This document shows, in pieces, positions 1 through 64,000 of a stretch of 64,000 nt of DNA; position 1 is the stretch's first letter, and each line of letters begins with the position of its first letter. Source of the stretch: Crateriforma spongiae (GTDB taxonomy: Bacteria; Planctomycetota; Planctomycetia; Pirellulales; Pirellulaceae); the NCBI RefSeq assembly GCF_012290005.1, contig NZ_JAAXMS010000002.1:806001-870000 (forward strand), given 5' to 3'. A program made the translations under genes and the position numbers. The notes under the pieces are model-generated. The model was not told the DNA's origin. It saw nothing but the letters and a program-made list of their open reading frames with translations, and made no database searches.

Positions 1-2
1 CA

Positions 3-38
3 TTGGGTCCGCCAATCCCATGGCGGACCCAATTTTTT
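3..38 (+). terminator. Probable Rho-independent terminator at the window edge
   Basis: A nearly perfect inverted repeat (TTGGGTCCGCC at 3-13 and GGCGGACCCAA at 22-32) forms an 11 to 12 bp GC-rich stem with a short loop. Six T residues follow directly at 33-38. This is the classic intrinsic terminator layout for a plus-strand transcript entering from the left of the window. Whether it also serves the minus-strand gene ending at 51 cannot be decided because the sequence beyond base 1 is missing. Confidence 0.7.
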
Positions 39-50
39 GCGGAAGCCTGT

Positions 51-266
51 TCAGGCCTTTTCCAATTCACTGTGCAGCTTCAAGACGTTGTTTCCGTCTT
101 CGACGGTCACGTAATAGGCCGGGTTGTCCTTGCTGCCATCACGAGTGATTTCTTTCCCGTCAATCTTGCGGGTGACTTTCTTTTCGAAAACAGACTGGAC
201 GGTTCCCCGCCCATAGCCGTTGCCCCACTTCCATTTCACATCAGTGCCTTCGTTGTACTTGTCCAT
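51..266 (-). CDS. DUF2945-like (HVA1/Tudor-type) small protein
   Basis: A 71-residue protein with the run WKWGNG near the N-terminus, followed by a VTRKIDGKEITRDGSKDNPAY-type segment and a terminal VLKLHSELEK. This pattern matches the DUF2945 (hypervirulence-associated, Tudor-like) family as I know it; its biochemical role is unknown. The start at 266 is chosen because AAGAGA lies just upstream of that ATG; longer in-frame starts at 278 (ATG) and 302 (GTG) have no ribosome site. It is probably cytoplasmic, with no signal peptide. The neighbouring minus-strand gene ends at 512 behind its own terminator, so this gene is likely transcribed separately. Confidence 0.75.
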   Translation of the reverse strand: MDKYNEGTDVKWKWGNGYGRGTVQSVFEKKVTRKIDGKEITRDGSKDNPAYYVTVEDGNNVLKLHSELEKA

Positions 267-435
267 GATTCTCTTCATCTGTGGTGTGTCGGTCGAACGC
301 ACGTCGCGATCGGCGAAGCAGGTCTAGGATGCACCCATCGTGCCAAACCGGCGGATCGATGGATCAACCCTCGCCCGGTGACCGTTTTCGCGACTGTCTG
401 CCGAAACAAATTTCAAGCGAAGGTCACATTGCCAC

Positions 436-479
436 AAAAAAGACGTCTTCGTGGAATCCTGGGATCCCGCGAAGACGTC
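436..479 (-). terminator. Rho-independent terminator of the Gln-rich protein gene
   Basis: Perfect 10 bp arms GACGTCTTCG (442-451) and CGAAGACGTC (470-479) flank a loop of 18 bases. On the minus strand the stem is followed by six T residues (plus-strand A run at 436-441). It lies 33 bases after the stop codon of the minus-strand gene ending at 512, the expected place for its terminator. Confidence 0.8.
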
Positions 480-511
480 ATCGTGAAAGCATCAATGAAA
501 GACGAACGGTC

Positions 512-1642
512 TTAGCGCACGGTGGCAGATCCACGGCCACGAACCGATGCCTGACCGCCGATCGACTGTCCAGCCGCATCGATCTGTTGCGAAGCATTCG
601 CACGAAACCGTCCCCGTGCTTTGACCGCGTTTTCCGAGACGGCCGCGGTGGCACGCTGGCGTGCTTCGCCGGCGGCGGCAATCTGCGTTTGGGTGAAGGC
701 GTCCAACTGTGCCTCGATCTGATCCGCCCGCATCATCAATTCGGCATTGGCATCAGCCAAAGCTTGGTCGCGCATCTGCGAGATCTCCGCACGACGTTGT
801 TGCGCCGCCGCGACGATCTCCGCTTGCAAATCAGCTTTGGCCGAAAGGAATCCGACCACCGCGGCACGCCCTTGGGCAGACGATTCCGACGATGCACTCT
901 GTCCGGAATCACCAGTTTGACTTGCCTGATCCGATGCCACTTGGTTCATCGACGACGCGACGGTGGACACCTGCGACCTGGACTGGTCGGCTTGATCTGC
1001 ATCAACGGATGGCTCCGATGACGCGGGTTCCGTTGGTCGCTGTGCTTCGGCCGCGAAACGGCCACTCAACTTAGCGTCGGCGACTGCTGCCGCGTCGACG
1101 ATTGCCGCCTTTCGCAACGGATTGAATTGACCAAAGATCGAATCGAAAGCCGCGACGTCCTGTTGGGTCACCGCGATGTCACCGATGCCGATCCCCGTTT
1201 GTGATCCGACGCGGGCGTTGACACCGACATTCTGATTGGCTCGAACACGATTTCCGTTGACGGAGCCTTTCGCTGACAGGGAAGCATTGGCCCCCGCGGA
1301 AACGTCAACGGCACGTTGGGCGCGTGCCGCCAGCCCGACGGCCTGCCGGACCGTTGTGTTCACTTGATTCTGGACGCGTTGTTGAATCTGGTTTTGAACC
1401 TGGGCCTGCACACGTCCCTGGATGTTCGACTGCACCTGGGCCTGAACCTTGGTTTGCAGTTGCTGTTGCACCTGAGCCTGAACGCGTTGCTGGACTTGCC
1501 CCTGCACCCGTTGTTGGATCTGTTGCTGCGTCTGCGATTGCAAACCAGACAACGCGTTCCCCAAGCCTTGGGCGGACACGGTGGAAGTCAGCGCGACCGT
1601 TGCCAGCGCGGCTGCCGTTTTAGCGATACGAAACTTCGTCAT
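512..1642 (-). CDS. Secreted Gln-rich repeat protein of unknown function
   Basis: A 376-residue protein with a Sec signal peptide (MTKFRIAKTAAALATVALTS, cleavage probably after VSA). Residues about 30-100 form a low-complexity tract in which a hydrophobic residue recurs every fourth position and is followed by Gln (QVQQRVQA, QVQQQLQT, KVQAQVQS). The rest is Ala/Gln/Ser-rich and predicted mainly helical, with a mid-section SVNGNRVRANQNVGVNARVG that looks beta-prone. The start at 1642 is preferred over ATG 1648 because AAGG sits 6 bases upstream. A strong terminator follows at 436-479. I do not recognise a family; an envelope or extracellular structural role is plausible only by composition. 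Confidence 0.75.
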   Translation of the reverse strand: MTKFRIAKTAAALATVALTSTVSAQGLGNALSGLQSQTQQQIQQRVQGQVQQRVQAQVQQQLQTKVQAQVQSNIQGRVQAQVQNQIQQRVQNQVNTTVRQAVGLAARAQRAVDVSAGANASLSAKGSVNGNRVRANQNVGVNARVGSQTGIGIGDIAVTQQDVAAFDSIFGQFNPLRKAAIVDAAAVADAKLSGRFAAEAQRPTEPASSEPSVDADQADQSRSQVSTVASSMNQVASDQASQTGDSGQSASSESSAQGRAAVVGFLSAKADLQAEIVAAAQQRRAEISQMRDQALADANAELMMRADQIEAQLDAFTQTQIAAAGEARQRATAAVSENAVKARGRFRANASQQIDAAGQSIGGQASVRGRGSATVR

Positions 1643-1910
1643 CTTCATCCTTGAATTGCGGTGGGGGAAGCGAATGGTCGTCCGTGGGCGAATATCAAAA
1701 CGAAATGATGCGAATCAAGGTGGCTTTTTGACTCTGGCCTTTCGTATACGTGCTTCGCGGGGCAAAGACGCGAAAAGTTTTCATCAATACGCACGTGTTT
1801 GAGATTTCCCCTTGGCCGGATCAGAAAATTTTGCGGCGCCGCCACGCTTGGCCACTCGTGTTTCCGTCTCGGCAATGCATCATGCACGATCGGTTGATCG
1901 TCACGACACC

Positions 1911-3362
1911 ATGCGACTGTTGCGAGCGCTCTTGCTCAGTTTCACGGCGTGTTGCCTGATCGGGTCTCCGGTGCAAGCAGACGACACAGACACGCCGACT
2001 CCGGCACAATTAAAGATGCTTGCCATGTTGCAAGACAAGGTGGCCGTCAATCCGAACCATTCCGATGGTTGGCGTTCTCTGGGAAGATTGCAAGACACGC
2101 TGGGCATGACCGATGACGCGGGACAGTCCTTCCTGAAAGCGGTATCGCTGGACGAGCACAACGCGGCCGCCCATTTCGACCGGGGCCAATACCTGTCCAC
2201 GCAAGATCCCGTGGCTGCCAACCATCACTTCCAGCGCGTCTTTGAAATCGCCCCGAAAAGCCACTATGCCGATCAGTTGCGATCTCAGGGAATACGAGCC
2301 GTTAGCGAACCAAACGACCGGAACAACCGCCCAGAACCCATCACGACAGATTCATCGGACGATGTCGATGGTTCATCAATGCGTTTGGCTTCGTACGAAA
2401 TCCAGACGTTTGATGGTTCCGATGACGTTGAAACTCGGAAACTGGAACTCGAAAAACAAGCGGAAGACCAGTTAGCGAAAGCCGTCGGTCAACCGACTTC
2501 GCCGATTCGGTGGTACTTGGAAACGGGATTGCTGTACAACGACAACATCACCCTGACCCCCGTCAGTCGCGAACTGGCTCAATCCGATAGTGCCAGCTTT
2601 CAAGGTTTCGCCAGCCCCGACGTCGACTGGAAGATCGTCAATCGCGACGCGATGCGTTTGGGCCCGCTATTTCGTGGATATTTCACGCTGAACGAATCGG
2701 CGTTTTCACAGTTCAATCTGGCCAGCTTTCAACCCGGTGTCTTTGTCGAACACGATCGACCGGTTGGTCAGTCCGACACCATCTTTCGATTGGAAACGGT
2801 CTATTCCCGAGACCTGTTTGATGGATCGACGGTGGGTGATCGTTTGGCAGGAACGTTATCCGCGACGACGATTTTGCCCAGCCTCGATGCGTACTATCTG
2901 TACCTGACCCTGGCAGATTCCGATTTCCGCGATGATGGATCATTGCCCACACAGACATCGTTGGATGGAACGACCTACACGACAGGGATCAGCCGGTTTT
3001 CCAGAACCCGGTGGAAACGATTGCCCACCTATGCGATCGGCGTCGATTTGGAACGTGCCGATACTGTCGGTGATGATTACCGGTATTGGTCGTTCAACAC
3101 ACACGCATCGATGACCTACCACTGGACAAACCGCTGGTCGCTGATACCCACACTGGGACTGGGGTATCGAAGCTATGCAGATTTCACCGGACCGGTATCG
3201 CGGGACGAGTTCTTTTGGCGACTGCACGGCAGGCTGCAGTATGCGTGCAGCGAACGGTTGAAGATTGCTTTGGTTGCCGGCCACGATCGATTCGCGACTG
3301 ACAATGACGACTATGACACCGAACGAACCGAAGGCGGACTGGTCATGACCTGGACCAATTGA
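1911..3362 (+). CDS. TPR protein with C-terminal outer-membrane beta-barrel-like region
   Basis: A 483-residue exported protein. The signal peptide MRLLRALLLSFTACCLIGSP ends near VQA. Residues about 35-130 carry two to three TPR-like helical hairpins (NPNHSDGWRSLGRLQDTLG, DEHNAAAHFDRGQYL, DPVAANHHFQRVFEIAP). After a charged linker the C-terminal half (about 215-483) is rich in alternating aromatic beta-strand segments such as WYLETGLLYNDNITL and SYADFTGPVSRDEFFWRLHG, ending in MTWTN, which resembles an outer-membrane barrel. ATG 1911 is chosen over the upstream in-frame extension because it begins the signal peptide. The gene stands alone; function unknown, perhaps surface assembly or export. 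Confidence 0.75.
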   Translation: MRLLRALLLSFTACCLIGSPVQADDTDTPTPAQLKMLAMLQDKVAVNPNHSDGWRSLGRLQDTLGMTDDAGQSFLKAVSLDEHNAAAHFDRGQYLSTQDPVAANHHFQRVFEIAPKSHYADQLRSQGIRAVSEPNDRNNRPEPITTDSSDDVDGSSMRLASYEIQTFDGSDDVETRKLELEKQAEDQLAKAVGQPTSPIRWYLETGLLYNDNITLTPVSRELAQSDSASFQGFASPDVDWKIVNRDAMRLGPLFRGYFTLNESAFSQFNLASFQPGVFVEHDRPVGQSDTIFRLETVYSRDLFDGSTVGDRLAGTLSATTILPSLDAYYLYLTLADSDFRDDGSLPTQTSLDGTTYTTGISRFSRTRWKRLPTYAIGVDLERADTVGDDYRYWSFNTHASMTYHWTNRWSLIPTLGLGYRSYADFTGPVSRDEFFWRLHGRLQYACSERLKIALVAGHDRFATDNDDYDTERTEGGLVMTWTN

Positions 3363-3445
3363 TGTTCGAAATCGCCGTGCCAGCACGATGATCGCCCGCG
3401 GATCGCCGCCACGACGTGGGCGACGACCGATCAAATGTCGGTGTT

Positions 3446-4012
3446 TCAGACCGTTTGCGCCGCGTGCTTACCTTCGGCGAATTCCTCGATGGCTTTGTCA
3501 CAGAACGCGGGCAAGTCATCAGGGTTTCGGCTGGTCACCAACCCTTGATCGCAAACGCATTCTTCATCGACCCATTGAGCCCCGGCATTGACCAGGTCGG
3601 TCTTCAAACTGGGCCATGACGTCACCGTTCGATCACGAACCACGTCGGCTTCCACCAACGTCCACGGTCCGTGACAGATCGCGGCAACCGGCTTGTGCTG
3701 CTTAAAGAAGTCACGAACGAAACTGACGCTGACATCACAGGTTCTCAGTGCGTCGGGGTTCATCACACCACCGGGCAAAACCAAGCCGTCGAAGTCTTCG
3801 GCCGATGCATCATGGACGCTTAAGTCGACATCAAACTTGTCAGCCTTCTCGTCATGGTTGACACCTTGAATTTGCCCTGTTTTGGGAGAAACCAGAACAA
3901 CCTCGGCACCGGCGTCTTGGATAGCCTGCCATGGCTTGGTCAATTCGACTTGTTCAAAACCGTCGGTTGCCAGAAATGCGATTCGTTTTCCTTGCAGCGA
4001 TTGACTATTCAT
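3446..4012 (-). CDS. DJ-1/PfpI family protein (type 1 glutamine amidotransferase-like)
   Basis: A 188-residue cytoplasmic protein of the DJ-1/PfpI superfamily. Visible marks: the N-terminal Rossmann-like strand KRIAFLATDGFEQVEL with the conserved Glu, the glycine turn DGLVLPGG, and the nucleophile elbow AAICHGPW with the catalytic Cys at about residue 113 followed by His. This sequence type is annotated as intracellular protease PfpI or general stress protein (YhbO/Hsp31-like deglycase); the exact activity is unresolved in the family. Start 4012 has GAAGGGAAATT upstream, supporting it over a 55-residue longer reading. It is divergent from the MgtC-like gene at 4230. Confidence 0.9.
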   Translation of the reverse strand: MNSQSLQGKRIAFLATDGFEQVELTKPWQAIQDAGAEVVLVSPKTGQIQGVNHDEKADKFDVDLSVHDASAEDFDGLVLPGGVMNPDALRTCDVSVSFVRDFFKQHKPVAAICHGPWTLVEADVVRDRTVTSWPSLKTDLVNAGAQWVDEECVCDQGLVTSRNPDDLPAFCDKAIEEFAEGKHAAQTV

Positions 4013-4229
4013 CAGAGATAATTTCCCTTCGAAATTGTTGGTGGTTTGATCGGGGACCTGGCAACGGAGCCAGCGGATCCCCGCAGAAAACTTCAAGAAA
4101 CCCAGACGTCGCACATCGCGCGCCAGTCGCACCAACCGTGACCATCCGGCGGTGGGAACATGACTTGCAGCCGGCATTGTTTCTACCGCCGACGTTCAAT
4201 TGCCCCCACGACAAAGGAGAACCCCAGGA

Positions 4230-4757
4230 ATGACATGGTTCGACATGGCCCCAATCGCGGTCGCAGCCGGTCTGGGATTCCTTCTAGGACTGGAACGGGA
4301 GATTGCGGGGAAACCGGCAGGAATCCGCACGCATATGATCGTGGCTGCGGGATCTGCGATGCTGATGCTGCTGAGCCAGCGAATCTTTGACGATTTCCAG
4401 GGTCAGCAGCCCGATCAGTTGTTGCGATCTGACCCGATCCGTGTCTTGCAAGCCATTGTGGTCGGCATCAGCTTTTTAGGCGCCGGCACCATCGTGCACG
4501 ATCAACACGAAGGCGTTGAAGGGTTGACCACCGCGGCCACGATCTATTTGACCGCCGGAATTGGTGTCGCCGCCGCCATCGGCCAGACCCGCCTGGCAAT
4601 CGTCGTCACGGTGGGAGGCTTGGTCGTGTTAGGAATCGTGGGTGCCCTTGAACGCTGCATCGCACGATGGCATCGTCGGAATTCACAACGCGTTGGCGAA
4701 TCCGATCGACACATTGCACCCGAGTCTCGTCCATCGAAGGACGATTCGCACGAGTGA
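4230..4757 (+). CDS. MgtC/SapB family membrane protein
   Basis: A 175-residue inner-membrane protein. The segment AAGLGFLLGLEREIAGKPAGIRTHMIVAAGSAMLMLLS is the MgtC/SapB signature, including the conserved ERE and R-T-H-x-hydrophobic pattern, and is followed by VVGISFLGAGTIV and GLTTAATIYLTAGIGVAAAIG helices. I count four to five membrane segments. The C-terminus is short and charged, so it lacks the ACT-like cytosolic domain of full-length MgtC (usual length about 230). AAAGGAGA lies about 10 bases upstream of ATG 4230. MgtC proteins are linked to magnesium homeostasis and F-ATPase control, but the role of short SapB-type members is unsettled. Confidence 0.88.
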   Translation: MTWFDMAPIAVAAGLGFLLGLEREIAGKPAGIRTHMIVAAGSAMLMLLSQRIFDDFQGQQPDQLLRSDPIRVLQAIVVGISFLGAGTIVHDQHEGVEGLTTAATIYLTAGIGVAAAIGQTRLAIVVTVGGLVVLGIVGALERCIARWHRRNSQRVGESDRHIAPESRPSKDDSHE

Positions 4758-4777
4758 AATTCATGGACATCAACGCT

Positions 4778-5782
4778 TTACATCGAATCATTCATCACGA
4801 CAACCTTGCCACGATCGACGCCCTGTTCGACCCGCCGATGGGCATCGGCCAGTTGCGACAAACCATAGTGACGATCGATGGTGATCTTCAGTTTTGATTG
4901 CCGGTACAAATCGATCAGCTGCAACAAGTCTTCGCCGTTCGGTTTTGCCAGCATGATCCGGCCGGACTTCGAAAGCGGCCAAGTCAGCAATGACACCGCC
5001 AAGCCCGACAGATTCGGCTCGGTCGACACGTAATGCCCTCCGGACGCCAGGGCCGCCCGTGCTTGGAAATAGCTCGACTTTCCTGCAGCGTCAAAAATGA
5101 TGTCCCACGTCTGTCCGGTCTGGGTGAAATCGATTTGGGTGTAGTCAATGAAGCCGTCCGCACCGAGCGAACGACAATACGCTTCGTTGTCACCACTGGC
5201 CACCGCATCGACGTGACACCCAGACGCTTTGGCGATCTGGACAGCGAACATGCCGACACCTCCACTGGCACCATTGACCAAGACCCGATTTCCCGCCTGC
5301 ATTTTTGCGTGATCACGTAACGACTGCAGGGCTGTCGTCCCAGCCAACGGCATCGCCGCAGCCTCGTCAAATGGCAAATCATCAGGAATCTTTGCCACAC
5401 AATGGACCGCGCATGTCGCGTAGTCCGCCGAAGCCCCGCCGGTTAAATGTTTCAAAAACGCAATCACGCGATCACCAACTTGGAAGGGGCCGTCCCCACC
5501 GTTGTCAGCGACATACCCCGCCACGTCATATCCAGGAATGCGAGGAAAGCCTCCGGGCAGCACCGCCCGCATCTCACCTTGCCGCATTCGATAGTCGATA
5601 GGGTTCACGCTGGATGCCACCACCTGCAACAGCAACTGCCCCGGTCGACGGTGCGGCACGTCCACCGTCGACGACTTCAAGACAGACGCATCGCCGTAGT
5701 CTTCGTACGTGACGGCCGACATTGTCGAACCAGCAGGGCGAAGGGGAATAGACTGGGCGTTGGGCATATCAATCGTGGTCAT
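4778..5782 (-). CDS. Zinc-type alcohol dehydrogenase-like / quinone oxidoreductase (MDR family)
   Basis: A 334-residue medium-chain dehydrogenase/reductase. The GroES-like N-terminal domain has SSVNPIDYRMRQG and PGYDVAGYV; the Rossmann domain has NGASGGVGMFAVQIAK, the NADPH-binding A-x-x-G-x-x-G motif of the quinone oxidoreductase branch. The structural-zinc cysteine cluster is absent, as usual for this zinc-free branch. It should catalyse NADPH-dependent reduction of quinones or activated alkenes in the cytoplasm. Start 5782 is preceded by CAGGAG at good spacing. The gene converges with the MgtC-like gene (20-base gap) and shows no link to the carbohydrate block. Confidence 0.9.
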   Translation of the reverse strand: MTTIDMPNAQSIPLRPAGSTMSAVTYEDYGDASVLKSSTVDVPHRRPGQLLLQVVASSVNPIDYRMRQGEMRAVLPGGFPRIPGYDVAGYVADNGGDGPFQVGDRVIAFLKHLTGGASADYATCAVHCVAKIPDDLPFDEAAAMPLAGTTALQSLRDHAKMQAGNRVLVNGASGGVGMFAVQIAKASGCHVDAVASGDNEAYCRSLGADGFIDYTQIDFTQTGQTWDIIFDAAGKSSYFQARAALASGGHYVSTEPNLSGLAVSLLTWPLSKSGRIMLAKPNGEDLLQLIDLYRQSKLKITIDRHYGLSQLADAHRRVEQGVDRGKVVVMNDSM

Positions 5783-6252
5783 TATTGGGACTCCTGGCGG
5801 CTTTGGGTTTGACGCCCAGAAATCCACCTTTTCAACAGACTAGATGTAAGCCAACGGTGTCCTGGGCGGAATATTTTGGTCGGCATTGGGTCAAAGGGAT
5901 CCCCCATACCGTCACAGGCATCACTGGATGCAATCACCGTTCCAATGCACGATCAGTGCACACCGCCACACCAACGGCGCCACTGACAATTGTTCACATC
6001 GAAGTTCATGCACCCGTGAACCGGCAATGTTCGACTCATGCCCATGTTGATCGCTTTACGAGCACTTGGACCGTTCCAGACCAACTGCCCATCGATTCAA
6101 GGATCAATAAGACGCTGGATTACCCGTCTGCACGTCGCCGTCCGCAACGTTTTCACCGCGTGGCGCGCCAGTTGCGACTTTGCTTCGCTTACGTTTTGAA
6201 ATCCAGAATCTGTCGATCCAGATTCCACCGATAACAACTTCAGGAGACTTTG
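5783..6252. other. 470-base gap without a supported gene
   Basis: The stretch separates the divergently transcribed quinone oxidoreductase and small membrane-anchored protein genes. Short open frames cross it but none has a ribosome site, recognisable protein or codon pattern that I trust. The last 12 bases carry CAGGAGA, the ribosome site for ATG 6253. I see no repeat or RNA gene. Confidence 0.5.
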
Positions 6253-6570
6253 ATGTCGACCATTGCAAAACAAGCTCACGTGGACCGCGAAAGCCAAGCT
6301 CACGCGAATCGCTCGAACGAAACATCCCATTTGCCCGAACCAGGCAACCAGCAACCCAGCGAAGGCTATTTGACACAGTCGATCGAGCAACAGACCGCCA
6401 AGTTGCCTTCGGATACTTGGCTACTTGCCGCGGGCGGTTCCATCGCACTGTCGATGTTTCTGCAAGCGACCGGACAGAAACAAAAATCTCTGTTTGTCGG
6501 AAATTGGGCCCCGACTTTTCTGCTGCTGGGCATCTACAACAAGATGGTCAAACAGCACGGATCGGAATGA
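6253..6570 (+). CDS. Small hypothetical protein with C-terminal membrane segments
   Basis: A 105-residue protein with a polar, charged first half and a hydrophobic second half (SDTWLLAAGGSIALSMFLQ and NWAPTFLLLGIYNKMVK), suggesting two short membrane-associated helices with a soluble N-terminus. AGGAGA lies 6 bases upstream of ATG 6253 and supports the start. I do not recognise a characterised family. No operon partner is evident, since the next plus-strand gene begins 254 bases later. Confidence 0.65.
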   Translation: MSTIAKQAHVDRESQAHANRSNETSHLPEPGNQQPSEGYLTQSIEQQTAKLPSDTWLLAAGGSIALSMFLQATGQKQKSLFVGNWAPTFLLLGIYNKMVKQHGSE

Positions 6571-6824
6571 GTTCCGGCAATGTTGGCCCGATGGCGCGCC
6601 GCCGTCGTCACACCTCCACCTGCGGCGACGGCCTGCCAGTTCGGCCCGACCGGTTCTCAATCGGCCCGGCAAATGCAGACGACTTATGGCTGCCATACAA
6701 ACGAATGATGTCGGCGACACGTGACAGCCACGCCAGCATGCTGCCCAATCGCCGCTGGCACGAGCCTCCCTTCGCGGCAGGGACGACCTGAAATGCCGCT
6801 GGCCAATACCGCAGGTACCCACCG

Positions 6825-7175
6825 ATGAACGACTGCAACCCCGAAATAGACGCCCAACTGAACGCACTGAGTGATCTGTGCTGCGAAACGCTGGGAACCG
6901 AACGAACATTGGATCCCGATCGTGTTCAGCGTCTGACCAAGGCCTTGTTGATGAGCGGGTTTGTTCAGAAGGATTCGCAACCGCTAAGCGCGGAAATCGG
7001 GTCGCGTGCGCGGAACCGGTGCCTGGACACCGCGATGCACCGGGGCGGCGAATTGAAGGCAATCACCGAATCGATTCAGAAAGCTTTCAACCGGCAAGTC
7101 ACCTGGGAAAGCGTTCAGCCGTCCAAAGACAGCGGCACACGACCGGCAAACATCAGCTCGGCGACCGACGCCTGA
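6825..7175 (+). CDS. Hypothetical protein, 116 residues
   Basis: A small soluble protein with no signal peptide or membrane segment. It opens with an acidic helical segment (EIDAQLNALSDLCCETLG) and continues with a second amphipathic helix (DPDRVQRLTKALLMSGF). It is not recognised. Support is limited to an uninterrupted frame, a plausible GCAGG upstream of ATG 6825, and position between other genes. It converges with the GH117-like gene ending at 7220. Confidence 0.45.
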   Translation: MNDCNPEIDAQLNALSDLCCETLGTERTLDPDRVQRLTKALLMSGFVQKDSQPLSAEIGSRARNRCLDTAMHRGGELKAITESIQKAFNRQVTWESVQPSKDSGTRPANISSATDA

Positions 7176-7204
7176 CCCACGCGCCGGTCTGCCAAACCGA
7201 TGAC

Positions 7205-7219
7205 CTTCGGCGACCGAAG
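7205..7219. terminator. Small hairpin between convergent genes
   Basis: CTTCGG (7205-7210), CGA loop, CCGAAG (7214-7219) gives a 6 bp stem exactly between the stops of the genes ending at 7175 (+) and 7220 (-). No T run follows on either strand, so intrinsic termination is only possible, not shown. Confidence 0.25.
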
Positions 7220-8560
7220 CTATTCCGCCAAATCCTTTTCGGCCGCGTCGATCAGCTGTTTTCGCTTTCCCGCATTGACTTGGCTATGAAAGTAGACCTC
7301 CGGCGGAAACCAATGTTCGGGCTCCTTCATCCACTCATCGTGAACATCCAGGCTCAGATCACAATCAAAACGGTACAGGATGCTGTGTTTCTTGTCCTTC
7401 GTTCCGGCACCGGTGTGATGGCATAGTCCCCAGGTGATGCCACGCCCGTTGTCGTTACCATCGAATGCATCGGGGACATAGGGGCCCGATGCGATGGGCA
7501 TCAGGCTGACGCTGGAAGCCACTTGAAAATTGACGCCATCGGGTGCGTATTGAATCGTGTTGTGTTCGTTCCCGTGGCGAATCACCATCGCGGCGATTCC
7601 TTCTTTGAACGGAAACAGCCCCGTTTCATGCCCCGAGTTCAGCACCGGATTCAACGGATGCTTGGTGTAGGGGCCCAGTGGATTGTCGGCGATCGCCAGG
7701 CCCGTAAAGCGAACCGGTCGTGGCTTCCCGTTCGCTTCGGACTTGTAGTACAGATAGATCTTTCCCTTATAAACCAGAGGGTACGGATCGTGAATCGAGT
7801 ACTGGTCCCATTGCCCTTTCGACCCGTTGGGAATCACAACGTTACCGACCGCATGCCAGGGCCCATCGGGTGAATCAGCCCAGGATGCGGTGACCGGACA
7901 ATCGTCACCGCGAGTCCCCGACATTTCCAAAAACGCTTGATAGAAAAGGTAGTACTTGCCTTTCCAAACCAAGACATCGGGAGTGGATACCGAACGCCAG
8001 CCCGCTTGCGGCTTCGGCGGACGTTTGACGGCAACACCCTGTTCTTTCCAAGTGAAACCGTCTGTGCTGGTGGCATACCAAATTTCGGCCAGATCCCAGT
8101 CGGTCGACGGAATGACATCGGTTCCACCCGCCGCACCACGGGGCGGCGTCGGCGTGCTGCGATGCGTGTACCAGACGTAGTATTTGCCGTTCGCCTTGAC
8201 GATCTTGGAAGGATCGCGACGTGAAATCGTTCCGTCGCCGTCGTGATAATCCAGACCTTCGATGGGCGAATGCCGAAACTTGGTGAACAGTTCGTTGTCC
8301 CACGTCGACGGGGCGATGTACTGCTCGTAAGCCCGCTCCATCGCAGCGCTCAATTCCATGTCGGGTTTCTCCGCCGGCACACCATACGGATACACCGTGT
8401 CCTGGGCGGATGCGGTGACAGCAACGACCACCACCAGGCTGGCCATCGACCAGCGAAGGCCTTGGGTGCAGGCGGCGAAGGACCGGGCGACGTGGTGTCG
8501 AGTCTTCGGCGATGGTGTGCCCAGATCGCTGGGCGGGGCGGGACGAACGGATCCACTCAT
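7220..8560 (-). CDS. GH117-like alpha-1,3-(3,6-anhydro)-L-galactosidase
   Basis: A 446-residue exported protein. The N-terminus is long and basic before a hydrophobic core (WSMASLVVVVAVTASAQ), consistent with a Sec signal. The mature part has the GH117 five-bladed propeller pattern: GTISRRDPSKI with the presumed catalytic Asp, DPYPLVYKGKIYLYYKS, and NSGHETGLFPF with the His thought to act as acid. GH117 enzymes release 3,6-anhydro-L-galactose from the non-reducing end of neoagaro-oligosaccharides. CAGGAGA precedes ATG 8560. The upstream region contains a palindrome ATTGTCGACAAT (8665-8676) shared with the sulfatase promoter at 54815. It is closely similar to the protein at 12393-13667 over the whole catalytic domain. 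Family assignment is from recalled motifs. Confidence 0.8.
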   Translation of the reverse strand: MSGSVRPAPPSDLGTPSPKTRHHVARSFAACTQGLRWSMASLVVVVAVTASAQDTVYPYGVPAEKPDMELSAAMERAYEQYIAPSTWDNELFTKFRHSPIEGLDYHDGDGTISRRDPSKIVKANGKYYVWYTHRSTPTPPRGAAGGTDVIPSTDWDLAEIWYATSTDGFTWKEQGVAVKRPPKPQAGWRSVSTPDVLVWKGKYYLFYQAFLEMSGTRGDDCPVTASWADSPDGPWHAVGNVVIPNGSKGQWDQYSIHDPYPLVYKGKIYLYYKSEANGKPRPVRFTGLAIADNPLGPYTKHPLNPVLNSGHETGLFPFKEGIAAMVIRHGNEHNTIQYAPDGVNFQVASSVSLMPIASGPYVPDAFDGNDNGRGITWGLCHHTGAGTKDKKHSILYRFDCDLSLDVHDEWMKEPEHWFPPEVYFHSQVNAGKRKQLIDAAEKDLAE

Positions 8561-8664
8561 GGTGAAGATCTCCTGAGTCAAAATCGTCATAAGGTGGGGC
8601 CAGATTAGGTGGGCTGTGACGAAGCATCCCGATTCCCGGACGATCGCCACGACCCTGATTGTAA

Positions 8665-8676
8665 ATTGTCGACAAT
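8665..8676. promoter_or_regulatory. Palindromic operator candidate ATTGT-CG-ACAAT
   Basis: A perfect 12-base palindrome located 105 bases upstream of the GH117-like start codon at 8560 (minus strand). The same half-sites with a 2-base spacer occur at 54815-54826, 96 bases upstream of a sulfatase gene. Inverted TTGT-N2-ACAA sites are typical of GntR- and LacI-type repressors. The cognate regulator is unknown. Confidence 0.45.
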
Positions 8677-8813
8677 CGTTTGCCAAGCGAATGCCCGGAT
8701 CTACATTGTCCGCGAAGCCCGATCGTCAAACTTGCCGACAAGCCGGATGTCGATGGCCTGCCCCGACCAACGTATACAACCCGGTGGTGCAACTGGATTT
8801 CGGCTCAAGAGGT

Positions 8814-9150
8814 GAGCGGCAAGGCGCTAGCCGCCGGTAACCCACCACATGAGCGGCAAACCGCCAGCCGCCGGTAACCCACCACCACATGAGCGGCAAG
8901 GTGCTAGCCGCCGGCAACCCAACACCACATGAGCGGCAAGGCGCTAGCCGCCGGTTCCCCACCACCACATAAGCGGCAAGGCGCTAGCCGCCGGTAACCC
9001 ACCACCACATAAGCGGCAAGGCGCTAGCCGCCGGCAAACCAACACCACATGAGCGGCAAGGCGCTAGCCGCCGGTAACCCAACACCACGTAAGCGGCAAG
9101 GCGCTAGCCGCCGGTAACCCAACACCACATGAGCCGCAAACCGCCGCACC
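8814..9150. repeat. Tandem repeat, 40-bp unit, about 8.5 copies
   Basis: Units begin at 8814, 8851, 8891, 8931, 8971, 9011, 9051 and 9091, with a decayed copy from 9131. The first unit is 37 bases (three missing from the ACC run), the rest 40. Each starts GAGCGGCAAGG or AAGCGGCAAGG, continues CGCTAGCCGCCGG, and ends with an AACCC-ACCACCACAT-like tail. GCGGC and GCCGC within the unit can pair as a hairpin. Units differ by only a few substitutions, so the array is recent or homogenised. It lies in the 755-base gap between the GH117-like gene and a sulfatase. No unique spacers are present, so it is not a CRISPR array. No protein is supported in it. Confidence 0.95.
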
Positions 9151-9315
9151 TCATCGACAATGCCGGCAATCAGCCGGTACCGATTCCTTCGGCGAACGAA
9201 AAATGACGTTCGCCTCTCGACAATTGAAATTTGACGCACCACCAGCCGACCGGTTGGACACCAAGTTACGCCGACCTTCGAATCCCCTTCCCCAGCCTGC
9301 CCCAACCGCACCGTG

Positions 9316-10929
9316 ATGTATTGGATCTTCCCTTGGCGATCTGTCGCCCGACTTGTGACAGGGATGCTGACAATCGTGGTCAGCATCGCGTCCCAGTGCC
9401 CGTGCCACGGCGATACCACCGAAGCATCGCGCGGGCGACCGAACATTCTGTTCATCGCCGTCGATGACTTGAACGATTTCAGCGGGTTCGCGTCGGAGGA
9501 ACCTGGAAATTTTCTGCAAGTGATTTACCCCGATCCAGAGGTTCGGCGGCAGGTAGCCGGCCGACTGACGCCGACGTTGAATCGATTGGCCAAGCAATCA
9601 TCTCCGTTCGTGCGTGCATACTGTGCCGCTGCATTGTGCGGCCCATCGCGCACCTCTTTGATGACCGGGGTCGCGCCACATGTTTCCGGATACTATTTGC
9701 ACGACCGCCACTTTCGACTGTATCCCACGTTGTCCGACGTGGTCACCTTGCCGCAACAGTTGCGTCGACACGGCTACTTCACCGCTGGCGCCGGAAAGAT
9801 CTTTCATAAAGCGGTTGGGGATCGCAACGGTGCATTGAAGGACGACTGGGCCGATGCCAGGCATTCATGGGATGCCTGGGTCAATCATGCGCAAGGTGCC
9901 GCGGGCAAGCCGGGTCGGTTTTCACCACCCAATGGCGGTTTGATGCAGTTTGGTCGTGGGCACCAACCACAACAGGAAACCGGCGATTGGAAAACGGCGG
10001 ACTTCATTGCGCGAGTATTGGAAGCCGGTTCGGCAACGGCGACCGCGGCGCGTGGCCGTTTGGGCGAACGACGAATCGCGTTGCCGTCGGATCAACCTTT
10101 CTTTCTGGCCGCCGGCCTGTTCCGTCCTCACCTGCCGTTCTATGCACCGGGAGAATTCTTCGATCGATTCCCGACAACAGAAATGACGGGTTTGAATTCC
10201 GACAATTTGCGCACCATCGTCGACGACTTGAAAGATTTGCCACCGGGAGCCGAACGTTTCACTGACTACCGTGGCGGCAAGTTCCGCATGATCATGGATC
10301 ATGCCAAAACGGTCGGTGGCCCTAGCGTCGAAACACAGGCATGGAAAGCGCTGGTGCAATCCTATTTGGCCTGTGTTTCGTTCGCCGATTCTTGTCTCGG
10401 ACGCATCTTGGATGGACTGCAGAAATCCGAATACGCCGACAACACCGTGGTGGTGGTGTGGAGCGATCATGGGTACCACCTGGGCCCCAAATACCACGTC
10501 GCCAAACAAGCGGTGTGGGAGAAAGCCAATCGGGTGCTGCTGGTGATTCGCGACCCGCGTAACCCCGACGCCTGCGATGGAACGCCGCGTCGCCAGCTAG
10601 CCAGTCTGAACGATCTGTACCCGACGATCTGCGAGTTGACCGACGTGCCGCTACCGGGTCCCAAGGTCGGTCACAGCCTGGTTCCGCTGCTCAATTCCGC
10701 CGACGCCGACCCGGTACGCAACGAAGTCGTCTTCACGTACATGAAAGGAAATCATGGCTTGCGGACGGCCAGGCATGCATTCCTGCGATACCAAGACGGA
10801 ACGACGGAACTTTACGACATGGACGCTGACCCGCGTCAGCTATCTAGCTTGGCCGGCGACGCATCGTACGCGGAACTGAAAGCATCATTGAATCAGCAAT
10901 TGGACGTTTGGCTGAACGATCCTCACTAA
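9316..10929 (+). CDS. Sulfatase, iduronate-2-sulfatase-like (S1 family)
   Basis: A 537-residue exported type I sulfatase. After a signal-like N-terminus (TGMLTIVVSIASQ) come RPNILFIAVDDLND with metal-ligand Asp50-Asp51 and the formylglycine motif LCGPSRTSLMTG with Cys108. Further marks are VVVVWSDHGYHLGPKYHVAKQ (metal-binding Asp-His) and the terminal TTELYDMDADPRQ. The VDDLNDF opening resembles the iduronate-2-sulfatase branch (SulfAtlas S1_7); the actual substrate is probably an algal sulfated sugar. The next sulfatase begins 28 bases downstream, so both are probably co-transcribed. An in-frame GTG just upstream (9313) or ATG 9364 are alternative starts. Confidence 0.9.
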   Translation: MYWIFPWRSVARLVTGMLTIVVSIASQCPCHGDTTEASRGRPNILFIAVDDLNDFSGFASEEPGNFLQVIYPDPEVRRQVAGRLTPTLNRLAKQSSPFVRAYCAAALCGPSRTSLMTGVAPHVSGYYLHDRHFRLYPTLSDVVTLPQQLRRHGYFTAGAGKIFHKAVGDRNGALKDDWADARHSWDAWVNHAQGAAGKPGRFSPPNGGLMQFGRGHQPQQETGDWKTADFIARVLEAGSATATAARGRLGERRIALPSDQPFFLAAGLFRPHLPFYAPGEFFDRFPTTEMTGLNSDNLRTIVDDLKDLPPGAERFTDYRGGKFRMIMDHAKTVGGPSVETQAWKALVQSYLACVSFADSCLGRILDGLQKSEYADNTVVVVWSDHGYHLGPKYHVAKQAVWEKANRVLLVIRDPRNPDACDGTPRRQLASLNDLYPTICELTDVPLPGPKVGHSLVPLLNSADADPVRNEVVFTYMKGNHGLRTARHAFLRYQDGTTELYDMDADPRQLSSLAGDASYAELKASLNQQLDVWLNDPH

Positions 10930-10957
10930 TTCACCTGCTGCTTCCTTTCCATCGAAC

Positions 10958-12415
10958 ATGAACACAAGACCGCCCGCCATGAAGTCTTCATTGAACCCAA
11001 CACCGACACCGAACCGCATTTGGATGATTGCCGCTTTGGTGTTCACGATGCTGTCCGTCGGCGTCGATGCCGAAGAGTCTCCCGACATTGTTTTTGTCAT
11101 TGCCGATGACTTGGGATATCTCGACGCCGGATTCATGGGAAACCCGGACGTGCAGACCCCTGCATTGGATGAACTTGCTGAACAAAGCATGCAATTTCAT
11201 CGCATGTACGTGGCGTCCCCCACCTGTGCACCATCGCGTGGTGCATTGCTGTCGGGGCTGATGCCATTCCGCAATGGTGCTGAACCGAATCACTCGCTGG
11301 TTCGTGACGACGTCAAACAGCTGCCACGTTATTTCAAAGACTTGGGCTATCAGGTGGCCAGCTTTGGAAAGATCACCCACGGCAAAGATAAGCGTGCCGG
11401 ATTCGATGTGGACGATCGCCGCTTTTCATTTGAAAACACGCAGATGGTCGACGAATTTTTAGCCAACCGAAAGGGCATCCGACCGCTGTTGATGATGGTC
11501 GGCATCAAAGACCCGCATGTTCCCTGGCCCGATACCCCGGATTCCAACTGCGATCCCGCCAAGTTGACGCCGCATCAGCAATTGATCGACACGCCGCAAA
11601 CCCGGTTTCATCTGGCCCGGTACTACAGCGATGTTCAGCGGATGGACCAACAGTTGGCCGCGGTGTTGCGGGCGACGAAGCAACACCTGGGATCCGACAC
11701 GATCGTCATCTTTACCAGTGACCATGGTGCGCAACTGCCCTACGGAAAGTGGAACAATTACGACTACAGTTTGCGTGTCCCGTTCTTGGTCCACTGGCCA
11801 GGCGTTACCAAGGCAGGCGTGAAAAGTAACGCGCTGATTTCGTTCGTCGACATCTTGCCGACACTGATCGAAATCGCCGGCGGAAAGCCGCCTTCCGCCG
11901 GGTTTGGTTCCGGCCAAATTGATGGTCGGTCTTTCGCCGACCTGCTGCGGGGACAGACCGACCAGCATCGCGAAACCGTCTTTTCAACCAACTCATCAGC
12001 GGCCCATCACACCTACCCGTTGCGAAGTGTTCGGACCCGACGTTTCCGATACGTGATGAATGTCGTGCCCGAATGGAATTTCACGACACAGACGGACCAT
12101 AACCCATCGGCCGAAGGTCACGCGATGTGGAAATCATGGATCGCCAAGGCGAAATCGGATCCCGAGGTCGCACAGAAACTGCGGGAATACCATCGCCGTC
12201 CCGCCGAAGAGCTTTACGACCTGGAATCGGATCCTTCCGAACAACGCAACCTAGCGGCCGACCCCGGCTATGAAGCGGTCAAACGCCGGCATCGTCGCTT
12301 GCTGAATCAGTGGATTCGGCAAAGCGGCGATACGTTACAACGACACGGCCCGCCCATGGACGTCTTGTTGGAAGTCCCGGCCACCCACCAGTCTAAGGCA
12401 ACAGATTCGCCTTAG
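10958..12415 (+). CDS. Sulfatase (S1 family)
   Basis: A 485-residue exported sulfatase with signal segment WMIAALVFTMLSVGVDA, SPDIVFVIADDLGYLD (Asp50-Asp51), formylglycine site TCAPSRGALLSG with Cys90, and IVIFTSDHGAQLPYGKW carrying the second metal-binding pair. The C-terminal subdomain ends with ELYDLESDPSEQRNL, typical of the superfamily. The compact form with short variable loops resembles the S1_8/heparan sulfamidase-like branch, but I cannot set the substrate. It is the second gene of a two-sulfatase unit. Its last 23 bases overlap the end of the convergent GH117-like gene. Confidence 0.9.
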   Translation: MNTRPPAMKSSLNPTPTPNRIWMIAALVFTMLSVGVDAEESPDIVFVIADDLGYLDAGFMGNPDVQTPALDELAEQSMQFHRMYVASPTCAPSRGALLSGLMPFRNGAEPNHSLVRDDVKQLPRYFKDLGYQVASFGKITHGKDKRAGFDVDDRRFSFENTQMVDEFLANRKGIRPLLMMVGIKDPHVPWPDTPDSNCDPAKLTPHQQLIDTPQTRFHLARYYSDVQRMDQQLAAVLRATKQHLGSDTIVIFTSDHGAQLPYGKWNNYDYSLRVPFLVHWPGVTKAGVKSNALISFVDILPTLIEIAGGKPPSAGFGSGQIDGRSFADLLRGQTDQHRETVFSTNSSAAHHTYPLRSVRTRRFRYVMNVVPEWNFTTQTDHNPSAEGHAMWKSWIAKAKSDPEVAQKLREYHRRPAEELYDLESDPSEQRNLAADPGYEAVKRRHRRLLNQWIRQSGDTLQRHGPPMDVLLEVPATHQSKATDSP

Positions 12416-13667
12416 TTTCTTCGTCGATACGTGCACGCTGTTCCTTGTTCAAGCCTTGTTGGAAGTGAATCTCCGGCTTGAAATAGACGTGGTGTTTTTT
12501 CATCGACGGGTCATCGACATCGCGACTGAGATCACAATCAAACCTGGCCAGAATCGCGTGATTCTTCTTCCAATTTCCCGTGGCGTTGGTGAAGTGCGAA
12601 AGTCCCCAAGTGATACCGCGGCCGTCATCGGTATCGGTGAAGGCATCTTTGATAAAAGGGCCGCCCGCGTTGGGCATCAATTCCACGATCGATTTGATTT
12701 CAAAGTTGACCCAGTCTTCGGCATACTGGACCGTGTTGTGTTCATTGCCGTCGCGGATAACCAGCGCGGCGACTCCTTTCTTGAACGGGAATAAAGTCGT
12801 CTCGTGGCCTGAATTGACCACCGGGTTCAACGGATGCTTGGTGAACGGCCCCAACGGGTCATCGGCGATGGCCAAACCGTGCATGCGAATGTAGGGATCA
12901 CCGTTGCTGTCGGACTTGTAGTACAGATAGATCTTACCGTTGTGCACCAGCGGATAAGGATCATGAATCGAATACTGATCCCACTGCCCCGGCGGGCCGT
13001 TGGGGATGACGATTTTATGAGTCGGATGCCAAGGGCCATCGGGTGAATCAGCCCAGGAAACGGACACCGGACAATCATCGCCGCGGGTTCCACTGGCTTC
13101 CATGAAGCCTTGGTAATACAGGTAGTACTTTCCTTTCCACACCAAGATGTCGGTGGTGGTCACCGATCGCCAACCCACGTTCGGCTTGGGTGGTCGCGGC
13201 ACAGCCACGCCTTGTTCCTTCCAAACGAAACCGTCTTCGCTGGTTGCGTACCAGATGTCGGCCAGATCCCAATCGGCCGACGGAATCACATCGGTGCTGT
13301 TGCCCGCGCCTTGTGGCGGTGTGGGGGTGTCACGCTTGGTGTACCAGACGTAATACTTTCCATCGACCGCAATGATCTTGGATGGATCGCGACGCGAAAT
13401 CGTTCCGTCGTGGCCGTTGTAATCAAAGCCCTTCAAACGCGTGTACTTGAACTGCGTGAACAGCTCGTTGTTCTCCGGTCGCGGCGCCGGGTAGGCCGTG
13501 TAATTCCGCTCCATGGCGGCGCTCAGCGGCAAGTCGGGCTTCTGGTCTGGAAACTGATAGGGAAAACCGGTCGGGGGATCGGCGTGGATTTGTCCGCCGG
13601 CGGCTGCCAGCAACAGACCCGCCAGCGTTAGAATGACGCGTTCTGGTTCGATCATCTTGGTCAACAT
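12393..13667 (-). CDS. GH117-like alpha-1,3-(3,6-anhydro)-L-galactosidase, second copy
   Basis: A 424-residue exported protein with signal peptide around VILTLAGLLLAAAGGQIHA. GH117 marks: FKYTRLKGFDYNGHDG, TISRRDPSK (Asp94), YSIHDPYPLV (Asp236) and NSGHETTLFPF (His288), a spacing close to that of characterised GH117 catalytic residues. It should act as an exo-3,6-anhydro-L-galactosidase on agar or porphyran oligomers. It is a paralogue of the protein at 7220-8560, sharing long identical stretches such as GQWDQYSIHDPYPLV. It is divergent from the AraC/XylR-type regulator at 13841 with a 173-base shared upstream region, suggesting local control. The gene end overlaps the convergent sulfatase by 23 bases. 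Confidence 0.82.
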   Translation of the reverse strand: MLTKMIEPERVILTLAGLLLAAAGGQIHADPPTGFPYQFPDQKPDLPLSAAMERNYTAYPAPRPENNELFTQFKYTRLKGFDYNGHDGTISRRDPSKIIAVDGKYYVWYTKRDTPTPPQGAGNSTDVIPSADWDLADIWYATSEDGFVWKEQGVAVPRPPKPNVGWRSVTTTDILVWKGKYYLYYQGFMEASGTRGDDCPVSVSWADSPDGPWHPTHKIVIPNGPPGQWDQYSIHDPYPLVHNGKIYLYYKSDSNGDPYIRMHGLAIADDPLGPFTKHPLNPVVNSGHETTLFPFKKGVAALVIRDGNEHNTVQYAEDWVNFEIKSIVELMPNAGGPFIKDAFTDTDDGRGITWGLSHFTNATGNWKKNHAILARFDCDLSRDVDDPSMKKHHVYFKPEIHFQQGLNKEQRARIDEETKANLLP

Positions 13668-13840
13668 CTCGTTGTGTCTCGCAAAGAAACTAGCATGGGG
13701 GTGGCCCGCGGCGTTGGACGCAGGGCCGGACCGGCCGATTCGGAACCGGTTTTCCTAGCCTAGCACGCCCTTTCACCGCCCGTGACAGGGGGACCGCAAA
13801 GCCAACGACCGCTGCGCAGCTCCGCCCGTCATCCCGCCCG

Positions 13841-15019
13841 ATGCTTGAACAACGTCGCCCGCAAATCGCACTGCTCGTCGAAGCGTCACGCGCGTACGGT
13901 CGTGAACTGCTGCGCGGCGTCGCCTACTACGCCCGCACGCAAGTCCACTGGTCGTTGCTTCATCAAGAAATGATGCTGGATTCCACCGTTCCGCCGTGGA
14001 TGTCTGATTCGCGAATCGACGGGGTGATCGCTCGCGTCGATCGACACGTGATCGATCCGCTTCGCAAGTTGGGTGTCCCGATCGTTGATGTCCGCTGCAA
14101 CCGAAAGTTTTCGGGCATTCCCCAAGTCGAAACCGACAACCACCGTGTCGCCGAAGTGGCGTTCAAGCATTTGTGGAACCGGGGCTTTCGACGATTCGCG
14201 TACTGTGGCTTCCGCTTTGCCACCTATTCCGAAACTCGTCTGGATGCGTTTCGTGCTTGCGTCCAGCAATCCGGGTGCCCGTTCACCGCCTATCAATCCG
14301 AAGGCAAGCTGGGCAGCCAATTGACCACGCTGGAATGCCAAGGTCTGTCCGACACCAAACCCTTGACCGAATGGCTTTCCAAGTTGCAGCGTCCCACCGG
14401 ATTGTTTGTTTGCAACGACATCCGTGGCCAGCAAGTTTTGAACGCGTGTCGCGGTATCGGTATTTCGATCCCGGATGATGTCGGCGTGATCGGTGTGGAC
14501 GACGACGACGCGATCTGTCTGATGTGCGACCCACCGTTGTCCAGTGTCCGACCCGATGCGGAACGCGTCGGATACCGGGCGGCCGAGATCCTTCACCAGA
14601 TGATTTCCGGGCATCCGCCGGACCGCGAAGTCGAACTGATTCCGCCGTGCCATGTGTCCGAGCGTGAATCTACCCGAGTCGTTGCCGTTGACGATGTCGA
14701 ACTGGCCAAGGTGTGCCGATACATTCGCCAGAACGCTTGTCAGGGAATCAACGTCAACGACATCACAGAAATCTCCAATCTGTCGCGCCGGCAATTGGAA
14801 CGACGGTTTCGTGAAGAACTTGGACGCACACCGCACGAGATGATCACCGCGACGCAACTTGATCGTGTCAAACAACTGCTGCGTGAAACCGACATGACGC
14901 TGGAACAGATCGCGGCCAAAGCCGGCTATGCCCACAAAGAAAGCCTGAGTGCGGTTTTCAAGCGCGAAACCGGATTGACCCCAGGCGTGTATCGCACCAA
15001 ACACCGCGATTCCAAATAG
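13841..15019 (+). CDS. AraC-family regulator with LacI/PBP-like sensor domain (XylR type)
   Basis: A 392-residue cytoplasmic regulator. Residues 1 to about 270 form a periplasmic-binding-protein-like sensor without its own HTH (PQIALLVEASRAYGRELLRGV; GLFVCNDIRGQQVLNACRGIGISIPDDVGVIGVDDDD). Residues about 285-392 are an AraC HTH (NDITEISNLSRRQLERRFREELGRTPHEMI; LEQIAAKAGYAHKESLSAVFKRETGLTPGVYR). This is the layout of Escherichia coli XylR, which senses a sugar and activates catabolic operons by binding direct repeats. It is divergent from the second GH117-like gene and upstream of a sulfatase, so it probably senses a sugar released by this locus. The ligand is unknown; L-fucose, L-galactose or anhydrogalactose are candidates. 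Confidence 0.92.
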   Translation: MLEQRRPQIALLVEASRAYGRELLRGVAYYARTQVHWSLLHQEMMLDSTVPPWMSDSRIDGVIARVDRHVIDPLRKLGVPIVDVRCNRKFSGIPQVETDNHRVAEVAFKHLWNRGFRRFAYCGFRFATYSETRLDAFRACVQQSGCPFTAYQSEGKLGSQLTTLECQGLSDTKPLTEWLSKLQRPTGLFVCNDIRGQQVLNACRGIGISIPDDVGVIGVDDDDAICLMCDPPLSSVRPDAERVGYRAAEILHQMISGHPPDREVELIPPCHVSERESTRVVAVDDVELAKVCRYIRQNACQGINVNDITEISNLSRRQLERRFREELGRTPHEMITATQLDRVKQLLRETDMTLEQIAAKAGYAHKESLSAVFKRETGLTPGVYRTKHRDSK

Positions 15020-15173
15020 TCGATCGGTGTCGCGATCCCTTACGTGATTGACGCAATCTTTGACCCCACCACAACCACGGTCGATCAAAATGCGTCTCCG
15101 TCTTCACGTCGATACTTAAAAGACCAAAGTCGTCATCGACCGGTCCGATCACCCATCACAGCAGGATCAACGA

Positions 15174-16589
15174 ATGTCACCCAAACGATCGATACTTGTG
15201 ATCGTGACTAGCTTGACGTTTGGCATGTTGTCATTGCCAACCGCACATGCAGCATCCGCTGACGAGCGCCCCAACATCCTGTTCATTTTTGCTGATGACT
15301 GGGGCTGGGGCGATCTGGGATGCCACGGCCACCCCTATGTCGAAACACCAAACATCGATCGCCTGGCGCGAGAGGGCACCGACTTTCACCGCTTCACCGT
15401 CGCCAGTGGTGTCTGTTCGCCCAGTCGCACGGCGGTGATGACCGGTCGGTTTCCCGCACGCTTCAACATCGACGGCCATTTCGCTTGGGTGCCCAGCAAT
15501 GCGAAACGCAACATGCCCGATTGGTTGGATCCCAATGCGACGACCTTACCCGGATTGCTGAAATCAGCAGGCTACGCCACGGCCCATTACGGCAAGTGGC
15601 ACTTGTCCAACGACATGATCCCGGACTCTCCGTCGCCAGGCGTCTATGGATACGACGACCACGGTGCATTCAATTGCTCCGGCGAACAAATGCCGGTCCA
15701 CGACGACGCCGATCGTGCCATCGCGTTCATCGAACAAGCGAATCAAAACGACCAACCCTTCTTCATTAACCTGTGGATTCACGAACCCCATACGCCGTTT
15801 CACGTGATTCCAAAGTACCGCTGGCAATTTCGTGACGCGGGTCTATCCGAAGCCGACGAAATTTATGCGGCGGTACTCGCCCACGCCGATGACCGCATCG
15901 GCGAAGTGCTGGACGCATTGGACCGTTTCGGAATTGCGGACAACACGCTGGTCATCTTTAGTTCCGACAACGGCCCCGCACGCGCATCGAGGCCGACATC
16001 AATGGAATTGACCTACGACACGGCGACTGGTGCCGGATTCGGGATCGCCGCATCCAAAGGCATCACCGCGGGTCGAAAAGGCTACAAGAGTTCGCTGTTC
16101 GAAGGCGGCATCAACGTTCCCTTCATCGCACGTTGGCCGGGCAAGATACGGGCCGGTGCGATCGACCCCGACTTGATGATCTCGGCCGTGGATCTGTTGC
16201 CAACCTTTTGTGAAATTGCCCACGCCGAACTTCCCGATGCGTACCGGGGCGACGGAATCAGCCAAGCGGCCTATCTGGCCGGAAACGCCCCCACGGGACG
16301 CGCCAAACCGCTGTACTGGAAACTCCGATCATCTTGGCCACCGTCCAAATCACGTCCACACCACTGGGCGTCGTACTGTGTTGTCCAGAACGAATGGAAA
16401 CTGCTGGCCAACGCCGATGGTTCCTATGTCGAAATGTATGACATCGTCAAAGACCCAATGGAACTGGTCGACATCCAGGCGTCCAATCAAGAAGTCGCAC
16501 AACGTCTGAATGAACAACTGAATGATTGGAAATCGACACTTCCCGAGTCGCCCGATCCCGCATTCTTCTCTGAACTGCGTTCCCAGTGA
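15174..16589 (+). CDS. Sulfatase (S1 family, arylsulfatase-like)
   Basis: A 471-residue exported sulfatase. Signal peptide ILVIVTSLTFGMLSLPTAHA; ERPNILFIFADDWGWGDLG with the metal Asp pair; formylglycine site VCSPSRTAVMTG (Cys81); HYGKWHLS; NTLVIFSSDNGPARASRP. A RKGYKSSLFEGGINVPFIARWPG stretch is typical of the GALNS/arylsulfatase-A branch (S1_16/S1_20-like, tentative). CAGGA precedes ATG 15174. It follows the regulator by 154 bases and converges with the GH29 operon, so it may be expressed with the regulator or from its own promoter. Substrate unknown. Confidence 0.92.
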   Translation: MSPKRSILVIVTSLTFGMLSLPTAHAASADERPNILFIFADDWGWGDLGCHGHPYVETPNIDRLAREGTDFHRFTVASGVCSPSRTAVMTGRFPARFNIDGHFAWVPSNAKRNMPDWLDPNATTLPGLLKSAGYATAHYGKWHLSNDMIPDSPSPGVYGYDDHGAFNCSGEQMPVHDDADRAIAFIEQANQNDQPFFINLWIHEPHTPFHVIPKYRWQFRDAGLSEADEIYAAVLAHADDRIGEVLDALDRFGIADNTLVIFSSDNGPARASRPTSMELTYDTATGAGFGIAASKGITAGRKGYKSSLFEGGINVPFIARWPGKIRAGAIDPDLMISAVDLLPTFCEIAHAELPDAYRGDGISQAAYLAGNAPTGRAKPLYWKLRSSWPPSKSRPHHWASYCVVQNEWKLLANADGSYVEMYDIVKDPMELVDIQASNQEVAQRLNEQLNDWKSTLPESPDPAFFSELRSQ

Positions 16590-16654
16590 ACCAAACGCAA
16601 GAATCAATACCAGCAAGTTAACACCGCGCGACGGGGACAGTGCGGATGCTTGGA

Positions 16655-17761
16655 TCAGCGCAGCCGTCGACCGACTTCGCGCAAGGTGGCAACATCGTCG
16701 GGATGAATCGATCCGTCGGGCAAAGGCCCGGTGTTCAGCAACAGGTTGGCCGGAATCTGTGATGCTTTGTCCAGCATCTGCATCACTTGGTCAGCCGACT
16801 TGTGCTTGCCGTTGTCGCTTTCCTTATAGCCCCATCCGTGCGGCTGCAACGTGTCACACAACTCCAGCGGAACATCGGATTCGCCCTTCCAGTTTCGCTC
16901 GGGCGCTTTGAAGTCCTCGTTTCCCAACAGCCCTTGCTTATACGACACCAACACTTGCGGCTGCAGCGACCAGATGTGTTCGTACAGTTCCTGGGTCTTA
17001 AACTGATCGATCTTGTTTTGCCGCGACTTGGGAACCCCGATGCCGTCCAACCAAATCCCCGCGATCGGTCCGTAATTGGTCAACAATTCGGTAATCTGGT
17101 TCTTCATGAATTCGACGTAGATCTGAAGATCATGCGTTTTGCCTTGCACATAATGCGTCTCCGGCGGATCGTACTTGGGTCGCGCGGAACCACCCCAACC
17201 CCAGTTGTTGGGCGCGTGGGGATGCCGCCAGTCGCGACCATGCGAATAGTACAAAAAGAACGCCAACCCTTTCGCTTGGCATTGCACGGCCAACTCCGCT
17301 ACCAAATCACGCTTGGCCGGTGTGTTGGTGCTCTTAAATTCCGTGTACTTCGAATCAAACAGGCAAAAGCTGTCGTGGTGACGAGTCGTGATGTTGATGT
17401 ACTTCATTTCCGCATCGAGCGCCAAATCGGTGATGAAGTCGGCATCGAATTTTTCCGCCGTAAAACGATCCGCCAGTTTCGCGTAGTCGGCGACACGAAT
17501 TTTTTCATTGATCTGAACCCATTCGCCTCGGCCCAACAGTGAGTACAAGCCGTAGTGCAGAAACAGACCAAATTTGGCGGATTCAAACCACTCAATCGCC
17601 GCACCGCGTGGGTCCTTTGCGTAAGCGGCCTTCATGCCAGCCAAGTAGGAAGGCGGATCCGCAGACGTTTCGTCCGCCGTGCAGCGATCGACCAAGGAAA
17701 GCGTTGACGCGGCAAAGGCCGCCTGAAGGGCTTGTCGACGATTGAACTTTTGTGAACACAT
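16655..17761 (-). CDS. GH29 glycosidase (alpha-L-fucosidase or alpha-L-galactosidase), Tat-exported
   Basis: A 368-residue GH29 enzyme, last gene of a four-gene minus-strand operon. The N-terminus MCSQKFNRRQALQAAFAAST carries a twin-arginine motif, unlike the Sec signals of its two paralogues. GH29 marks: WFESAKFGLFLHYGLYSLLGRGEW, TTRHHDSFCLFDSKYTEF (substrate-binding His-His), FYYSHGRDWRHP-like FFLYYSHGRDW, and AGIWLDGIG with the nucleophile Asp239. It is shorter than the paralogues and lacks their C-terminal sandwich domain. GH29 cleaves alpha-L-fucosides, and some members act on L-galactose in porphyran. Start 17761 has GAGAG upstream; a 19-residue longer reading has no support. Confidence 0.9.
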   Translation of the reverse strand: MCSQKFNRRQALQAAFAASTLSLVDRCTADETSADPPSYLAGMKAAYAKDPRGAAIEWFESAKFGLFLHYGLYSLLGRGEWVQINEKIRVADYAKLADRFTAEKFDADFITDLALDAEMKYINITTRHHDSFCLFDSKYTEFKSTNTPAKRDLVAELAVQCQAKGLAFFLYYSHGRDWRHPHAPNNWGWGGSARPKYDPPETHYVQGKTHDLQIYVEFMKNQITELLTNYGPIAGIWLDGIGVPKSRQNKIDQFKTQELYEHIWSLQPQVLVSYKQGLLGNEDFKAPERNWKGESDVPLELCDTLQPHGWGYKESDNGKHKSADQVMQMLDKASQIPANLLLNTGPLPDGSIHPDDVATLREVGRRLR

Positions 17762-17834
17762 CGAACAGACTCTCGTTCTTTGATGGGTGATCAACAAGGC
17801 GGGCGGAACGCAAAACAATCGATGGCGACGCTTG

Positions 17835-19586
17835 CTAGGGTTGCTTCACTTCGGTCAGTTCGACCTGGCGCAGATTCATCGGATTCCAATGGTCCACATC
17901 GGGTCGCAAAGTGATTCGAATCTTGCCTGAGTCCGAAATCGTCATCATCCCCAGATCGACCTCCGCATAGTTGCCATAGCCTCCCGTCGACGACGCGATA
18001 GCGTGAAGCGATTCGCCTGGTGCCGTGACGATGAATCGAGTCTGGGGTTGCTCGACCGACAATTCGGCACGAACCCGGAACGTTGCCGGATGATCCAATT
18101 CGACGTTCCATTCCAGCCAAGCCTGTCGATCGTGCCAGTACCCGATATGCGGTAGGTCGTCGTGGTATCGGATCCCCGCCTGGCGTGCACCTTCGTTGTT
18201 GTGGATATAGGCGTCACGGGCGTTCAGCGTCAGCCTTCCGTTTTCATCCGGGTGCGGCAAACGCTTCTCGATCTTCAGTTCGCCCTCCACTTCCAACACG
18301 ATCACCGATGCAATGTCGTCGGGTGCCTCCATCGGCAGGGATACTGACACGCCCTTGTCCGTGTTTTCGGCCATGAGCGTCCGACCGTCGGCCAGCAAAC
18401 GGGCTTCGCGAACGTTGTTCTTCAACTCGGGAACCGTCAGCACCGGATCATCCGGCCAGTCAAAGACGTGCAGAAACAGACGCGTGGTTTCGCCGGTCGT
18501 CTTCATGGTGCACCGTCCCCATGTCAAATCCGACAACGGACTGGCTTGGGTACCTTCGATCGACTCCCGATTCACCTTCATCCATTGACCGATTCGTTTC
18601 AGCCTTTCGACCGCTTGGGGCAACAAGTCGCCACGTCCGGTCGGACTGACGTTCAACAAATAGTTTCCGCCCTTGCTGGCGATGTCGATCAGGTTGCGGA
18701 TCAGCGTCTCGGATGACTTGAAATCCTGGTCGATTGCTTTGTAGCCCCAACTGCCACTGATGGGCATGCAGACTTCCCAGTCTTGATCCGCCGGCGGCGT
18801 GTCAGGAATGTGACGTTCGAATGTCTTGTAGTCACCCGGATAATCCTCGCCCAGTCGATCGTTGGTGACGACGTTGGGCTGTAATCGCGTCAATGAATGT
18901 AGGCTGTCGAACGATTCGCGACTCATTTTCCGAGGCGTGTCCCACCAAAAGATTCCGATCGGCCCATATTCGGTCAGCAGTTGCCGGACCTCCGGAACAG
19001 CTTTTTCACGCACATAGATATCGCTACTGACCCGCTGAAGGTCCTTGTCCCAGTTGTTCCCGAAACCACCGGGATGGTGCCAGTCTTGCGCTTGCGAATA
19101 GTAGAAACCGAAGCGGATATCTTGCCGCTGACATTCTTCGGCCAACTCTTTCATGATGTCGCGACCAAAGGGGGTCGCGTCGACCACGTTGAACGGATTG
19201 ACGTGCGAATCAAACATCGCAAACCCGTCATGATGCTTGGCGGTGATGATCAGGTACTTCATCCCCGCTTCCTTGGCCAAGCCGACGAACTGCGCAGCGT
19301 CAAATTCAGTCGGGTTGAATCGAGCCGCATACTGTTCGTATTCGGCAATCGGGATCTTGCCTCGGTTCATCATCCATTCGGCGCTGTTGGGCAATTCTTC
19401 GCCGCGATAGCGTCCGCCGGTCACCGAATAGACACCCCAGTGGACGAACATGCCAAACTTGGCTTCGCGCCACCACGCCATGCGTTGATCCCGATCGGAA
19501 CTCGGGTTTTCGGCAACCGCGGGTGCCGAGGTCAGCAAAGATGTAACAGCGAATAGACACAAACAGGCGAACGTTGAATTTCTCAT
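17835..19586 (-). CDS. GH29 glycosidase with C-terminal beta-sandwich domain
   Basis: A 583-residue exported GH29 enzyme. Signal peptide ACLCLFAVTSLLTSAPAVA; then MAWWREAKFGMFVHWGVYSVTGG, IITAKHHDGFAMFDSHVNPFNVVDATPF, FYYSQAQDWHHPGG, and IGIFWWDTPRKM with the nucleophile Asp near residue 216. Residues about 350-430 are the usual GH29 beta-sandwich, and about 440-583 form an extra carbohydrate-binding-like module. It sits 7 bases after the stop of the upstream GH29 gene. ATG 19610, which overlaps that gene by 17 bases, is an alternative start without a ribosome site, whereas 19586 has AAGAG upstream. Fucose versus L-galactose specificity is open. Confidence 0.92.
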   Translation of the reverse strand: MRNSTFACLCLFAVTSLLTSAPAVAENPSSDRDQRMAWWREAKFGMFVHWGVYSVTGGRYRGEELPNSAEWMMNRGKIPIAEYEQYAARFNPTEFDAAQFVGLAKEAGMKYLIITAKHHDGFAMFDSHVNPFNVVDATPFGRDIMKELAEECQRQDIRFGFYYSQAQDWHHPGGFGNNWDKDLQRVSSDIYVREKAVPEVRQLLTEYGPIGIFWWDTPRKMSRESFDSLHSLTRLQPNVVTNDRLGEDYPGDYKTFERHIPDTPPADQDWEVCMPISGSWGYKAIDQDFKSSETLIRNLIDIASKGGNYLLNVSPTGRGDLLPQAVERLKRIGQWMKVNRESIEGTQASPLSDLTWGRCTMKTTGETTRLFLHVFDWPDDPVLTVPELKNNVREARLLADGRTLMAENTDKGVSVSLPMEAPDDIASVIVLEVEGELKIEKRLPHPDENGRLTLNARDAYIHNNEGARQAGIRYHDDLPHIGYWHDRQAWLEWNVELDHPATFRVRAELSVEQPQTRFIVTAPGESLHAIASSTGGYGNYAEVDLGMMTISDSGKIRITLRPDVDHWNPMNLRQVELTEVKQP

Positions 19587-19593
19587 CTCGGTC

Positions 19594-21393
19594 TTACTCT
19601 TGATTTGCATCGTTCATCAGTTCAACGGGATCGAATTGGATGGATTTCAGACTGGCCGATTCCACATCACCGTCGATGCAGCGGGCGAACACTGAATAGG
19701 TTCCCGGGTCTGGAAACGATAACCAACCGATCGGAAATGCTTGGTAGTTGTGCGACGCGTTCTGTTGATTCTGGATTCTTTCGCCACCGTCGATGCCCAC
19801 CTGCCATACCAACCGTCCCGTTCCGGAGTAGACCAAATCGACTTGGTAGGTGCCGGCGCGATGTACATCCAGTTTCCAGACGGCCCGACCGTCGCCATCA
19901 AAATCATGGACGTGAACGACGCCCTTCCATTCGCCAAACTTTTCCATCCAGCGACGCTTCTCCTTCACCGCATGATCGGCTTCGGCAAACTCTGCCAAAA
20001 CTTCGGTGCCTTGTACCGGGTCGATGGCCCAAATCGGATCCACTTCCGGCGGTGATTCCAAATCCAGCTGAATCACTGACACCAAAGGATCGACCGGACG
20101 TGGTGGTAATTCGATGACCGCCCAATCCTGCTCGCTTCGAAACGGCAGCGAGTCGGAAGACTCTGCACCGAGCAACCGGGCCGATTGAATCGACGTCATC
20201 AGATTCGGGACATACAAGCGTCCGTCATCGGGCCAGCGGAACACACACAAGAACAGGGTGTTGTCCTTGCGGGTCACATCACCCCAAGGCAACGCATGCT
20301 GCCACGGAGATGCATCGGTCCCGTAGATCACTTGTGGATAACGATGGATCCAGTCGCCCGCCGCTTTCAGGGATGCGACCGCCCGGCCAGGCACGCTGCC
20401 ATCGCCTTTGGGGCCGATGTTCAGCATGTAGGTGCCACCGCGACCGACACATGCGACCAATCGCTTCAAAATCTCCTTGGGAGATTTCCAGTTTTCGTCA
20501 TACCATGCGTAGGCCCAGGAATCGTTGGTGGTATCGACACTTTCCCACATCCCGGGAACGTTCTCCTGCGGGACCTCCATGTCGCCCAGCGTTTGGTAAT
20601 CGCCTAGACCGTGTCCGGCGCGACCGGACACCAAAGCGTTCGGCTGGTTTTTGTGGACCAGTTCCACGAGTTGCTGGACGTACTTTTTGGGCATCTTCCC
20701 AGGAGTATCGAACCATACCAATTCGATCGGACCGTACTTGGTCGTGATTTCATTGACTTGCGGTAAGCACTTGTTCGCGAAATAGTCGTCAAAGGTTGCC
20801 GGTTTGCCCTGATCGTCCACTTTGGGACCGTTGCCACCGCCGGGGAACGTCCAATCCTGGTTATGCGAGTAGTAAAAGCCGATTCCCAGTCCCGCGTCAC
20901 GGCACGCATCGGCCAGTTCCCCCATCGGATCACGGTTCCAAGGGGTCGCATCGGCGATGTTGAAATCACAGACATCCGAATCGTACATCGCAAAGCCGTC
21001 GTGATGCTTCGCGGTGATCACGATGTATTTCATCCCCGCGTCTTTGGCGATGGCGACGATCTTTTTGGCATCAAAGTCCACCGGATTGAACCGCTTGGCC
21101 AATTGCTTGTACTCGTCGACGGGAATACCGGCCATGCGTGGGTTCATGATCCATTCACCGATGCCGTAATAGGTCTTTCCGTCGACCTGATTACCCAACA
21201 TCGAGTACAGTCCCCAATGAATGAACATCGCATAGTTGCCTTCGTCGAACAGTTGCCCCCGGCGGGCGTTTTCGGCACGAAGCTTCACTACCGATTCGCC
21301 CCACATCTGATCCATCGCCTGTTGGCCTTGGACAGTGGCGTTCTGGGCCGCAACGGTCAAAACGGCGACCAACAACAGGACAAAGTTTCGCAT
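19594..21393 (-). CDS. GH29 glycosidase with C-terminal beta-sandwich domain
   Basis: A 599-residue exported GH29 enzyme, second gene of the operon after L-fucose isomerase. Signal peptide MRNFVLLLVAVLTVAAQNA. Catalytic-domain marks: YAMFIHWGLYSMLGNQVDG, VITAKHHDGFAMYDSDVCDF, GFYYSHNQDWTFPGG, and IELVWFDTPGKM with nucleophile Asp229. A C-terminal domain (about 460-599) reading AGTYQVDLVYSGTGRLVW...YQAFPIGWLSFPDPG resembles the sugar-binding sandwich found in many Bacteroidetes and Planctomycetes fucosidases. GAAGGGAAG lies just upstream of ATG 21393. It should release terminal alpha-L-fucose or alpha-L-galactose in the periplasm or outside the cell. Confidence 0.92.
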   Translation of the reverse strand: MRNFVLLLVAVLTVAAQNATVQGQQAMDQMWGESVVKLRAENARRGQLFDEGNYAMFIHWGLYSMLGNQVDGKTYYGIGEWIMNPRMAGIPVDEYKQLAKRFNPVDFDAKKIVAIAKDAGMKYIVITAKHHDGFAMYDSDVCDFNIADATPWNRDPMGELADACRDAGLGIGFYYSHNQDWTFPGGGNGPKVDDQGKPATFDDYFANKCLPQVNEITTKYGPIELVWFDTPGKMPKKYVQQLVELVHKNQPNALVSGRAGHGLGDYQTLGDMEVPQENVPGMWESVDTTNDSWAYAWYDENWKSPKEILKRLVACVGRGGTYMLNIGPKGDGSVPGRAVASLKAAGDWIHRYPQVIYGTDASPWQHALPWGDVTRKDNTLFLCVFRWPDDGRLYVPNLMTSIQSARLLGAESSDSLPFRSEQDWAVIELPPRPVDPLVSVIQLDLESPPEVDPIWAIDPVQGTEVLAEFAEADHAVKEKRRWMEKFGEWKGVVHVHDFDGDGRAVWKLDVHRAGTYQVDLVYSGTGRLVWQVGIDGGERIQNQQNASHNYQAFPIGWLSFPDPGTYSVFARCIDGDVESASLKSIQFDPVELMNDANQE

Positions 21394-21449
21394 GGGACTT
21401 CCCTTCAAGCTTGGACAACAACGGTGCTGCGTTTGACATCGATGCCGGC

Positions 21450-23258
21450 TCAGCGGCGACCATACATCGGTCCGAAATTCTGGCAGGCGCGAAAATCGGC
21501 TGATTCCAAGTTGTCGGTACCGAATAGGTTCCAAGCACTCGGCCGAAAGACCCGCTCCGGTTCAACGTTGTGCATGTAGACCGGGATCCGCAGAATCGAC
21601 GCCAGCGTGATGAACAAATGCCCGACGTGCCCGGCGGTCATGACGCAGTGATTGGCCCCCCAGTGGTTCATCACTTCATAAGTCGATGTGAACGCGCCCC
21701 GTTGGTTCAATCGCGGTGCAAACCACGTCGTCGGCCAAGTCGGGTTGGTCCGTTGATCCAGCTTGTCGTGAACCGCGTCGGGAAGTTCCACCGTGCTGCC
21801 TTCAGCAATCTGCAGCGCCGGCCCCATTCCATCGACAAGATTGATGCGCGTCATGGTCGCCGGCATCCCACCCTTGGTCTTGAACCGAGTGCTCATTCCA
21901 CCGCCCGGGAAGTACTCCGTCACCGAGGGGTGCCAGGTGGTGACGCCCAGGCAATCCCTGACTTCGTCGTCAGTGATTTCCCAGAACGGTTTCATCGTCG
22001 GCCGGCCATCGGATCCAGTCTGCTGGCCGGTACCATCCAAAGCGGCAGGCCCCGAATTGATCAGGTGCAACAATCCGTCTTGGGCCGCACCGTCCAATTG
22101 GTAACCGTCGCAAGCGGCGGCCACCGCATCGGGGCTCCAGTAGGTTCGCAGGTCGGCAAAGATCTGGGCGGTGTTGGTCAGCAAATGGCCGAACAACATG
22201 GTCGCGGCGTTCAAGGCATCGTTTTCGGTTGCCACGATGTAAGGCGCGCGTTTGCCGTTCCAATCAAACGACGTATTGAGGATCGCTTCCAGGAAATCGC
22301 CGTTGGGAAAATGATCGGTCCATTGACGCTGACCTTGGAATCCGGCTGCGATGGCTTGGTGACCATGCGACTGTTCGCCCAAACCTTGATCAGCCAGCTT
22401 TGGATTGCCCACCATCAGGTCTCGAGCGATCAGAGACATCTTCACACTATCGGCCCATTCACTATCCAACTGCTCGCGACTGCGCCGGGTTTCAGGCGTG
22501 TTGTAGTCTTCGCCTTCAGGACACTTCTCTTTGACCCAAGCCAGCGCGGTTTCGAATTCCTGGGCGTCGTACTGTCCCTTTTGCATTCGACCGACAAACT
22601 CGGTCATGTCGATGTCTTCGACCCGCATGCCCAACCACTTTTCCCAGAACTCGTGGTTGACGACCGACCCGGCGATTCCCATCGATGTTCCGCCCATCGA
22701 CAAGTAGGCTTTGCCACGCATCAGCGCCACGGCCAAGCCGCACTGTGCAAAGCCAAGGATTTTGTTGCGGACGTCGTCGGGCAATTCCGTGTCACCGGCC
22801 GACTGCACGTCGCGACCATAGATTCCAAAAGCCGGAATGCCCTTTTGCGTGTGTCCGGCCAGAACCGCGGCCAGATAGACCGCGCCGGGCCTCTCGGTTC
22901 CGTTGAATCCGAAGACCGCTTTGGGACGCAACGGATCCATGTCCATCGTTTCCGATCCGTAGCACCAACACGGCGTGACCGTCAAAGAAACGCCGACGTT
23001 CTGTTGCTGGAAATACTGTTCACATGCGGCCGCTTCGCGAACGCCACCGATGCACGATTCGGCGACGACGCACCGGACCGGATCACCGGTGGGATAGTGA
23101 AGCTTGGACGAGATAAGTTCGGCCACACTGTTGGCCAAATTCATCGTTTGATCTTCCAACGATTCACGCACCCCGCCCAGCCGACCATCGATGGTGGGAC
23201 GGATGCCGATCGCAGGAAGCGGTTCTTGAAAGACGGTGGGGGATACTTGGCGAGACAT
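21450..23258 (-). CDS. fucI: L-fucose isomerase
   Basis: A 602-residue cytoplasmic enzyme, first gene of the fucI-GH29-GH29-GH29 operon. The sequence follows E. coli FucI (591 residues) closely: [62 protein letters not shown] and [18 protein letters not shown]. The manganese ligands should be Glu324, Asp347 and the His of the MNHWGANH segment. It converts L-fucose to L-fuculose; FucI enzymes also accept D-arabinose, and L-galactose differs from L-fucose only by a 6-hydroxyl. No fuculokinase or aldolase gene follows, so later steps are encoded elsewhere. The downstream GH29 gene starts 56 bases after the stop. Confidence 0.97.
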
Positions 23259-23729
23259 GTCGAATCTGGGGATGGCGCGAAACCGTCACACGCGGTGACT
23301 TCGGAGTTACCTGCCGGCGCAGGCCCGCGTCATGAATCACATGGTCGGCGGGCCAGGTCGGACGACGAGCCTAAATTCTACGACCGACCAAGCAATGGCG
23401 GGCTGCGACACGACAGTAACAATCCACGACACTGTTGAACCGGCGTGGCGATTCCAATCACAAAGTGACAATTGGCCACACCCTGGATTTGCGTCAAACG
23501 ATTCCGGCCAATCGATGGTCCACAACGGTTCGTCGCAAAACATTAACCCGATGGCGTAGTCCACTGTTGCTGCGTCGGTGCCGACCTAACAGACTGAAAC
23601 ATCCCCCTGCCTCCCACCCATTGATGCGTTGGAACCGCTGTGGCTGCGTTTCTGCACCGCTGCACACTGCCAAAGCAAACGATCTTTGGCATCCCACGCC
23701 TGTCTCCTGCCCCAACGACGAAATCTGCC
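23259..23729. promoter_or_regulatory. 471-base divergent control region between fucI and the GH141-like operon
   Basis: The region separates two divergent operons (fucI-GH29 on the minus strand, GH141-like/sulfatase/esterase on the plus strand), so it must hold both promoters. I find no supported gene. A short inverted repeat GTCAC-N5-GTGAC lies at 23285-23299, only 27 bases upstream of the fucI start. The AraC/XylR-type regulator at 13841 is the obvious candidate to act here, but I cannot see the paired direct repeats such a protein would need. Confidence 0.4.
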
Positions 23730-26156
23730 ATGCCTTTGATTCGCACCGCCTGGCTTGTCACCATTCTGCTGATCAGCGTTTCGTTCGATGCCGGATGGAC
23801 CAACGCAACCGACATCTATGTCAGCCCCGGCGGAAACGATTCCAACACGGGTGATGCATCTTCGCCGGTCGCCACACTGCGGCGCGCACAGGAACTGGTG
23901 CGAACCGAAGCCGGGCAGGAAAACGTGACGGTTCACGTGGCCGATGGGACCTACTATCTGGCTGAAACCCTTGTCTTTGGCCCCGAGGATTCAGGTTCGG
24001 TCGATCACCCGGTTCGCTTCGTTGCCCAGTCCGAACACGGGGCAATCATCAGCGGCGGCATGCAGTTGGACTTGGACTGGCAATCCGGTCGCGACGGAAT
24101 CTTTCATGCCGACACGCCACCGGGATTGGTCATCGATCAGCTATTTGTCGACGGTGTCAATCAACGCATGGCGCGCTACCCGAACTATGACGCCGCCAAG
24201 AAAACGGCTGCGTATCAGGGCTTCTCGGCCGATGCGTTTTCCGAACAACGTGCGGCCGGTTGGAACGATCCAACCGGCGCCTATATCCACGCCATGCACC
24301 GGTCTCGTTGGGGTGGCTATCACTATCGGGTGACGGGAAAAAATGCCGACGGCGTTGTCGTGTATGAAGGCGGTTGGCAAAACAACCGGCCGTCGGGAAT
24401 GCACAAAGAATACCGGATGATCGAAAATGTCTTTGAAGAACTGGACGATCCCGGTGAATGGTATCACGATGCCGACCAACAGCGTTTGTACTTCATCCCC
24501 AGCGGTGACACAGACCTTTCGTCGGCAACGGTCGAAGTGGTGCGTCTGCGGCATTTGATTGAATTCACGGGCACACAAGACCAGCCGGTTCATGACATCA
24601 CGCTTTCCGGATTTACTTTCCGCCATGCCGCACGCACGTTCATGGAAACCAGCGAACCGCTGCTTCGCAGCGATTGGGCCATCTATCGTGGCGGCGCGGT
24701 AACGTTGACCGGAACGGAATCGGTTCAGATCCTGGATTCGGAATTTGATCAAGTCGGCGGTAACGCGATCTTTGCGAATCACTACAACCGACGATTGGTG
24801 ATTCGTGGCTGTCACATTCACGATACGGGTGCCAGCGGGGTTTGCTTTGTGGGCGACCCCGATGCCGTACGTGATCCGCTGTTCGGATACGGCCAAACGA
24901 ACGACTTGGCCAAGATCGACCGTACCCCCGGCCCCAAAACGGACAACTATCCCGCCGACTGCGCTGTGGAAAACTGTTTGATTCACGGTATCGGTCGCGT
25001 GGAGCGTCAACCGGCCGGCGTGCAAATCGCGATGGCCAGACGAATACGCATTTCCGATTGTTCAATCTACGACTGTGCCCGAGCCGGCATTAATATCGGA
25101 GACGGTTGTTGGGGTGGACATCGAATCGAACGTTGCGATGTGTTCGACACGGTGCAAGAAACGCATGACCATGGATCGTTCAATTCCTGGGGCCGGGATC
25201 GCTACTGGCACAAAGACCGGTCCGAGTCACAAAAATTCGTCGACGCCGAACCTGACCTGCCGTTCCTGGACGCGGTCGAAACGACCGTCATCTGTAACAG
25301 TCGCTGGCGGTGTGATCATGGCTGGGACATTGACCTGGACGATGGTTCCTCCAACTACGACATCTATAACAACTTGATGCTCTCAGGTGGGTTGAAATTC
25401 CGCGAAGGCTTTTGGCGGCGCGCCCACAACAACATCGCCATCAACAACGGCTTCCATCCGCACGTCTGGTACAACGACAGCGGCGACGAAGTGTACGCCA
25501 ACATCTTCATGGCCGCGCACCGCGGTGCGCGAACGCCGACCCTTTCGGCTCGCGGCAAACGTATCGACGACAATTTGTATTTTTCACGAACACCGTCGAT
25601 GAAGGATCGCTATCAATCATTCGGTTGGGATCTGAATTCCATCGTCGCCGACCCGCAATTTGTCGATCCGGCATCCGGTGATTTTCGCGTTCAACCCGGA
25701 TCGCCTGCTTTTTCGATCGGTTTTGAAAACTTCCCCATGGACCAGTTCGGTGTCAAAAAGGAATCGTTGAAACGAATCGCTTTGACGCCCGAAATTCCTC
25801 GTCTACAAATCCGCGACAGTTTGGCGACGCCAAGATCCGATAGCCCCAAGGCTGCGTCGCAAGCATCGCTGGTCCAGTGGTACGGAGCGAAGATTCGCAA
25901 ACTGACAGGACAAGAGTTCTCCGCGTTCGGCGTTTCTGCGGAAGACGATTCGTGGTTGGTTTTGGCGGTGAAGCCCGGCAGTCCCGCGGCCACAGCCGGG
26001 CTGACCCGAGACGACATTGTGCTGAAGGTCGATGAGGCTTCCGTCCCCAATTTCCAAGCATCGGTTAAGTCCCAAGCGTGGAAACAACGCCGACAACATC
26101 GCGTCGGGATCATCCGGCAACAACAACCCCTGTCGTTGGTGCTGAAGAAGCCCTGA
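23730..26156 (+). CDS. Right-handed beta-helix protein, GH141-like, with C-terminal PDZ domain
   Basis: An 808-residue exported protein. Signal peptide IRTAWLVTILLISVSFDAG; the mature part opens TDIYVSPGGNDSNTGDASSPVATLRRAQELVR, followed by VTVHVADGTYYLAETLVF, the standard start of the parallel beta-helix enzymes. Helix coils run to about residue 660 (HDITLSGFTFRHAARTF, RRLVIRGCHIHDTGASGVCFVG, RIRISDCSIYDCARAGINIGDG). The N-terminal half resembles GH141, a family with alpha-L-fucosidase and xylanase members. Residues about 700-808 look like a PDZ domain (SWLVLAVKPGSPAATAGLTR, DDIVLKVDEASV). The sulfatase gene follows after 69 bases. GH141 is a tentative assignment; the beta-helix fold and PDZ are firmer. 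Confidence 0.75.
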   Translation: MPLIRTAWLVTILLISVSFDAGWTNATDIYVSPGGNDSNTGDASSPVATLRRAQELVRTEAGQENVTVHVADGTYYLAETLVFGPEDSGSVDHPVRFVAQSEHGAIISGGMQLDLDWQSGRDGIFHADTPPGLVIDQLFVDGVNQRMARYPNYDAAKKTAAYQGFSADAFSEQRAAGWNDPTGAYIHAMHRSRWGGYHYRVTGKNADGVVVYEGGWQNNRPSGMHKEYRMIENVFEELDDPGEWYHDADQQRLYFIPSGDTDLSSATVEVVRLRHLIEFTGTQDQPVHDITLSGFTFRHAARTFMETSEPLLRSDWAIYRGGAVTLTGTESVQILDSEFDQVGGNAIFANHYNRRLVIRGCHIHDTGASGVCFVGDPDAVRDPLFGYGQTNDLAKIDRTPGPKTDNYPADCAVENCLIHGIGRVERQPAGVQIAMARRIRISDCSIYDCARAGINIGDGCWGGHRIERCDVFDTVQETHDHGSFNSWGRDRYWHKDRSESQKFVDAEPDLPFLDAVETTVICNSRWRCDHGWDIDLDDGSSNYDIYNNLMLSGGLKFREGFWRRAHNNIAINNGFHPHVWYNDSGDEVYANIFMAAHRGARTPTLSARGKRIDDNLYFSRTPSMKDRYQSFGWDLNSIVADPQFVDPASGDFRVQPGSPAFSIGFENFPMDQFGVKKESLKRIALTPEIPRLQIRDSLATPRSDSPKAASQASLVQWYGAKIRKLTGQEFSAFGVSAEDDSWLVLAVKPGSPAATAGLTRDDIVLKVDEASVPNFQASVKSQAWKQRRQHRVGIIRQQQPLSLVLKKP

Positions 26157-26225
26157 CCATCGTCCGATCCCACCCGCATCACGCTTTCCCGGGACTGCAG
26201 ATCCCAGGGCAGACGATCATTTGGC

Positions 26226-28094
26226 ATGAACACTCGATTCGCTTTCCTATCGGCATGCTGGTTCGTCGGCGCTTTGTGCCTGAACAATTCAATGGCCGAT
26301 CCACCGACACCGCGTCCCAACGTGGTTTTGATTCTGGTGGATGATTTGGGATGGCAAGACGTCGGATGCTATGACATTGATGATCCGTGCCCCTATGAAA
26401 CGCCCAACATCGACCGGCTTGCGGACCGAGGCGTCCAATTTTGGCAAGCCTATTCACCCGCCCCAACCTGTGCACCGTCACGCGCGGCGATTCTTTCGGG
26501 TCGGCACCCTGCAAGACTTCAAAAGACTCATGTCGTGGGCGGTGCGCCACCGTCGCCGCACACCAAGAATTCGCCCCTGATATCGCCTTGGTACAGTGGA
26601 CGCATGCGATTGAGTGAAATCACGATTGCCGAAGCCTTGCAATCCGCCGGCTATGTCACTGGCCACGTCGGCAAATGGCATGTCGCGATCAACCACAACT
26701 CGTTTCCGCAACCCGAAGACCAAGGTTTTGAATACACGCGATCCGATCGTGGAGTGACGCGGCCCCAGCGTCCCAATCGTCTGACCGATTTCGCAACGGA
26801 TGATCCCGACGATCCGTACCGACTGGACAAGAATGGATTCCCCTATCACCAAAACTCGGTCGACGCGATTGAGTTCATCGACCAAGCCAAAGATCGTCCC
26901 TTTTTCTTGTATCAGGCGAACTGGCTAGTCCATGCCCCCATCCACACGCGGGCGCAACATCTATTGGAAAAGTACTGCCGCAAAATGAAGGTGCCCTACC
27001 CGACGGATCCGACCGTTTGGGATGTCCAGGGCCAAAACAATCCCTACTACGCGGCGATGGTCGAAATGCTGGACTATTACGTCGGTAAGACAGTGAACCA
27101 TCTTTCGGCAATCGATGATCCGCGTCGACCAGGACACAAACTGATCGAAAACACCTACATCATTTTCACTTCGGACAATGGCGGAATGGAACGCCATCCT
27201 GGTGAAGTCATTACCGACAACTATCCCCTGGACAAAGGAAAAATCAATGCGAAAGAAGGCGGCGTTCGTGTCCCCCTGATCATCTGCGGCCCCGGGATTG
27301 CAGCGGGTACGCAAACACAGGCCATGGTCAACGGCCTGGATTTCTATCCAACCATCCTGTCTTGGACCGGCGTTGATCGCCCCGAGTCCCAACATTTGGA
27401 TGGATCGGATCTGTCTCGGTTTCTCACGTTGAATCCACCTGATCCTGACGCCATCAAAGGCGCCGACGGTCAACCGCGGGACCGCATGTTCTGGCATTTC
27501 CCACATTCGTCGATGCAGTCCACGATGCGTGTCGGCGGCTACAAACTGATACGGAATTGGGAACCTTACCTGCAGGGGCAATCCGATTGCCTAGAGCTCT
27601 ATCGCTTGTACGACGACCAGGGACATCGAGTGGATATCGAAGAGTCCGAGAACCTTGCGATTCGATTGCCAGAGATCGCTGAAGATCTTCACCAGCAGTT
27701 GGACCAACTGTTGGAACAGCATGACGCCGATGCGCCGATGCTGAATGCCAAGTCGGCACGAAAGCTTCCCAACCGACAACAGGTCCCCACCCCGCTTCGA
27801 CATGGACGCAAAGATCAACAGGTCTGGGCCACGTTTCGTGAAAACGGCGCCAAGGTCGTTCACGCTGACCTGATCTACACCGACAACGGTGGCCATCGTG
27901 ATGAAGAGTGGTATCGGATCGCAGCAAACATTGTCGGCAACCGTGTCGTTGCCGCGTTGCCGGCATCTGCGACGCACTATGTGTTTAACTTGATCGACGA
28001 AAACCACTTCTTGGTCAGCTATCCCGACGTCAAATACGCCTCGGATGCGTCCGGAAACTTTTCCGACACTGCGTTCGCCCGTGACGCCCCTTAA
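26226..28094 (+). CDS. Sulfatase (S1 family, GALNS/arylsulfatase-A-like) with C-terminal extension
   Basis: A 622-residue exported sulfatase. Signal MNTRFAFLSACWFVGALCLN; RPNVVLILVDDLGWQDVGCY (metal Asp39-Asp40); TCAPSRAAILSG with formylglycine Cys82; GHVGKWHV; YIIFTSDNGGMERHP. The core is the usual length; about 90 extra residues at the C-terminus (VWATFRENGAKVVHADLIYTD ... HYVFNLIDENHFLVSYPD) form a small beta-rich domain not part of the catalytic fold. It is the middle gene of a plus-strand trio, with the esterase start 6 bases after its stop, implying co-transcription. Substrate unknown; by context sulfated fucose or galactose. Confidence 0.92.
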   Translation: MNTRFAFLSACWFVGALCLNNSMADPPTPRPNVVLILVDDLGWQDVGCYDIDDPCPYETPNIDRLADRGVQFWQAYSPAPTCAPSRAAILSGRHPARLQKTHVVGGAPPSPHTKNSPLISPWYSGRMRLSEITIAEALQSAGYVTGHVGKWHVAINHNSFPQPEDQGFEYTRSDRGVTRPQRPNRLTDFATDDPDDPYRLDKNGFPYHQNSVDAIEFIDQAKDRPFFLYQANWLVHAPIHTRAQHLLEKYCRKMKVPYPTDPTVWDVQGQNNPYYAAMVEMLDYYVGKTVNHLSAIDDPRRPGHKLIENTYIIFTSDNGGMERHPGEVITDNYPLDKGKINAKEGGVRVPLIICGPGIAAGTQTQAMVNGLDFYPTILSWTGVDRPESQHLDGSDLSRFLTLNPPDPDAIKGADGQPRDRMFWHFPHSSMQSTMRVGGYKLIRNWEPYLQGQSDCLELYRLYDDQGHRVDIEESENLAIRLPEIAEDLHQQLDQLLEQHDADAPMLNAKSARKLPNRQQVPTPLRHGRKDQQVWATFRENGAKVVHADLIYTDNGGHRDEEWYRIAANIVGNRVVAALPASATHYVFNLIDENHFLVSYPDVKYASDASGNFSDTAFARDAP

Positions 28095-28100
28095 TTGCAG

Positions 28101-30038
28101 ATGCCCATGTTGCCGAACCGCCAGCACATCAACTGTTTATCAAAATGGGGCATGCTTTACCTCCTTTGCAGCGTCAACGTCACCCTTGCAGACACGCTGC
28201 CGGCGGCGACCGGAGGACAGGCTCCCGCAAGTTTCGAAGAACTTTGGGCCGACTTTGACCCGGAATTCGAACCGCTGGACGTCGAAGTCTTGCATTCGTG
28301 GGAGCAAGACGGGGTTGATCTAAAAGTCGTCCGTTTTCGTGTGGGTGTTTTCAAGGGGCAGGAGTCCAAAATCGCTGCGGTGTATGGAGTCCCCAAACAG
28401 GGAACCAATCTGCCCGGCTTGGTACAGATTCACGGCGGCGGACAATACGCCCATCACTTACCCTGTCTGCTGAATGCCAAACGAGGATACGCGACACTCT
28501 CGATTGCCTGGGCGGGACGGATTTCCGCCCCGGATTACCGGGTCGGTCCGGACGAAGTTCAACTTTTCTGGAACGACGATGTCGATCACCCCGATTATCG
28601 ACCAACCACCGACTGGGGTGCCGTTGACGGCTATCACGCCCCCACGCGTAACCAAGGCAACAGTTTTCCGAACGTTCGTCCGGATGCATGGACCATCGAC
28701 CGTGTCGATTCGCCTCGAAATAGCGGCTGGTTTTTGTGTGCGATGGCGGCACGACGTGCGTTGACATTCCTGCAACAACAGGAACAAGTCGATCCCGATC
28801 GCCTGGGCGTCTATGGGCACTCCATGGGCGGCAAGCTGACCGTGATGGTTGCTTCCGATCCACGTGTCAAGGCGGCGGCACCCTCGTGCGGCGGCATCAG
28901 CGACCGTGACAATGATCACCCGATTTTCCGATCAACCCTTGGCGACAACACCAGCCTGAAGCACATCGATTGTCCGATCATCTTCCTCAGCCCTGCGAAC
29001 GATTTTCACGGACGAATCGGTGATCTCCCCAAAGCAATCCAAGAGATCCAATCGAAGCAGTGGCGAGTCACTTGTTCGCCACATCACAACCACCAGGACA
29101 CACCGCCATTCGAAGTCGCATCGATGCTTTGGTTCGACCAGCATCTGCAGCACCGCTTTGCGTGGCCGCAAAGCCCAACAACATCGTTAGTGCTGAACAC
29201 CAACGATGGCGTCCCGGTTGTCCATGTCGATGCCGACGATTCGTTACCCATCCGATCGGTGGATGTGTACTACACACGTCAAGGCAAAGAACACGAAACC
29301 TCGGCCGATCGCGACCACACCGTTCACCGTTACTGGTTCCACGCACCCGCTGCAACCGATGGTCAACAGTGGCACGCCGAATTGCCACAACCATCCGATG
29401 ACGGGCCGTTGTGGGTGTTCGCCAACGTCACCTACGACCTTCCCCATTCGGTCACAGGCGCCGGCTATTACTACCGCGAATACACGACGGACCGATTCAA
29501 TGTTTCATCGTTGATGTTGTCGGTATCCAAAAGCCGGTTGGTCGCCGCCGGTGTCCGCCCCAGCCTTCATCCCACCCGACTGCTTGAAGACTTTGGTGGC
29601 GATTGGCAAAAGCGTTGGTTTACCTATCAACCCGACCACTGGGCCCGCCGCACCAACCAAGTCTATGCATCCATCTATCATGCGCCACCAAACGCCAGGT
29701 TGACTGTCGATGTGCAAACCCAACGGCCCAACACGCTGGTCTTGGCGATCGACGAATATGCCGCATCAGTCGAACTTCAGGGGTCTAGCGGCTGGCAAAC
29801 CGTGGTCGTCGATGTGAACGACTTCCGCAACTTGGCCGGTGATTCGCTGACCGATTGGCAGGGAATTCACCAGCTGATGCTGACCGACACCCTTCGTTTA
29901 AAGCCCTCGCGTGGTTCGGACCTAAATAGCCGTACGATCGGCCAGCGATGGTCCGGACCCGATCCAAAATTTCGCGATCTGCGGTGGATTGCGGTCGATC
30001 CTGAAAAGGACCATTCCGCGACGTCCGATTCGCCGTGA
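28101..30038 (+). CDS. Exported alpha/beta-hydrolase, carbohydrate-esterase-like
   Basis: A 645-residue protein. An early basic stretch precedes a hydrophobic signal (MLYLLCSVNVTLA), so the in-frame ATG at 28152 is a possible alternative start. The hydrolase domain (about 45-360) shows the oxyanion strand GLVQIHGGGQYAH, nucleophile elbow YGHSMGGK (Ser241), acid FLSPANDF (Asp301) and the late His of CSPHHNHQ. The layout is that of dienelactone-hydrolase/acetyl-xylan-esterase relatives such as CE7 or CE15-like proteins. Residues about 375-640 form one or two beta-sandwich domains. ATG 28101 is 6 bases after the sulfatase stop. A deacetylase or glucuronoyl-esterase-like role on the algal polymer is inference. 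Confidence 0.75.
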   Translation: MPMLPNRQHINCLSKWGMLYLLCSVNVTLADTLPAATGGQAPASFEELWADFDPEFEPLDVEVLHSWEQDGVDLKVVRFRVGVFKGQESKIAAVYGVPKQGTNLPGLVQIHGGGQYAHHLPCLLNAKRGYATLSIAWAGRISAPDYRVGPDEVQLFWNDDVDHPDYRPTTDWGAVDGYHAPTRNQGNSFPNVRPDAWTIDRVDSPRNSGWFLCAMAARRALTFLQQQEQVDPDRLGVYGHSMGGKLTVMVASDPRVKAAAPSCGGISDRDNDHPIFRSTLGDNTSLKHIDCPIIFLSPANDFHGRIGDLPKAIQEIQSKQWRVTCSPHHNHQDTPPFEVASMLWFDQHLQHRFAWPQSPTTSLVLNTNDGVPVVHVDADDSLPIRSVDVYYTRQGKEHETSADRDHTVHRYWFHAPAATDGQQWHAELPQPSDDGPLWVFANVTYDLPHSVTGAGYYYREYTTDRFNVSSLMLSVSKSRLVAAGVRPSLHPTRLLEDFGGDWQKRWFTYQPDHWARRTNQVYASIYHAPPNARLTVDVQTQRPNTLVLAIDEYAASVELQGSSGWQTVVVDVNDFRNLAGDSLTDWQGIHQLMLTDTLRLKPSRGSDLNSRTIGQRWSGPDPKFRDLRWIAVDPEKDHSATSDSP

Positions 30039-30062
30039 AAGTCATTCATCACAGGCAGCCGA

Positions 30063-31322
30063 TCATGATTCGGCGACGCAATACAGTGATTGATCGCTAC
30101 GCAAATAGAGGTGCCCATCGGAAACGGCCGGCGTCGCATTGAAATCCGACTCGTCACCGTCGAAAACGTTCTGCGCGATTGGATCAAAGGAATCACCGGG
30201 TTCGTAGACCAGTGTTCCGCTGCGACGCGTCACCACGTAGATCCGATCGCCGATCAGCAATGGTGATGCGTAAACGGGCCGTCCGCTTTTCAGTGTCCCG
30301 ACACGCTCGCGATAAATCACTTCGCCGTCATCGGCGGATGTGCAATACGCAATGCCACGATCATCGATCCAATAAAACCGCCCCTGATGTAACAACGGTG
30401 TCGCGACATAGGAACTGGAACGATTGGTCCATAACACCTTGGAATCCGTCACGTCGTCCTTTCCACCGGCGGCAACCGCGATGCTTCCCGACGCACGATA
30501 ACCACCAAAACTGTAGACCGTTTCACCATCAACGATCACCGACGGTGAGACGTTTCCTGTCATCGGCGACTGCGCGTACCATTTCAGCTTTCCGGTGACC
30601 GGGTTCATCGACCAGATCTCTCCCGGAACACTGATCACCAATTCACTGTCGCCACTATCCAAATGGACGATTCGTGGTGTCCCGTAGGTCAGTTCCAGCA
30701 TGCCGGCTTCTTGACGCCAGTTTTCTTTTCCCGTGGCTTTGTCCAGCGAAATGATCGACACCGCTTCCTCTGCCGCGTTCACGATCACGCTGTCTTCAAA
30801 CAGGATCAAACTGGCTGCGGATCCCCATTGCCGATTGCTGGATTCTTTTCCGACATCGACACTCCAGTTTCGTTTTCCGTCCAACGTGACTGAATGCACA
30901 CCGCCTTTGCCAAAGAAGACGTACACGTTGGTTCCGTCGGTCACCGGTGTGTTGCTGGCGTATCCATGTTCGGTGATGTATCCCTGATACGGGTCTTCAC
31001 GATAGTCGATAGGGAAATCTAACGACCAGTTCTGACGTCCGGTCGTTTTGTCGAAAGCCAGGAGTTGACGCTTGGAAACGTCCTGCTGTGACACATAACA
31101 GGTGACCAAGATTTGATCGCCGACAATGATCGGGCTGGACGATCCGATGCCGGGCAGATCGACCTTCCATTTCAGATTCTGGGACTCGCTCCACTCACTG
31201 GGTACGGTGTCACTGCTGTGTGCAGCCCCACCGGGCCCCAAGAACTCTGGCCAGTCGTCCGAGAGCGCCGACAGTGACCAAGTGGCGAAGATGGCCAGAA
31301 CAAGAGCGAATCGATTCATCAT
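30063..31322 (-). CDS. PQQ-like beta-propeller repeat protein (BamB-like)
   Basis: A 419-residue exported protein with signal MMNRFALVLAIFATWSLSALS. It opens DDWPEFLGPGGAAHSSDTVP, the WP-x-FRG-like start common in planctomycete PQQ-repeat proteins, then has repeated blades with the LLAFDKTTGRQNWSLD, IISLDKATGKENWRQE and MNPVTGKLKWYAQ signatures (about seven). The tryptophan-docking motif identifies an eight-bladed propeller of the quinoprotein type; there is no evidence for PQQ binding or enzyme activity, and BamB-like structural or sensory roles are equally possible. It is 65 bases downstream of an ECF sigma gene on the same strand, so the pair is likely one operon. A second ATG at 31319 is equivalent. 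Confidence 0.9.
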   Translation of the reverse strand: MMNRFALVLAIFATWSLSALSDDWPEFLGPGGAAHSSDTVPSEWSESQNLKWKVDLPGIGSSSPIIVGDQILVTCYVSQQDVSKRQLLAFDKTTGRQNWSLDFPIDYREDPYQGYITEHGYASNTPVTDGTNVYVFFGKGGVHSVTLDGKRNWSVDVGKESSNRQWGSAASLILFEDSVIVNAAEEAVSIISLDKATGKENWRQEAGMLELTYGTPRIVHLDSGDSELVISVPGEIWSMNPVTGKLKWYAQSPMTGNVSPSVIVDGETVYSFGGYRASGSIAVAAGGKDDVTDSKVLWTNRSSSYVATPLLHQGRFYWIDDRGIAYCTSADDGEVIYRERVGTLKSGRPVYASPLLIGDRIYVVTRRSGTLVYEPGDSFDPIAQNVFDGDESDFNATPAVSDGHLYLRSDQSLYCVAES

Positions 31323-31386
31323 GATTCCGAACAGAATACGTGTAGCGAAAGGCGTGCCCGACCACCAAACAAGGACGAAGAAGAAC

Positions 31387-32049
31387 TCAAAACGACGATG
31401 ACGTGGGCGTGGCGATTTCTTTGAACTTTGCAATGGCACGGACCCACATCATTCGGGCCGTCCCAGACTTCACATTCATGCGTTGTCCGATTTCTTCGAA
31501 CGACATTCCTTGCAGGTTTCGAAAGACAATGACGTCACGATAGTTGTCCTTAAGCTTTCCAAGCTGTCTGGATAGATCGTCCGCCAATTCCTGTTTCTGC
31601 ATGACTTCGCTGGGTGATGCCGCACGATCCGTTGCGATGTGCGACAACCGCATCACACTGTCACTCGATCGTGTGGCCAATGCATCCAGGGACACTTCGC
31701 GACGAACGTCCCGCTTTTGTGCGAACACGTTTTTTTCAACAGCGTGGTTCAGACAATGATTCAAGATCTGTCGCAACCATGCCAACAGTTCGCCTTCGGT
31801 GGTTCCGCGAAAGCGATGAAAGTCACGGTGCGCGGCCAACATGGTTTCTTGGACCAAATCCGAATCGCTGACCCGCCGCCGCAAACGTCCGTGCAGCTGA
31901 GCCGATGCTTGAACCGACAAGAAGTGCTGATACCGCTGCAGCAGCTGACCCAACATCTGGATGTTCCCCTGACGGGCCTGGGCGATCCTTTGGCCAACGG
32001 CATCGGATCGGGCGGATGATTCGGCATCGGTGCTAGGCAGACAGCGCAT
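31387..32049 (-). CDS. ECF-type RNA polymerase sigma factor
   Basis: A 220-residue sigma-70 family protein. Region 2 is visible as RVSDSDLVQETMLAAHRDFHRFRGTTEGELLAWLRQILNHCL (core binding and minus-10 recognition), and region 4 as LPDN-type KLKDNYRDVIVFRNLQGMSFEEIGQRMNVKSGTARMMWVRAIAKFKE with the HTH. A linker of about 50 residues separates the two. Such factors transcribe envelope or stress regulons. It lies upstream of the PQQ-repeat gene on the same strand and is divergent from the heme peroxidase at 32330, making both natural candidates for its regulon. No anti-sigma factor is adjacent. ATG 32049 is used; a TTG five codons earlier has no better support. Confidence 0.93.
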   Translation of the reverse strand: MRCLPSTDAESSARSDAVGQRIAQARQGNIQMLGQLLQRYQHFLSVQASAQLHGRLRRRVSDSDLVQETMLAAHRDFHRFRGTTEGELLAWLRQILNHCLNHAVEKNVFAQKRDVRREVSLDALATRSSDSVMRLSHIATDRAASPSEVMQKQELADDLSRQLGKLKDNYRDVIVFRNLQGMSFEEIGQRMNVKSGTARMMWVRAIAKFKEIATPTSSSF

Positions 32050-32329
32050 CGGAAAAGACCACAAAGCGGCGGATCAATCGAACGGTTTGGTGTGGAATTC
32101 CATGCGACATTTGACCGGCAACCGGGCCAAGTTTTCTGAACTTGCGGGGACACCCCAACCCCACCCGCAAGGAAAAGTTCCGCTAGCTAGGGACGGTTTT
32201 TCCGCTCAAGCGTGACATTCTGTCGCACATGTCGCACCTAAAGGTAGAGCAATGAAGCATCCAAGCCGTTGCTGAACCACCGCTTTTCCCCCTCCTCCGC
32301 TTCTCTGTCCACTCCGCAAAGGTGCCGTG

Positions 32330-34684
32330 ATGTCAGACCTTTGGAATCGCTGGATTCGCCGTCTCCGCCCCAACACAAACGTTCCGCGTCGACGCAAGAC
32401 GCGACGCCGAAAGATGCGCAGCGAAGCGTTGGAATCTCGACGTCTTCTGGCCGCCAATCTGTTCCATAACCAAGCCATCCCCGAGGACGTCAATGAGGAC
32501 GGACAAGTCACGGCGATCGATGCGTTGACCATCATCAACCAAATGAATCGGCGACAGTCCAGTGCCGATGCCGACAACGAGCCGCGGGGTCGCGGGCGTA
32601 TGACCGACGTGAATAACGATGGCCGCGACACGGCTCACGACGCTCTTCTGGTAATCAATCGTTTGAATCGCGAGCGCAACCAATCGCGACCAGATAGAGA
32701 CGATCAAGCTCCCGTCGCCGACCCGCCGACCGAAACGCCTGACGAAGATCCCTTAACCACCACGGAGGTCCAGTCGATCGACGGGACCGGAAACAATCTG
32801 GAAAACCCTGATCTGGGGGCTGCGGACACAGAATTGCTTCGGGTTTCCGAAGCCGATTATGCCGACGGAATTTCACAGCCCGCCGGCGAGGACCGCCCGA
32901 GCGCACGCGAGATCAGCAACACGCTTTCCGCCGCGGATCCCGAAGGCACCACCAGCGACCGTGATCTCAGCTCCTTTGTTTTCGCTTGGGGACAATTCTT
33001 AGATCATGACATTGATCTGTCACTGGAACCGGAGACCGACGGCACCGCCTTTGACATCCAAGTGCCCACGGGCGATCCTTTATTTGATCCGCTCGGCACC
33101 GGTGAAGCAACGATTCACCTGACTCGATCCGAATTTGCCGATGGAACGGGAACGTCCACCGAAAATCCGGCCGAACAAGTCAACGCGATCACCGCGTGGA
33201 TTGATGGTTCACAAATCTATGGCAGCGATCAAACGACTGCGGATTCCCTGCGTGAATTCGTCGGCGGTCGGCTATTGATCACCGACGACGGATTGCTTCC
33301 CAGCGACGAAAACGGTGGCATTCTGGCGGGAGACATTCGCGCCGCCGAAAACATCATGCTGACATCGATGCATGCCCTGTTTGTCCGGGAACACAACCGA
33401 TTGGCGGACGAAATTTCCGCCAGCGATCCGACCTTGACCGACGAACAGATTTATCAAGAAGCACGGGCGACGGTGATCGCTGAATTGCAATCGATCACCT
33501 ACAACGAGTTTCTGCCCGCATTGTTGGGCAACGATGCGGTTGATCAATACGTCGGCTACAACGCCGATGTCGACCCGTCCATCGCCAATGAATTTTCGAC
33601 CGCGGCTTTTCGATTCGGGCACAGCACACTGAACGACACGTTCCGCATGGTCGGCGATGACGGAAGTGATATTGATGAAGCGATCTCCCTGGCCGATGCA
33701 TTTTTCCAACCTGGCGTGCTGAAAGAAACGGGTATCGAGCCTTTACTGAAATATGCTTCGTCGACACTTTCACAAGAAGTCGATCTTGAAGTGGTCGACA
33801 GCCTACGAAACTTCTTGTTTGGCCCCCCCGGTGCCGGCGGTCTGGACCTGGTTTCGCTAAACATCCAACGTGGCCGCGACCATGGGCTGGCCGACTACAA
33901 CTCCGTCCGCCAAGCGTATGGCTTGGAACCGGTCGACACCTTTGACGCCATCACGAGCGACAGCGTTCTGGCGGCGAATTTGGAATCCCTGTATGGCAGC
34001 GTCGACAACATCGACCTGTGGGTTGGCTTGTTGGCTGAAGACGCCACCGAAGATGGATCACTGGGCGAAACCGCAACGACCATCATCGCCGACCAATTCG
34101 AACGACTGCGTGACGGCGATCGTTTCTGGTACCAGAACACGCTTAGCGGAAGAGAGTTGCGGGAAGTTGAAAACACAACGCTGGCGGACATCATCGATCG
34201 AAACACGGAACTGACGACGTTACAGGAAAACGTGTTTTTCTTTGCACCGGAGATCAGCGGCACCGTGATGGCGGAATCCACTAGCCGCGACGTGACCTCG
34301 CAATCCACCGATCCGCTGCAAGCCGTTGTCGATGAATCCGAACCGATCAGCGAAGCGGACCTGGAGCTGCTGGCCCGTGACCAGGGAAATGATCGGCGGC
34401 AAAACGACGACCGAAAAGATCGCCGGAAGGAAACCGACGGCGATTTGGATCCGATGGCCGGTGCAACGTTGCAGTTGCTCGATAGCGATGGCAACGTCGT
34501 CGACGTCGCGATCACCGACGATCGAGGCAACTACAGCTTTGCAGAGATCGATCAGTCGGGAACCTACACCATCCAGATGTTGCCATCCGATCTCTACAGC
34601 GTGATCGGAAATGAAACGCTTCAGGTTCAGGTCACCGACGGCGACGTCGATATTCGCGACATGGATTTTCGTGTCGTTGTCTGA
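32330..34684 (+). CDS. Secreted animal-type heme peroxidase with dockerin-like and SdrD-B-like domains
   Basis: A 784-residue surface protein. The N-terminus is highly basic and ends in SEALESRRLLAA, the planctomycete LE-x-R-x-LL export motif, rather than a normal signal peptide. Residues 53-75 and 93-115 form two dockerin type I calcium repeats (DVNEDGQVTAIDALTIIN, DVNNDGRDTAHDALLVIN). The peroxidase domain (about 145-665) has distal His226 in WGQFLDHDID and proximal His431 in FRFGHSTLND, plus ENIMLTSMHALFVREHNRLA. The C-terminus (GATLQLLDSDGNVVDVAITDDRGNYSF) is an SdrD B-like/CNA-B-like sandwich. Peroxidases of this family oxidise halides or phenols with hydrogen peroxide. It is divergent from the ECF sigma gene. 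Confidence 0.92.
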   Translation: MSDLWNRWIRRLRPNTNVPRRRKTRRRKMRSEALESRRLLAANLFHNQAIPEDVNEDGQVTAIDALTIINQMNRRQSSADADNEPRGRGRMTDVNNDGRDTAHDALLVINRLNRERNQSRPDRDDQAPVADPPTETPDEDPLTTTEVQSIDGTGNNLENPDLGAADTELLRVSEADYADGISQPAGEDRPSAREISNTLSAADPEGTTSDRDLSSFVFAWGQFLDHDIDLSLEPETDGTAFDIQVPTGDPLFDPLGTGEATIHLTRSEFADGTGTSTENPAEQVNAITAWIDGSQIYGSDQTTADSLREFVGGRLLITDDGLLPSDENGGILAGDIRAAENIMLTSMHALFVREHNRLADEISASDPTLTDEQIYQEARATVIAELQSITYNEFLPALLGNDAVDQYVGYNADVDPSIANEFSTAAFRFGHSTLNDTFRMVGDDGSDIDEAISLADAFFQPGVLKETGIEPLLKYASSTLSQEVDLEVVDSLRNFLFGPPGAGGLDLVSLNIQRGRDHGLADYNSVRQAYGLEPVDTFDAITSDSVLAANLESLYGSVDNIDLWVGLLAEDATEDGSLGETATTIIADQFERLRDGDRFWYQNTLSGRELREVENTTLADIIDRNTELTTLQENVFFFAPEISGTVMAESTSRDVTSQSTDPLQAVVDESEPISEADLELLARDQGNDRRQNDDRKDRRKETDGDLDPMAGATLQLLDSDGNVVDVAITDDRGNYSFAEIDQSGTYTIQMLPSDLYSVIGNETLQVQVTDGDVDIRDMDFRVVV

Positions 34685-34701
34685 CCGTCACGAAAAAGAT
34701 C

Positions 34702-34727
34702 GGCCGTGCGGGCCTTGCTCAACGGCC
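34702..34727. terminator. Possible terminator hairpin between convergent genes
   Basis: GGCCGT (34702-34707) and ACGGCC (34722-34727) can pair as a 6 bp GC-rich stem, with TTT following on the plus strand. It lies in the 61-base space between the peroxidase stop and the end of the kinase gene. The T run is short, so the call is weak. Confidence 0.35.
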
Positions 34728-34745
34728 TTTCCGGAGTGAACCAAG

Positions 34746-37061
34746 TCACAGCAAATCCGATGCAACCTTTCGCATCTGCTGCACCTCGGATTGCAACGCC
34801 GATGGCGATCCCGTGATCGCCACGCTGGCTTCTTCGTGCAGCACCAACGCCTCCACCAAATCGAACCAGGGTGATACGGACGGACGATCGGGTTGATTTT
34901 GATAAAGTTTCAAAATCCTTCGCAAAGCCTTTTCGGATTGCTGCAGCGTCTGAGTCGCTTGTGTCGAATCACCTTGGTGGTGATAGGCCAACGCCAACGG
35001 TGCGTGCACGATGAAGTGCGCCGGCCATTGTTGATCGTCCTTCGCTTCGTTCAACAAATCGACGGCCAACGAAAACTGTCCCGCCCGCAGTTCGGCAATC
35101 CCGGTCGTGTACCGGCAAACGGTCAGCGGTGTGTCGTCGCCAAGCGGCATCCGGCCGAATTCGTCTCTTGGTCGTTCAGGACCAAGAGCGGCAAAGGGGC
35201 CTCGCAATTCCGGTGGAATCGGAAATTCCAATTCCAGCAACCATCGCTCGGCAAGGTTCGCCAGTTGGTCGGAATCTTCGATCACACTGGATTCGGGACG
35301 CACCAACAAACCACGAAGCGTTAACCAATCCGATAGCGAGTTCTTTGTCAGACGTCGCAAATTCTGCTGGGCCAAACGTTCGAAAGCGTCCTCGTATCCG
35401 ACCAGGCAAAACAAGGCGGGCGTTCCCCACCACTGCGGCTGATTGGTCGCCGCACCAGTTTCCATCGCCACCCGGTAATCCTTCGCCGCTTCGGGCCATA
35501 ACCGCAAACGCGTGTATAGCTGGGCCCGCTGGATTCGCGGAAAATAGTAACTCGGCTGCATCGCCACTGCGGCGTCGAAATCGTCCACCGCCTCCTGCCA
35601 ACGTCCCGCATCCACGTGAGATTGACCGCTGGCAACCAATTCGTTGGATCGAATCAAGTCTTCGGCAAACTGTTCCACCTGTTGCTTTGCTTGAATCGCT
35701 TCGACCTTTGCCTGCATGGCTTCACGGAAAGCCAAGTCTTTGGCGTTACGTTCGTCGATCGCGCGAGACATCTGCCACAAACTGGCGGCCGTTCCCAAGA
35801 TCATCGATCCGGCCACCAGTCCCACGGTGACAATGGCCACACGATTGCGACTGGCAAACTTTCGAAAGCGGTACATCGTGCTGGGTGGACGTGCTTGAAC
35901 CGATTCGCCACGCAGGTACCTGCGAACGTCTTCGGCAAACGATGACGCGGTGTCGTACCTTCGGGCACGATCTTTCTCCAAAGCCATCATGACGATCCAA
36001 TCCAGATCACCACGCAGGGTCGATGCCAACCGCTGTGGATCAACACGTCGCTGATCGGCGATCGTCGTCATCGTACGATTCATTGTTGAAAGACGCGTGC
36101 TGGGTCGCGGCGGTTCTTCTTCGCGAATGATTCGGCGCATTTCATCCAGTCCGGCGGATTCCATTCGTCCACGATCAAACGGGGTTGCACCGGCCAACAA
36201 TTCGTACAACAAAACGCCAAGTGAATAAATGTCGCTGCGGGTGTCGACATCCAATCCGCTCATCTCGGCTTGCTCGGGACTCATGTACAACGGCGTTCCG
36301 ATCATCGAAAAGAACCGCGTGTACACGGTCTTGTCAGTCAATCGTTGGCCGATCGCTTTGGCGACGCCAAAATCGATGACTTTGGCAATCGGCCGACCGT
36401 CGTGCAACGTCACCATGACATTGGATGGCTTGATGTCGCGATGAATCACCCCTTTTTGATGCGCGTGATGCACCGCCAAGCAAACATCGACCATCAGATT
36501 CAAACGATCGCGCACCGTCAAATGTTGTTTGTCACAGAAATCCGTGATGGGTAACCCACGCACGAGTTCCATTACGAAATAGGGTCGATGATCGGCAGTC
36601 ACCCCGGCATCGAACACCTGTGCAATGTTCGGATGATTCATCATCGCGACCGCTTGCCGTTCCGCTTCGAAACGCGCAATGACTTCTTTGGATCCGACTC
36701 CTGGTTTGACGATCTTCAACGCCACGCGCCGTCGAACCGGTTGATCCTGTTCGGCCACAAAGACAAGACCGAAACCGCCTTCCCCAATTTGCTCCATCAA
36801 TTTGTAGGGACCGATTTGCATGCCGATATGATCGACGTGCTGAACGATGGTTTCGGTGTTGAAAACGGGACGTTGTTGATCCGCACCGATCGGGTGATCC
36901 AACAGATCAGCCGGGTTTTCATGAGCCTGCAACAGGGCTTCGACGTTGCGACGCAACTGTGCATCATCACCGCAGGCGGAATCCAAATACGCACGACGAT
37001 CCGCGGGATCTTCTTCCTCGATCGCCTGCAGAAAAACGGCTCGCTCGGTAGGATTTGACAT
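34746..37061 (-). CDS. Membrane-anchored Ser/Thr protein kinase with TPR-like C-terminal domain
   Basis: A 771-residue protein kinase of the planctomycete Hanks type. The N-terminal segment ([35 protein letters not shown]) is the usual leader of kinases paired with TIGR02999 sigma factors. Kinase domain about 85-370: GEGGFG loop, Lys116 (ALKIVKPG), HRDIKPSN with Asp209, DFGVAKA (Asp230), [12 protein letters not shown] and [14 protein letters not shown], all intact. A juxtamembrane segment leads to one membrane helix ([22 protein letters not shown]). The rest is a coiled coil and TPR-like repeats ([35 protein letters not shown]), probably outside the membrane for sensing or partner binding. 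Convergent with the peroxidase. Confidence 0.95.
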
Positions 37062-37190
37062 CTGATGATTGAAGACAGGTAACACAACGTCGCCACGAAA
37101 CCAATGGCGGCACGTCATCGGCCCAAGAGCCTACCAGAACGGTTCGCGAACCGTTCGATGCCGTGCCATGACGCGATGATCAACTGCGGG

Positions 37191-37829
37191 CTAATCCTCT
37201 TGCACGTCGTTTTGTTCGGCTTCCGCGTTGTCATCCGCCGCGTCCAAGTCTTCGTCATCGCGGGGCGGTGGCGGACCATCGCCTTGCGGCGGCTGACCCG
37301 GCGGATGCAGGGGACGATAGTTCTTCAACGACAGTTCCTGTTCATCGGTCAATATCGCAGCGAGCCTTCGATCCACTTCCGCTTGCAACAACTTCAATTG
37401 GCGGCTTTGTCTCGGATTCAAATCCAGCGAATCGGCCGCATCATCCGACATCACTTCGCCGGGCTTGGATGCCGGCCCAGATGGCATCATGGGCCCATCG
37501 TCACCCGGCCGGTCTTGCCGCATCCCTTCGGGTGGCATGTGCGGTGGTCGTCGTGCCGCACCGCCCATCGCCAAGGGATTGCTACGACTTTGCATCGTCC
37601 GAGTCAGTTCTGATTTTGTCAGGCATCCGTCACGATTCAAATCCGCCTGATCGAACAACAGAACCAACACCTCGATCGACGGTTGTGAACGCATCTCCAT
37701 TGGCCCACCGTTGTGGAACCCGGGCCCTCCCATCCCGGGAGGCCCACCGCGTCCCGGCGGCTGCGCAGATGCAACGATAGGGAACACCAGAAGACCAGAA
37801 ATCGCAAAGGCATTCAGATAGCATTTCAA
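37191..37829 (-). CDS. Exported EF-hand-like protein, TTG start
   Basis: A 212-residue secreted protein. The signal NAFAISGLLVFPIVASAQ is followed by a Gly/Pro-rich stretch, then one EF-hand-like loop (LFDQADLNRDGCLTKSELTR) with the DxNxDG calcium pattern, and a helical part with ILTDEQELSLKNYR, reminiscent of the LTxxQ motif of Spy/CpxP-like periplasmic proteins. The tail is very acidic and Pro-rich. There is no in-frame ATG before the signal peptide, while TTG at 37829 has GAGGAA 7 bases upstream, so TTG is the start. It lies behind the kinase gene in the same orientation, 130 bases upstream of its start; a linked signalling role is speculative. Confidence 0.75.
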   Translation of the reverse strand: MKCYLNAFAISGLLVFPIVASAQPPGRGGPPGMGGPGFHNGGPMEMRSQPSIEVLVLLFDQADLNRDGCLTKSELTRTMQSRSNPLAMGGAARRPPHMPPEGMRQDRPGDDGPMMPSGPASKPGEVMSDDAADSLDLNPRQSRQLKLLQAEVDRRLAAILTDEQELSLKNYRPLHPPGQPPQGDGPPPPRDDEDLDAADDNAEAEQNDVQED

Positions 37830-38097
37830 TGGTCAATTCCTCGTAGATGCGACAGATGCAAAGAAGCTTTGTTCGAACACGACATGTGTTGGCACCAATG
37901 CAATGCGCCATGTTTGTCGGTCAAGGGCCGCGCATTCTGAGAATTTTCAGAAGTTCGATGGAATAAGAAATTGCGACCTGAATTCCGTTCTTTTGCGTGT
38001 GATTTCGACGAAGAATCTGATCTTAAACTCCGACACGTTGAAGGTCGCAACCTTACGCGACCCGTCTTTCCGTGATCAGGAACATAAGCTTGAATCC

Positions 38098-38736
38098 ATG
38101 AATATTTCGAACACCAATTCGTCGCTATCCCCTCATGCCTCCGCTGCAAATACGCGCACCGGCGGCCCCCCACCCAATGGCAAACAAGCGATGACCGAAG
38201 CTTTGCAATCGGTCGGTGTGGACCAGTCAACGGCGTCGGATGTATTGCAACAAATCGACGACGCCATCTCTGGGCTTCGAACCGATTCACCATCCGGTTC
38301 TGTGGATCACCAAACGGTCCAATCCGCAATCGAAGACGTCTTGGAATCCAACGGGATCGATTCAGCCAAGGTCGGGGAAGCGATGCGTGCCAACGGCCCC
38401 TCCGCTGCGTCGGGCTCCGGCCGAACATCAGGCGCAAGCCGGCCGAATCGACCGCCAGGACCGCCGCCGAGCGATGAAGACAGCGACACCCGTTCGTTAG
38501 AATCGGCGCTATTGGTCGCTGGTGTCGACGAATCATCCACCGATCAATTGATCAGTCAGATCTTGGAAACCATCGACGACCTGACTTCAGAAGCCTCCCA
38601 AGGCACATCCCCCGACCAAATTCGTTCGGCGATAACCAACGTTCTGCAGGATAACGGTGTTGATCTGGACGCCTTTCAACGGGCCGTCGCAGACGTTGTT
38701 GATCCCAGCGGGCTATTCATGGATCGTTTTGCTTAA
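38098..38736 (+). CDS. Hypothetical helical protein with an internal duplication
   Basis: A 212-residue soluble protein without signal peptide or membrane segment. Two similar halves are visible: residues about 28-95 (MTEALQSVGVDQSTASDVLQ ... IEDVLESNGIDSAKVGEAM) and about 128-200 (LESALLVAGVDESSTDQLIS ... ITNVLQDNGVDLDAFQRAV). Each half has a helix, a G-V-D turn, a second helix, and a V-L-x-x-N-G-[IV]-D segment reminiscent of degenerate EF-hand pairs. A Gly/Pro/Arg-rich linker joins them. The frame extends upstream to 37903 but ATG 38098 begins the ordered part. Not recognised as a named family; probably cytoplasmic. Confidence 0.65.
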   Translation: MNISNTNSSLSPHASAANTRTGGPPPNGKQAMTEALQSVGVDQSTASDVLQQIDDAISGLRTDSPSGSVDHQTVQSAIEDVLESNGIDSAKVGEAMRANGPSAASGSGRTSGASRPNRPPGPPPSDEDSDTRSLESALLVAGVDESSTDQLISQILETIDDLTSEASQGTSPDQIRSAITNVLQDNGVDLDAFQRAVADVVDPSGLFMDRFA

Positions 38737-38960
38737 CCGCTGGTCCGCGTTTGGCACCGGATCGGCTTGCGGGCGGACGCCGAAATTTGCGGCGTCCCCC
38801 CGGGACATCTTGCACGTCTGCCTTCGGGTCGACACCTACACCTGTGGATGTACAGGCACCGCCAACTATGAAACAATCACTGATTCACAGCTTTTGAAAG
38901 GTTTTCTCCCCGACACCCGTTTCGATCCGCTGACCGATTTCGCGACGGCGGCTTCAGCAT

Positions 38961-39521
38961 ATGAACCCGGACATCACGCGAATACTCTCGGCCATCGAAA
39001 GCGGCGATACCAAAGCCGCCGATGATCTTTTGCCGGTCGTCTATGACGAACTTCGGCGTCTGGCCGCCAGCCGAATGAATCAGGAGAAGCCCGGGCACAC
39101 GTTGCAACCCACGGCTTTGGTTCATGAAGCATTCCTGCGTTTGGTCGGTGGCAGCCGACCGCAACAATGGGACGGACGAGGACACTTTTTCGCCGCAGCC
39201 GCCGAAGCGATGCGACGAATCCTGATCGAAAACGCACGTCGGAAAAGTCGCGACAAGCGTGGTGGCGATTGGGTGCGTCAAGAAATGGACGACGCCCTGG
39301 TGGCGGTGACCCCGGACAATATTGACGACCTACTAAGTCTTGATGACGCACTGACCAAACTTGCCGACGAAGATCCCGAGTTGGCAAAGTTGGTGGAACT
39401 GCGTTACTTCACAGGACTGACCATCGAAGAAACAGCCGAAATCCTGGGCGTTTCTCCCCGGACCACCAAACGGAATTGGGCATACGCCCGAGCTTGGTTG
39501 CAGCGAGAGATGGATCAATAG
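38961..39521 (+). CDS. ECF sigma factor, TIGR02999 (planctomycete kinase-associated) type
   Basis: A 186-residue sigma factor. DLLPVVYDELRRLAASRMNQEKPGHTLQPTALVHEAFLRLV is the family-specific region 2, and FFAAAAEAMRRILIENARRKSRDKRGG is the characteristic linker. Region 4 reads LVELRYFTGLTIEETAEILGVSPRTTKRNWAYARAWLQREM. These factors are expanded in planctomycetes and acidobacteria and are usually encoded next to a Ser/Thr kinase that has a TPR or WD tail. Here the only kinase lies 1.9 kb away on the other strand, so the pairing is suggestive but not adjacent. It converges with the sulfatase-esterase fusion gene (15-base gap). Confidence 0.95.
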   Translation: MNPDITRILSAIESGDTKAADDLLPVVYDELRRLAASRMNQEKPGHTLQPTALVHEAFLRLVGGSRPQQWDGRGHFFAAAAEAMRRILIENARRKSRDKRGGDWVRQEMDDALVAVTPDNIDDLLSLDDALTKLADEDPELAKLVELRYFTGLTIEETAEILGVSPRTTKRNWAYARAWLQREMDQ

Positions 39522-39536
39522 CGCGCCCGAAGACGG

Positions 39537-41822
39537 CTATTGTCCGTTTTTCTGCCCGGCTTTTGCTTTCAGGTGCTTCTGAAAGAAACGATCCGCGTCG
39601 TTCAACATCGTGTCGAACCAACGCTGCTTGCCCACAAACGCATGCGGCGCTTCTGCGATGACAGTCAGCCCGGTATCAATCCCCAATTCATCCATGCGTT
39701 TGCGAAAGCCATCCGCGTGAGTGCTGGGATCGTCCAATGCCCCCGTCACAAACCAACACGGTGGGTCGCCGTCATTCAAATGAAACAACGGTGATGCCAA
39801 CTGGTAATTCGATTCGTTTTGGTCCAACGAACCGTCCAAAAACTGTCGCCAGATTTCCCCCCGGCTGGCGCTGGCGGACACGGTGCGGGTCCGCTCCGAT
39901 AACAGGTCCGTTTGGGCACCCATGGGTACCGCGGCCTGGATCGCGCTGCTGAACTGGGGATTTCCACCGCTTCCTTCCAACCTTTGCACGCCCGCGGAAG
40001 TCGCCAGCAGCGCGGTCAGATGGCCGCCAGCCGAAAGTCCCATCGCGCCGATGTGATCAGGATCAATCCCATACTCTTTGGCATGGGCACGCAAGTAACG
40101 CACCGCCGCTTTGCAATCGTGAATGGCTGCGGGAAAGGACGCTTCGCCACTAAGTCGATAGGAAATCGTTGCTGTCACGTATCCACGCAAAGCAAGTGAT
40201 TGCGCCATCGCCCGATGACTTGATCGATTTCCTTTGTACCAACCGCCCCCGTGAATGCAGACGACCGCGGGCAATGTCCCCCATGAAGAACTTGGGCGAT
40301 AGATATCCATCGCCAACTGTCGATCATCGTACTGCGCATACACCACGTCCGTCTTTGCATTCAATCGATCCAACTGATCCGCCGTGACCCGTGTCCGGCC
40401 ATTCGCTTGTTTGGGAACAACGACGCCCGCCGGCCGCGCATCCCGTCGCATTTCTTCTTGAAACAGAACCGCCATTCCCCGCAACTTTCGCAAGATCTCT
40501 CCGTTGCGCACCGGCTTCGTTTCGCCCGGATCTTTCGCCAAGTCGTACAAGGTCAAACTTGGATTCAGCACAAGCTTCCAATTTCGCCACCTCACCGCAG
40601 CCAGGGCGCCTTGGCTGCCATGATAGAAAAATGCGTCAAAGTATTCGTTGCGATTGATCATTGACGCCCATTCCCCAGGGGGTTCGAAGCGACGCCGCAA
40701 TGGAACCGTCGCGTTCAAGGACATCTTCAACCCCGGGGGCGGTACCAATATGGTTTCTCCGGTCAGCAATGGCGTCAAATCGCGTCCATCAATGACTCGA
40801 TCCGTTGGAACCGGCACTCCGGCAAAGGTCGCCAGCGTCGGATACCAATCCATCGCTCGCGTCACGGCACCGGACACCAATGACTTGGTAATCCCGACAC
40901 CCGGCCCCCAAGCGATCGCGGGAACTCGAATCCCACCTTCATAAGTGGACAACTTCCGGCCTTGCATTTTCTGGTCGGGCGTGCGACCGGGGCCTCGCCC
41001 ATTGTCCGACGCGTAGACGATCAACGTGTTGTCGTCGATGTCCAGATTCTCGAGTTCATCGACAATCCGTCCGACATGAAAATCCATCTCCTGAATCGCA
41101 TCTCCATAATCGCCCCAGTGCGAGGTGCCCTTGAACTCCGGACCCACTCCCAACGGGTTGTGCAACATCGTGTGGGCTAGGTAGACAAAGAACGGCCCGT
41201 CACGATGATCCCTGATGAACTTGATCGTCTCGTCGGTATAAAGCCGCGTTAGCTCCGACGGATCCGCCGGTCGTTTGACGACTTGATCTCCCCGCATCAA
41301 AGGCACACCGCCCTGATCGTCGAAATAGACGACCTCCACCGGGTCCAGGTTATGCAACAAGCCGTAATAGTGATCGAAGCCTTGTTGAAGCGGCAAGAAT
41401 GGCGGATGAAAACCCAAGTGCCATTTGCCGACGCATGCCGTGGCATACCCCGCCGATTTTAATAATTCTGCCAGAGTCAATTCATCGGGGTGAATCCCGG
41501 TATTCGAATCGGCGCGATGAACCCAGATGTGGTTCCCAACGCGTCGCGGATAACATCCCGTTAACAACCCCGCTCTTGATGGACTGCAGATCGGTGCCGC
41601 GGCATAGTAGTCCGTCAACCGCACACCTTGTTCCGCCAAGGCGTCGATTCGAGGTGTCTGGACCTCTGTTGCGCCATAGCAACCAAGATCGTAATAACCC
41701 TGGTCATCGACAAAGATGAGTACGATGTTCGGATTTTCGGCACCCACACAATTGCGTGGGGCATTCACCGATCCAAGCAAAGCCACCAAAACCGCGAACG
41801 GAACGAACGAGCGATGGTCCAC
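39537..41822 (-). CDS. Sulfatase-esterase fusion protein
   Basis: A 761-residue exported two-domain enzyme. Residues 1-30 are a signal (FAVLVALLGSVNA); about 30-465 form a complete S1 sulfatase: NPNIVLIFVDDQGYYDLGCYG, ICSPSRAGLLTG with formylglycine Cys79, CVGKWHLGFH, and TLIVYASDNGRGPG. Residues about 490-755 are an alpha/beta-hydrolase of the BD-FAE/HSL type: VCIHGGGWYKGN oxyanion loop, MGLSAGGHL (Ser597), GALDDPSTH (Asp697/698) and EAPHAFVG (His727), so both active sites look intact. Start GTG 41822 has AGAGG 6 bases upstream. The protein could remove sulfate and acyl groups from one sugar unit. It is divergent from the next sulfatase. Confidence 0.93.
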   Translation of the reverse strand: MDHRSFVPFAVLVALLGSVNAPRNCVGAENPNIVLIFVDDQGYYDLGCYGATEVQTPRIDALAEQGVRLTDYYAAAPICSPSRAGLLTGCYPRRVGNHIWVHRADSNTGIHPDELTLAELLKSAGYATACVGKWHLGFHPPFLPLQQGFDHYYGLLHNLDPVEVVYFDDQGGVPLMRGDQVVKRPADPSELTRLYTDETIKFIRDHRDGPFFVYLAHTMLHNPLGVGPEFKGTSHWGDYGDAIQEMDFHVGRIVDELENLDIDDNTLIVYASDNGRGPGRTPDQKMQGRKLSTYEGGIRVPAIAWGPGVGITKSLVSGAVTRAMDWYPTLATFAGVPVPTDRVIDGRDLTPLLTGETILVPPPGLKMSLNATVPLRRRFEPPGEWASMINRNEYFDAFFYHGSQGALAAVRWRNWKLVLNPSLTLYDLAKDPGETKPVRNGEILRKLRGMAVLFQEEMRRDARPAGVVVPKQANGRTRVTADQLDRLNAKTDVVYAQYDDRQLAMDIYRPSSSWGTLPAVVCIHGGGWYKGNRSSHRAMAQSLALRGYVTATISYRLSGEASFPAAIHDCKAAVRYLRAHAKEYGIDPDHIGAMGLSAGGHLTALLATSAGVQRLEGSGGNPQFSSAIQAAVPMGAQTDLLSERTRTVSASASRGEIWRQFLDGSLDQNESNYQLASPLFHLNDGDPPCWFVTGALDDPSTHADGFRKRMDELGIDTGLTVIAEAPHAFVGKQRWFDTMLNDADRFFQKHLKAKAGQKNGQ

Positions 41823-41987
41823 GTTTGACCTCTAGGTACGGCGAATCGAAAACGATGTGGGGACAATTCTAGCAGCGTTGATTCGGCCACGGGCCACAAT
41901 CGACAACACCCCGAACTCCGCGATCGATATGCTAGGGATCGACATGTCCGGTTGCCGCCCCAACACCCCACCCCAAGAGTGTTTGCA

Positions 41988-43487
41988 ATGCTTTTTCACC
42001 GTCACTGGTTGCTGGTCTCGTTCTGTATCTGCATCACGATCGGGGGTGCCGAAACCGCCGGTGCCGATTCCCTGACCGGCAGTCGGCCGAACATCTTGCT
42101 GGTGATGACCGACGACCAGGGCATGGGCGACCTGTCTTGCATGGGGAACCCGGTGTTGCGGACGCCGAACTTGGACAAGTTTCATTCGATGTCGATGCGG
42201 TTCACCGACTTTCATGTCAGCCCGACCTGTGCCCCCACCCGCAGCGCGATTTTCAGCGGACGTCACGAGTTTCGAAACGGCGTGACCCACACCATCAAGG
42301 AACGGGAACGAATGGCCCTGTCCACCACCACGTTTCCACAGCTATTGCGGCAAGCCGGATATGCCACCGGAATCTTTGGAAAGTGGCACCTTGGCGACGA
42401 AGACGAATACCAGCCTTATCAACGCGGATTCAGCGAAGTCTTCATCCACGGCGCCGGCGGAATCGGCCAATCGTTCCAAGGTAGCTGCGCCGATTTCCCG
42501 CCGAACCGCAAAGCAGACCAACGCTATTTCGACAACGTGATTCTGCACAACGACACCATCGTTCAGACCCAAGGATTCTGCACCGATGTGTTCTTTCAAG
42601 CGGCACTCGGATGGATCCGCGATCAACAACAATCCGGTACACCCTTCTTTGCCTACGTGTCGACCAATGCACCACACGGCCCCATGATCGCACCCGAACG
42701 TTATAAGAAGCGATTTGCCGACATGGGTTGGGACGGGAATACCCAAGGTCGCTACGGGATGATCGAGAACATCGATGACAATTTTGGTCGGCTGATGCAA
42801 AAGTTAGACGAATGGGAATTGTGGGAAAACACGCTGGTGATTTTCATGACCGACAACGGGCAGGCGGGACGCAGCGGCAAACGGAACGGCAAACCCACCC
42901 CGCTGTTTACCGCCGGTTTTAAAACTGGCAAAGGATCACCCTACGAAGGCGGTACCCATGTCCCGGCGTTCTGGCGATGGAAAGGCAAGCTACCCGAAAA
43001 TGCCGATGTCGATGCGTTGACGGCTCACATTGATCTGTACAAGACGTTCTGCGATCTCGCGGGCGTAAAGATTCCGGCGGATGCCCAAGCCATTGATGGA
43101 CGAAGCCTGCTGCCGTTGCTGGAAAATCCTCAATCTGAATGGGCCGATCGCGAATTGTTCGTGCACGTCGGACGCTGGAAAAAAGGCGCCGATCCGAACG
43201 ACAGTCGCTATGACAAATGCGCCGTGCGGACCGCACGTTGGCGTCTGGTCAACAACAACGAACTGTTTGACATTCGTTCCGACCCCAAAGAATCCACCGA
43301 CGTCGCCGACGCCCATCCGGACGTCGTTCAACGATTGCGGACCCTCTACGATCAATGGTGGAACGAGACGCGACCGCTGATGGTCAATGAAGATGCCCCC
43401 TATTGCCCCGTCCAACCACAAGCCGTCCGTTACGAAAAGCAATTGGCGGAATCCGGCATTCCAGATTGGCAGGCACCTTCGCTGTGA
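41988..43487 (+). CDS. Sulfatase (S1 family)
   Basis: A 499-residue exported sulfatase with signal LLVSFCICITIGGAETAGA. Motifs: RPNILLVMTDDQGMGDLSCMG, TCAPTRSAIFSG with Cys81 (Thr in place of the usual Ser of CxPSR), IFGKWHLGDE, and TLVIFMTDNGQAGRSG. The segment GSPYEGGTHVPAFWRWKGKL and the terminal ELFDIRSDPKESTDV are typical of arylsulfatase-A-like enzymes. The start at 41988 gives a proper signal peptide; the frame is open 12 codons further upstream. It is divergent from the sulfatase-esterase fusion with a 165-base shared promoter region, and converges with the Gfo/Idh/MocA gene. Confidence 0.92.
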   Translation: MLFHRHWLLVSFCICITIGGAETAGADSLTGSRPNILLVMTDDQGMGDLSCMGNPVLRTPNLDKFHSMSMRFTDFHVSPTCAPTRSAIFSGRHEFRNGVTHTIKERERMALSTTTFPQLLRQAGYATGIFGKWHLGDEDEYQPYQRGFSEVFIHGAGGIGQSFQGSCADFPPNRKADQRYFDNVILHNDTIVQTQGFCTDVFFQAALGWIRDQQQSGTPFFAYVSTNAPHGPMIAPERYKKRFADMGWDGNTQGRYGMIENIDDNFGRLMQKLDEWELWENTLVIFMTDNGQAGRSGKRNGKPTPLFTAGFKTGKGSPYEGGTHVPAFWRWKGKLPENADVDALTAHIDLYKTFCDLAGVKIPADAQAIDGRSLLPLLENPQSEWADRELFVHVGRWKKGADPNDSRYDKCAVRTARWRLVNNNELFDIRSDPKESTDVADAHPDVVQRLRTLYDQWWNETRPLMVNEDAPYCPVQPQAVRYEKQLAESGIPDWQAPSL

Positions 43488-43532
43488 CGGGAATCGCTGC
43501 CCGTTGACGGTGTCAACGGCTGCCGGATTCCA

Positions 43533-44885
43533 TCATACAAACCGATACGTTCCCGGCATGGGAACGGGCGGAACGGGGTGGTCGCCCAACTGGTATTGTT
43601 CGGGCCCCAATTTGACCTCGGACTTCATCGCTTCGTCCCACTCGATTCCTTGGCCGCTGTACACCGCTTCGCGACCGATGATTCCGGTCATCGTGGCTTC
43701 GGCAATCGTCTGAGCTTCGTTGATCGGATGGCCCTGGCGGATGCTGTTGATCAAGTCCTCGTGTTCCCGTTTGTAGGCGCTCGGTTCTTTCTGCCGTCGA
43801 CTCCAGGCTTCTCCAGATTTCGGCTGAATATAGTCTTTGCAGTTGCTCATGCCGTGAGTGCCAACGATTTCTTCGCTGACCATATTTTTGCAACGATTGA
43901 TCTGACGGCACTGGCTGAATACGGACACGCCGCCGGGGTATTCGTACTCCACTGCAAAGTGATCATAGATGTGCCCATAACGTGGATCTGTTCGCACCTG
44001 ACGGCCCCCCAAACCGCTGACCACACGCAACGGGTGTGACCCGATCACCCAATTCATAATGTCCAGATTGTGAACGTGCTGTTCAACGATATGGTCGCCT
44101 GAAAGCCAAGTGAAATAGTTCCAATTGCGAAGCTGCCATTCCATGTCGCTCCACTCTTGTTTCCGATTAACCACCCAGATCTGCCCTCCGTTCCAATAGC
44201 ATTTCCCATAGACCAAGTCGCCGATAGCGCCGCCGTGTATTCGCTCGATGGTTTCACGATAGCCACGGTCATGGCGTCGCTGCGTTCCGGCGGCAATGCC
44301 CAAACCCTTCTGCCGGGCGAGCTTTCCGGCTTCCATCACCATGCGAACACCAGGGACGTCGACGGCCACGGGCTTTTCCATAAAAACGTGCTTACCGGCA
44401 TTGATGGCCGCTTGTAAATGCAGCGGCCGAAAATGGGGCGGCGTTGCCAAAATGACGTAGTTCACATCGGCCATCGAAAGAAGCTGCTTGTAAGCATCGA
44501 AACCGGAGAAACAGACTTCCGGTCCCAAATCAAACCCCAACTTGCCCATCTGTTTTCGACAGCTTTCCAGACGGTCTTCGAATACATCGGCAAGTGCCAC
44601 CACGCGCATTCGACTTTGGCTGACCTTTGTGTCTTGGGCCACCGTTTCGGTGTGATATCCCGATTGCGGGTAGACGGTCAAACGTTCAGCACCCAGGGCA
44701 TCAATCACGGCACCAGTTCCCCGGCCACCGCAACCGATCAAACCGATTCGGATCTCCTGATCATCACTGCCAGCCGCATGCACACGGGGCGCCGAAGCGA
44801 CAGATGCGGCAGCCATCGCGGCCGACCCTGCTTTGAAGAACTGACGACGACTTGCAGATTCAGATGTATTGGATGAGAAGTTCAT
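43533..44885 (-). CDS. Tat-exported Gfo/Idh/MocA family oxidoreductase
   Basis: A 450-residue protein with twin-arginine signal SASRRQFFKAGSAAMAAASVASAPRVHA. The NAD(P)-binding Rossmann domain starts IRIGLIGCGGRGTGAV; the family EKP motif is present in HVFMEKPVAVDVPG; the alpha/beta domain has WNYFTWLSGDHIVEQHVHNLDIMNWV. Members oxidise or epimerise sugars and inositols; the related GH109 glycosidases use the same fold with tightly bound NAD. Tat export means the cofactor is probably loaded before export, which would fit a GH109-like hydrolytic mechanism. It is third in a same-strand row after the enolase-superfamily and pectate-lyase-3 genes. Substrate unknown. Confidence 0.9.
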   Translation of the reverse strand: MNFSSNTSESASRRQFFKAGSAAMAAASVASAPRVHAAGSDDQEIRIGLIGCGGRGTGAVIDALGAERLTVYPQSGYHTETVAQDTKVSQSRMRVVALADVFEDRLESCRKQMGKLGFDLGPEVCFSGFDAYKQLLSMADVNYVILATPPHFRPLHLQAAINAGKHVFMEKPVAVDVPGVRMVMEAGKLARQKGLGIAAGTQRRHDRGYRETIERIHGGAIGDLVYGKCYWNGGQIWVVNRKQEWSDMEWQLRNWNYFTWLSGDHIVEQHVHNLDIMNWVIGSHPLRVVSGLGGRQVRTDPRYGHIYDHFAVEYEYPGGVSVFSQCRQINRCKNMVSEEIVGTHGMSNCKDYIQPKSGEAWSRRQKEPSAYKREHEDLINSIRQGHPINEAQTIAEATMTGIIGREAVYSGQGIEWDEAMKSEVKLGPEQYQLGDHPVPPVPMPGTYRFV

Positions 44886-45122
44886 GCCTTTGCCTTTGGA
44901 TGAATGACGGATTTTCGACCGGATGCCAGGACCGAGTCACCCCAGATCGACATACCAGCCTAATGCGGACGCGGAAGCATCGACTTGACATCGGCCAACA
45001 TCGCCGCACAGCGGGGCAATATGCCGCAATCCGAGTGACTGCCTCCGATCAATCCACCGGAGCGGTGTTGGTCGTCGCTGGAACTTGACAACTCACGCGG
45101 CAGCCCATCCCTGCAGCCAGCC

Positions 45123-47348
45123 TCAGGGATCACCGCGGCGGATCAAGACCGGTCGATCGGCGGGACGTAATTCCAGGTCTGGCTTTTCGCCGGCGATCAC
45201 CTGAACCATCGACCAGGTCCTGGGGTCCGAGCCTTCGCCGGCAAAATGATCCGCCGAACCCGCCCCCTGGAGTCGTGGTGAATCCACCAAGTTGGTCAGC
45301 AAATAGCTGGAGCAATCTTCGATTTCAAAGAGCGCACGACCCGGCCACGCCGATGCGTTGCCTCCATAGCCGAAAATGCGGATCTTGTCGCTGTCGACCA
45401 TCCTGATGATTGGGGTTTGGTATTCGCCTTTGACGCCAAACACACTGACATCGCTTGCCCCACGAATCTCCATGTTTGCATCGCTGCGGGCATGTTCCGG
45501 ATTGCATTGATAGAACCGCAATGGCTGACGGGTGCCTTCGACCAATACGTGGCGGTATTCCCTTCCATGAAGCCCCCAGGATTCTTGGTGAAAATTGTAA
45601 AATTTGCCGCCACCGTTGCCGGTGATTCGCACCAATGGGAAGTCATACTGGGGTGATTCTTTCAAGCGTTTTGCTTTCCACGCCGCCGGCATGTCAACGT
45701 TGACGCTGCGATAGACGGATGCCCCGCCGCATCGCCAGTTCAGACAATAGGCACCGGGTGCGTCCAGCGTCGTCTGTAAACCAAGAAACGCCAACGTCGT
45801 GTTTGCCTGCGCATCGTCGGCCGTTTGGATCAATGGCATTGGGTCCGCCGGGTTTACAAACGCACTCCCCTTGCCGCCCAGCGGTTCGATCCAGGTATAG
45901 CAACGCCCTACACCGATCAGTGCAGAGTCGGATCGCAAACGAATCGGGCGTGAAATCTTATAAACCCCTTTCGGCAGAAAAACGATTCCGTTTTCATCAA
46001 CGGCGCGTTGAATGGCCTCCGTATCGTCGTGCTGACCATCGCCCTGAGCCTCATACGGTGGTTCAGCCACATTGACCGCTCCGGGGGATTGCCACGACGG
46101 AAAAGATGATCGCCAAAGGTGGCGTGTCACCAGATTCTCCGGCGGACCATTCACCGAATCGACAAGTGCATGAATCGCCGACAACGAACGGTTGCCATTC
46201 ACAAAAATGGGCGTCTCGTATCGAAAGCCCGGCATCGGCGTCCAAGATCCCAGCGGCGGGGCCGGTAGTGCGGCAGCCAATTCCTGCACACGCATCCAGC
46301 CTTCTTGATCGGCTTTGAACAACGTCTGTTGGCCACTCTGCACCACAGCCGATGCACCACGCACATACACGTCATGCATCGTCACCGCCGCTTGTGCATC
46401 GATCACCACATTCTGGCCGGGCTTCTTGAAGTCGATCATGGAATCGACCATCGACAGTTGGCCATGGTGTGGTGTTTTTTGGCGTGTGACGATCACGGGA
46501 CCATGGCCGTTGGTTTCGATCCGGCACCCGACCACCGTCAAAGCCTGACGCGAGGCATTGACAATTGCGGTCTGTTCTTGATCGATCAGGGTGATCCCGG
46601 CCAAGGTGGGCGCGGGCTGTGTCTCGGAGTAGTCAATTCCGACTTTTCCTCCGATCACGGTGATTCCGAAGTGGGATCCTCCCGACCCCGCGCCGCCTTC
46701 CAATCCGATCAATCCGCCTCGGGCATCGATGGTACAGTCTTGGATACTGGAACCCTGTGCGGCGCGATGGCGAATGGCGACGGCCCCCGGATTCCCACGA
46801 CCGACACTGACATCGATTCCGATCATCATTTGGTTCATGTTGATATTCGGCTGCAACTCGGTGGTCGGTTGCTCTCGACCGCTTCCGAATGCCCAAAACC
46901 GAACCACGTGCTTGGGACGCGCTGGGTCGTCATATCCAGGGCTATGATCGGCAAGTCGGATCAGTGGACGTTCCGTTGTTGACCGATCGCCGACCAAAAT
47001 GCATGGCAAGTCGCGTGTATTGCGAAGCTTGCCGATGTCGGGATCCCAACGCCCGTGCAGGCACCGCAGTGTGTCGCTGACGACGTAGGTGCCCTTTGGA
47101 AAGTAGGTCACCATTTGTGCGTCACGTGCGAACAAAATCGCGCGCTGAATCGCTTCGGTGCTGTCGCTTTCGCCCGTCGGATCGGCACCAAATGGGGGCG
47201 AGGTTACGTCAATCATCCCCAGCGACGAAAGAGCCTGACTGGCGAACACTTGATCGGGATCTTCCGCCGCTGCGGCCCGCACCAAAACACCGAGGAGTAG
47301 CAGGAAGACGGAGAGTCTCAAGATGGGGCAGGCCATATCAATTCTCAT
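45123..47348 (-). CDS. Exported double pectate-lyase-3 (GH55-like) beta-helix protein
   Basis: A 741-residue protein with signal peptide PILRLSVFLLLLGVLVRAAAA. Two copies of the pectate_lyase_3 entry motif are visible: FGADPTGESDSTEAIQRAILFARDAQMVTYFPKGTYVVS near residues 53-91 and AQGDGQHDDTEAIQRAVDENGIVFLPKGVYKISRPIRL near 437-475. Each begins a right-handed beta-helix, so the molecule is a tandem beta-helix like GH55 exo-beta-1,3-glucanases. Catalytic residues cannot be assigned from motifs here. ATG 47336 is an alternative start. It lies between the enolase-superfamily gene and the Gfo/Idh/MocA gene on the same strand. Laminarin is one possibility, but a sulfated-polymer role is as likely by context. 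Confidence 0.78.
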   Translation of the reverse strand: MRIDMACPILRLSVFLLLLGVLVRAAAAEDPDQVFASQALSSLGMIDVTSPPFGADPTGESDSTEAIQRAILFARDAQMVTYFPKGTYVVSDTLRCLHGRWDPDIGKLRNTRDLPCILVGDRSTTERPLIRLADHSPGYDDPARPKHVVRFWAFGSGREQPTTELQPNINMNQMMIGIDVSVGRGNPGAVAIRHRAAQGSSIQDCTIDARGGLIGLEGGAGSGGSHFGITVIGGKVGIDYSETQPAPTLAGITLIDQEQTAIVNASRQALTVVGCRIETNGHGPVIVTRQKTPHHGQLSMVDSMIDFKKPGQNVVIDAQAAVTMHDVYVRGASAVVQSGQQTLFKADQEGWMRVQELAAALPAPPLGSWTPMPGFRYETPIFVNGNRSLSAIHALVDSVNGPPENLVTRHLWRSSFPSWQSPGAVNVAEPPYEAQGDGQHDDTEAIQRAVDENGIVFLPKGVYKISRPIRLRSDSALIGVGRCYTWIEPLGGKGSAFVNPADPMPLIQTADDAQANTTLAFLGLQTTLDAPGAYCLNWRCGGASVYRSVNVDMPAAWKAKRLKESPQYDFPLVRITGNGGGKFYNFHQESWGLHGREYRHVLVEGTRQPLRFYQCNPEHARSDANMEIRGASDVSVFGVKGEYQTPIIRMVDSDKIRIFGYGGNASAWPGRALFEIEDCSSYLLTNLVDSPRLQGAGSADHFAGEGSDPRTWSMVQVIAGEKPDLELRPADRPVLIRRGDP

Positions 47349-47623
47349 GCGAATTTGCGGGCAACGCCACAGTGGACGTTACAAGGAGGTTTGCGGTGCA
47401 GTGTAACGACGAAGACGCGTGCACAACGCCACGAAAACTTGATGCGGGACGCCGTGAAGCCGACGAGACAGCGTCTGCGGCACTTCACCACAGCAAGCAT
47501 GGTGGGGTAACCACCTTTCACCTATTTCCGCATTCACCGGAAAGTGAATTGATCGAATTGGCCGCACGGCCAGAACAGCCAATCAAAAACATGCCGGCAA
47601 TGTTTCAGCAGCCGACCACAACG

Positions 47624-48727
47624 TCAGCGAATCTCCAGCACGGGATCGCCCAGAACATCCATCCGAGGCTGAATCCCCAGACCGGGTCGGTCCGACGCTT
47701 TCATCCAACCACTCATCCGTTGGGGTGCTCCGTCCGCGGTACAGACCGTGACATAGCTATTGAAATCGGTACTGGTGAATCGAAAGGCCTCGGGGGTGCT
47801 GTGGGCAAAGTGCGCGATCGCCGCCGTGGCAATGTCTCCGCCCCAACTGTCTTCCAAAGTCATTGCGATTCCCATCGCGACGCACAAATCTCTCGCCTGC
47901 TTCGCCTTCGTGAGTCCACCCAACTTGCTGATTTTTAGGTTCACCACGTCCATTGCCAGATCGGATTTAGCTCGCAACAGCATGCCAAGATCGTCAATGT
48001 TTTCATCCAGCACGAACGTATGATCCGTCCCGCGTCGAATCGCCAAACATTCTTCATAGGTCTCGCAGGGCTGTTCGATGTAGACGTCCAAATTCTTTGT
48101 CGCCCGAACCACCCGCATCGCTTCATGCTGCGTCCAACCGGTGTTGGCATCGGCAACCAGTCGATGCGATGGGGGCAGGATATCGCGAGCCGCATGAATG
48201 CGTTCGATGTCGATATCGGGATCACCACCGACCTTCAACTGAAATCGTGTGTACCCTTCGTCGCGATAGCGCGCGATTTTCGCCGCCATCTCGTCCGCCG
48301 ACTGTTGGGAAATGGCCCGGTACAACCGCACCGCGTCGCCATGACGTCCCCCCATCAGCGTGCAAACTGGCAAGCCACTGTTTTTGCCCAATAGATCCCA
48401 ACACGCGATATCGACCCCCGATTTCACATACGGGTGCCCACGCAGCACCGAATCCATCCGCAGGTTCAGCGCACCAAGCTCGCGTGGGTCCCATCCGATC
48501 AGACTGGGACCAATTTCGCGAAGCCCTGTCCGCACACCCGCGGCAAACGCGGGCAGATAGGCTGGTCCCAACGGACAGACTTCGCCAAAGCCCACGGTTC
48601 CGTCGTCCGCTTCGACCGCAACGATGGTGCTGTCAAACACCGAGACGGACTTTCCGCCCGACCAATTGTATGAGCCTTCGATCAAGGGAAGATCGACTTG
48701 ATAGGCGCGGATGCATGCAATTTTCAT
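47624..48727 (-). CDS. Enolase-superfamily enzyme (mandelate racemase/muconate lactonizing type)
   Basis: A 367-residue cytoplasmic enzyme. The N-terminal capping domain reads [13 protein letters not shown] ... [20 protein letters not shown]; the barrel holds [10 protein letters not shown] (Lys base), [11 protein letters not shown] (metal Asp), VYIEQPC (metal Glu), FVLDENIDD (metal Asp) and NLKISKLGG (second Lys). The Lys-Lys pair with Asp/Glu/Asp ligands is the MLE-subgroup arrangement. The closest recalled group is cis-3-hydroxyproline-dehydratase-like proteins, but 3,6-anhydro-L-galactonate cycloisomerase also belongs to this superfamily and would suit the GH117 context. GGAGA precedes ATG 48727. 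It is not L-fuconate dehydratase, which is longer and has different motifs. Confidence 0.85.
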
Positions 48728-48895
48728 CGCGGTCTCCACTGGGATCGTTCAAAGAGGTCACATCCTACCCGCCGAAGGCAAACCTGTTCGATCCGACGTT
48801 CGACATTTCCAATCGGTGGATCCCTTGAAACTCCATCGCCGATCGGCCGTTGAGGTAGACTGACGGCTCGAAACATTCGCGATACCAACAATGCC

Positions 48896-50545
48896 ATGGC
48901 TCACCCAACAATCCCGGTTTCCACCGACGCGTTTGTCATCCGCGTCGGCAATCCTGTCCGACGAACCCATGCAATGATGGTCTGGTGGGCACGGATTGCC
49001 TTGACGATTGTCGCTGGATGCATCCATGGATCTGTCGCCGCTGCCGATGGGGCGTCGCGTCCAAACATCCTGGTCATCCTGGCCGACGACTTGGGATACG
49101 GTGATATCGGCTGTTACAACCCGGAATCGAACATCCCGACACCGAACATCGACGCGTTGGCCCGCCGGGGCATGAGGATGACCGATGCCCATAGCCCATG
49201 CACGGTTTGCACGCCGACACGCTATAGCTTGATGACCGGCCAAATGGCATTCCGCATTCCCAACGGCGGACGTGTCTTCAGCGGCGCAGGTGGACCATCC
49301 CTGATCGCAAGTGACCGCTTGACCTTGCCCGGCATGCTTCAACAAAACGGTTACGCCACCGCCTGTTTTGGGAAATGGCACATTGGCCTGACGTTCTACG
49401 ACGAACAGGGCCAACCGATCCATCGCGGCGGACTTCCCGACGTTCAACGAATTGACTATTCGCGTCGCATCGACGGTGGGCCGATCGATTGCGGCTTTGA
49501 CCAATTTTTTGGTACCGCTTGCTGCCCGACAACCGATTGGCTGTACGCGTTCATCGATGGTGATCGAATCCCCACACCGCCGACCGGACTGTTGGATCGA
49601 TCGACGTTGCCCAAGCACCCCTATGCCAACGACAACCGACGTGGGATGCAGGCCCCAGACTTTGACCTGGAAACCGTTGATTTGGTTTTCCTGGAAAAGA
49701 GTCGGCAATTTTTGCGTGACCATGTTCGACGCCATCCCGACCAGCCATTCTTCTTGTTGCACAGCACTCAAGCGGTTCACCTTCCATCGTTTCCTGCCCC
49801 CGCGTTTCAAGGCGGAACCGACTCGGGGCCGCATGGTGATTTCATCGCCCAGCTAGATCACATCGTCGGCGAATTGACCGACACGTTGGGCGAATTGGGC
49901 ATTGCCGATAACACCTTGGTGATCTTTACCAGTGACAACGGCCCAGAAGTCCCCACCGTATTCCATATGCGAAACGATCACCAACACGACGGCGCACGTC
50001 CCTGGCGTGGCGTCAAGCGGGACAATTGGGAAGGCGGCCATCGCGTGCCGTTCATTGCGACTTGGCCGGGCAGCATTCGCCCAGGGACGACCTCCGATGC
50101 GTTGATTTCACTGTGCGACGTGTTTGCGACCGCAGCGGAAACACTTGATGTCGACCTGCCTGATGACGCGGCGGAAGACAGCTACAGCTTGATCCCTGTT
50201 TTCAGGGAACGCTTGTCCGGCCCATTGCGTCCGTATCTCTTGCAACAAGGTTTTGGCGGAACTCGCTGGCTGGCAATCCGACAAGGCAAATGGAAGTACT
50301 TGGATCATAAAGGATCCGGAGGAAACAACTATGAAAAACACCGACAATTGAAGTCGTATGCCCTGCCCGATAACGCACCGGATACGCCAGGACAACTGTA
50401 CGATCTGGAAGCCGACCCAGGCGAAACGTTCAATCTGGTCGAACGCCATCCGGACATCGCCGCAAGACTACGCGACCAACTACATGAATCGGTTCAGTCC
50501 GGACGCAGTCGTCCCGCCAAAACAACAACCAGCTCCCTGCAATGA
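48896..50545 (+). CDS. Sulfatase (S1 family, arylsulfatase-A-like)
   Basis: A 549-residue exported sulfatase. The hydrophobic signal (WWARIALTIVAGCIHGSVAA) starts at residue 30, so the true start may be ATG 48974. Motifs: RPNILVILADDLGYGDIGCY, TVCTPTRYSLMTG with formylglycine Cys105 (CxPTR form), CFGKWHIGL, NTLVIFTSDNGPEVPTV, and RGVKRDNWEGGHRVPFIATWPG. A long insertion with two cysteine pairs (GFDQFFGTACCPTTDW) sits before the mid-domain. Its TGA overlaps the ATG of the next sulfatase by 4 bases (50542-50545), indicating translational coupling. It is divergent from the enolase-superfamily gene. Confidence 0.92.
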   Translation: MAHPTIPVSTDAFVIRVGNPVRRTHAMMVWWARIALTIVAGCIHGSVAAADGASRPNILVILADDLGYGDIGCYNPESNIPTPNIDALARRGMRMTDAHSPCTVCTPTRYSLMTGQMAFRIPNGGRVFSGAGGPSLIASDRLTLPGMLQQNGYATACFGKWHIGLTFYDEQGQPIHRGGLPDVQRIDYSRRIDGGPIDCGFDQFFGTACCPTTDWLYAFIDGDRIPTPPTGLLDRSTLPKHPYANDNRRGMQAPDFDLETVDLVFLEKSRQFLRDHVRRHPDQPFFLLHSTQAVHLPSFPAPAFQGGTDSGPHGDFIAQLDHIVGELTDTLGELGIADNTLVIFTSDNGPEVPTVFHMRNDHQHDGARPWRGVKRDNWEGGHRVPFIATWPGSIRPGTTSDALISLCDVFATAAETLDVDLPDDAAEDSYSLIPVFRERLSGPLRPYLLQQGFGGTRWLAIRQGKWKYLDHKGSGGNNYEKHRQLKSYALPDNAPDTPGQLYDLEADPGETFNLVERHPDIAARLRDQLHESVQSGRSRPAKTTTSSLQ

Positions 50546-52053
50546 GTTTACTTTTTTCAACTTTCCTCGAGACCGCGATGCGACCTGAATCAAAATCCCG
50601 CTGGCTGATTGTCTGTGTCCTCTTGCTGGGTGTCGCCACCGTGCGATCCACCGCGGCCGCAGAAACGGACACACCGCCATTGAACTTTGTCGTCTTATTG
50701 GTCGATGACCTCGGCTTCATGGACATTGGTGCGAACAACCCGAATTGTTTTTACGAAACGCCAAACATCGATCGCTTTTCTGATTCCGCAATGCGATTCA
50801 CCAACGGCTATGCAGCGAACCCGGTTTGTTCGCCGACGCGGTTCAGTTTGATGACGGGCCGTTATCCGACGAGAACTCAGGCGACCAATTTCTTTTCGGG
50901 AAAACGCGAAGGCACGTTTCGCCCGGCACCGTTGAACGACAAGATGCCTTTGGACGAAGTGACGATCGCGGAAGTGTTGAAGCCCAAGGGATACCAAACC
51001 TTCTTTGCCGGCAAATGGCATCTCGGTCCTGATTCGGATTTCTACCCGCCAGCCCAAGGTTTCGATGTAAACATGGGCGGCTATCACCGTGGCGGCCCCT
51101 ACACGGGCAAGAAGTACTTTTCGCCTTTTCAAAATCCAGAATTGAAACCTGACAGCCCGCCGGGTGACCATTTACCGGATCGCCTGGCTCGTGAAACCGC
51201 TTCCTTTATCGAACAAAATGCGGACCAACCCTTCTTGGCATACCTGGCTTTCTATTCCGTCCACACGCCATTGATGGGACGCCCGGATTTGGTGAAGAAA
51301 TACCAAGCGAAAGCAGCGGAGATCGAAGGCGAAGAATTTGCCGATGAAGAACAGGTCTTCGGCGATCGTCCCCGCAAGGTTCGCATTCTTCAGAAGCATG
51401 CCGTTTATGCCGCAATGGTCGAAGCCATGGATCAGGCGGTTGGCAAGGTCTTGGACCAAATCGACGCCGCCGGAATCGCCGATCACACCGTCGTCGTTCT
51501 GACATCCGACAATGGCGGGTTGTCCACATCGGAAGGTTCGCCCACCAGCAATCTGCCGCTGCGTGGCGGCAAAGGCTGGGTGTATGAAGGTGGCATTCGT
51601 GAACCATGGATCATTCGGTACCCCGGTGTGACCCAACCCGGCAGCGTCAGCGACGAACCGATCTGTTCGATTGACCTGCTTCCGACCATTGCCGCTGCGG
51701 TGGACGCGACGCTACCCCAACCGATCGATGGGATCAACTTGGCTCCCGCCCTTCGTGGAAACTCACTGGATCGCGAAGCACTCTTTTGGCACTACCCCCA
51801 CTACAGCAATCAAGGTGGCTTTCCCGGCGGCGCGATCCGCATGGGCAATTACAAGCTGGTCGAACGTTACGAAGACGGCCGGATTCACTTATACGATCTG
51901 TCCAGAGACGTGGGCGAAAAGAATGACCTGGCCGATAGCATGCCGGACAAGGCAGAACAGATGCGGCATCGGCTACACGATTGGTATCAGGACGTGAACG
52001 CGCACTTCCTTCGGGAAAAGAACGGCAACCAACCTTGGGTCCCCAGCGAATGA
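50542..52053 (+). CDS. Sulfatase (S1 family)
   Basis: A 503-residue exported sulfatase, second gene of a coupled pair. The ATG at 50542 overlaps the upstream stop as ATGA; ATG 50578, which starts directly at the signal peptide (SRWLIVCVLLLGVATVRSTAAA), is the alternative. Motifs: NFVVLLVDDLGFMDIGAN, PVCSPTRFSLMTG with Cys96, FAGKWHLGPDSD, TVVVLTSDNGGLSTSEG, and RGGKGWVYEGGIREPWIIRYPG. The GGKGWVYEGGIR form is common in the S1_16 branch, which includes galactose-sulfate sulfatases; this assignment is tentative. It converges with the unknown 812-residue protein. Confidence 0.92.
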   Translation: MSLLFSTFLETAMRPESKSRWLIVCVLLLGVATVRSTAAAETDTPPLNFVVLLVDDLGFMDIGANNPNCFYETPNIDRFSDSAMRFTNGYAANPVCSPTRFSLMTGRYPTRTQATNFFSGKREGTFRPAPLNDKMPLDEVTIAEVLKPKGYQTFFAGKWHLGPDSDFYPPAQGFDVNMGGYHRGGPYTGKKYFSPFQNPELKPDSPPGDHLPDRLARETASFIEQNADQPFLAYLAFYSVHTPLMGRPDLVKKYQAKAAEIEGEEFADEEQVFGDRPRKVRILQKHAVYAAMVEAMDQAVGKVLDQIDAAGIADHTVVVLTSDNGGLSTSEGSPTSNLPLRGGKGWVYEGGIREPWIIRYPGVTQPGSVSDEPICSIDLLPTIAAAVDATLPQPIDGINLAPALRGNSLDREALFWHYPHYSNQGGFPGGAIRMGNYKLVERYEDGRIHLYDLSRDVGEKNDLADSMPDKAEQMRHRLHDWYQDVNAHFLREKNGNQPWVPSE

Positions 52054-52145
52054 TCGCGGTGATTCGCGTCAATGTTTGCCGTGGCGTCGTCTGCATTCCA
52101 GCGGCACGCGGGAACTCCGACCCGTTCCATCGCCCACGTTGATGA

Positions 52146-54584
52146 TCAATGGTCCCCAGCGGTGGTTTCAAACACCCATTGCCGCGACGGTTGATCGCTG
52201 GGCAAGTTGAACGTCAATGCAAACGTGCCCGTCGCTGGATCACGGTCAACTTGCCACTGGTCCACCCCCTGTGACGATAGCTCAAACGGAACTTTTGCCC
52301 CGTCGACAATCTGGTGCAATGAAAAATCCTTGATTGTTGAAAGACCTTCGATCCGCACCGCAATGGGACCGACACCGTCCTGATGCCGCCATCGAACGAT
52401 CGAATCGCTAGCTCGGATCACAACGGGATACGCTTGCAACAGTTGGCCACCGGACACATCCGTGGCGACCCCATGGTTCGTCGCTTCGCGAAGTGTGGTT
52501 TTCCATGAAGATGGATGTCGACGAAGGTGTTCGCGAAACGCTTCGTTGGGTCCGTAGTAGTCTTCAGCGTTCCTTGGCAGGGTGATCAGTTCGACCATCA
52601 ATTCGACTTGATCGCCGCTGCGAAAAGCGGAAACCGATGCCGGCGGCACCAATCGCAAATCCACGTTTGCAGGATCCGACTGGTGTACCCGTGCATCCAA
52701 AGTCGGTCGCTGATAGACCTGACCGCCCAAATTCGCGCGATAGCGGTGCACTATCAACGCTCGGTAGCCGTTGGGTTTCGGCTTCGCCGCGATGGAATAC
52801 GCATCGGTCAACGCAACCCAATGCGGAGCCGCCCCGCTCCACTGAAATGAATTGATAATACGATCCCCCTTCGTCAATCCGTTTTGCACAGGGACGCGGC
52901 GAATCAATCCGGTGCGTTGTCCCACATCGACAAACGGAGTCGCATAGTGATGCGTGCGGCCGAGTGAAAAAAACGAAACGTCGTCGGCGGATACATCTTG
53001 GTGAAACTGATAACGCAGCGTTTGAAATGTACGCGCGTAGTCGTCGGCCCGTGCCACTTGAACATCGGCGGTGAATGAGACCTGCTGATTTTTCCCGTAG
53101 CATCCAGTCTGCAGCATGCGAGGCATGCATGGTCCGTGCGACAGATAAGCTGTTTTGACGCGACGAGGCTGAAGCTTCTGACCGATCGCGTTCTTGATGT
53201 CCAACCAGTCACCACCCCACCCCGCTTCGGTCCAAGACCATTTCCGCCCATTGATACCATCACGAGCCATCAACATGCGGATATCCGTGATCGCACAATC
53301 GACCAGACTGCGATCGCTGTCAAAACAGATGGTTTCGCCCCAGCACCCGATTGCAAACTGATCCCAACGTCCATGACCGCCATACCCGACAAGACTCAGT
53401 TGTGCGTGGCTGGCACTGGGCAGCGACCCATAAAATCCATAGGCCAATCGCAAACGATAAGTAGCCGTCTGTCGCGGAAGCATGGCAAACACGGTGGCAT
53501 AGCTTCCCGTCGGTTCGTAGTGCCAGTTCTTACTCAGCTGAACCGGAATCCCCGTCGGTCGCCCCTTCGAATCGCACAACACAGGTGCGATGCCCGTGAT
53601 GTTGGCCGGCGAAGACAAATGCAGCATGAACGGAATGGCATCATTCACGGCTGCATTTGAGTTCGTCTTTGACCTCCGGGTCACTGAGATCTCGAATTCG
53701 TCAAAGCCCCGGTTGGGCTGATAACCGGTCTGAAACGTTCGATGCAAACGCCCAAAATTGACCGCATGGCAGGCGAAATCATCCTCGAAGCCGGCCAGTT
53801 GCTGCTGCCCGTCATGAGCCGTCACGGCAATATCGATCTCAAACGCGGACGCATGCCCTTTGTCGAAATGGCAAACCATCCGAACCCGCTGCTCATCATC
53901 CTCTTCTGCTTTGACATCGAATGAATCCGCTGCAGACCATTCCCCCAGCGCACTTCTCAGGTGCAAAGACATGCTCACTGGGTTTTCGGCCGGCAAGCCC
54001 TTGGCAATCAGAGTGAACACCAATCGGTCGGGCCATGCCACGATGTCCAAGCGACTGTTGACATTCAAAGGTTGCCCTGAAGCATCCAAAAACTCTAGCC
54101 CTAGAAAATCGAAGTGCTGGACGAATCGTCCGGATTCCCACAACCGAACATCGGCCAAACGTTTAAGGTCGTCTCGCGCCCCGGCGGCACAACACTTGGC
54201 GGTATAGGTCTGACCATCGACCACGATCTGCAACCTCAGCGACGCGACGGGTATCGCGGCCCAATCCGTCCACTCGGTTTTCAACGCCGCCTGATAGCCC
54301 GGCATGGGCGTCGATGACCCCAGCCTAGGCTGCGACATCTGCTCAACATCCAACGCAAATTCAAACCGATCCGTTTGAATCTGAAACACATCGGGGCTCG
54401 AGTCATCTGGGTTCTTTCGCCAGCCGTTCTTCCAAGTGGCGAATGAATAGCGATCCGACGCGGTTGCGGACGCCATGCATCCACCGATCGTCGCGAAAAG
54501 AACAAGCCCAAACACAAGTCCGGGAAGCTGTTTGGATATCGCTCGCCCGAAGCCGTGGTGATGCAAAAAATTCATGTGCGTCAT
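52146..54584 (-). CDS. Large exported protein of unknown family
   Basis: An 812-residue protein with signal LVFGLVLFATIGGC; the Cys after IGG could be a lipobox, so it may be a lipoprotein. The body is dominated by beta-strand-like, aromatic-rich sequence with no recognisable glycosidase, lyase or sulfatase motif. Marked segments are VGYGGHGRWDQFAIGCWGETICFD, WSWTEAGWGGDWLDI and LSHGPCMPRMLQTGCYG, rich in Trp, Gly, Asp, Glu and His in a way typical of sugar-active sites. The C-terminal 150 residues look like an accessory beta-sandwich. It sits among sulfatases and next to GH86, so it may be an undescribed polysaccharide-active enzyme. ATG 54575 is an alternative start. Confidence 0.7.
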   Translation of the reverse strand: MTHMNFLHHHGFGRAISKQLPGLVFGLVLFATIGGCMASATASDRYSFATWKNGWRKNPDDSSPDVFQIQTDRFEFALDVEQMSQPRLGSSTPMPGYQAALKTEWTDWAAIPVASLRLQIVVDGQTYTAKCCAAGARDDLKRLADVRLWESGRFVQHFDFLGLEFLDASGQPLNVNSRLDIVAWPDRLVFTLIAKGLPAENPVSMSLHLRSALGEWSAADSFDVKAEEDDEQRVRMVCHFDKGHASAFEIDIAVTAHDGQQQLAGFEDDFACHAVNFGRLHRTFQTGYQPNRGFDEFEISVTRRSKTNSNAAVNDAIPFMLHLSSPANITGIAPVLCDSKGRPTGIPVQLSKNWHYEPTGSYATVFAMLPRQTATYRLRLAYGFYGSLPSASHAQLSLVGYGGHGRWDQFAIGCWGETICFDSDRSLVDCAITDIRMLMARDGINGRKWSWTEAGWGGDWLDIKNAIGQKLQPRRVKTAYLSHGPCMPRMLQTGCYGKNQQVSFTADVQVARADDYARTFQTLRYQFHQDVSADDVSFFSLGRTHHYATPFVDVGQRTGLIRRVPVQNGLTKGDRIINSFQWSGAAPHWVALTDAYSIAAKPKPNGYRALIVHRYRANLGGQVYQRPTLDARVHQSDPANVDLRLVPPASVSAFRSGDQVELMVELITLPRNAEDYYGPNEAFREHLRRHPSSWKTTLREATNHGVATDVSGGQLLQAYPVVIRASDSIVRWRHQDGVGPIAVRIEGLSTIKDFSLHQIVDGAKVPFELSSQGVDQWQVDRDPATGTFALTFNLPSDQPSRQWVFETTAGDH

Positions 54585-54921
54585 TGTGTTCCAGTCACAC
54601 TGTCGAACCGTTTTCTGCCGAGTCTTGGACCATGCGGTTCCACTACGATTAGCGGGCAAGATCATTCCATTTCGACGGCATTCGGCACAGCACCGCCCGT
54701 CGCGGCGTGGTCATCGGCGATCAATGCGTCAATGGTCGCACCCCCGGTCTTCGACGTCCAGCAACCGCCCATCGTCTGACTTGGGGCAAAAAGAAGCAGC
54801 ACAACGGATCGTCAATTGTTTACAATCTGGATCTGCGTCGTGGATGCGACGCCAAGCATGAATCATCGGTCAAAGCTTCGGCCGAGCCCCCCTCCAAGCG
54901 TCATCCCCCAAGCCTTTCACC
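54585..54921. promoter_or_regulatory. 337-base divergent control region
   Basis: The region separates the unknown 812-residue gene (minus) from a sulfatase gene (plus) and must hold both promoters. No gene is supported. It contains the palindromic element at 54815-54826 described separately. Confidence 0.45.
54815..54826. promoter_or_regulatory. Palindromic operator candidate ATTGT-TT-ACAAT
   Basis: Half-sites ATTGT and ACAAT with a 2-base centre, the same half-sites and spacing as 8665-8676. It lies 96 bases upstream of the sulfatase start at 54922, close to the 105-base distance seen at the GH117-like gene. It suggests a shared GntR- or LacI-type regulator. Confidence 0.45.
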
Positions 54922-56778
54922 ATGAAACGTTCTCCCCTGCTCTTCTTCGCATTTTTGGCCGCACTGGCATTGCTGCCCGCCTCGGCCCCGGCCCAACAAG
55001 CGACATCGCAGGCCCAGTCCGTCGTCCAACCGAACGTGCTTTGGATTCTGACCGACGACCAGCGGTACGATTCCATCCGTGCTTTCAATCGAATGCTGCA
55101 CGGTCGCGAAATGAGCGAACTGGGTTACGTTGAATCGCCCAACGTCGATCGCTTGGCGGCGATGGGCACGACGTTCGTCAATACGTACTGCCAAGCCCAA
55201 GGCTGCGCACCGTCACGTGCTTCGATGCATTTCGGACGTTACCCGTTCCGTTCGGGCGTCTATGAATTTGAATACCACAACAACAACGCCCCGCACTGCA
55301 AACCAACCCTTCCCGAACAAATGGCATCGTTGGGATACCAAACGACACACATCGGGAAACTAGGCGTCCGGTTGAAGACGGTCCAGAACAATTGGGCAAA
55401 ACCTTATCCGATCTATCAAACGGACCTGAATTTCAAGCAACTGCACCGCGACGGATTGACCGGTTGGGGGAAAGACTGGTTCTACGAAATCGACGGCATC
55501 AAGCTGGACCCGCCCATCAAACAATTGCGTTTCTTTGTGACCCCGGATGGCGAGTTCGAATATGCATCTTTGGAACTGGAGAAACGTTTTCCCAAGTATG
55601 CCGGTTCGGCCGAGATGACGATGAAGAAGTACGACTTGCTGCGTCACTTCACGCCGTCCAAACCACCGGCCCCCGACAACGGATCCATTCTGGCGGGTGT
55701 CAGTTCACAACCGGCGGGTAAAACACGCGATGGTTGGTACGCGTCATTGTTTGGCGAATACCTGAAAAGCGAAAATCAACCATTCCCCGTTGGATCACAA
55801 ACGTTTGACGGCGTGGATCCCACCAAGCCTCTGTTTTGTCACATCGGATTTGACTTTCCCCACACTCCCGTATTGCCCCCGGCGGACTATCGCGAGTGTT
55901 TCCAACAGCACACCTACAAGGTTCCTCAGTTCAGCGAAAGCGAATTGGAGTCGATGCCGAAGCAGATGCAGAAGCAAGTCAAAGCCGGCTATTCGGATCA
56001 CTTCACCGATGCTCAGAAACAGGCGATGATCCAAGACTACTTTGCGTTCTGTGCCTACGGCGATGCGTTGGTCGGCCAGGCAACCGACGATTTCATTCGG
56101 TACAGCAATGACCATCAACAGCCCTGGGTGATCGTTTACGTCTGCGGCGATCACGGATGGAAACTCAATGACCACGGATCGGTCAGCAAATTCACGCCTT
56201 GGGATATCGACGCCCACAACCCGATCATCGTGGCCGCGTCGGACAAACAGGCATTCCCGGCTAGCAAAGTGGTCACGGACTTCACCGAGTTTGTCGATAT
56301 CGCACCGACCATTCTCGCCGCAGCCGGTGCTGATCTTTCCACCGAACGCTTTGATTATCTGGACGGTTACGATCTGGCCAAAGTCACTTCCGGCGACGCA
56401 CCGGTTCGAGATTATGTCGTGGGTGAAAGCCACGCGGTCACCGGACCTCGCGCGTTCATTCGTACCAAAGAATACGTGCTGTCGCTGCAGACCCGCCCCG
56501 ACAAACGTCGCGGCGTCGACATGCAATGGGCCATGAAGGCTGATTACGAGGACCTGGACCCGGGTTTGTATCACATGCCCAGCGATCCTCATGAAATCCA
56601 CAACTTGGCCTTCGACGACGACTATCGCGAGGTCGCTGAGAAATTAAAAGACAAGCTATTACGCATCGTCCTTGGCGACGGACGCATCGAAGTCGAATGG
56701 GGGCCAAAGGCTGACGGTACCAAAATCCATCGCAGCTCATTCGCGACCGGAGCCCACGACGGAAAACTGGAACTGTAG
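54922..56778 (+). CDS. Sulfatase (S1 family), divergent form
   Basis: A 618-residue exported sulfatase. Signal [41 protein letters not shown] with the metal Asp pair; formylglycine site [19 protein letters not shown] (Cys95), where the usual LxTG after CxPSR is replaced by [12 protein letters not shown] instead of GKWH; and [15 protein letters not shown]. The weak match in secondary motifs and large insertion (about residues 140-280) set it apart from the other sulfatases here. It is followed after 141 bases by the GH86-like gene on the same strand, an arrangement seen in agar/porphyran loci. Substrate unknown. Confidence 0.9.
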
Positions 56779-56919
56779 CGTTCCTTCTTCCTGCGGCTCG
56801 TCGCATCACGGATCATCCCGCCCGGCCTCAACAACTGTACTGTCCCCAATCAATGCATGTCGCGTGTCGACAGACGCGGACCTGCGGATCACCGTTCCCC
56901 CGATCCCCACCACGTTCGA

Positions 56920-59295
56920 ATGTTTGCATCCTTCGCCCAACAACGCCCGACCTTGATGATTGTGTCGGCGGCCTTCTTGGCCACCATCTGTCCAGTGCAT
57001 GGCCAGCAACTAAGCCAAGAAGGCTTGGCACAACAAGCGACGCATCAATTTCTGTTTGACGACTTTGCCAAAGACCGCCAAACAACGTTCACCGGCAATG
57101 GGCGTGATCGTGGATTGAAAGAGCTGACGATTCTGACCGAAACGCACCAGATCGGCGACGGTGACGAAATCCTGTTGCCCGAGGGTGCTGAACGGATCGC
57201 CGGACTGTTCCGTCACTTTGCGTTTCATGGCGAGAACTTGCATCGTATCGCCGAAGTTCGAGTGTTTCCGTTTTCGCCCGACAAAGCTCCGCCGCGTAGC
57301 AAACAAGTCGAAGACTTTTATCGCGTTCAGATGCCATCGATTCCGCTGATGGACGCGCCACCATCACGAATGAAGATGCGTTTTCTGATGAAGCAAGCGA
57401 ATGACACCTGTCGCGTTGACGACTTGGTCTTCATTGCTCAGAAAGCGATTCCACCACAATTTGACACGATCCCCTATCGCGACCTGGGATCAGAATTCCC
57501 TCGTGAACGGGTGGAAATCCAATTGGACACCGATCACGAATTGTCGGTTGGTGGAACCAGCCGTCTGCAACGTGATCGATGGTTTCGAATGCACGAAACA
57601 CCTGGAACCGTCGATGCCACGTTTGAAAATTGGGCCGCCCAGCGCGGATTCCTGACCGGTCGTGGTGCGTTCAAGTTCAATCCGGGACTGACCCGCAGTT
57701 GGGGCGGGTCCGAGGTTCTGCAGGAAAGCAAGACACAGCCCGGCGCCGCTGACATGAGCTTTTTTGATCGCTACGACGCCGGCGAACGTTTGCGAAAGGC
57801 GATCCCGCTGTACCAAGAAAAGCCGTTTGCGTGTTGTTTCAACGACTGGCCTGATTTCATGTCCGTGCCCTTGGTCGGCCGTGGCACACCTCAAGTGGAA
57901 CACTTTGACGATGCCGCGGAATTGGCGGCCGCTCTGGTCGCCGAACAGATCAAGGACGCCGGTTACAGCGCCCATTGGTGGGAAGTCAAAAACGAAAGCA
58001 GTGTCCAATCCGAATGGGCCCACCACTGGCAGGAAAGCAAGGGCATCGACGGCTGGGGATTGCTTGCCGATTTTCACAATCGTGTCGCGGACGCCGTCCA
58101 TCAGCGTTCGCCCGAAACCCAAGTCGGCGGTCCATCATCGGCCTACATGCAACTGCAAGTCAAAGACTTTGATCTGTATCGCAACCAAGCCCGGTTCATC
58201 GAAGAAACGCGTGGCCACATTGATTTCTTCTCGCATCACTTTTACGAAAACGCGTTGATGCTGGGTGCTCACGAGCGTCGTGGGCTGGGATATTCGAACT
58301 ACCTGCTGGGCCGATACGAAGCCATTCTGGATATGCTTCGTGCGCACATGCACAAGGTCGACAATGTGTTGCCGATCCTGATCACCGAATGTGGTTCGCT
58401 TCAAAACGGTCGCCAGCCATCGGACAATTGGCTTCGGCTTTACGCCTGGAACGCCTATCTGAATAAGTCGATGCAGCGTCCCGATCAGATCGACTTGTTT
58501 GTTCCATTCATTTTCTTGCACATGTCGTGGAACCCCAACAGCGGCGATGCCGCATTCACCCCCAAAACGGATCGCGACCGCCATCGAACGATCGACGATT
58601 TTGATCGCACAACGGTGTCACGCTACTTTGATCTGTGGAGCGACTTTGACGGGAACCGGTTGCCGGTCGACTTCCAACGCGATTGGTTGGACGTCGTTGC
58701 CGTGCACGACGGTGAACGTGTCTCCCTGGCGGTGACCAACATGGGTGGACGACAAATCGCGATCGATTTATCGAAGGTTGCCCAACGCGTCGGTGCGAGT
58801 GCCGCGACACAGACTCGGCTGAATTACCATCGTGGCCAAGTCGTCTTTGAACCGGAACATACCGTGGACGCGTCGAAGATCCCCGTCGATGTCAACGAAA
58901 CCACGGTGATTCGGCTTTTGTTGCCCCAGCCGCTTGCCCCCACGGGAACACTGGCAATGGATCGAAATTATGCCCATGCGACGGCGATCAAAAGCGACGG
59001 CCAATCCAAGACCTTCCGAATCAACGTTTCCGACGCGGCACGGGTCAAACACGCCAAACTGATTGTCGGTATGCATCGAAGTGGCGGCATCACGGAACCT
59101 TTGGCCGTTCAAATCAATGGCACGCCGGTTTCAATTGATACCGGCGACGCCGATGAGTTTTCCGAATTCTTCGCACCACTGGACGCGACCATTCGTCCAT
59201 CGTTGGTTCAGCAAGAAAACCAGATCGACATCGTCGCCCAACCCGGGGCGACAATCACATCGGTCCAGTTGCAAACGCTAAGCGACGCGAACTAA
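56920..59295 (+). CDS. GH86-like beta-agarase/beta-porphyranase
   Basis: A 791-residue exported enzyme. Signal MIVSAAFLATICPVHG. After an N-terminal beta-rich domain (about 40-200) comes a TIM-barrel-like region with WWEVKNESSVQSEW (acid/base Glu359) and VLPILITECGSLQ (nucleophile Glu490); the 131-residue spacing is near that of characterised GH86 porphyranases. The C-terminal 250 residues are two beta-sandwich domains, as in GH86 enzymes. It should cut beta-1,4 bonds in agarose or porphyran outside the cell, producing oligomers for GH117 and GH29. ATG 56920 starts the signal; ATG 56857 is 21 codons further upstream. GH50-type agarase is the main alternative. Confidence 0.7.
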   Translation: MFASFAQQRPTLMIVSAAFLATICPVHGQQLSQEGLAQQATHQFLFDDFAKDRQTTFTGNGRDRGLKELTILTETHQIGDGDEILLPEGAERIAGLFRHFAFHGENLHRIAEVRVFPFSPDKAPPRSKQVEDFYRVQMPSIPLMDAPPSRMKMRFLMKQANDTCRVDDLVFIAQKAIPPQFDTIPYRDLGSEFPRERVEIQLDTDHELSVGGTSRLQRDRWFRMHETPGTVDATFENWAAQRGFLTGRGAFKFNPGLTRSWGGSEVLQESKTQPGAADMSFFDRYDAGERLRKAIPLYQEKPFACCFNDWPDFMSVPLVGRGTPQVEHFDDAAELAAALVAEQIKDAGYSAHWWEVKNESSVQSEWAHHWQESKGIDGWGLLADFHNRVADAVHQRSPETQVGGPSSAYMQLQVKDFDLYRNQARFIEETRGHIDFFSHHFYENALMLGAHERRGLGYSNYLLGRYEAILDMLRAHMHKVDNVLPILITECGSLQNGRQPSDNWLRLYAWNAYLNKSMQRPDQIDLFVPFIFLHMSWNPNSGDAAFTPKTDRDRHRTIDDFDRTTVSRYFDLWSDFDGNRLPVDFQRDWLDVVAVHDGERVSLAVTNMGGRQIAIDLSKVAQRVGASAATQTRLNYHRGQVVFEPEHTVDASKIPVDVNETTVIRLLLPQPLAPTGTLAMDRNYAHATAIKSDGQSKTFRINVSDAARVKHAKLIVGMHRSGGITEPLAVQINGTPVSIDTGDADEFSEFFAPLDATIRPSLVQQENQIDIVAQPGATITSVQLQTLSDAN

Positions 59296-59406
59296 TCACC
59301 GCACGGCGACAACGCTTTCCCGAACGCCTTGGTGTCGCACGGTTGCAAGCCTACCGACGCGCACCAAGGCATCGTTCGTTCAGCTCCGCAGCATCGCAGG
59401 GTTCTT

Positions 59407-60081
59407 TCAGGTTTGTCGCTCACGTTCCAGCAACCATCTCTTACGCCACACTCCACCGGCGTACCCACTCAGTTTCCCATCAGCGCGAACGACGCGATGG
59501 CAGGGAACCAAAATCGCCAATCGATTCTGACCGTTGGCGCGTCCCACGGCTCGCTGGGCACCAGGCTTTCCGACTCGATTGGCCAGTTCTTGGTAACTGA
59601 GGGTCGTCCCAGGTGGGATCGCAAGCAGTTGCTCCCAGACCGAACGCTGAAATTCTGTGCCCCGAAGTTCGCATGGGACGGTGAACTTGCTTCGGTGGCC
59701 GCGGAAGTACTCCCGCAACTGTTCTTCCACTTGCCGAATCAACGAATTGGTTTCGATATGAAAGTCAGCACAGAACAACGCCTGGGTGTCCCGCAACTGT
59801 GTATCCAGTGTTTCTCGATCGGCAAACTCCATCAGAATCAACCGCTGTTGGTCAGCGGCCACCACCATCGGCCCCAAAGGTGACATGATCCGAGCCAGGG
59901 AAAAAGGCACGGCGATTCGACCATGTGCCGGCGGACGACGTTGAGCCCAACGTTGAAGGATCGCGTCGGCCAATCGATCGTCCTGGTCTTTCGGAGTCAA
60001 CATTCCCTCCAGAACGCCTTGATGGGAAACCGACGCATGTTCTTGCAATCCCAACTTCTTCTCAGTCGGTTCGCCCTCCAT
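59407..60081 (-). CDS. ogt: Methylated-DNA--protein-cysteine methyltransferase
   Basis: A 224-residue DNA-repair protein. The active-site motif LVPCHRVV contains the acceptor Cys that takes a methyl group from O6-methylguanine, and GKPGAQRAVGRANGQNRLAI plus TTLSYQELANRVG are the canonical DNA-binding and helix segments. The N-terminal 60 residues are an extra charged region, making it longer than the usual 160-180 residues. Its ATG overlaps the TGA of the upstream gene (TGATG at 60079-60083), so its translation is probably coupled to a carbohydrate-locus gene. The longer in-frame reading to 60222 lies inside that gene and is not supported. The symbol reflects family, not proven orthology. Confidence 0.93.
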   Translation of the reverse strand: MEGEPTEKKLGLQEHASVSHQGVLEGMLTPKDQDDRLADAILQRWAQRRPPAHGRIAVPFSLARIMSPLGPMVVAADQQRLILMEFADRETLDTQLRDTQALFCADFHIETNSLIRQVEEQLREYFRGHRSKFTVPCELRGTEFQRSVWEQLLAIPPGTTLSYQELANRVGKPGAQRAVGRANGQNRLAILVPCHRVVRADGKLSGYAGGVWRKRWLLERERQT

Positions 60082-61688
60082 CACTTCAGATCGCCGTGAT
60101 ACAGGTACAAGGCACCGTAAGTCCAATTTCGCTTTGGCATCCCAGGAAAATTGGCCCGATCCATCATCAACGCGATATATGGGGCCGGATACCCGGACGG
60201 AAGTGGAATCACGTTGGGCCAAATTCGAGTCCCATGATCATCATTCCACGGTGGACGATGAATCTTTAACTCCCCAACCGGCTTTAGATCAGGATAGCTT
60301 CGAATATAGACCGTCCGATCAGCGCTGCCAAAAAGGGCGAATCGTTGGTCGCCAAATTGCTGGATCTGCGTGCCCGTGCTGTCGACTTCTACCGGGCCGG
60401 CGATCCGCTGAAAGCCATGATCCCAGTGATCGCTTTCCCACATGGCCGCCTTGTATCCGCCCGCATTTTCGCACAGCAGCAAACGCCATTTCCCATCGCG
60501 GCGATCGTACACGCCGTGCGGATCTTCGTGCGCACCGTCGATGCCAACCGGTCGCGCCTTCATGATCGAGTACCCTTTGCGTGGGTCTCGATCTGAATAG
60601 ACCGCAAGGATCGATTTGGATTCATTGCGCCCTTTGTTTCCGAACGCACTGAAACCGGTCGTCCAACCACGCCATTGTCCCGTCGTTGAATCGCGGAACA
60701 AGTGCGACGCCAATTCGTTGCGCAACAGCCCATCCCCCATATCGAACACGATCAAGCCTTCGAAACGAAGATCGAATACGGATGGGTTCAGCGAAAACAC
60801 GCCTTGAGCTGGATGCGGAAGCGCACGTCCGCGAATGGTGACAGTGAACCACAATCGCCCGTCATCCAACAAAGGTTGTCCCTGTTCGTCGGTGATGGCA
60901 CGAATGTCCGCCTGACCGGTCCCCGGAGTGATTGCCGCGGTCACTCGTCGAATCTTCACTTCGGACGATTCTTTCAATTCGGCGGTGGCCATGAATTCAT
61001 ACTGAAACGCTACAGTCTTTTCCCTCAGTTCCAGATGCTGCGAAAAATCGACGTACCCGATCAACTGGCTGCGACCAGATGTTTCAATGAACACGTTTGC
61101 GCCAACCGCCGCCATCTGAACCCTCAGAACACAGGATGTTCCCTTGACAAAGTGATTCTCCAATTCCCAGACAGGGGACTGAACGTCGTTGCCATCGATG
61201 TGCGTCGTCCATCGCACCTGATTCGGCCGATCGTTTTGAAACAGTAATTCGGCTCCCAGAAAATCGGTCGACTCTGAATCGTCAAACCGGATTCCAACTG
61301 CCGCGTTTCCGCTGATCGAAGCAACCTCCACTTCATAGGTCGCAAAAGGGTTGACACTGCCAATCCATCGCCGTGTCATCGATCGTTCTGACTGCCCGGT
61401 CGTGACGATCAGGTTCCCGGCATCCAGCCTGCAAACCGCACGCTCACTCGCGGGAACGTTGTCCGGATACATCAAATCCAGGTCAATTGTTTTGGAAGGT
61501 GACAAACCAGAAAGTGGAATCGCCTGTTCAGAATCAAAAATCATTCGCCGCACCGCTTGCCGACGAAACTGAATCTGATCCGGCCGAATGTCTTGGCCAA
61601 TCGCCAAGCCGCCAACGATCAAGCCACCCAGCATCCAAATCGTGATCGTGCCAAGGGTTCTACGAGAAAAATGTTCCGTGTGGGTCAT
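60081..61688 (-). CDS. Exported protein of unknown function, probable sandwich plus beta-propeller
   Basis: A 535-residue protein with signal-like LGTITIWMLGGLIVGGLAIG preceded by SRR. Residues about 45-240 read as a concanavalin-like sandwich (YEVEVASISGNAAVGIRFDDSES, VAFQYEFMATAELKESSEVKIRRVTAAI). Residues about 280-535 have the blade-like pattern of GH32/43/117 propellers (WRGWTTGFSAFGNKGRNESKSILAVYSDRDP, GAHEDPHGVYDRRDGKWRLLLCENAGGY, NWTYGALYLYHGDLK) with a conserved-looking HEDPHG. I do not recognise the family; GAHEDPHG could hold a catalytic acid. It is translationally coupled to the methyltransferase gene and divergent from a sulfatase. Confidence 0.7.
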   Translation of the reverse strand: MTHTEHFSRRTLGTITIWMLGGLIVGGLAIGQDIRPDQIQFRRQAVRRMIFDSEQAIPLSGLSPSKTIDLDLMYPDNVPASERAVCRLDAGNLIVTTGQSERSMTRRWIGSVNPFATYEVEVASISGNAAVGIRFDDSESTDFLGAELLFQNDRPNQVRWTTHIDGNDVQSPVWELENHFVKGTSCVLRVQMAAVGANVFIETSGRSQLIGYVDFSQHLELREKTVAFQYEFMATAELKESSEVKIRRVTAAITPGTGQADIRAITDEQGQPLLDDGRLWFTVTIRGRALPHPAQGVFSLNPSVFDLRFEGLIVFDMGDGLLRNELASHLFRDSTTGQWRGWTTGFSAFGNKGRNESKSILAVYSDRDPRKGYSIMKARPVGIDGAHEDPHGVYDRRDGKWRLLLCENAGGYKAAMWESDHWDHGFQRIAGPVEVDSTGTQIQQFGDQRFALFGSADRTVYIRSYPDLKPVGELKIHRPPWNDDHGTRIWPNVIPLPSGYPAPYIALMMDRANFPGMPKRNWTYGALYLYHGDLK

Positions 61689-61904
61689 CACAAGAAGTTC
61701 CGAACTAGACGCCGAGCAATTCAAGTACAATCAAAATCTTTACCAGGGTGACGCTAAACACCTGCGGACCGATCGACCAGATGCCATCCGAGCATTCGCC
61801 AGCGTCTCCGATCTCGTGGCCCAATCATTTCGCATCATCGCGATTCGCCCCCCCGAAATCTGGTCGCGTCCATTCATTCCCGAAGATGCCAGCGACCAGC
61901 ACGA

Positions 61905-63479
61905 ATGATGAACAAGGCATTTGATGTGAACCGATCCGAAATCTGCCGCAGTATCGCCGTTTTGTTACTGGTTGCCGTGTCCACGCAAATCCAGGCGGCC
62001 CCAAACAACGATCGCCCCAATGTCATCCTAATCTTCGCGGACGACCTTGGCCCGGGACTACTGGGGTGTTACGGCCAACAAGTCATCCGCACGCCCAATA
62101 TCGACCGCTTGGCCGCGGAGGGTATCCGATTCACCAACTATTACGGTGGCGTCTACTGTGCTCCATCACGCTGGACATTGTTGACCGGAATGCACGACGG
62201 TCGCATCGGCGGGTGGGCACAAACCCGCCCCGGCCTGCCCATCCAGCGTGATTCCGGACGCATCACACAGCAAGAATACGAAAGGCGATTCGCGGCGCTG
62301 AAGGCCAACGCAAATCCCATCGCCGAGAACGAAGTCTTCTTGGCACAAATTGCCCAGCGTGCCGGATTCGAAACCGCACAGTTCGGCAAACTCGATCGTG
62401 GCTTCCTGACGTGGCATCAGCGTGTCAAACGATTCGGATGGGATTTTTACGAAGGCTACTTCGACCACCAACGATGCCACGGCTTTTATCCACCCTACCT
62501 GTGGCGAAACGGCCAGCGATTCGAACTTCCGGGAAATACGCGCGCGGACTGCGGAAAGACTTCCGAGAAAGGTGATGAACCCGTCGGATACGGTGGCCAA
62601 ACTTATTCACAAAATGTTTTCATCGAAGGCATCGTGAAGTTCATTCGCCAAAACCGTGATCGACGCTTCTTCCTCTATCATCCCACGCAATTGCCGCATG
62701 GTCCGGTTTCAATCCCGGAACTTCATCCCGATTTTTCTGACGCCCCGAATCTATCCTTGGCTGAAAAGAAGTACGCGTCGATGGTGAAGATGCTTGACGA
62801 TCACGTCGGACGCATCATGCATGAGTTGAAGATACAGGGCTTGGACGAAAACACTATCGTCTTCTTCACATCGGACAACGGTCATGAACTCTACTACGGC
62901 CCCAAAGATGACTATCGCGCCCAGCGTTTGCCTGATGGAAAGCCAGCAAATCTGACCGACAGGAAATGGCGGACGGCCCAGCACGGTGATGTGTTCAACG
63001 GCGCCGGCGGACGCGCGGGTTTGAAACGAAGCGGTTACCAGGGCGGAATGCAATGCCCCATGATTGCACGCTGGCCTGGAAAAATTGCCGCGGGTACCGA
63101 GACCTCTCTGCTGTCATCACACTACGATTTCCTTCCCACTTTGGCAGATTTGGTGGGGCAGAATAGGCCCGCGGGAAAAGATGGGATCTCGTACTTGCCC
63201 ACCTTGCTCGGGAAAGAACAAACCGAGCGACACGATCACATTTTTGTCTTCAATCGATTTGCCACGATGGGAAGCAGCGCATTGATCGCAAACGATGGCT
63301 TCAAGCTGGTCGAAGCCCAACGCGATCAAGGCGTTTTCCAACTGTACAACATTGCGGAAGACAACGAGGAACGTTTCGACCTGGCGTCCCGATACCCCGA
63401 CAAAGTCCAGCACATGAAGAAGATCATGCAGCAAGAATCGAATTCTCCACGTCCGGACTTGCTTCTTGTTCAGCCCTAA
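61905..63479 (+). CDS. Sulfatase (S1 family)
   Basis: A 524-residue exported sulfatase. Signal [37 protein letters not shown] with the metal Asp pair; [13 protein letters not shown] with formylglycine Cys85; [16 protein letters not shown]. The GPGLLGCYG opening and the absence of a normal GKWH segment (QFGKLDRG instead) match the branch containing choline-sulfatase-like or S1_7-related algal sulfatases, tentatively. A tandem ATG pair opens the gene at 61905 and 61908. The next sulfatase starts 65 bases downstream on the same strand. Substrate unknown. Confidence 0.92.
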
Positions 63480-63543
63480 AACACGACGTGCCGACGCCTT
63501 CGAATTTCCAATCTCACCACCGTCCGAAACCCACCGACGAAAA

Positions 63544-64000
63544 ATGCGCACTCCCTGCTCTGCTGGTGTTGTACTGACCGCCATCGCTTGCCTTATCCAG
63601 TGGGGGATCGGTTCGGTGGTTGCGTTCTCGACCGATCAACGTCCCAACCTGATCTTTTTGATGGCCGACGATCAGTGCACCTATTCCCTGGGATGCTACG
63701 GCAACAACGATGTCCAAACACCGAATCTCGATCAACTGGCACGCGATGGCATCGTGTTTGACAATCACTACGTCACCACAGCCATCTGCATGGCCAGTCG
63801 GGCAACCGTGATGACGGGGCGATTCGAGTTCAAGACCGGATGCAATTTCACGCACGGTGACATGCGGCTTGACACTTGGAAGACGTCCTACCCGGTTCTG
63901 CTTCGCCGATCGGGCTATCGCACGGCGTTTGCGGGAAAGTTCGGCTTCGACGTTGTTGACCAACAAGGCGAAAAACGATTGAAGCTGTCGAGTGAGTTCG
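63544..64000 (+). CDS. Sulfatase (S1 family), truncated by the window edge
   Basis: The first 152 codons of a sulfatase whose 3' part lies outside the window. Signal [53 protein letters not shown] with the formylglycine Cys at residue 82. The motif is CxASR, with Ala in place of Pro, the form known from sulfatases in the S1_11 and related branches and accepted by some maturation enzymes. It continues to [13 protein letters not shown]. The gene forms the end of a tandem pair with the sulfatase at 61905. The frame stays open to base 64000. Confidence 0.9.

Follow-up and report, generated by a model that had tools for sequence, protein, structure and literature searches.

Crateriforma spongiae carries a gene that appeared to encode a sulfatase and an esterase in one secreted protein, which raises the question of whether the two enzymes are truly fused and, if so, whether the fusion means that they share a substrate. 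We addressed this starting from the stretch of 64,000 nucleotides that surrounds the gene (hereafter the window), using the gene itself, its homologs in other genomes and a structural model of its product.

Results

Two complete enzymes in a single open frame

The fusion gene (39537..41822, minus strand) starts with GTG and runs through 761 codons without interruption, a single open frame for a protein of 761 aa that is found fused in the same way in relatives. Coordinates, strand and frame agree with the original prediction, which had placed both enzymes in one protein and had pointed to residues 465–490 as the site where a frameshift or assembly error might have created the fusion; we checked the frame and it has no break there. 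Residues 1–28 (41739..41822, minus strand) form a hydrophobic N-terminus that reads as a probable Sec signal peptide, and judging from the look of this segment, the protein is probably secreted. These 28 codons change fast relative to the copy from the same genus (L031; dN/dS of 1.0, based on few changes), and residues 1–27 have pLDDT below 50 in our AlphaFold2 model. All NCBIfam matches of the protein fall below the curated cut-offs, so there is no named equivalog for it.

The first half is an S1-type sulfatase domain (residues 29–468; 40419..41738, minus strand), as assigned from PF00884 (residues 31–336, 1.5e-53, far above the cut-off) and from structural alignment of the model. Residues 27–469 adopt the sulfatase fold, aligning with human steryl sulfatase, GALNS and arylsulfatase A with best Z scores of 33–34 over about 375–383 residues. 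The expected formylglycine residue is Cys79 (41586..41588, minus strand) in the CSPSR motif at residues 79–83, which matches the sulfatase signature of a Cys in C-x-[PA]-S-R: across 40 aligned rows, 33 have CSPSR and 4 have CSASR (3 are gapped there). By motif position, the metal and sulfate ligands are Asp39, Asp40, Arg83, Lys133, His135, His217, Asp273, Asn274 and Lys290, whose roles we take to be those of their counterparts in arylsulfatase A. In an alignment of 25 fusions, hand-picked from those found, this ligand set is unchanged (Asp40 nearly so, with one X), and Cys79, Arg83, Lys133, His135, His217, Asp273, Asn274 and Lys290 are invariant in 25/25. The predicted complete sulfatase motif with its metal ligands is thus borne out by the alignment. 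A formylglycine-generating enzyme is probably available as well, given that PF03781 exceeds its cut-off at six places in the C. spongiae genome, each of them a candidate. Several kinds of sulfatase score alike with this domain in both sequence and structure comparisons; assignment to a SulfAtlas S1 subfamily by fold was set aside as the structural scores are too close together.

The second half is a BD-FAE/hormone-sensitive-lipase-like esterase domain (residues 483–761; 39540..40376, minus strand; PF20434 and PF07859). PF20434 (BD-FAE) covers residues 505–698 (5.2e-48, far above the cut-off), and the C-terminal part of the model fits Lip_vut4, the gut carbohydrate esterase 6tkx and the CE domain of 6mly at Z of about 30–31.5, which identifies an alpha/beta hydrolase fold (6nkf, 31.5; 6tkx, 30.7; 6xyc, 30.4). 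All the hallmarks of this group, HGGG(W), G-x-S-A-G, Asp and His, are present, and at the positions originally given. The HGGGW oxyanion-hole motif (residues 524–528; 40239..40253, minus strand) is present in 31/31 rows with letters there, from 40 rows in total; the GLSAGG motif, of the form G-x-S-A-G-G, places the nucleophile at Ser597 (40032..40034, minus strand) in the alignments; and His727 (39642..39644, minus strand) is the likely catalytic base. Ser597, Asp697, His727 and HGGGW are each invariant in 25/25 aligned fusions. The original prediction left the acid as Asp697 or Asp698; among the 25, the former never varies and the latter is nearly but not fully invariant, which makes Asp697 (39732..39734, minus strand) the likelier catalytic acid.

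The junction (residues 469–482; 40377..40418, minus strand) is the gap between the structurally aligned domains. A linker of about 25 residues had been proposed; it is, if anything, shorter, as the alignment with solved sulfatases extends to residue 469 and that with most solved esterases starts at residues 469–483 (6nkf aligns earlier than most, from residue 450). All eight sulfatase-only orthologs from the family search end exactly at the junction or within a few residues of it on either side, and two stand-alone planctomycete esterases can be aligned to the "linker" sequence through their N-terminal portion. The two domains are therefore fused nearly end to end.

Both halves look to be under purifying selection, as estimated from one pair, the window gene and its same-genus copy L031 (Nei-Gojobori): for the sulfatase (439 codons) dN/dS is 0.073, for the esterase (265 codons) 0.101 and for the junction (22 codons) 0.289, the last with few changes. 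The AlphaFold2 model, built on 33 sequences, has a mean pLDDT of 77, with values below 50 at several active-site loops (for example 75–86, 273–297 and 526–530). Its pTM is 0.62, and we read it one domain at a time.

The fusion is widespread

In the family search (149 genomes of the same family, including C. spongiae; matches counted at E ≤ 1e-90), 52 genomes had a match and 29 had the fusion: 27 intact, one truncated where its contig ends (L057) and one split between two contigs, a single one of which carries the fused part (L061/L070). Sulfatase-only orthologs, at 65–73% identity, were found in eight of the 149 (L058, L059, L060 and L062–L066), and esterase-only relatives at the same threshold in two (L067 and L068), the L067 genome carrying a fusion as well. 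A draw of 392 genomes from the phylum, overlapping with the family draw and searched at E ≤ 1e-105, returned nine matching genomes, comprising two already counted, four more fusions (L071–L074) and three sulfatase-only loci (L075–L077). The fused frame was also present in 41 of the 76 loci returned from a collection of named genomes, some of them cut by contig ends; outside these 41 is L106, from a MAG, where a stop interrupts the sulfatase half. Some contigs of the named-genome set equal contigs of the family set in length, so the counts of the two sets are not additive.

The fusion loci belong mostly to Planctomycetota, with a few records named Verrucomicrobiota. Examples are Roseiconus nitratireducens JC645, with two copies (L078 and L119), Stieleria tagensis TO1_6 (L090) and Planctomycetes bacterium CA13 (L084, on an 8.6-Mb contig), along with three MAGs labeled as Verrucomicrobiota or as a group within that phylum (L088, L107 and L111). 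The sulfatase–esterase fusion is real and conserved. Absence from all related genomes, which would have counted against the prediction, was searched for and the fusion turned up in many; the family, phylum and named-genome searches rule out that it is confined to this genome.

Within the C. spongiae assembly (6.87 Mb, 97.8% complete), the fusion protein has 208 matches at E ≤ 0.001, some of which are pieces of one gene; most of those listed cover the sulfatase half. Among the matches listed, only the window's copy of 18 BD-FAE matches coincides with a sulfatase match. On plasmids, 80% coverage of the query at one place was reached in 2 of 1373 matching records, and two of the plasmid hits (H1 and H2) were inspected; none of 86 matching phage records reached that coverage.

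Origin and loss of the fusion

We built a quick tree of the sulfatase domain (89 rows, rooted on two distant sulfatases from the C. spongiae genome), for which the program warned of long branches that meet. Its deep branches are sulfatase-only proteins (Verrucomicrobiota, Pontiella and some Planctomycetota), and the 61 rows labeled as fusions, including the stop-containing L106 and the partial L061, fall within one branch of 71 rows (SH-aLRT 90) alongside eight sulfatase-only and two contig-cut rows. Seven changes of the fusion label are needed on this tree, of which the starred branches force only one. We then removed seven rows (two outgroups, two contig-cut rows and three distant tandem sulfatases) and constrained the 61 fusions to group together among the remaining 82, which was not rejected (p-AU 0.343). 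One fusion event therefore fits, the number of losses is unsure, and nested loss of the esterase is not forced as the sole reading of the tree. In the esterase tree (71 rows and one very distant outgroup, with an unsure root), one starred group is made up of 12 verrucomicrobial rows that are unfused or have another fusion partner, and the two esterase-only rows from planctomycetes nest among the fused ones (99, starred), as though they had been split off from a fusion.

One esterase loss is seen directly. In the Mariniblastus MAG locus L133, fragments of the esterase with broken frames and missing domain parts lie at 8750–9211, behind an intact sulfatase-only ortholog. Overall, it looks as if a stand-alone sulfatase and a stand-alone esterase were joined once, long ago, and the resulting architecture was lost again in at least one lineage.

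Unfused pairs and other partners

Of 15 loci with an unfused or otherwise fused relative of the esterase, four verrucomicrobial ones (L126, L134, L136 and L138) have a sulfatase gene immediately upstream in the same orientation, and the other 11 have no sulfatase in that position. Three of these four are close kin in the sulfatase tree, so they perhaps represent only two independent cases. Other arrangements include L120, with a distant esterase-like stretch (8386–9129, about 29–31% identical) upstream of its sulfatase-only gene; Persicobacter, where a distant sulfatase and an alpha/beta hydrolase adjoin, 48 bases apart; and Halomontanus, where the two are near each other in the opposite order with one gene between. 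That the two enzymes are also encoded by adjacent but separate genes in other genomes suggests a functional connection between them.

The esterase also occurs with other domains, as seen in a survey of seven long frames chosen by length among the matches listed. Two genomes of the family encode a BD-FAE esterase behind an SMP-30/gluconolactonase-like (SGL) domain (L160:2055-3791, minus strand, 44% identical to the window esterase; L162:2161-3948, minus strand, 37%), and in the verrucomicrobial L143 (1115-4147, plus strand) a 51%-identical esterase follows an N-terminal half of another kind, for which Pfam gives no match at 1e-5. On visual inspection, that half resembles a LamG or 3-keto-disaccharide-hydrolase-like domain. 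More distant BD-FAE domains are joined to 3-keto-disaccharide hydrolase (L156), PQQ repeats (L157 and L158), DUF5077 and other hydrolase domains.

Gene neighborhood

A Pfam scan of 29 distinct window ORFs identified ten sulfatases, counting the fusion, together with two alpha-L-fucosidases, a GH43-like protein and a beta-helix protein. The fusion gene is flanked by a divergently transcribed second sulfatase (41952..43487, plus strand; Pfam), and a sulfatase is also at the neighbor position in the same-genus genome. On its other side is an ECF sigma gene (38961-39521), which, being on the opposite strand and directed towards the fusion gene, we did not count in its operon. Elsewhere in the window, 9313-30038 holds a run of sulfatases with the two alpha-L-fucosidases (16655-17818 and 17835-19610), the GH43-like gene, an AraC/XylR-type regulator and the beta-helix protein, which has a PDZ match; this region looks like a sulfated-polysaccharide locus. 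An animal-type heme peroxidase with a dockerin match is encoded at 32327-34684 (plus strand), with sub-cut-off matches to SdrD_B-like and planctomycete extracellular-signal models, and an 812-aa protein at 56857-59295 (plus strand) matches the beta-porphyranase A C-terminal domain just at the cut-off and has no other Pfam match at 0.001.

We clustered the neighbors of 42 fusion loci (41 and the window; up to 10 kb on each side, many cut by contig ends) at >42% identity and scanned with Pfam the clusters in at least five loci and one smaller cluster, so a rarer partner could be missed. Seven clusters recur in at least five loci: DUF1501 (17 loci), PSCyt/PSD1 (11 and 5), sulfatase (9), alpha/beta hydrolase (7), FG-GAP repeats (5) and one without a Pfam match (6). 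None of the seven is a glycoside hydrolase or lyase by Pfam, and the DUF1501 and PSCyt clusters are absent around the window's copy. At 9 of the 42 loci, the window's not among them, a PSCyt1-PSCyt2-PSD1 gene and a DUF1501 gene precede the fusion on the same strand (L089, L095–L098, L107, L119, L122 and L129, several of which are close kin); in L097, for example, the former is at 4676-7579, followed by the DUF1501 gene. We considered reading the substrate from the neighborhood and set this aside, as the window's sugar-enzyme genes are not matched by a recurrent glycoside hydrolase or lyase across the 42 loci.

Discussion

A complete sulfatase and a complete serine esterase are encoded and conserved as one polypeptide. 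Our preferred interpretation, to which we assign a probability of roughly 60%, is an exported bifunctional enzyme that trims polysaccharides. After export, Cys79 would be converted to formylglycine; the first domain would then hydrolyze a sulfate ester on a glycan, the second (Ser597-His727-Asp697) would take an O-acyl group, most likely acetyl, off the same kind of glycan, and tethering would bring the two debranching activities together. By sequence and by fold, relatives of the esterase include carbohydrate esterases. The original prediction went further, stating that the fusion implies one substrate with both sulfate and an acyl ester, or obligate consecutive action. This is plausible, but "implies" does not follow in light of the sulfatase-only orthologs, the decayed esterase in one lineage and the esterase's other partners; the sulfatase-only orthologs and other esterase fusions indicate that neither half needs the other. 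More tentatively, and with the odds against it, the family may be a dedicated deacylase-desulfatase in which the esterase acts first, removing an acyl group (probably O-acetyl) adjacent to the sulfate that blocks the sulfatase and then passing the sugar to the attached domain.

The alternatives differ in how much of this architecture they take at face value. That the gene is an artifact, whether a frameshift, a missed stop or an assembly join of two adjacent genes, can be ruled out for practical purposes: a stop does occur in the sulfatase half of the MAG locus L106, but the window gene has nothing comparable, and dozens of independent assemblies, named strains included, read through the same junction. 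It is also highly improbable that the first domain acts without any involvement of sulfate, as one of the phosphatases or phosphonate hydrolases that belong to the sulfatase superfamily. Members of this superfamily are catalytically promiscuous, which would allow this, and there is a weak match to Phosphodiest (PF01663), below its cut-off, yet the best-matching solved structures are sulfatases and both CSPSR and the sulfatase ligand set are present. Hardly more credible is that one domain is a passive remnant, serving as a binding or folding aid to the only active enzyme. The decayed esterase of Mariniblastus indicates that this half can be dispensable, but the triads and metal ligands are invariant in 25/25 aligned fusions and dN/dS is low in both halves.

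A more serious contender, if still an unlikely one, is loose modular tethering, in which both domains are active on different bonds of a mixed polymer or on different substrates and the fusion fixes only co-secretion and stoichiometry. It would account for the sulfatase-only orthologs and for esterase relatives fused to SGL domains or to the unmatched half of L143, as well as for the more distant BD-FAE domains with 3-keto-disaccharide hydrolase or PQQ repeats; sulfatases too have many partners in Planctomycetes, as described earlier (PMC4807772). However, the same pairing is kept across many genera and unfused pairs occur in tandem, which is more than indifferent tethering would need.

The bifunctional trimming enzyme that we favor offers a specific and widely conserved test case for whether sulfated glycans are protected from desulfation by acyl groups, a possible reason for their slow breakdown, and the sulfatase-only orthologs and split tandem genes are ready-made natural controls. 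If deacylation has to come before desulfation, the presence of the family in both Planctomycetota and Verrucomicrobiota would be a sign that a glycan with acyl and sulfate groups together is common in aquatic settings; if the domains are independent, the fusion is an example of the free mixing of enzyme modules in these bacteria.

Comparison with known systems

Each half has relatives with solved structures. The sulfatase shares its fold (over ~360–380 residues) and motif set with arylsulfatase A, GALNS, steryl sulfatase and the S1_16 and S1_19 carrageenan sulfatases. Identity to solved sulfatases is about 25–34% in structural alignments, so their substrates cannot be carried over, and unlike the fusion, their aligned chains end with the sulfatase. 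The esterase shares its fold with the rumen Lip_vut4 (6nkf), the gut carbohydrate esterases 6xyc/6tkx and the CE domain of 6mly at ~26–28% identity; 6mly (GH43-CE) also combines two enzymes and has its CE at the C-terminus, although the partners, and probably the acyl targets, of all these differ from those of the fusion. Much closer are the stand-alone esterases of Verrucomicrobiaceae (L126, L134–L142 and L145), which are 49–54% identical to the fused domain (five aligned) but are separate genes, those of L126, L134, L136 and L138 immediately following a separate and more distant sulfatase gene.

As for the fusion itself, the open-licence literature yielded, among the titles and abstract beginnings of the matches listed, nothing on a sulfatase–BD-FAE fusion family, and the word "fusion" is absent from a review (PMC9096561). 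Sulfatase–glycoside hydrolase fusions were described for Kiritimatiellales and Planctomycetes, the partner being used to guess the substrate (PMC6388578, 2019). These likewise join a sulfatase to a sugar-directed enzyme, but a glycoside hydrolase points to a sugar and the esterase here does not. Closest is a study of two Porphyra planctomycetes, whose multi-domain sulfatase genes it put at an estimated 34 and 21, with esterase/lipase named as one of the partner domains (PMC4807772, 2016). At 761 aa, our fusion is similarly a long (>600 aa) planctomycete sulfatase with a second domain; the likeness to the esterase case is by description, as the part of that study drawn on here gives no gene, distribution or active-site analysis for it. 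Sulfatase–"esterase/lipase" fusions were thus already mentioned for Planctomycetes, and what we add is the wide distribution of this fusion, the conservation of its active sites, its possible single origin and an observed loss.
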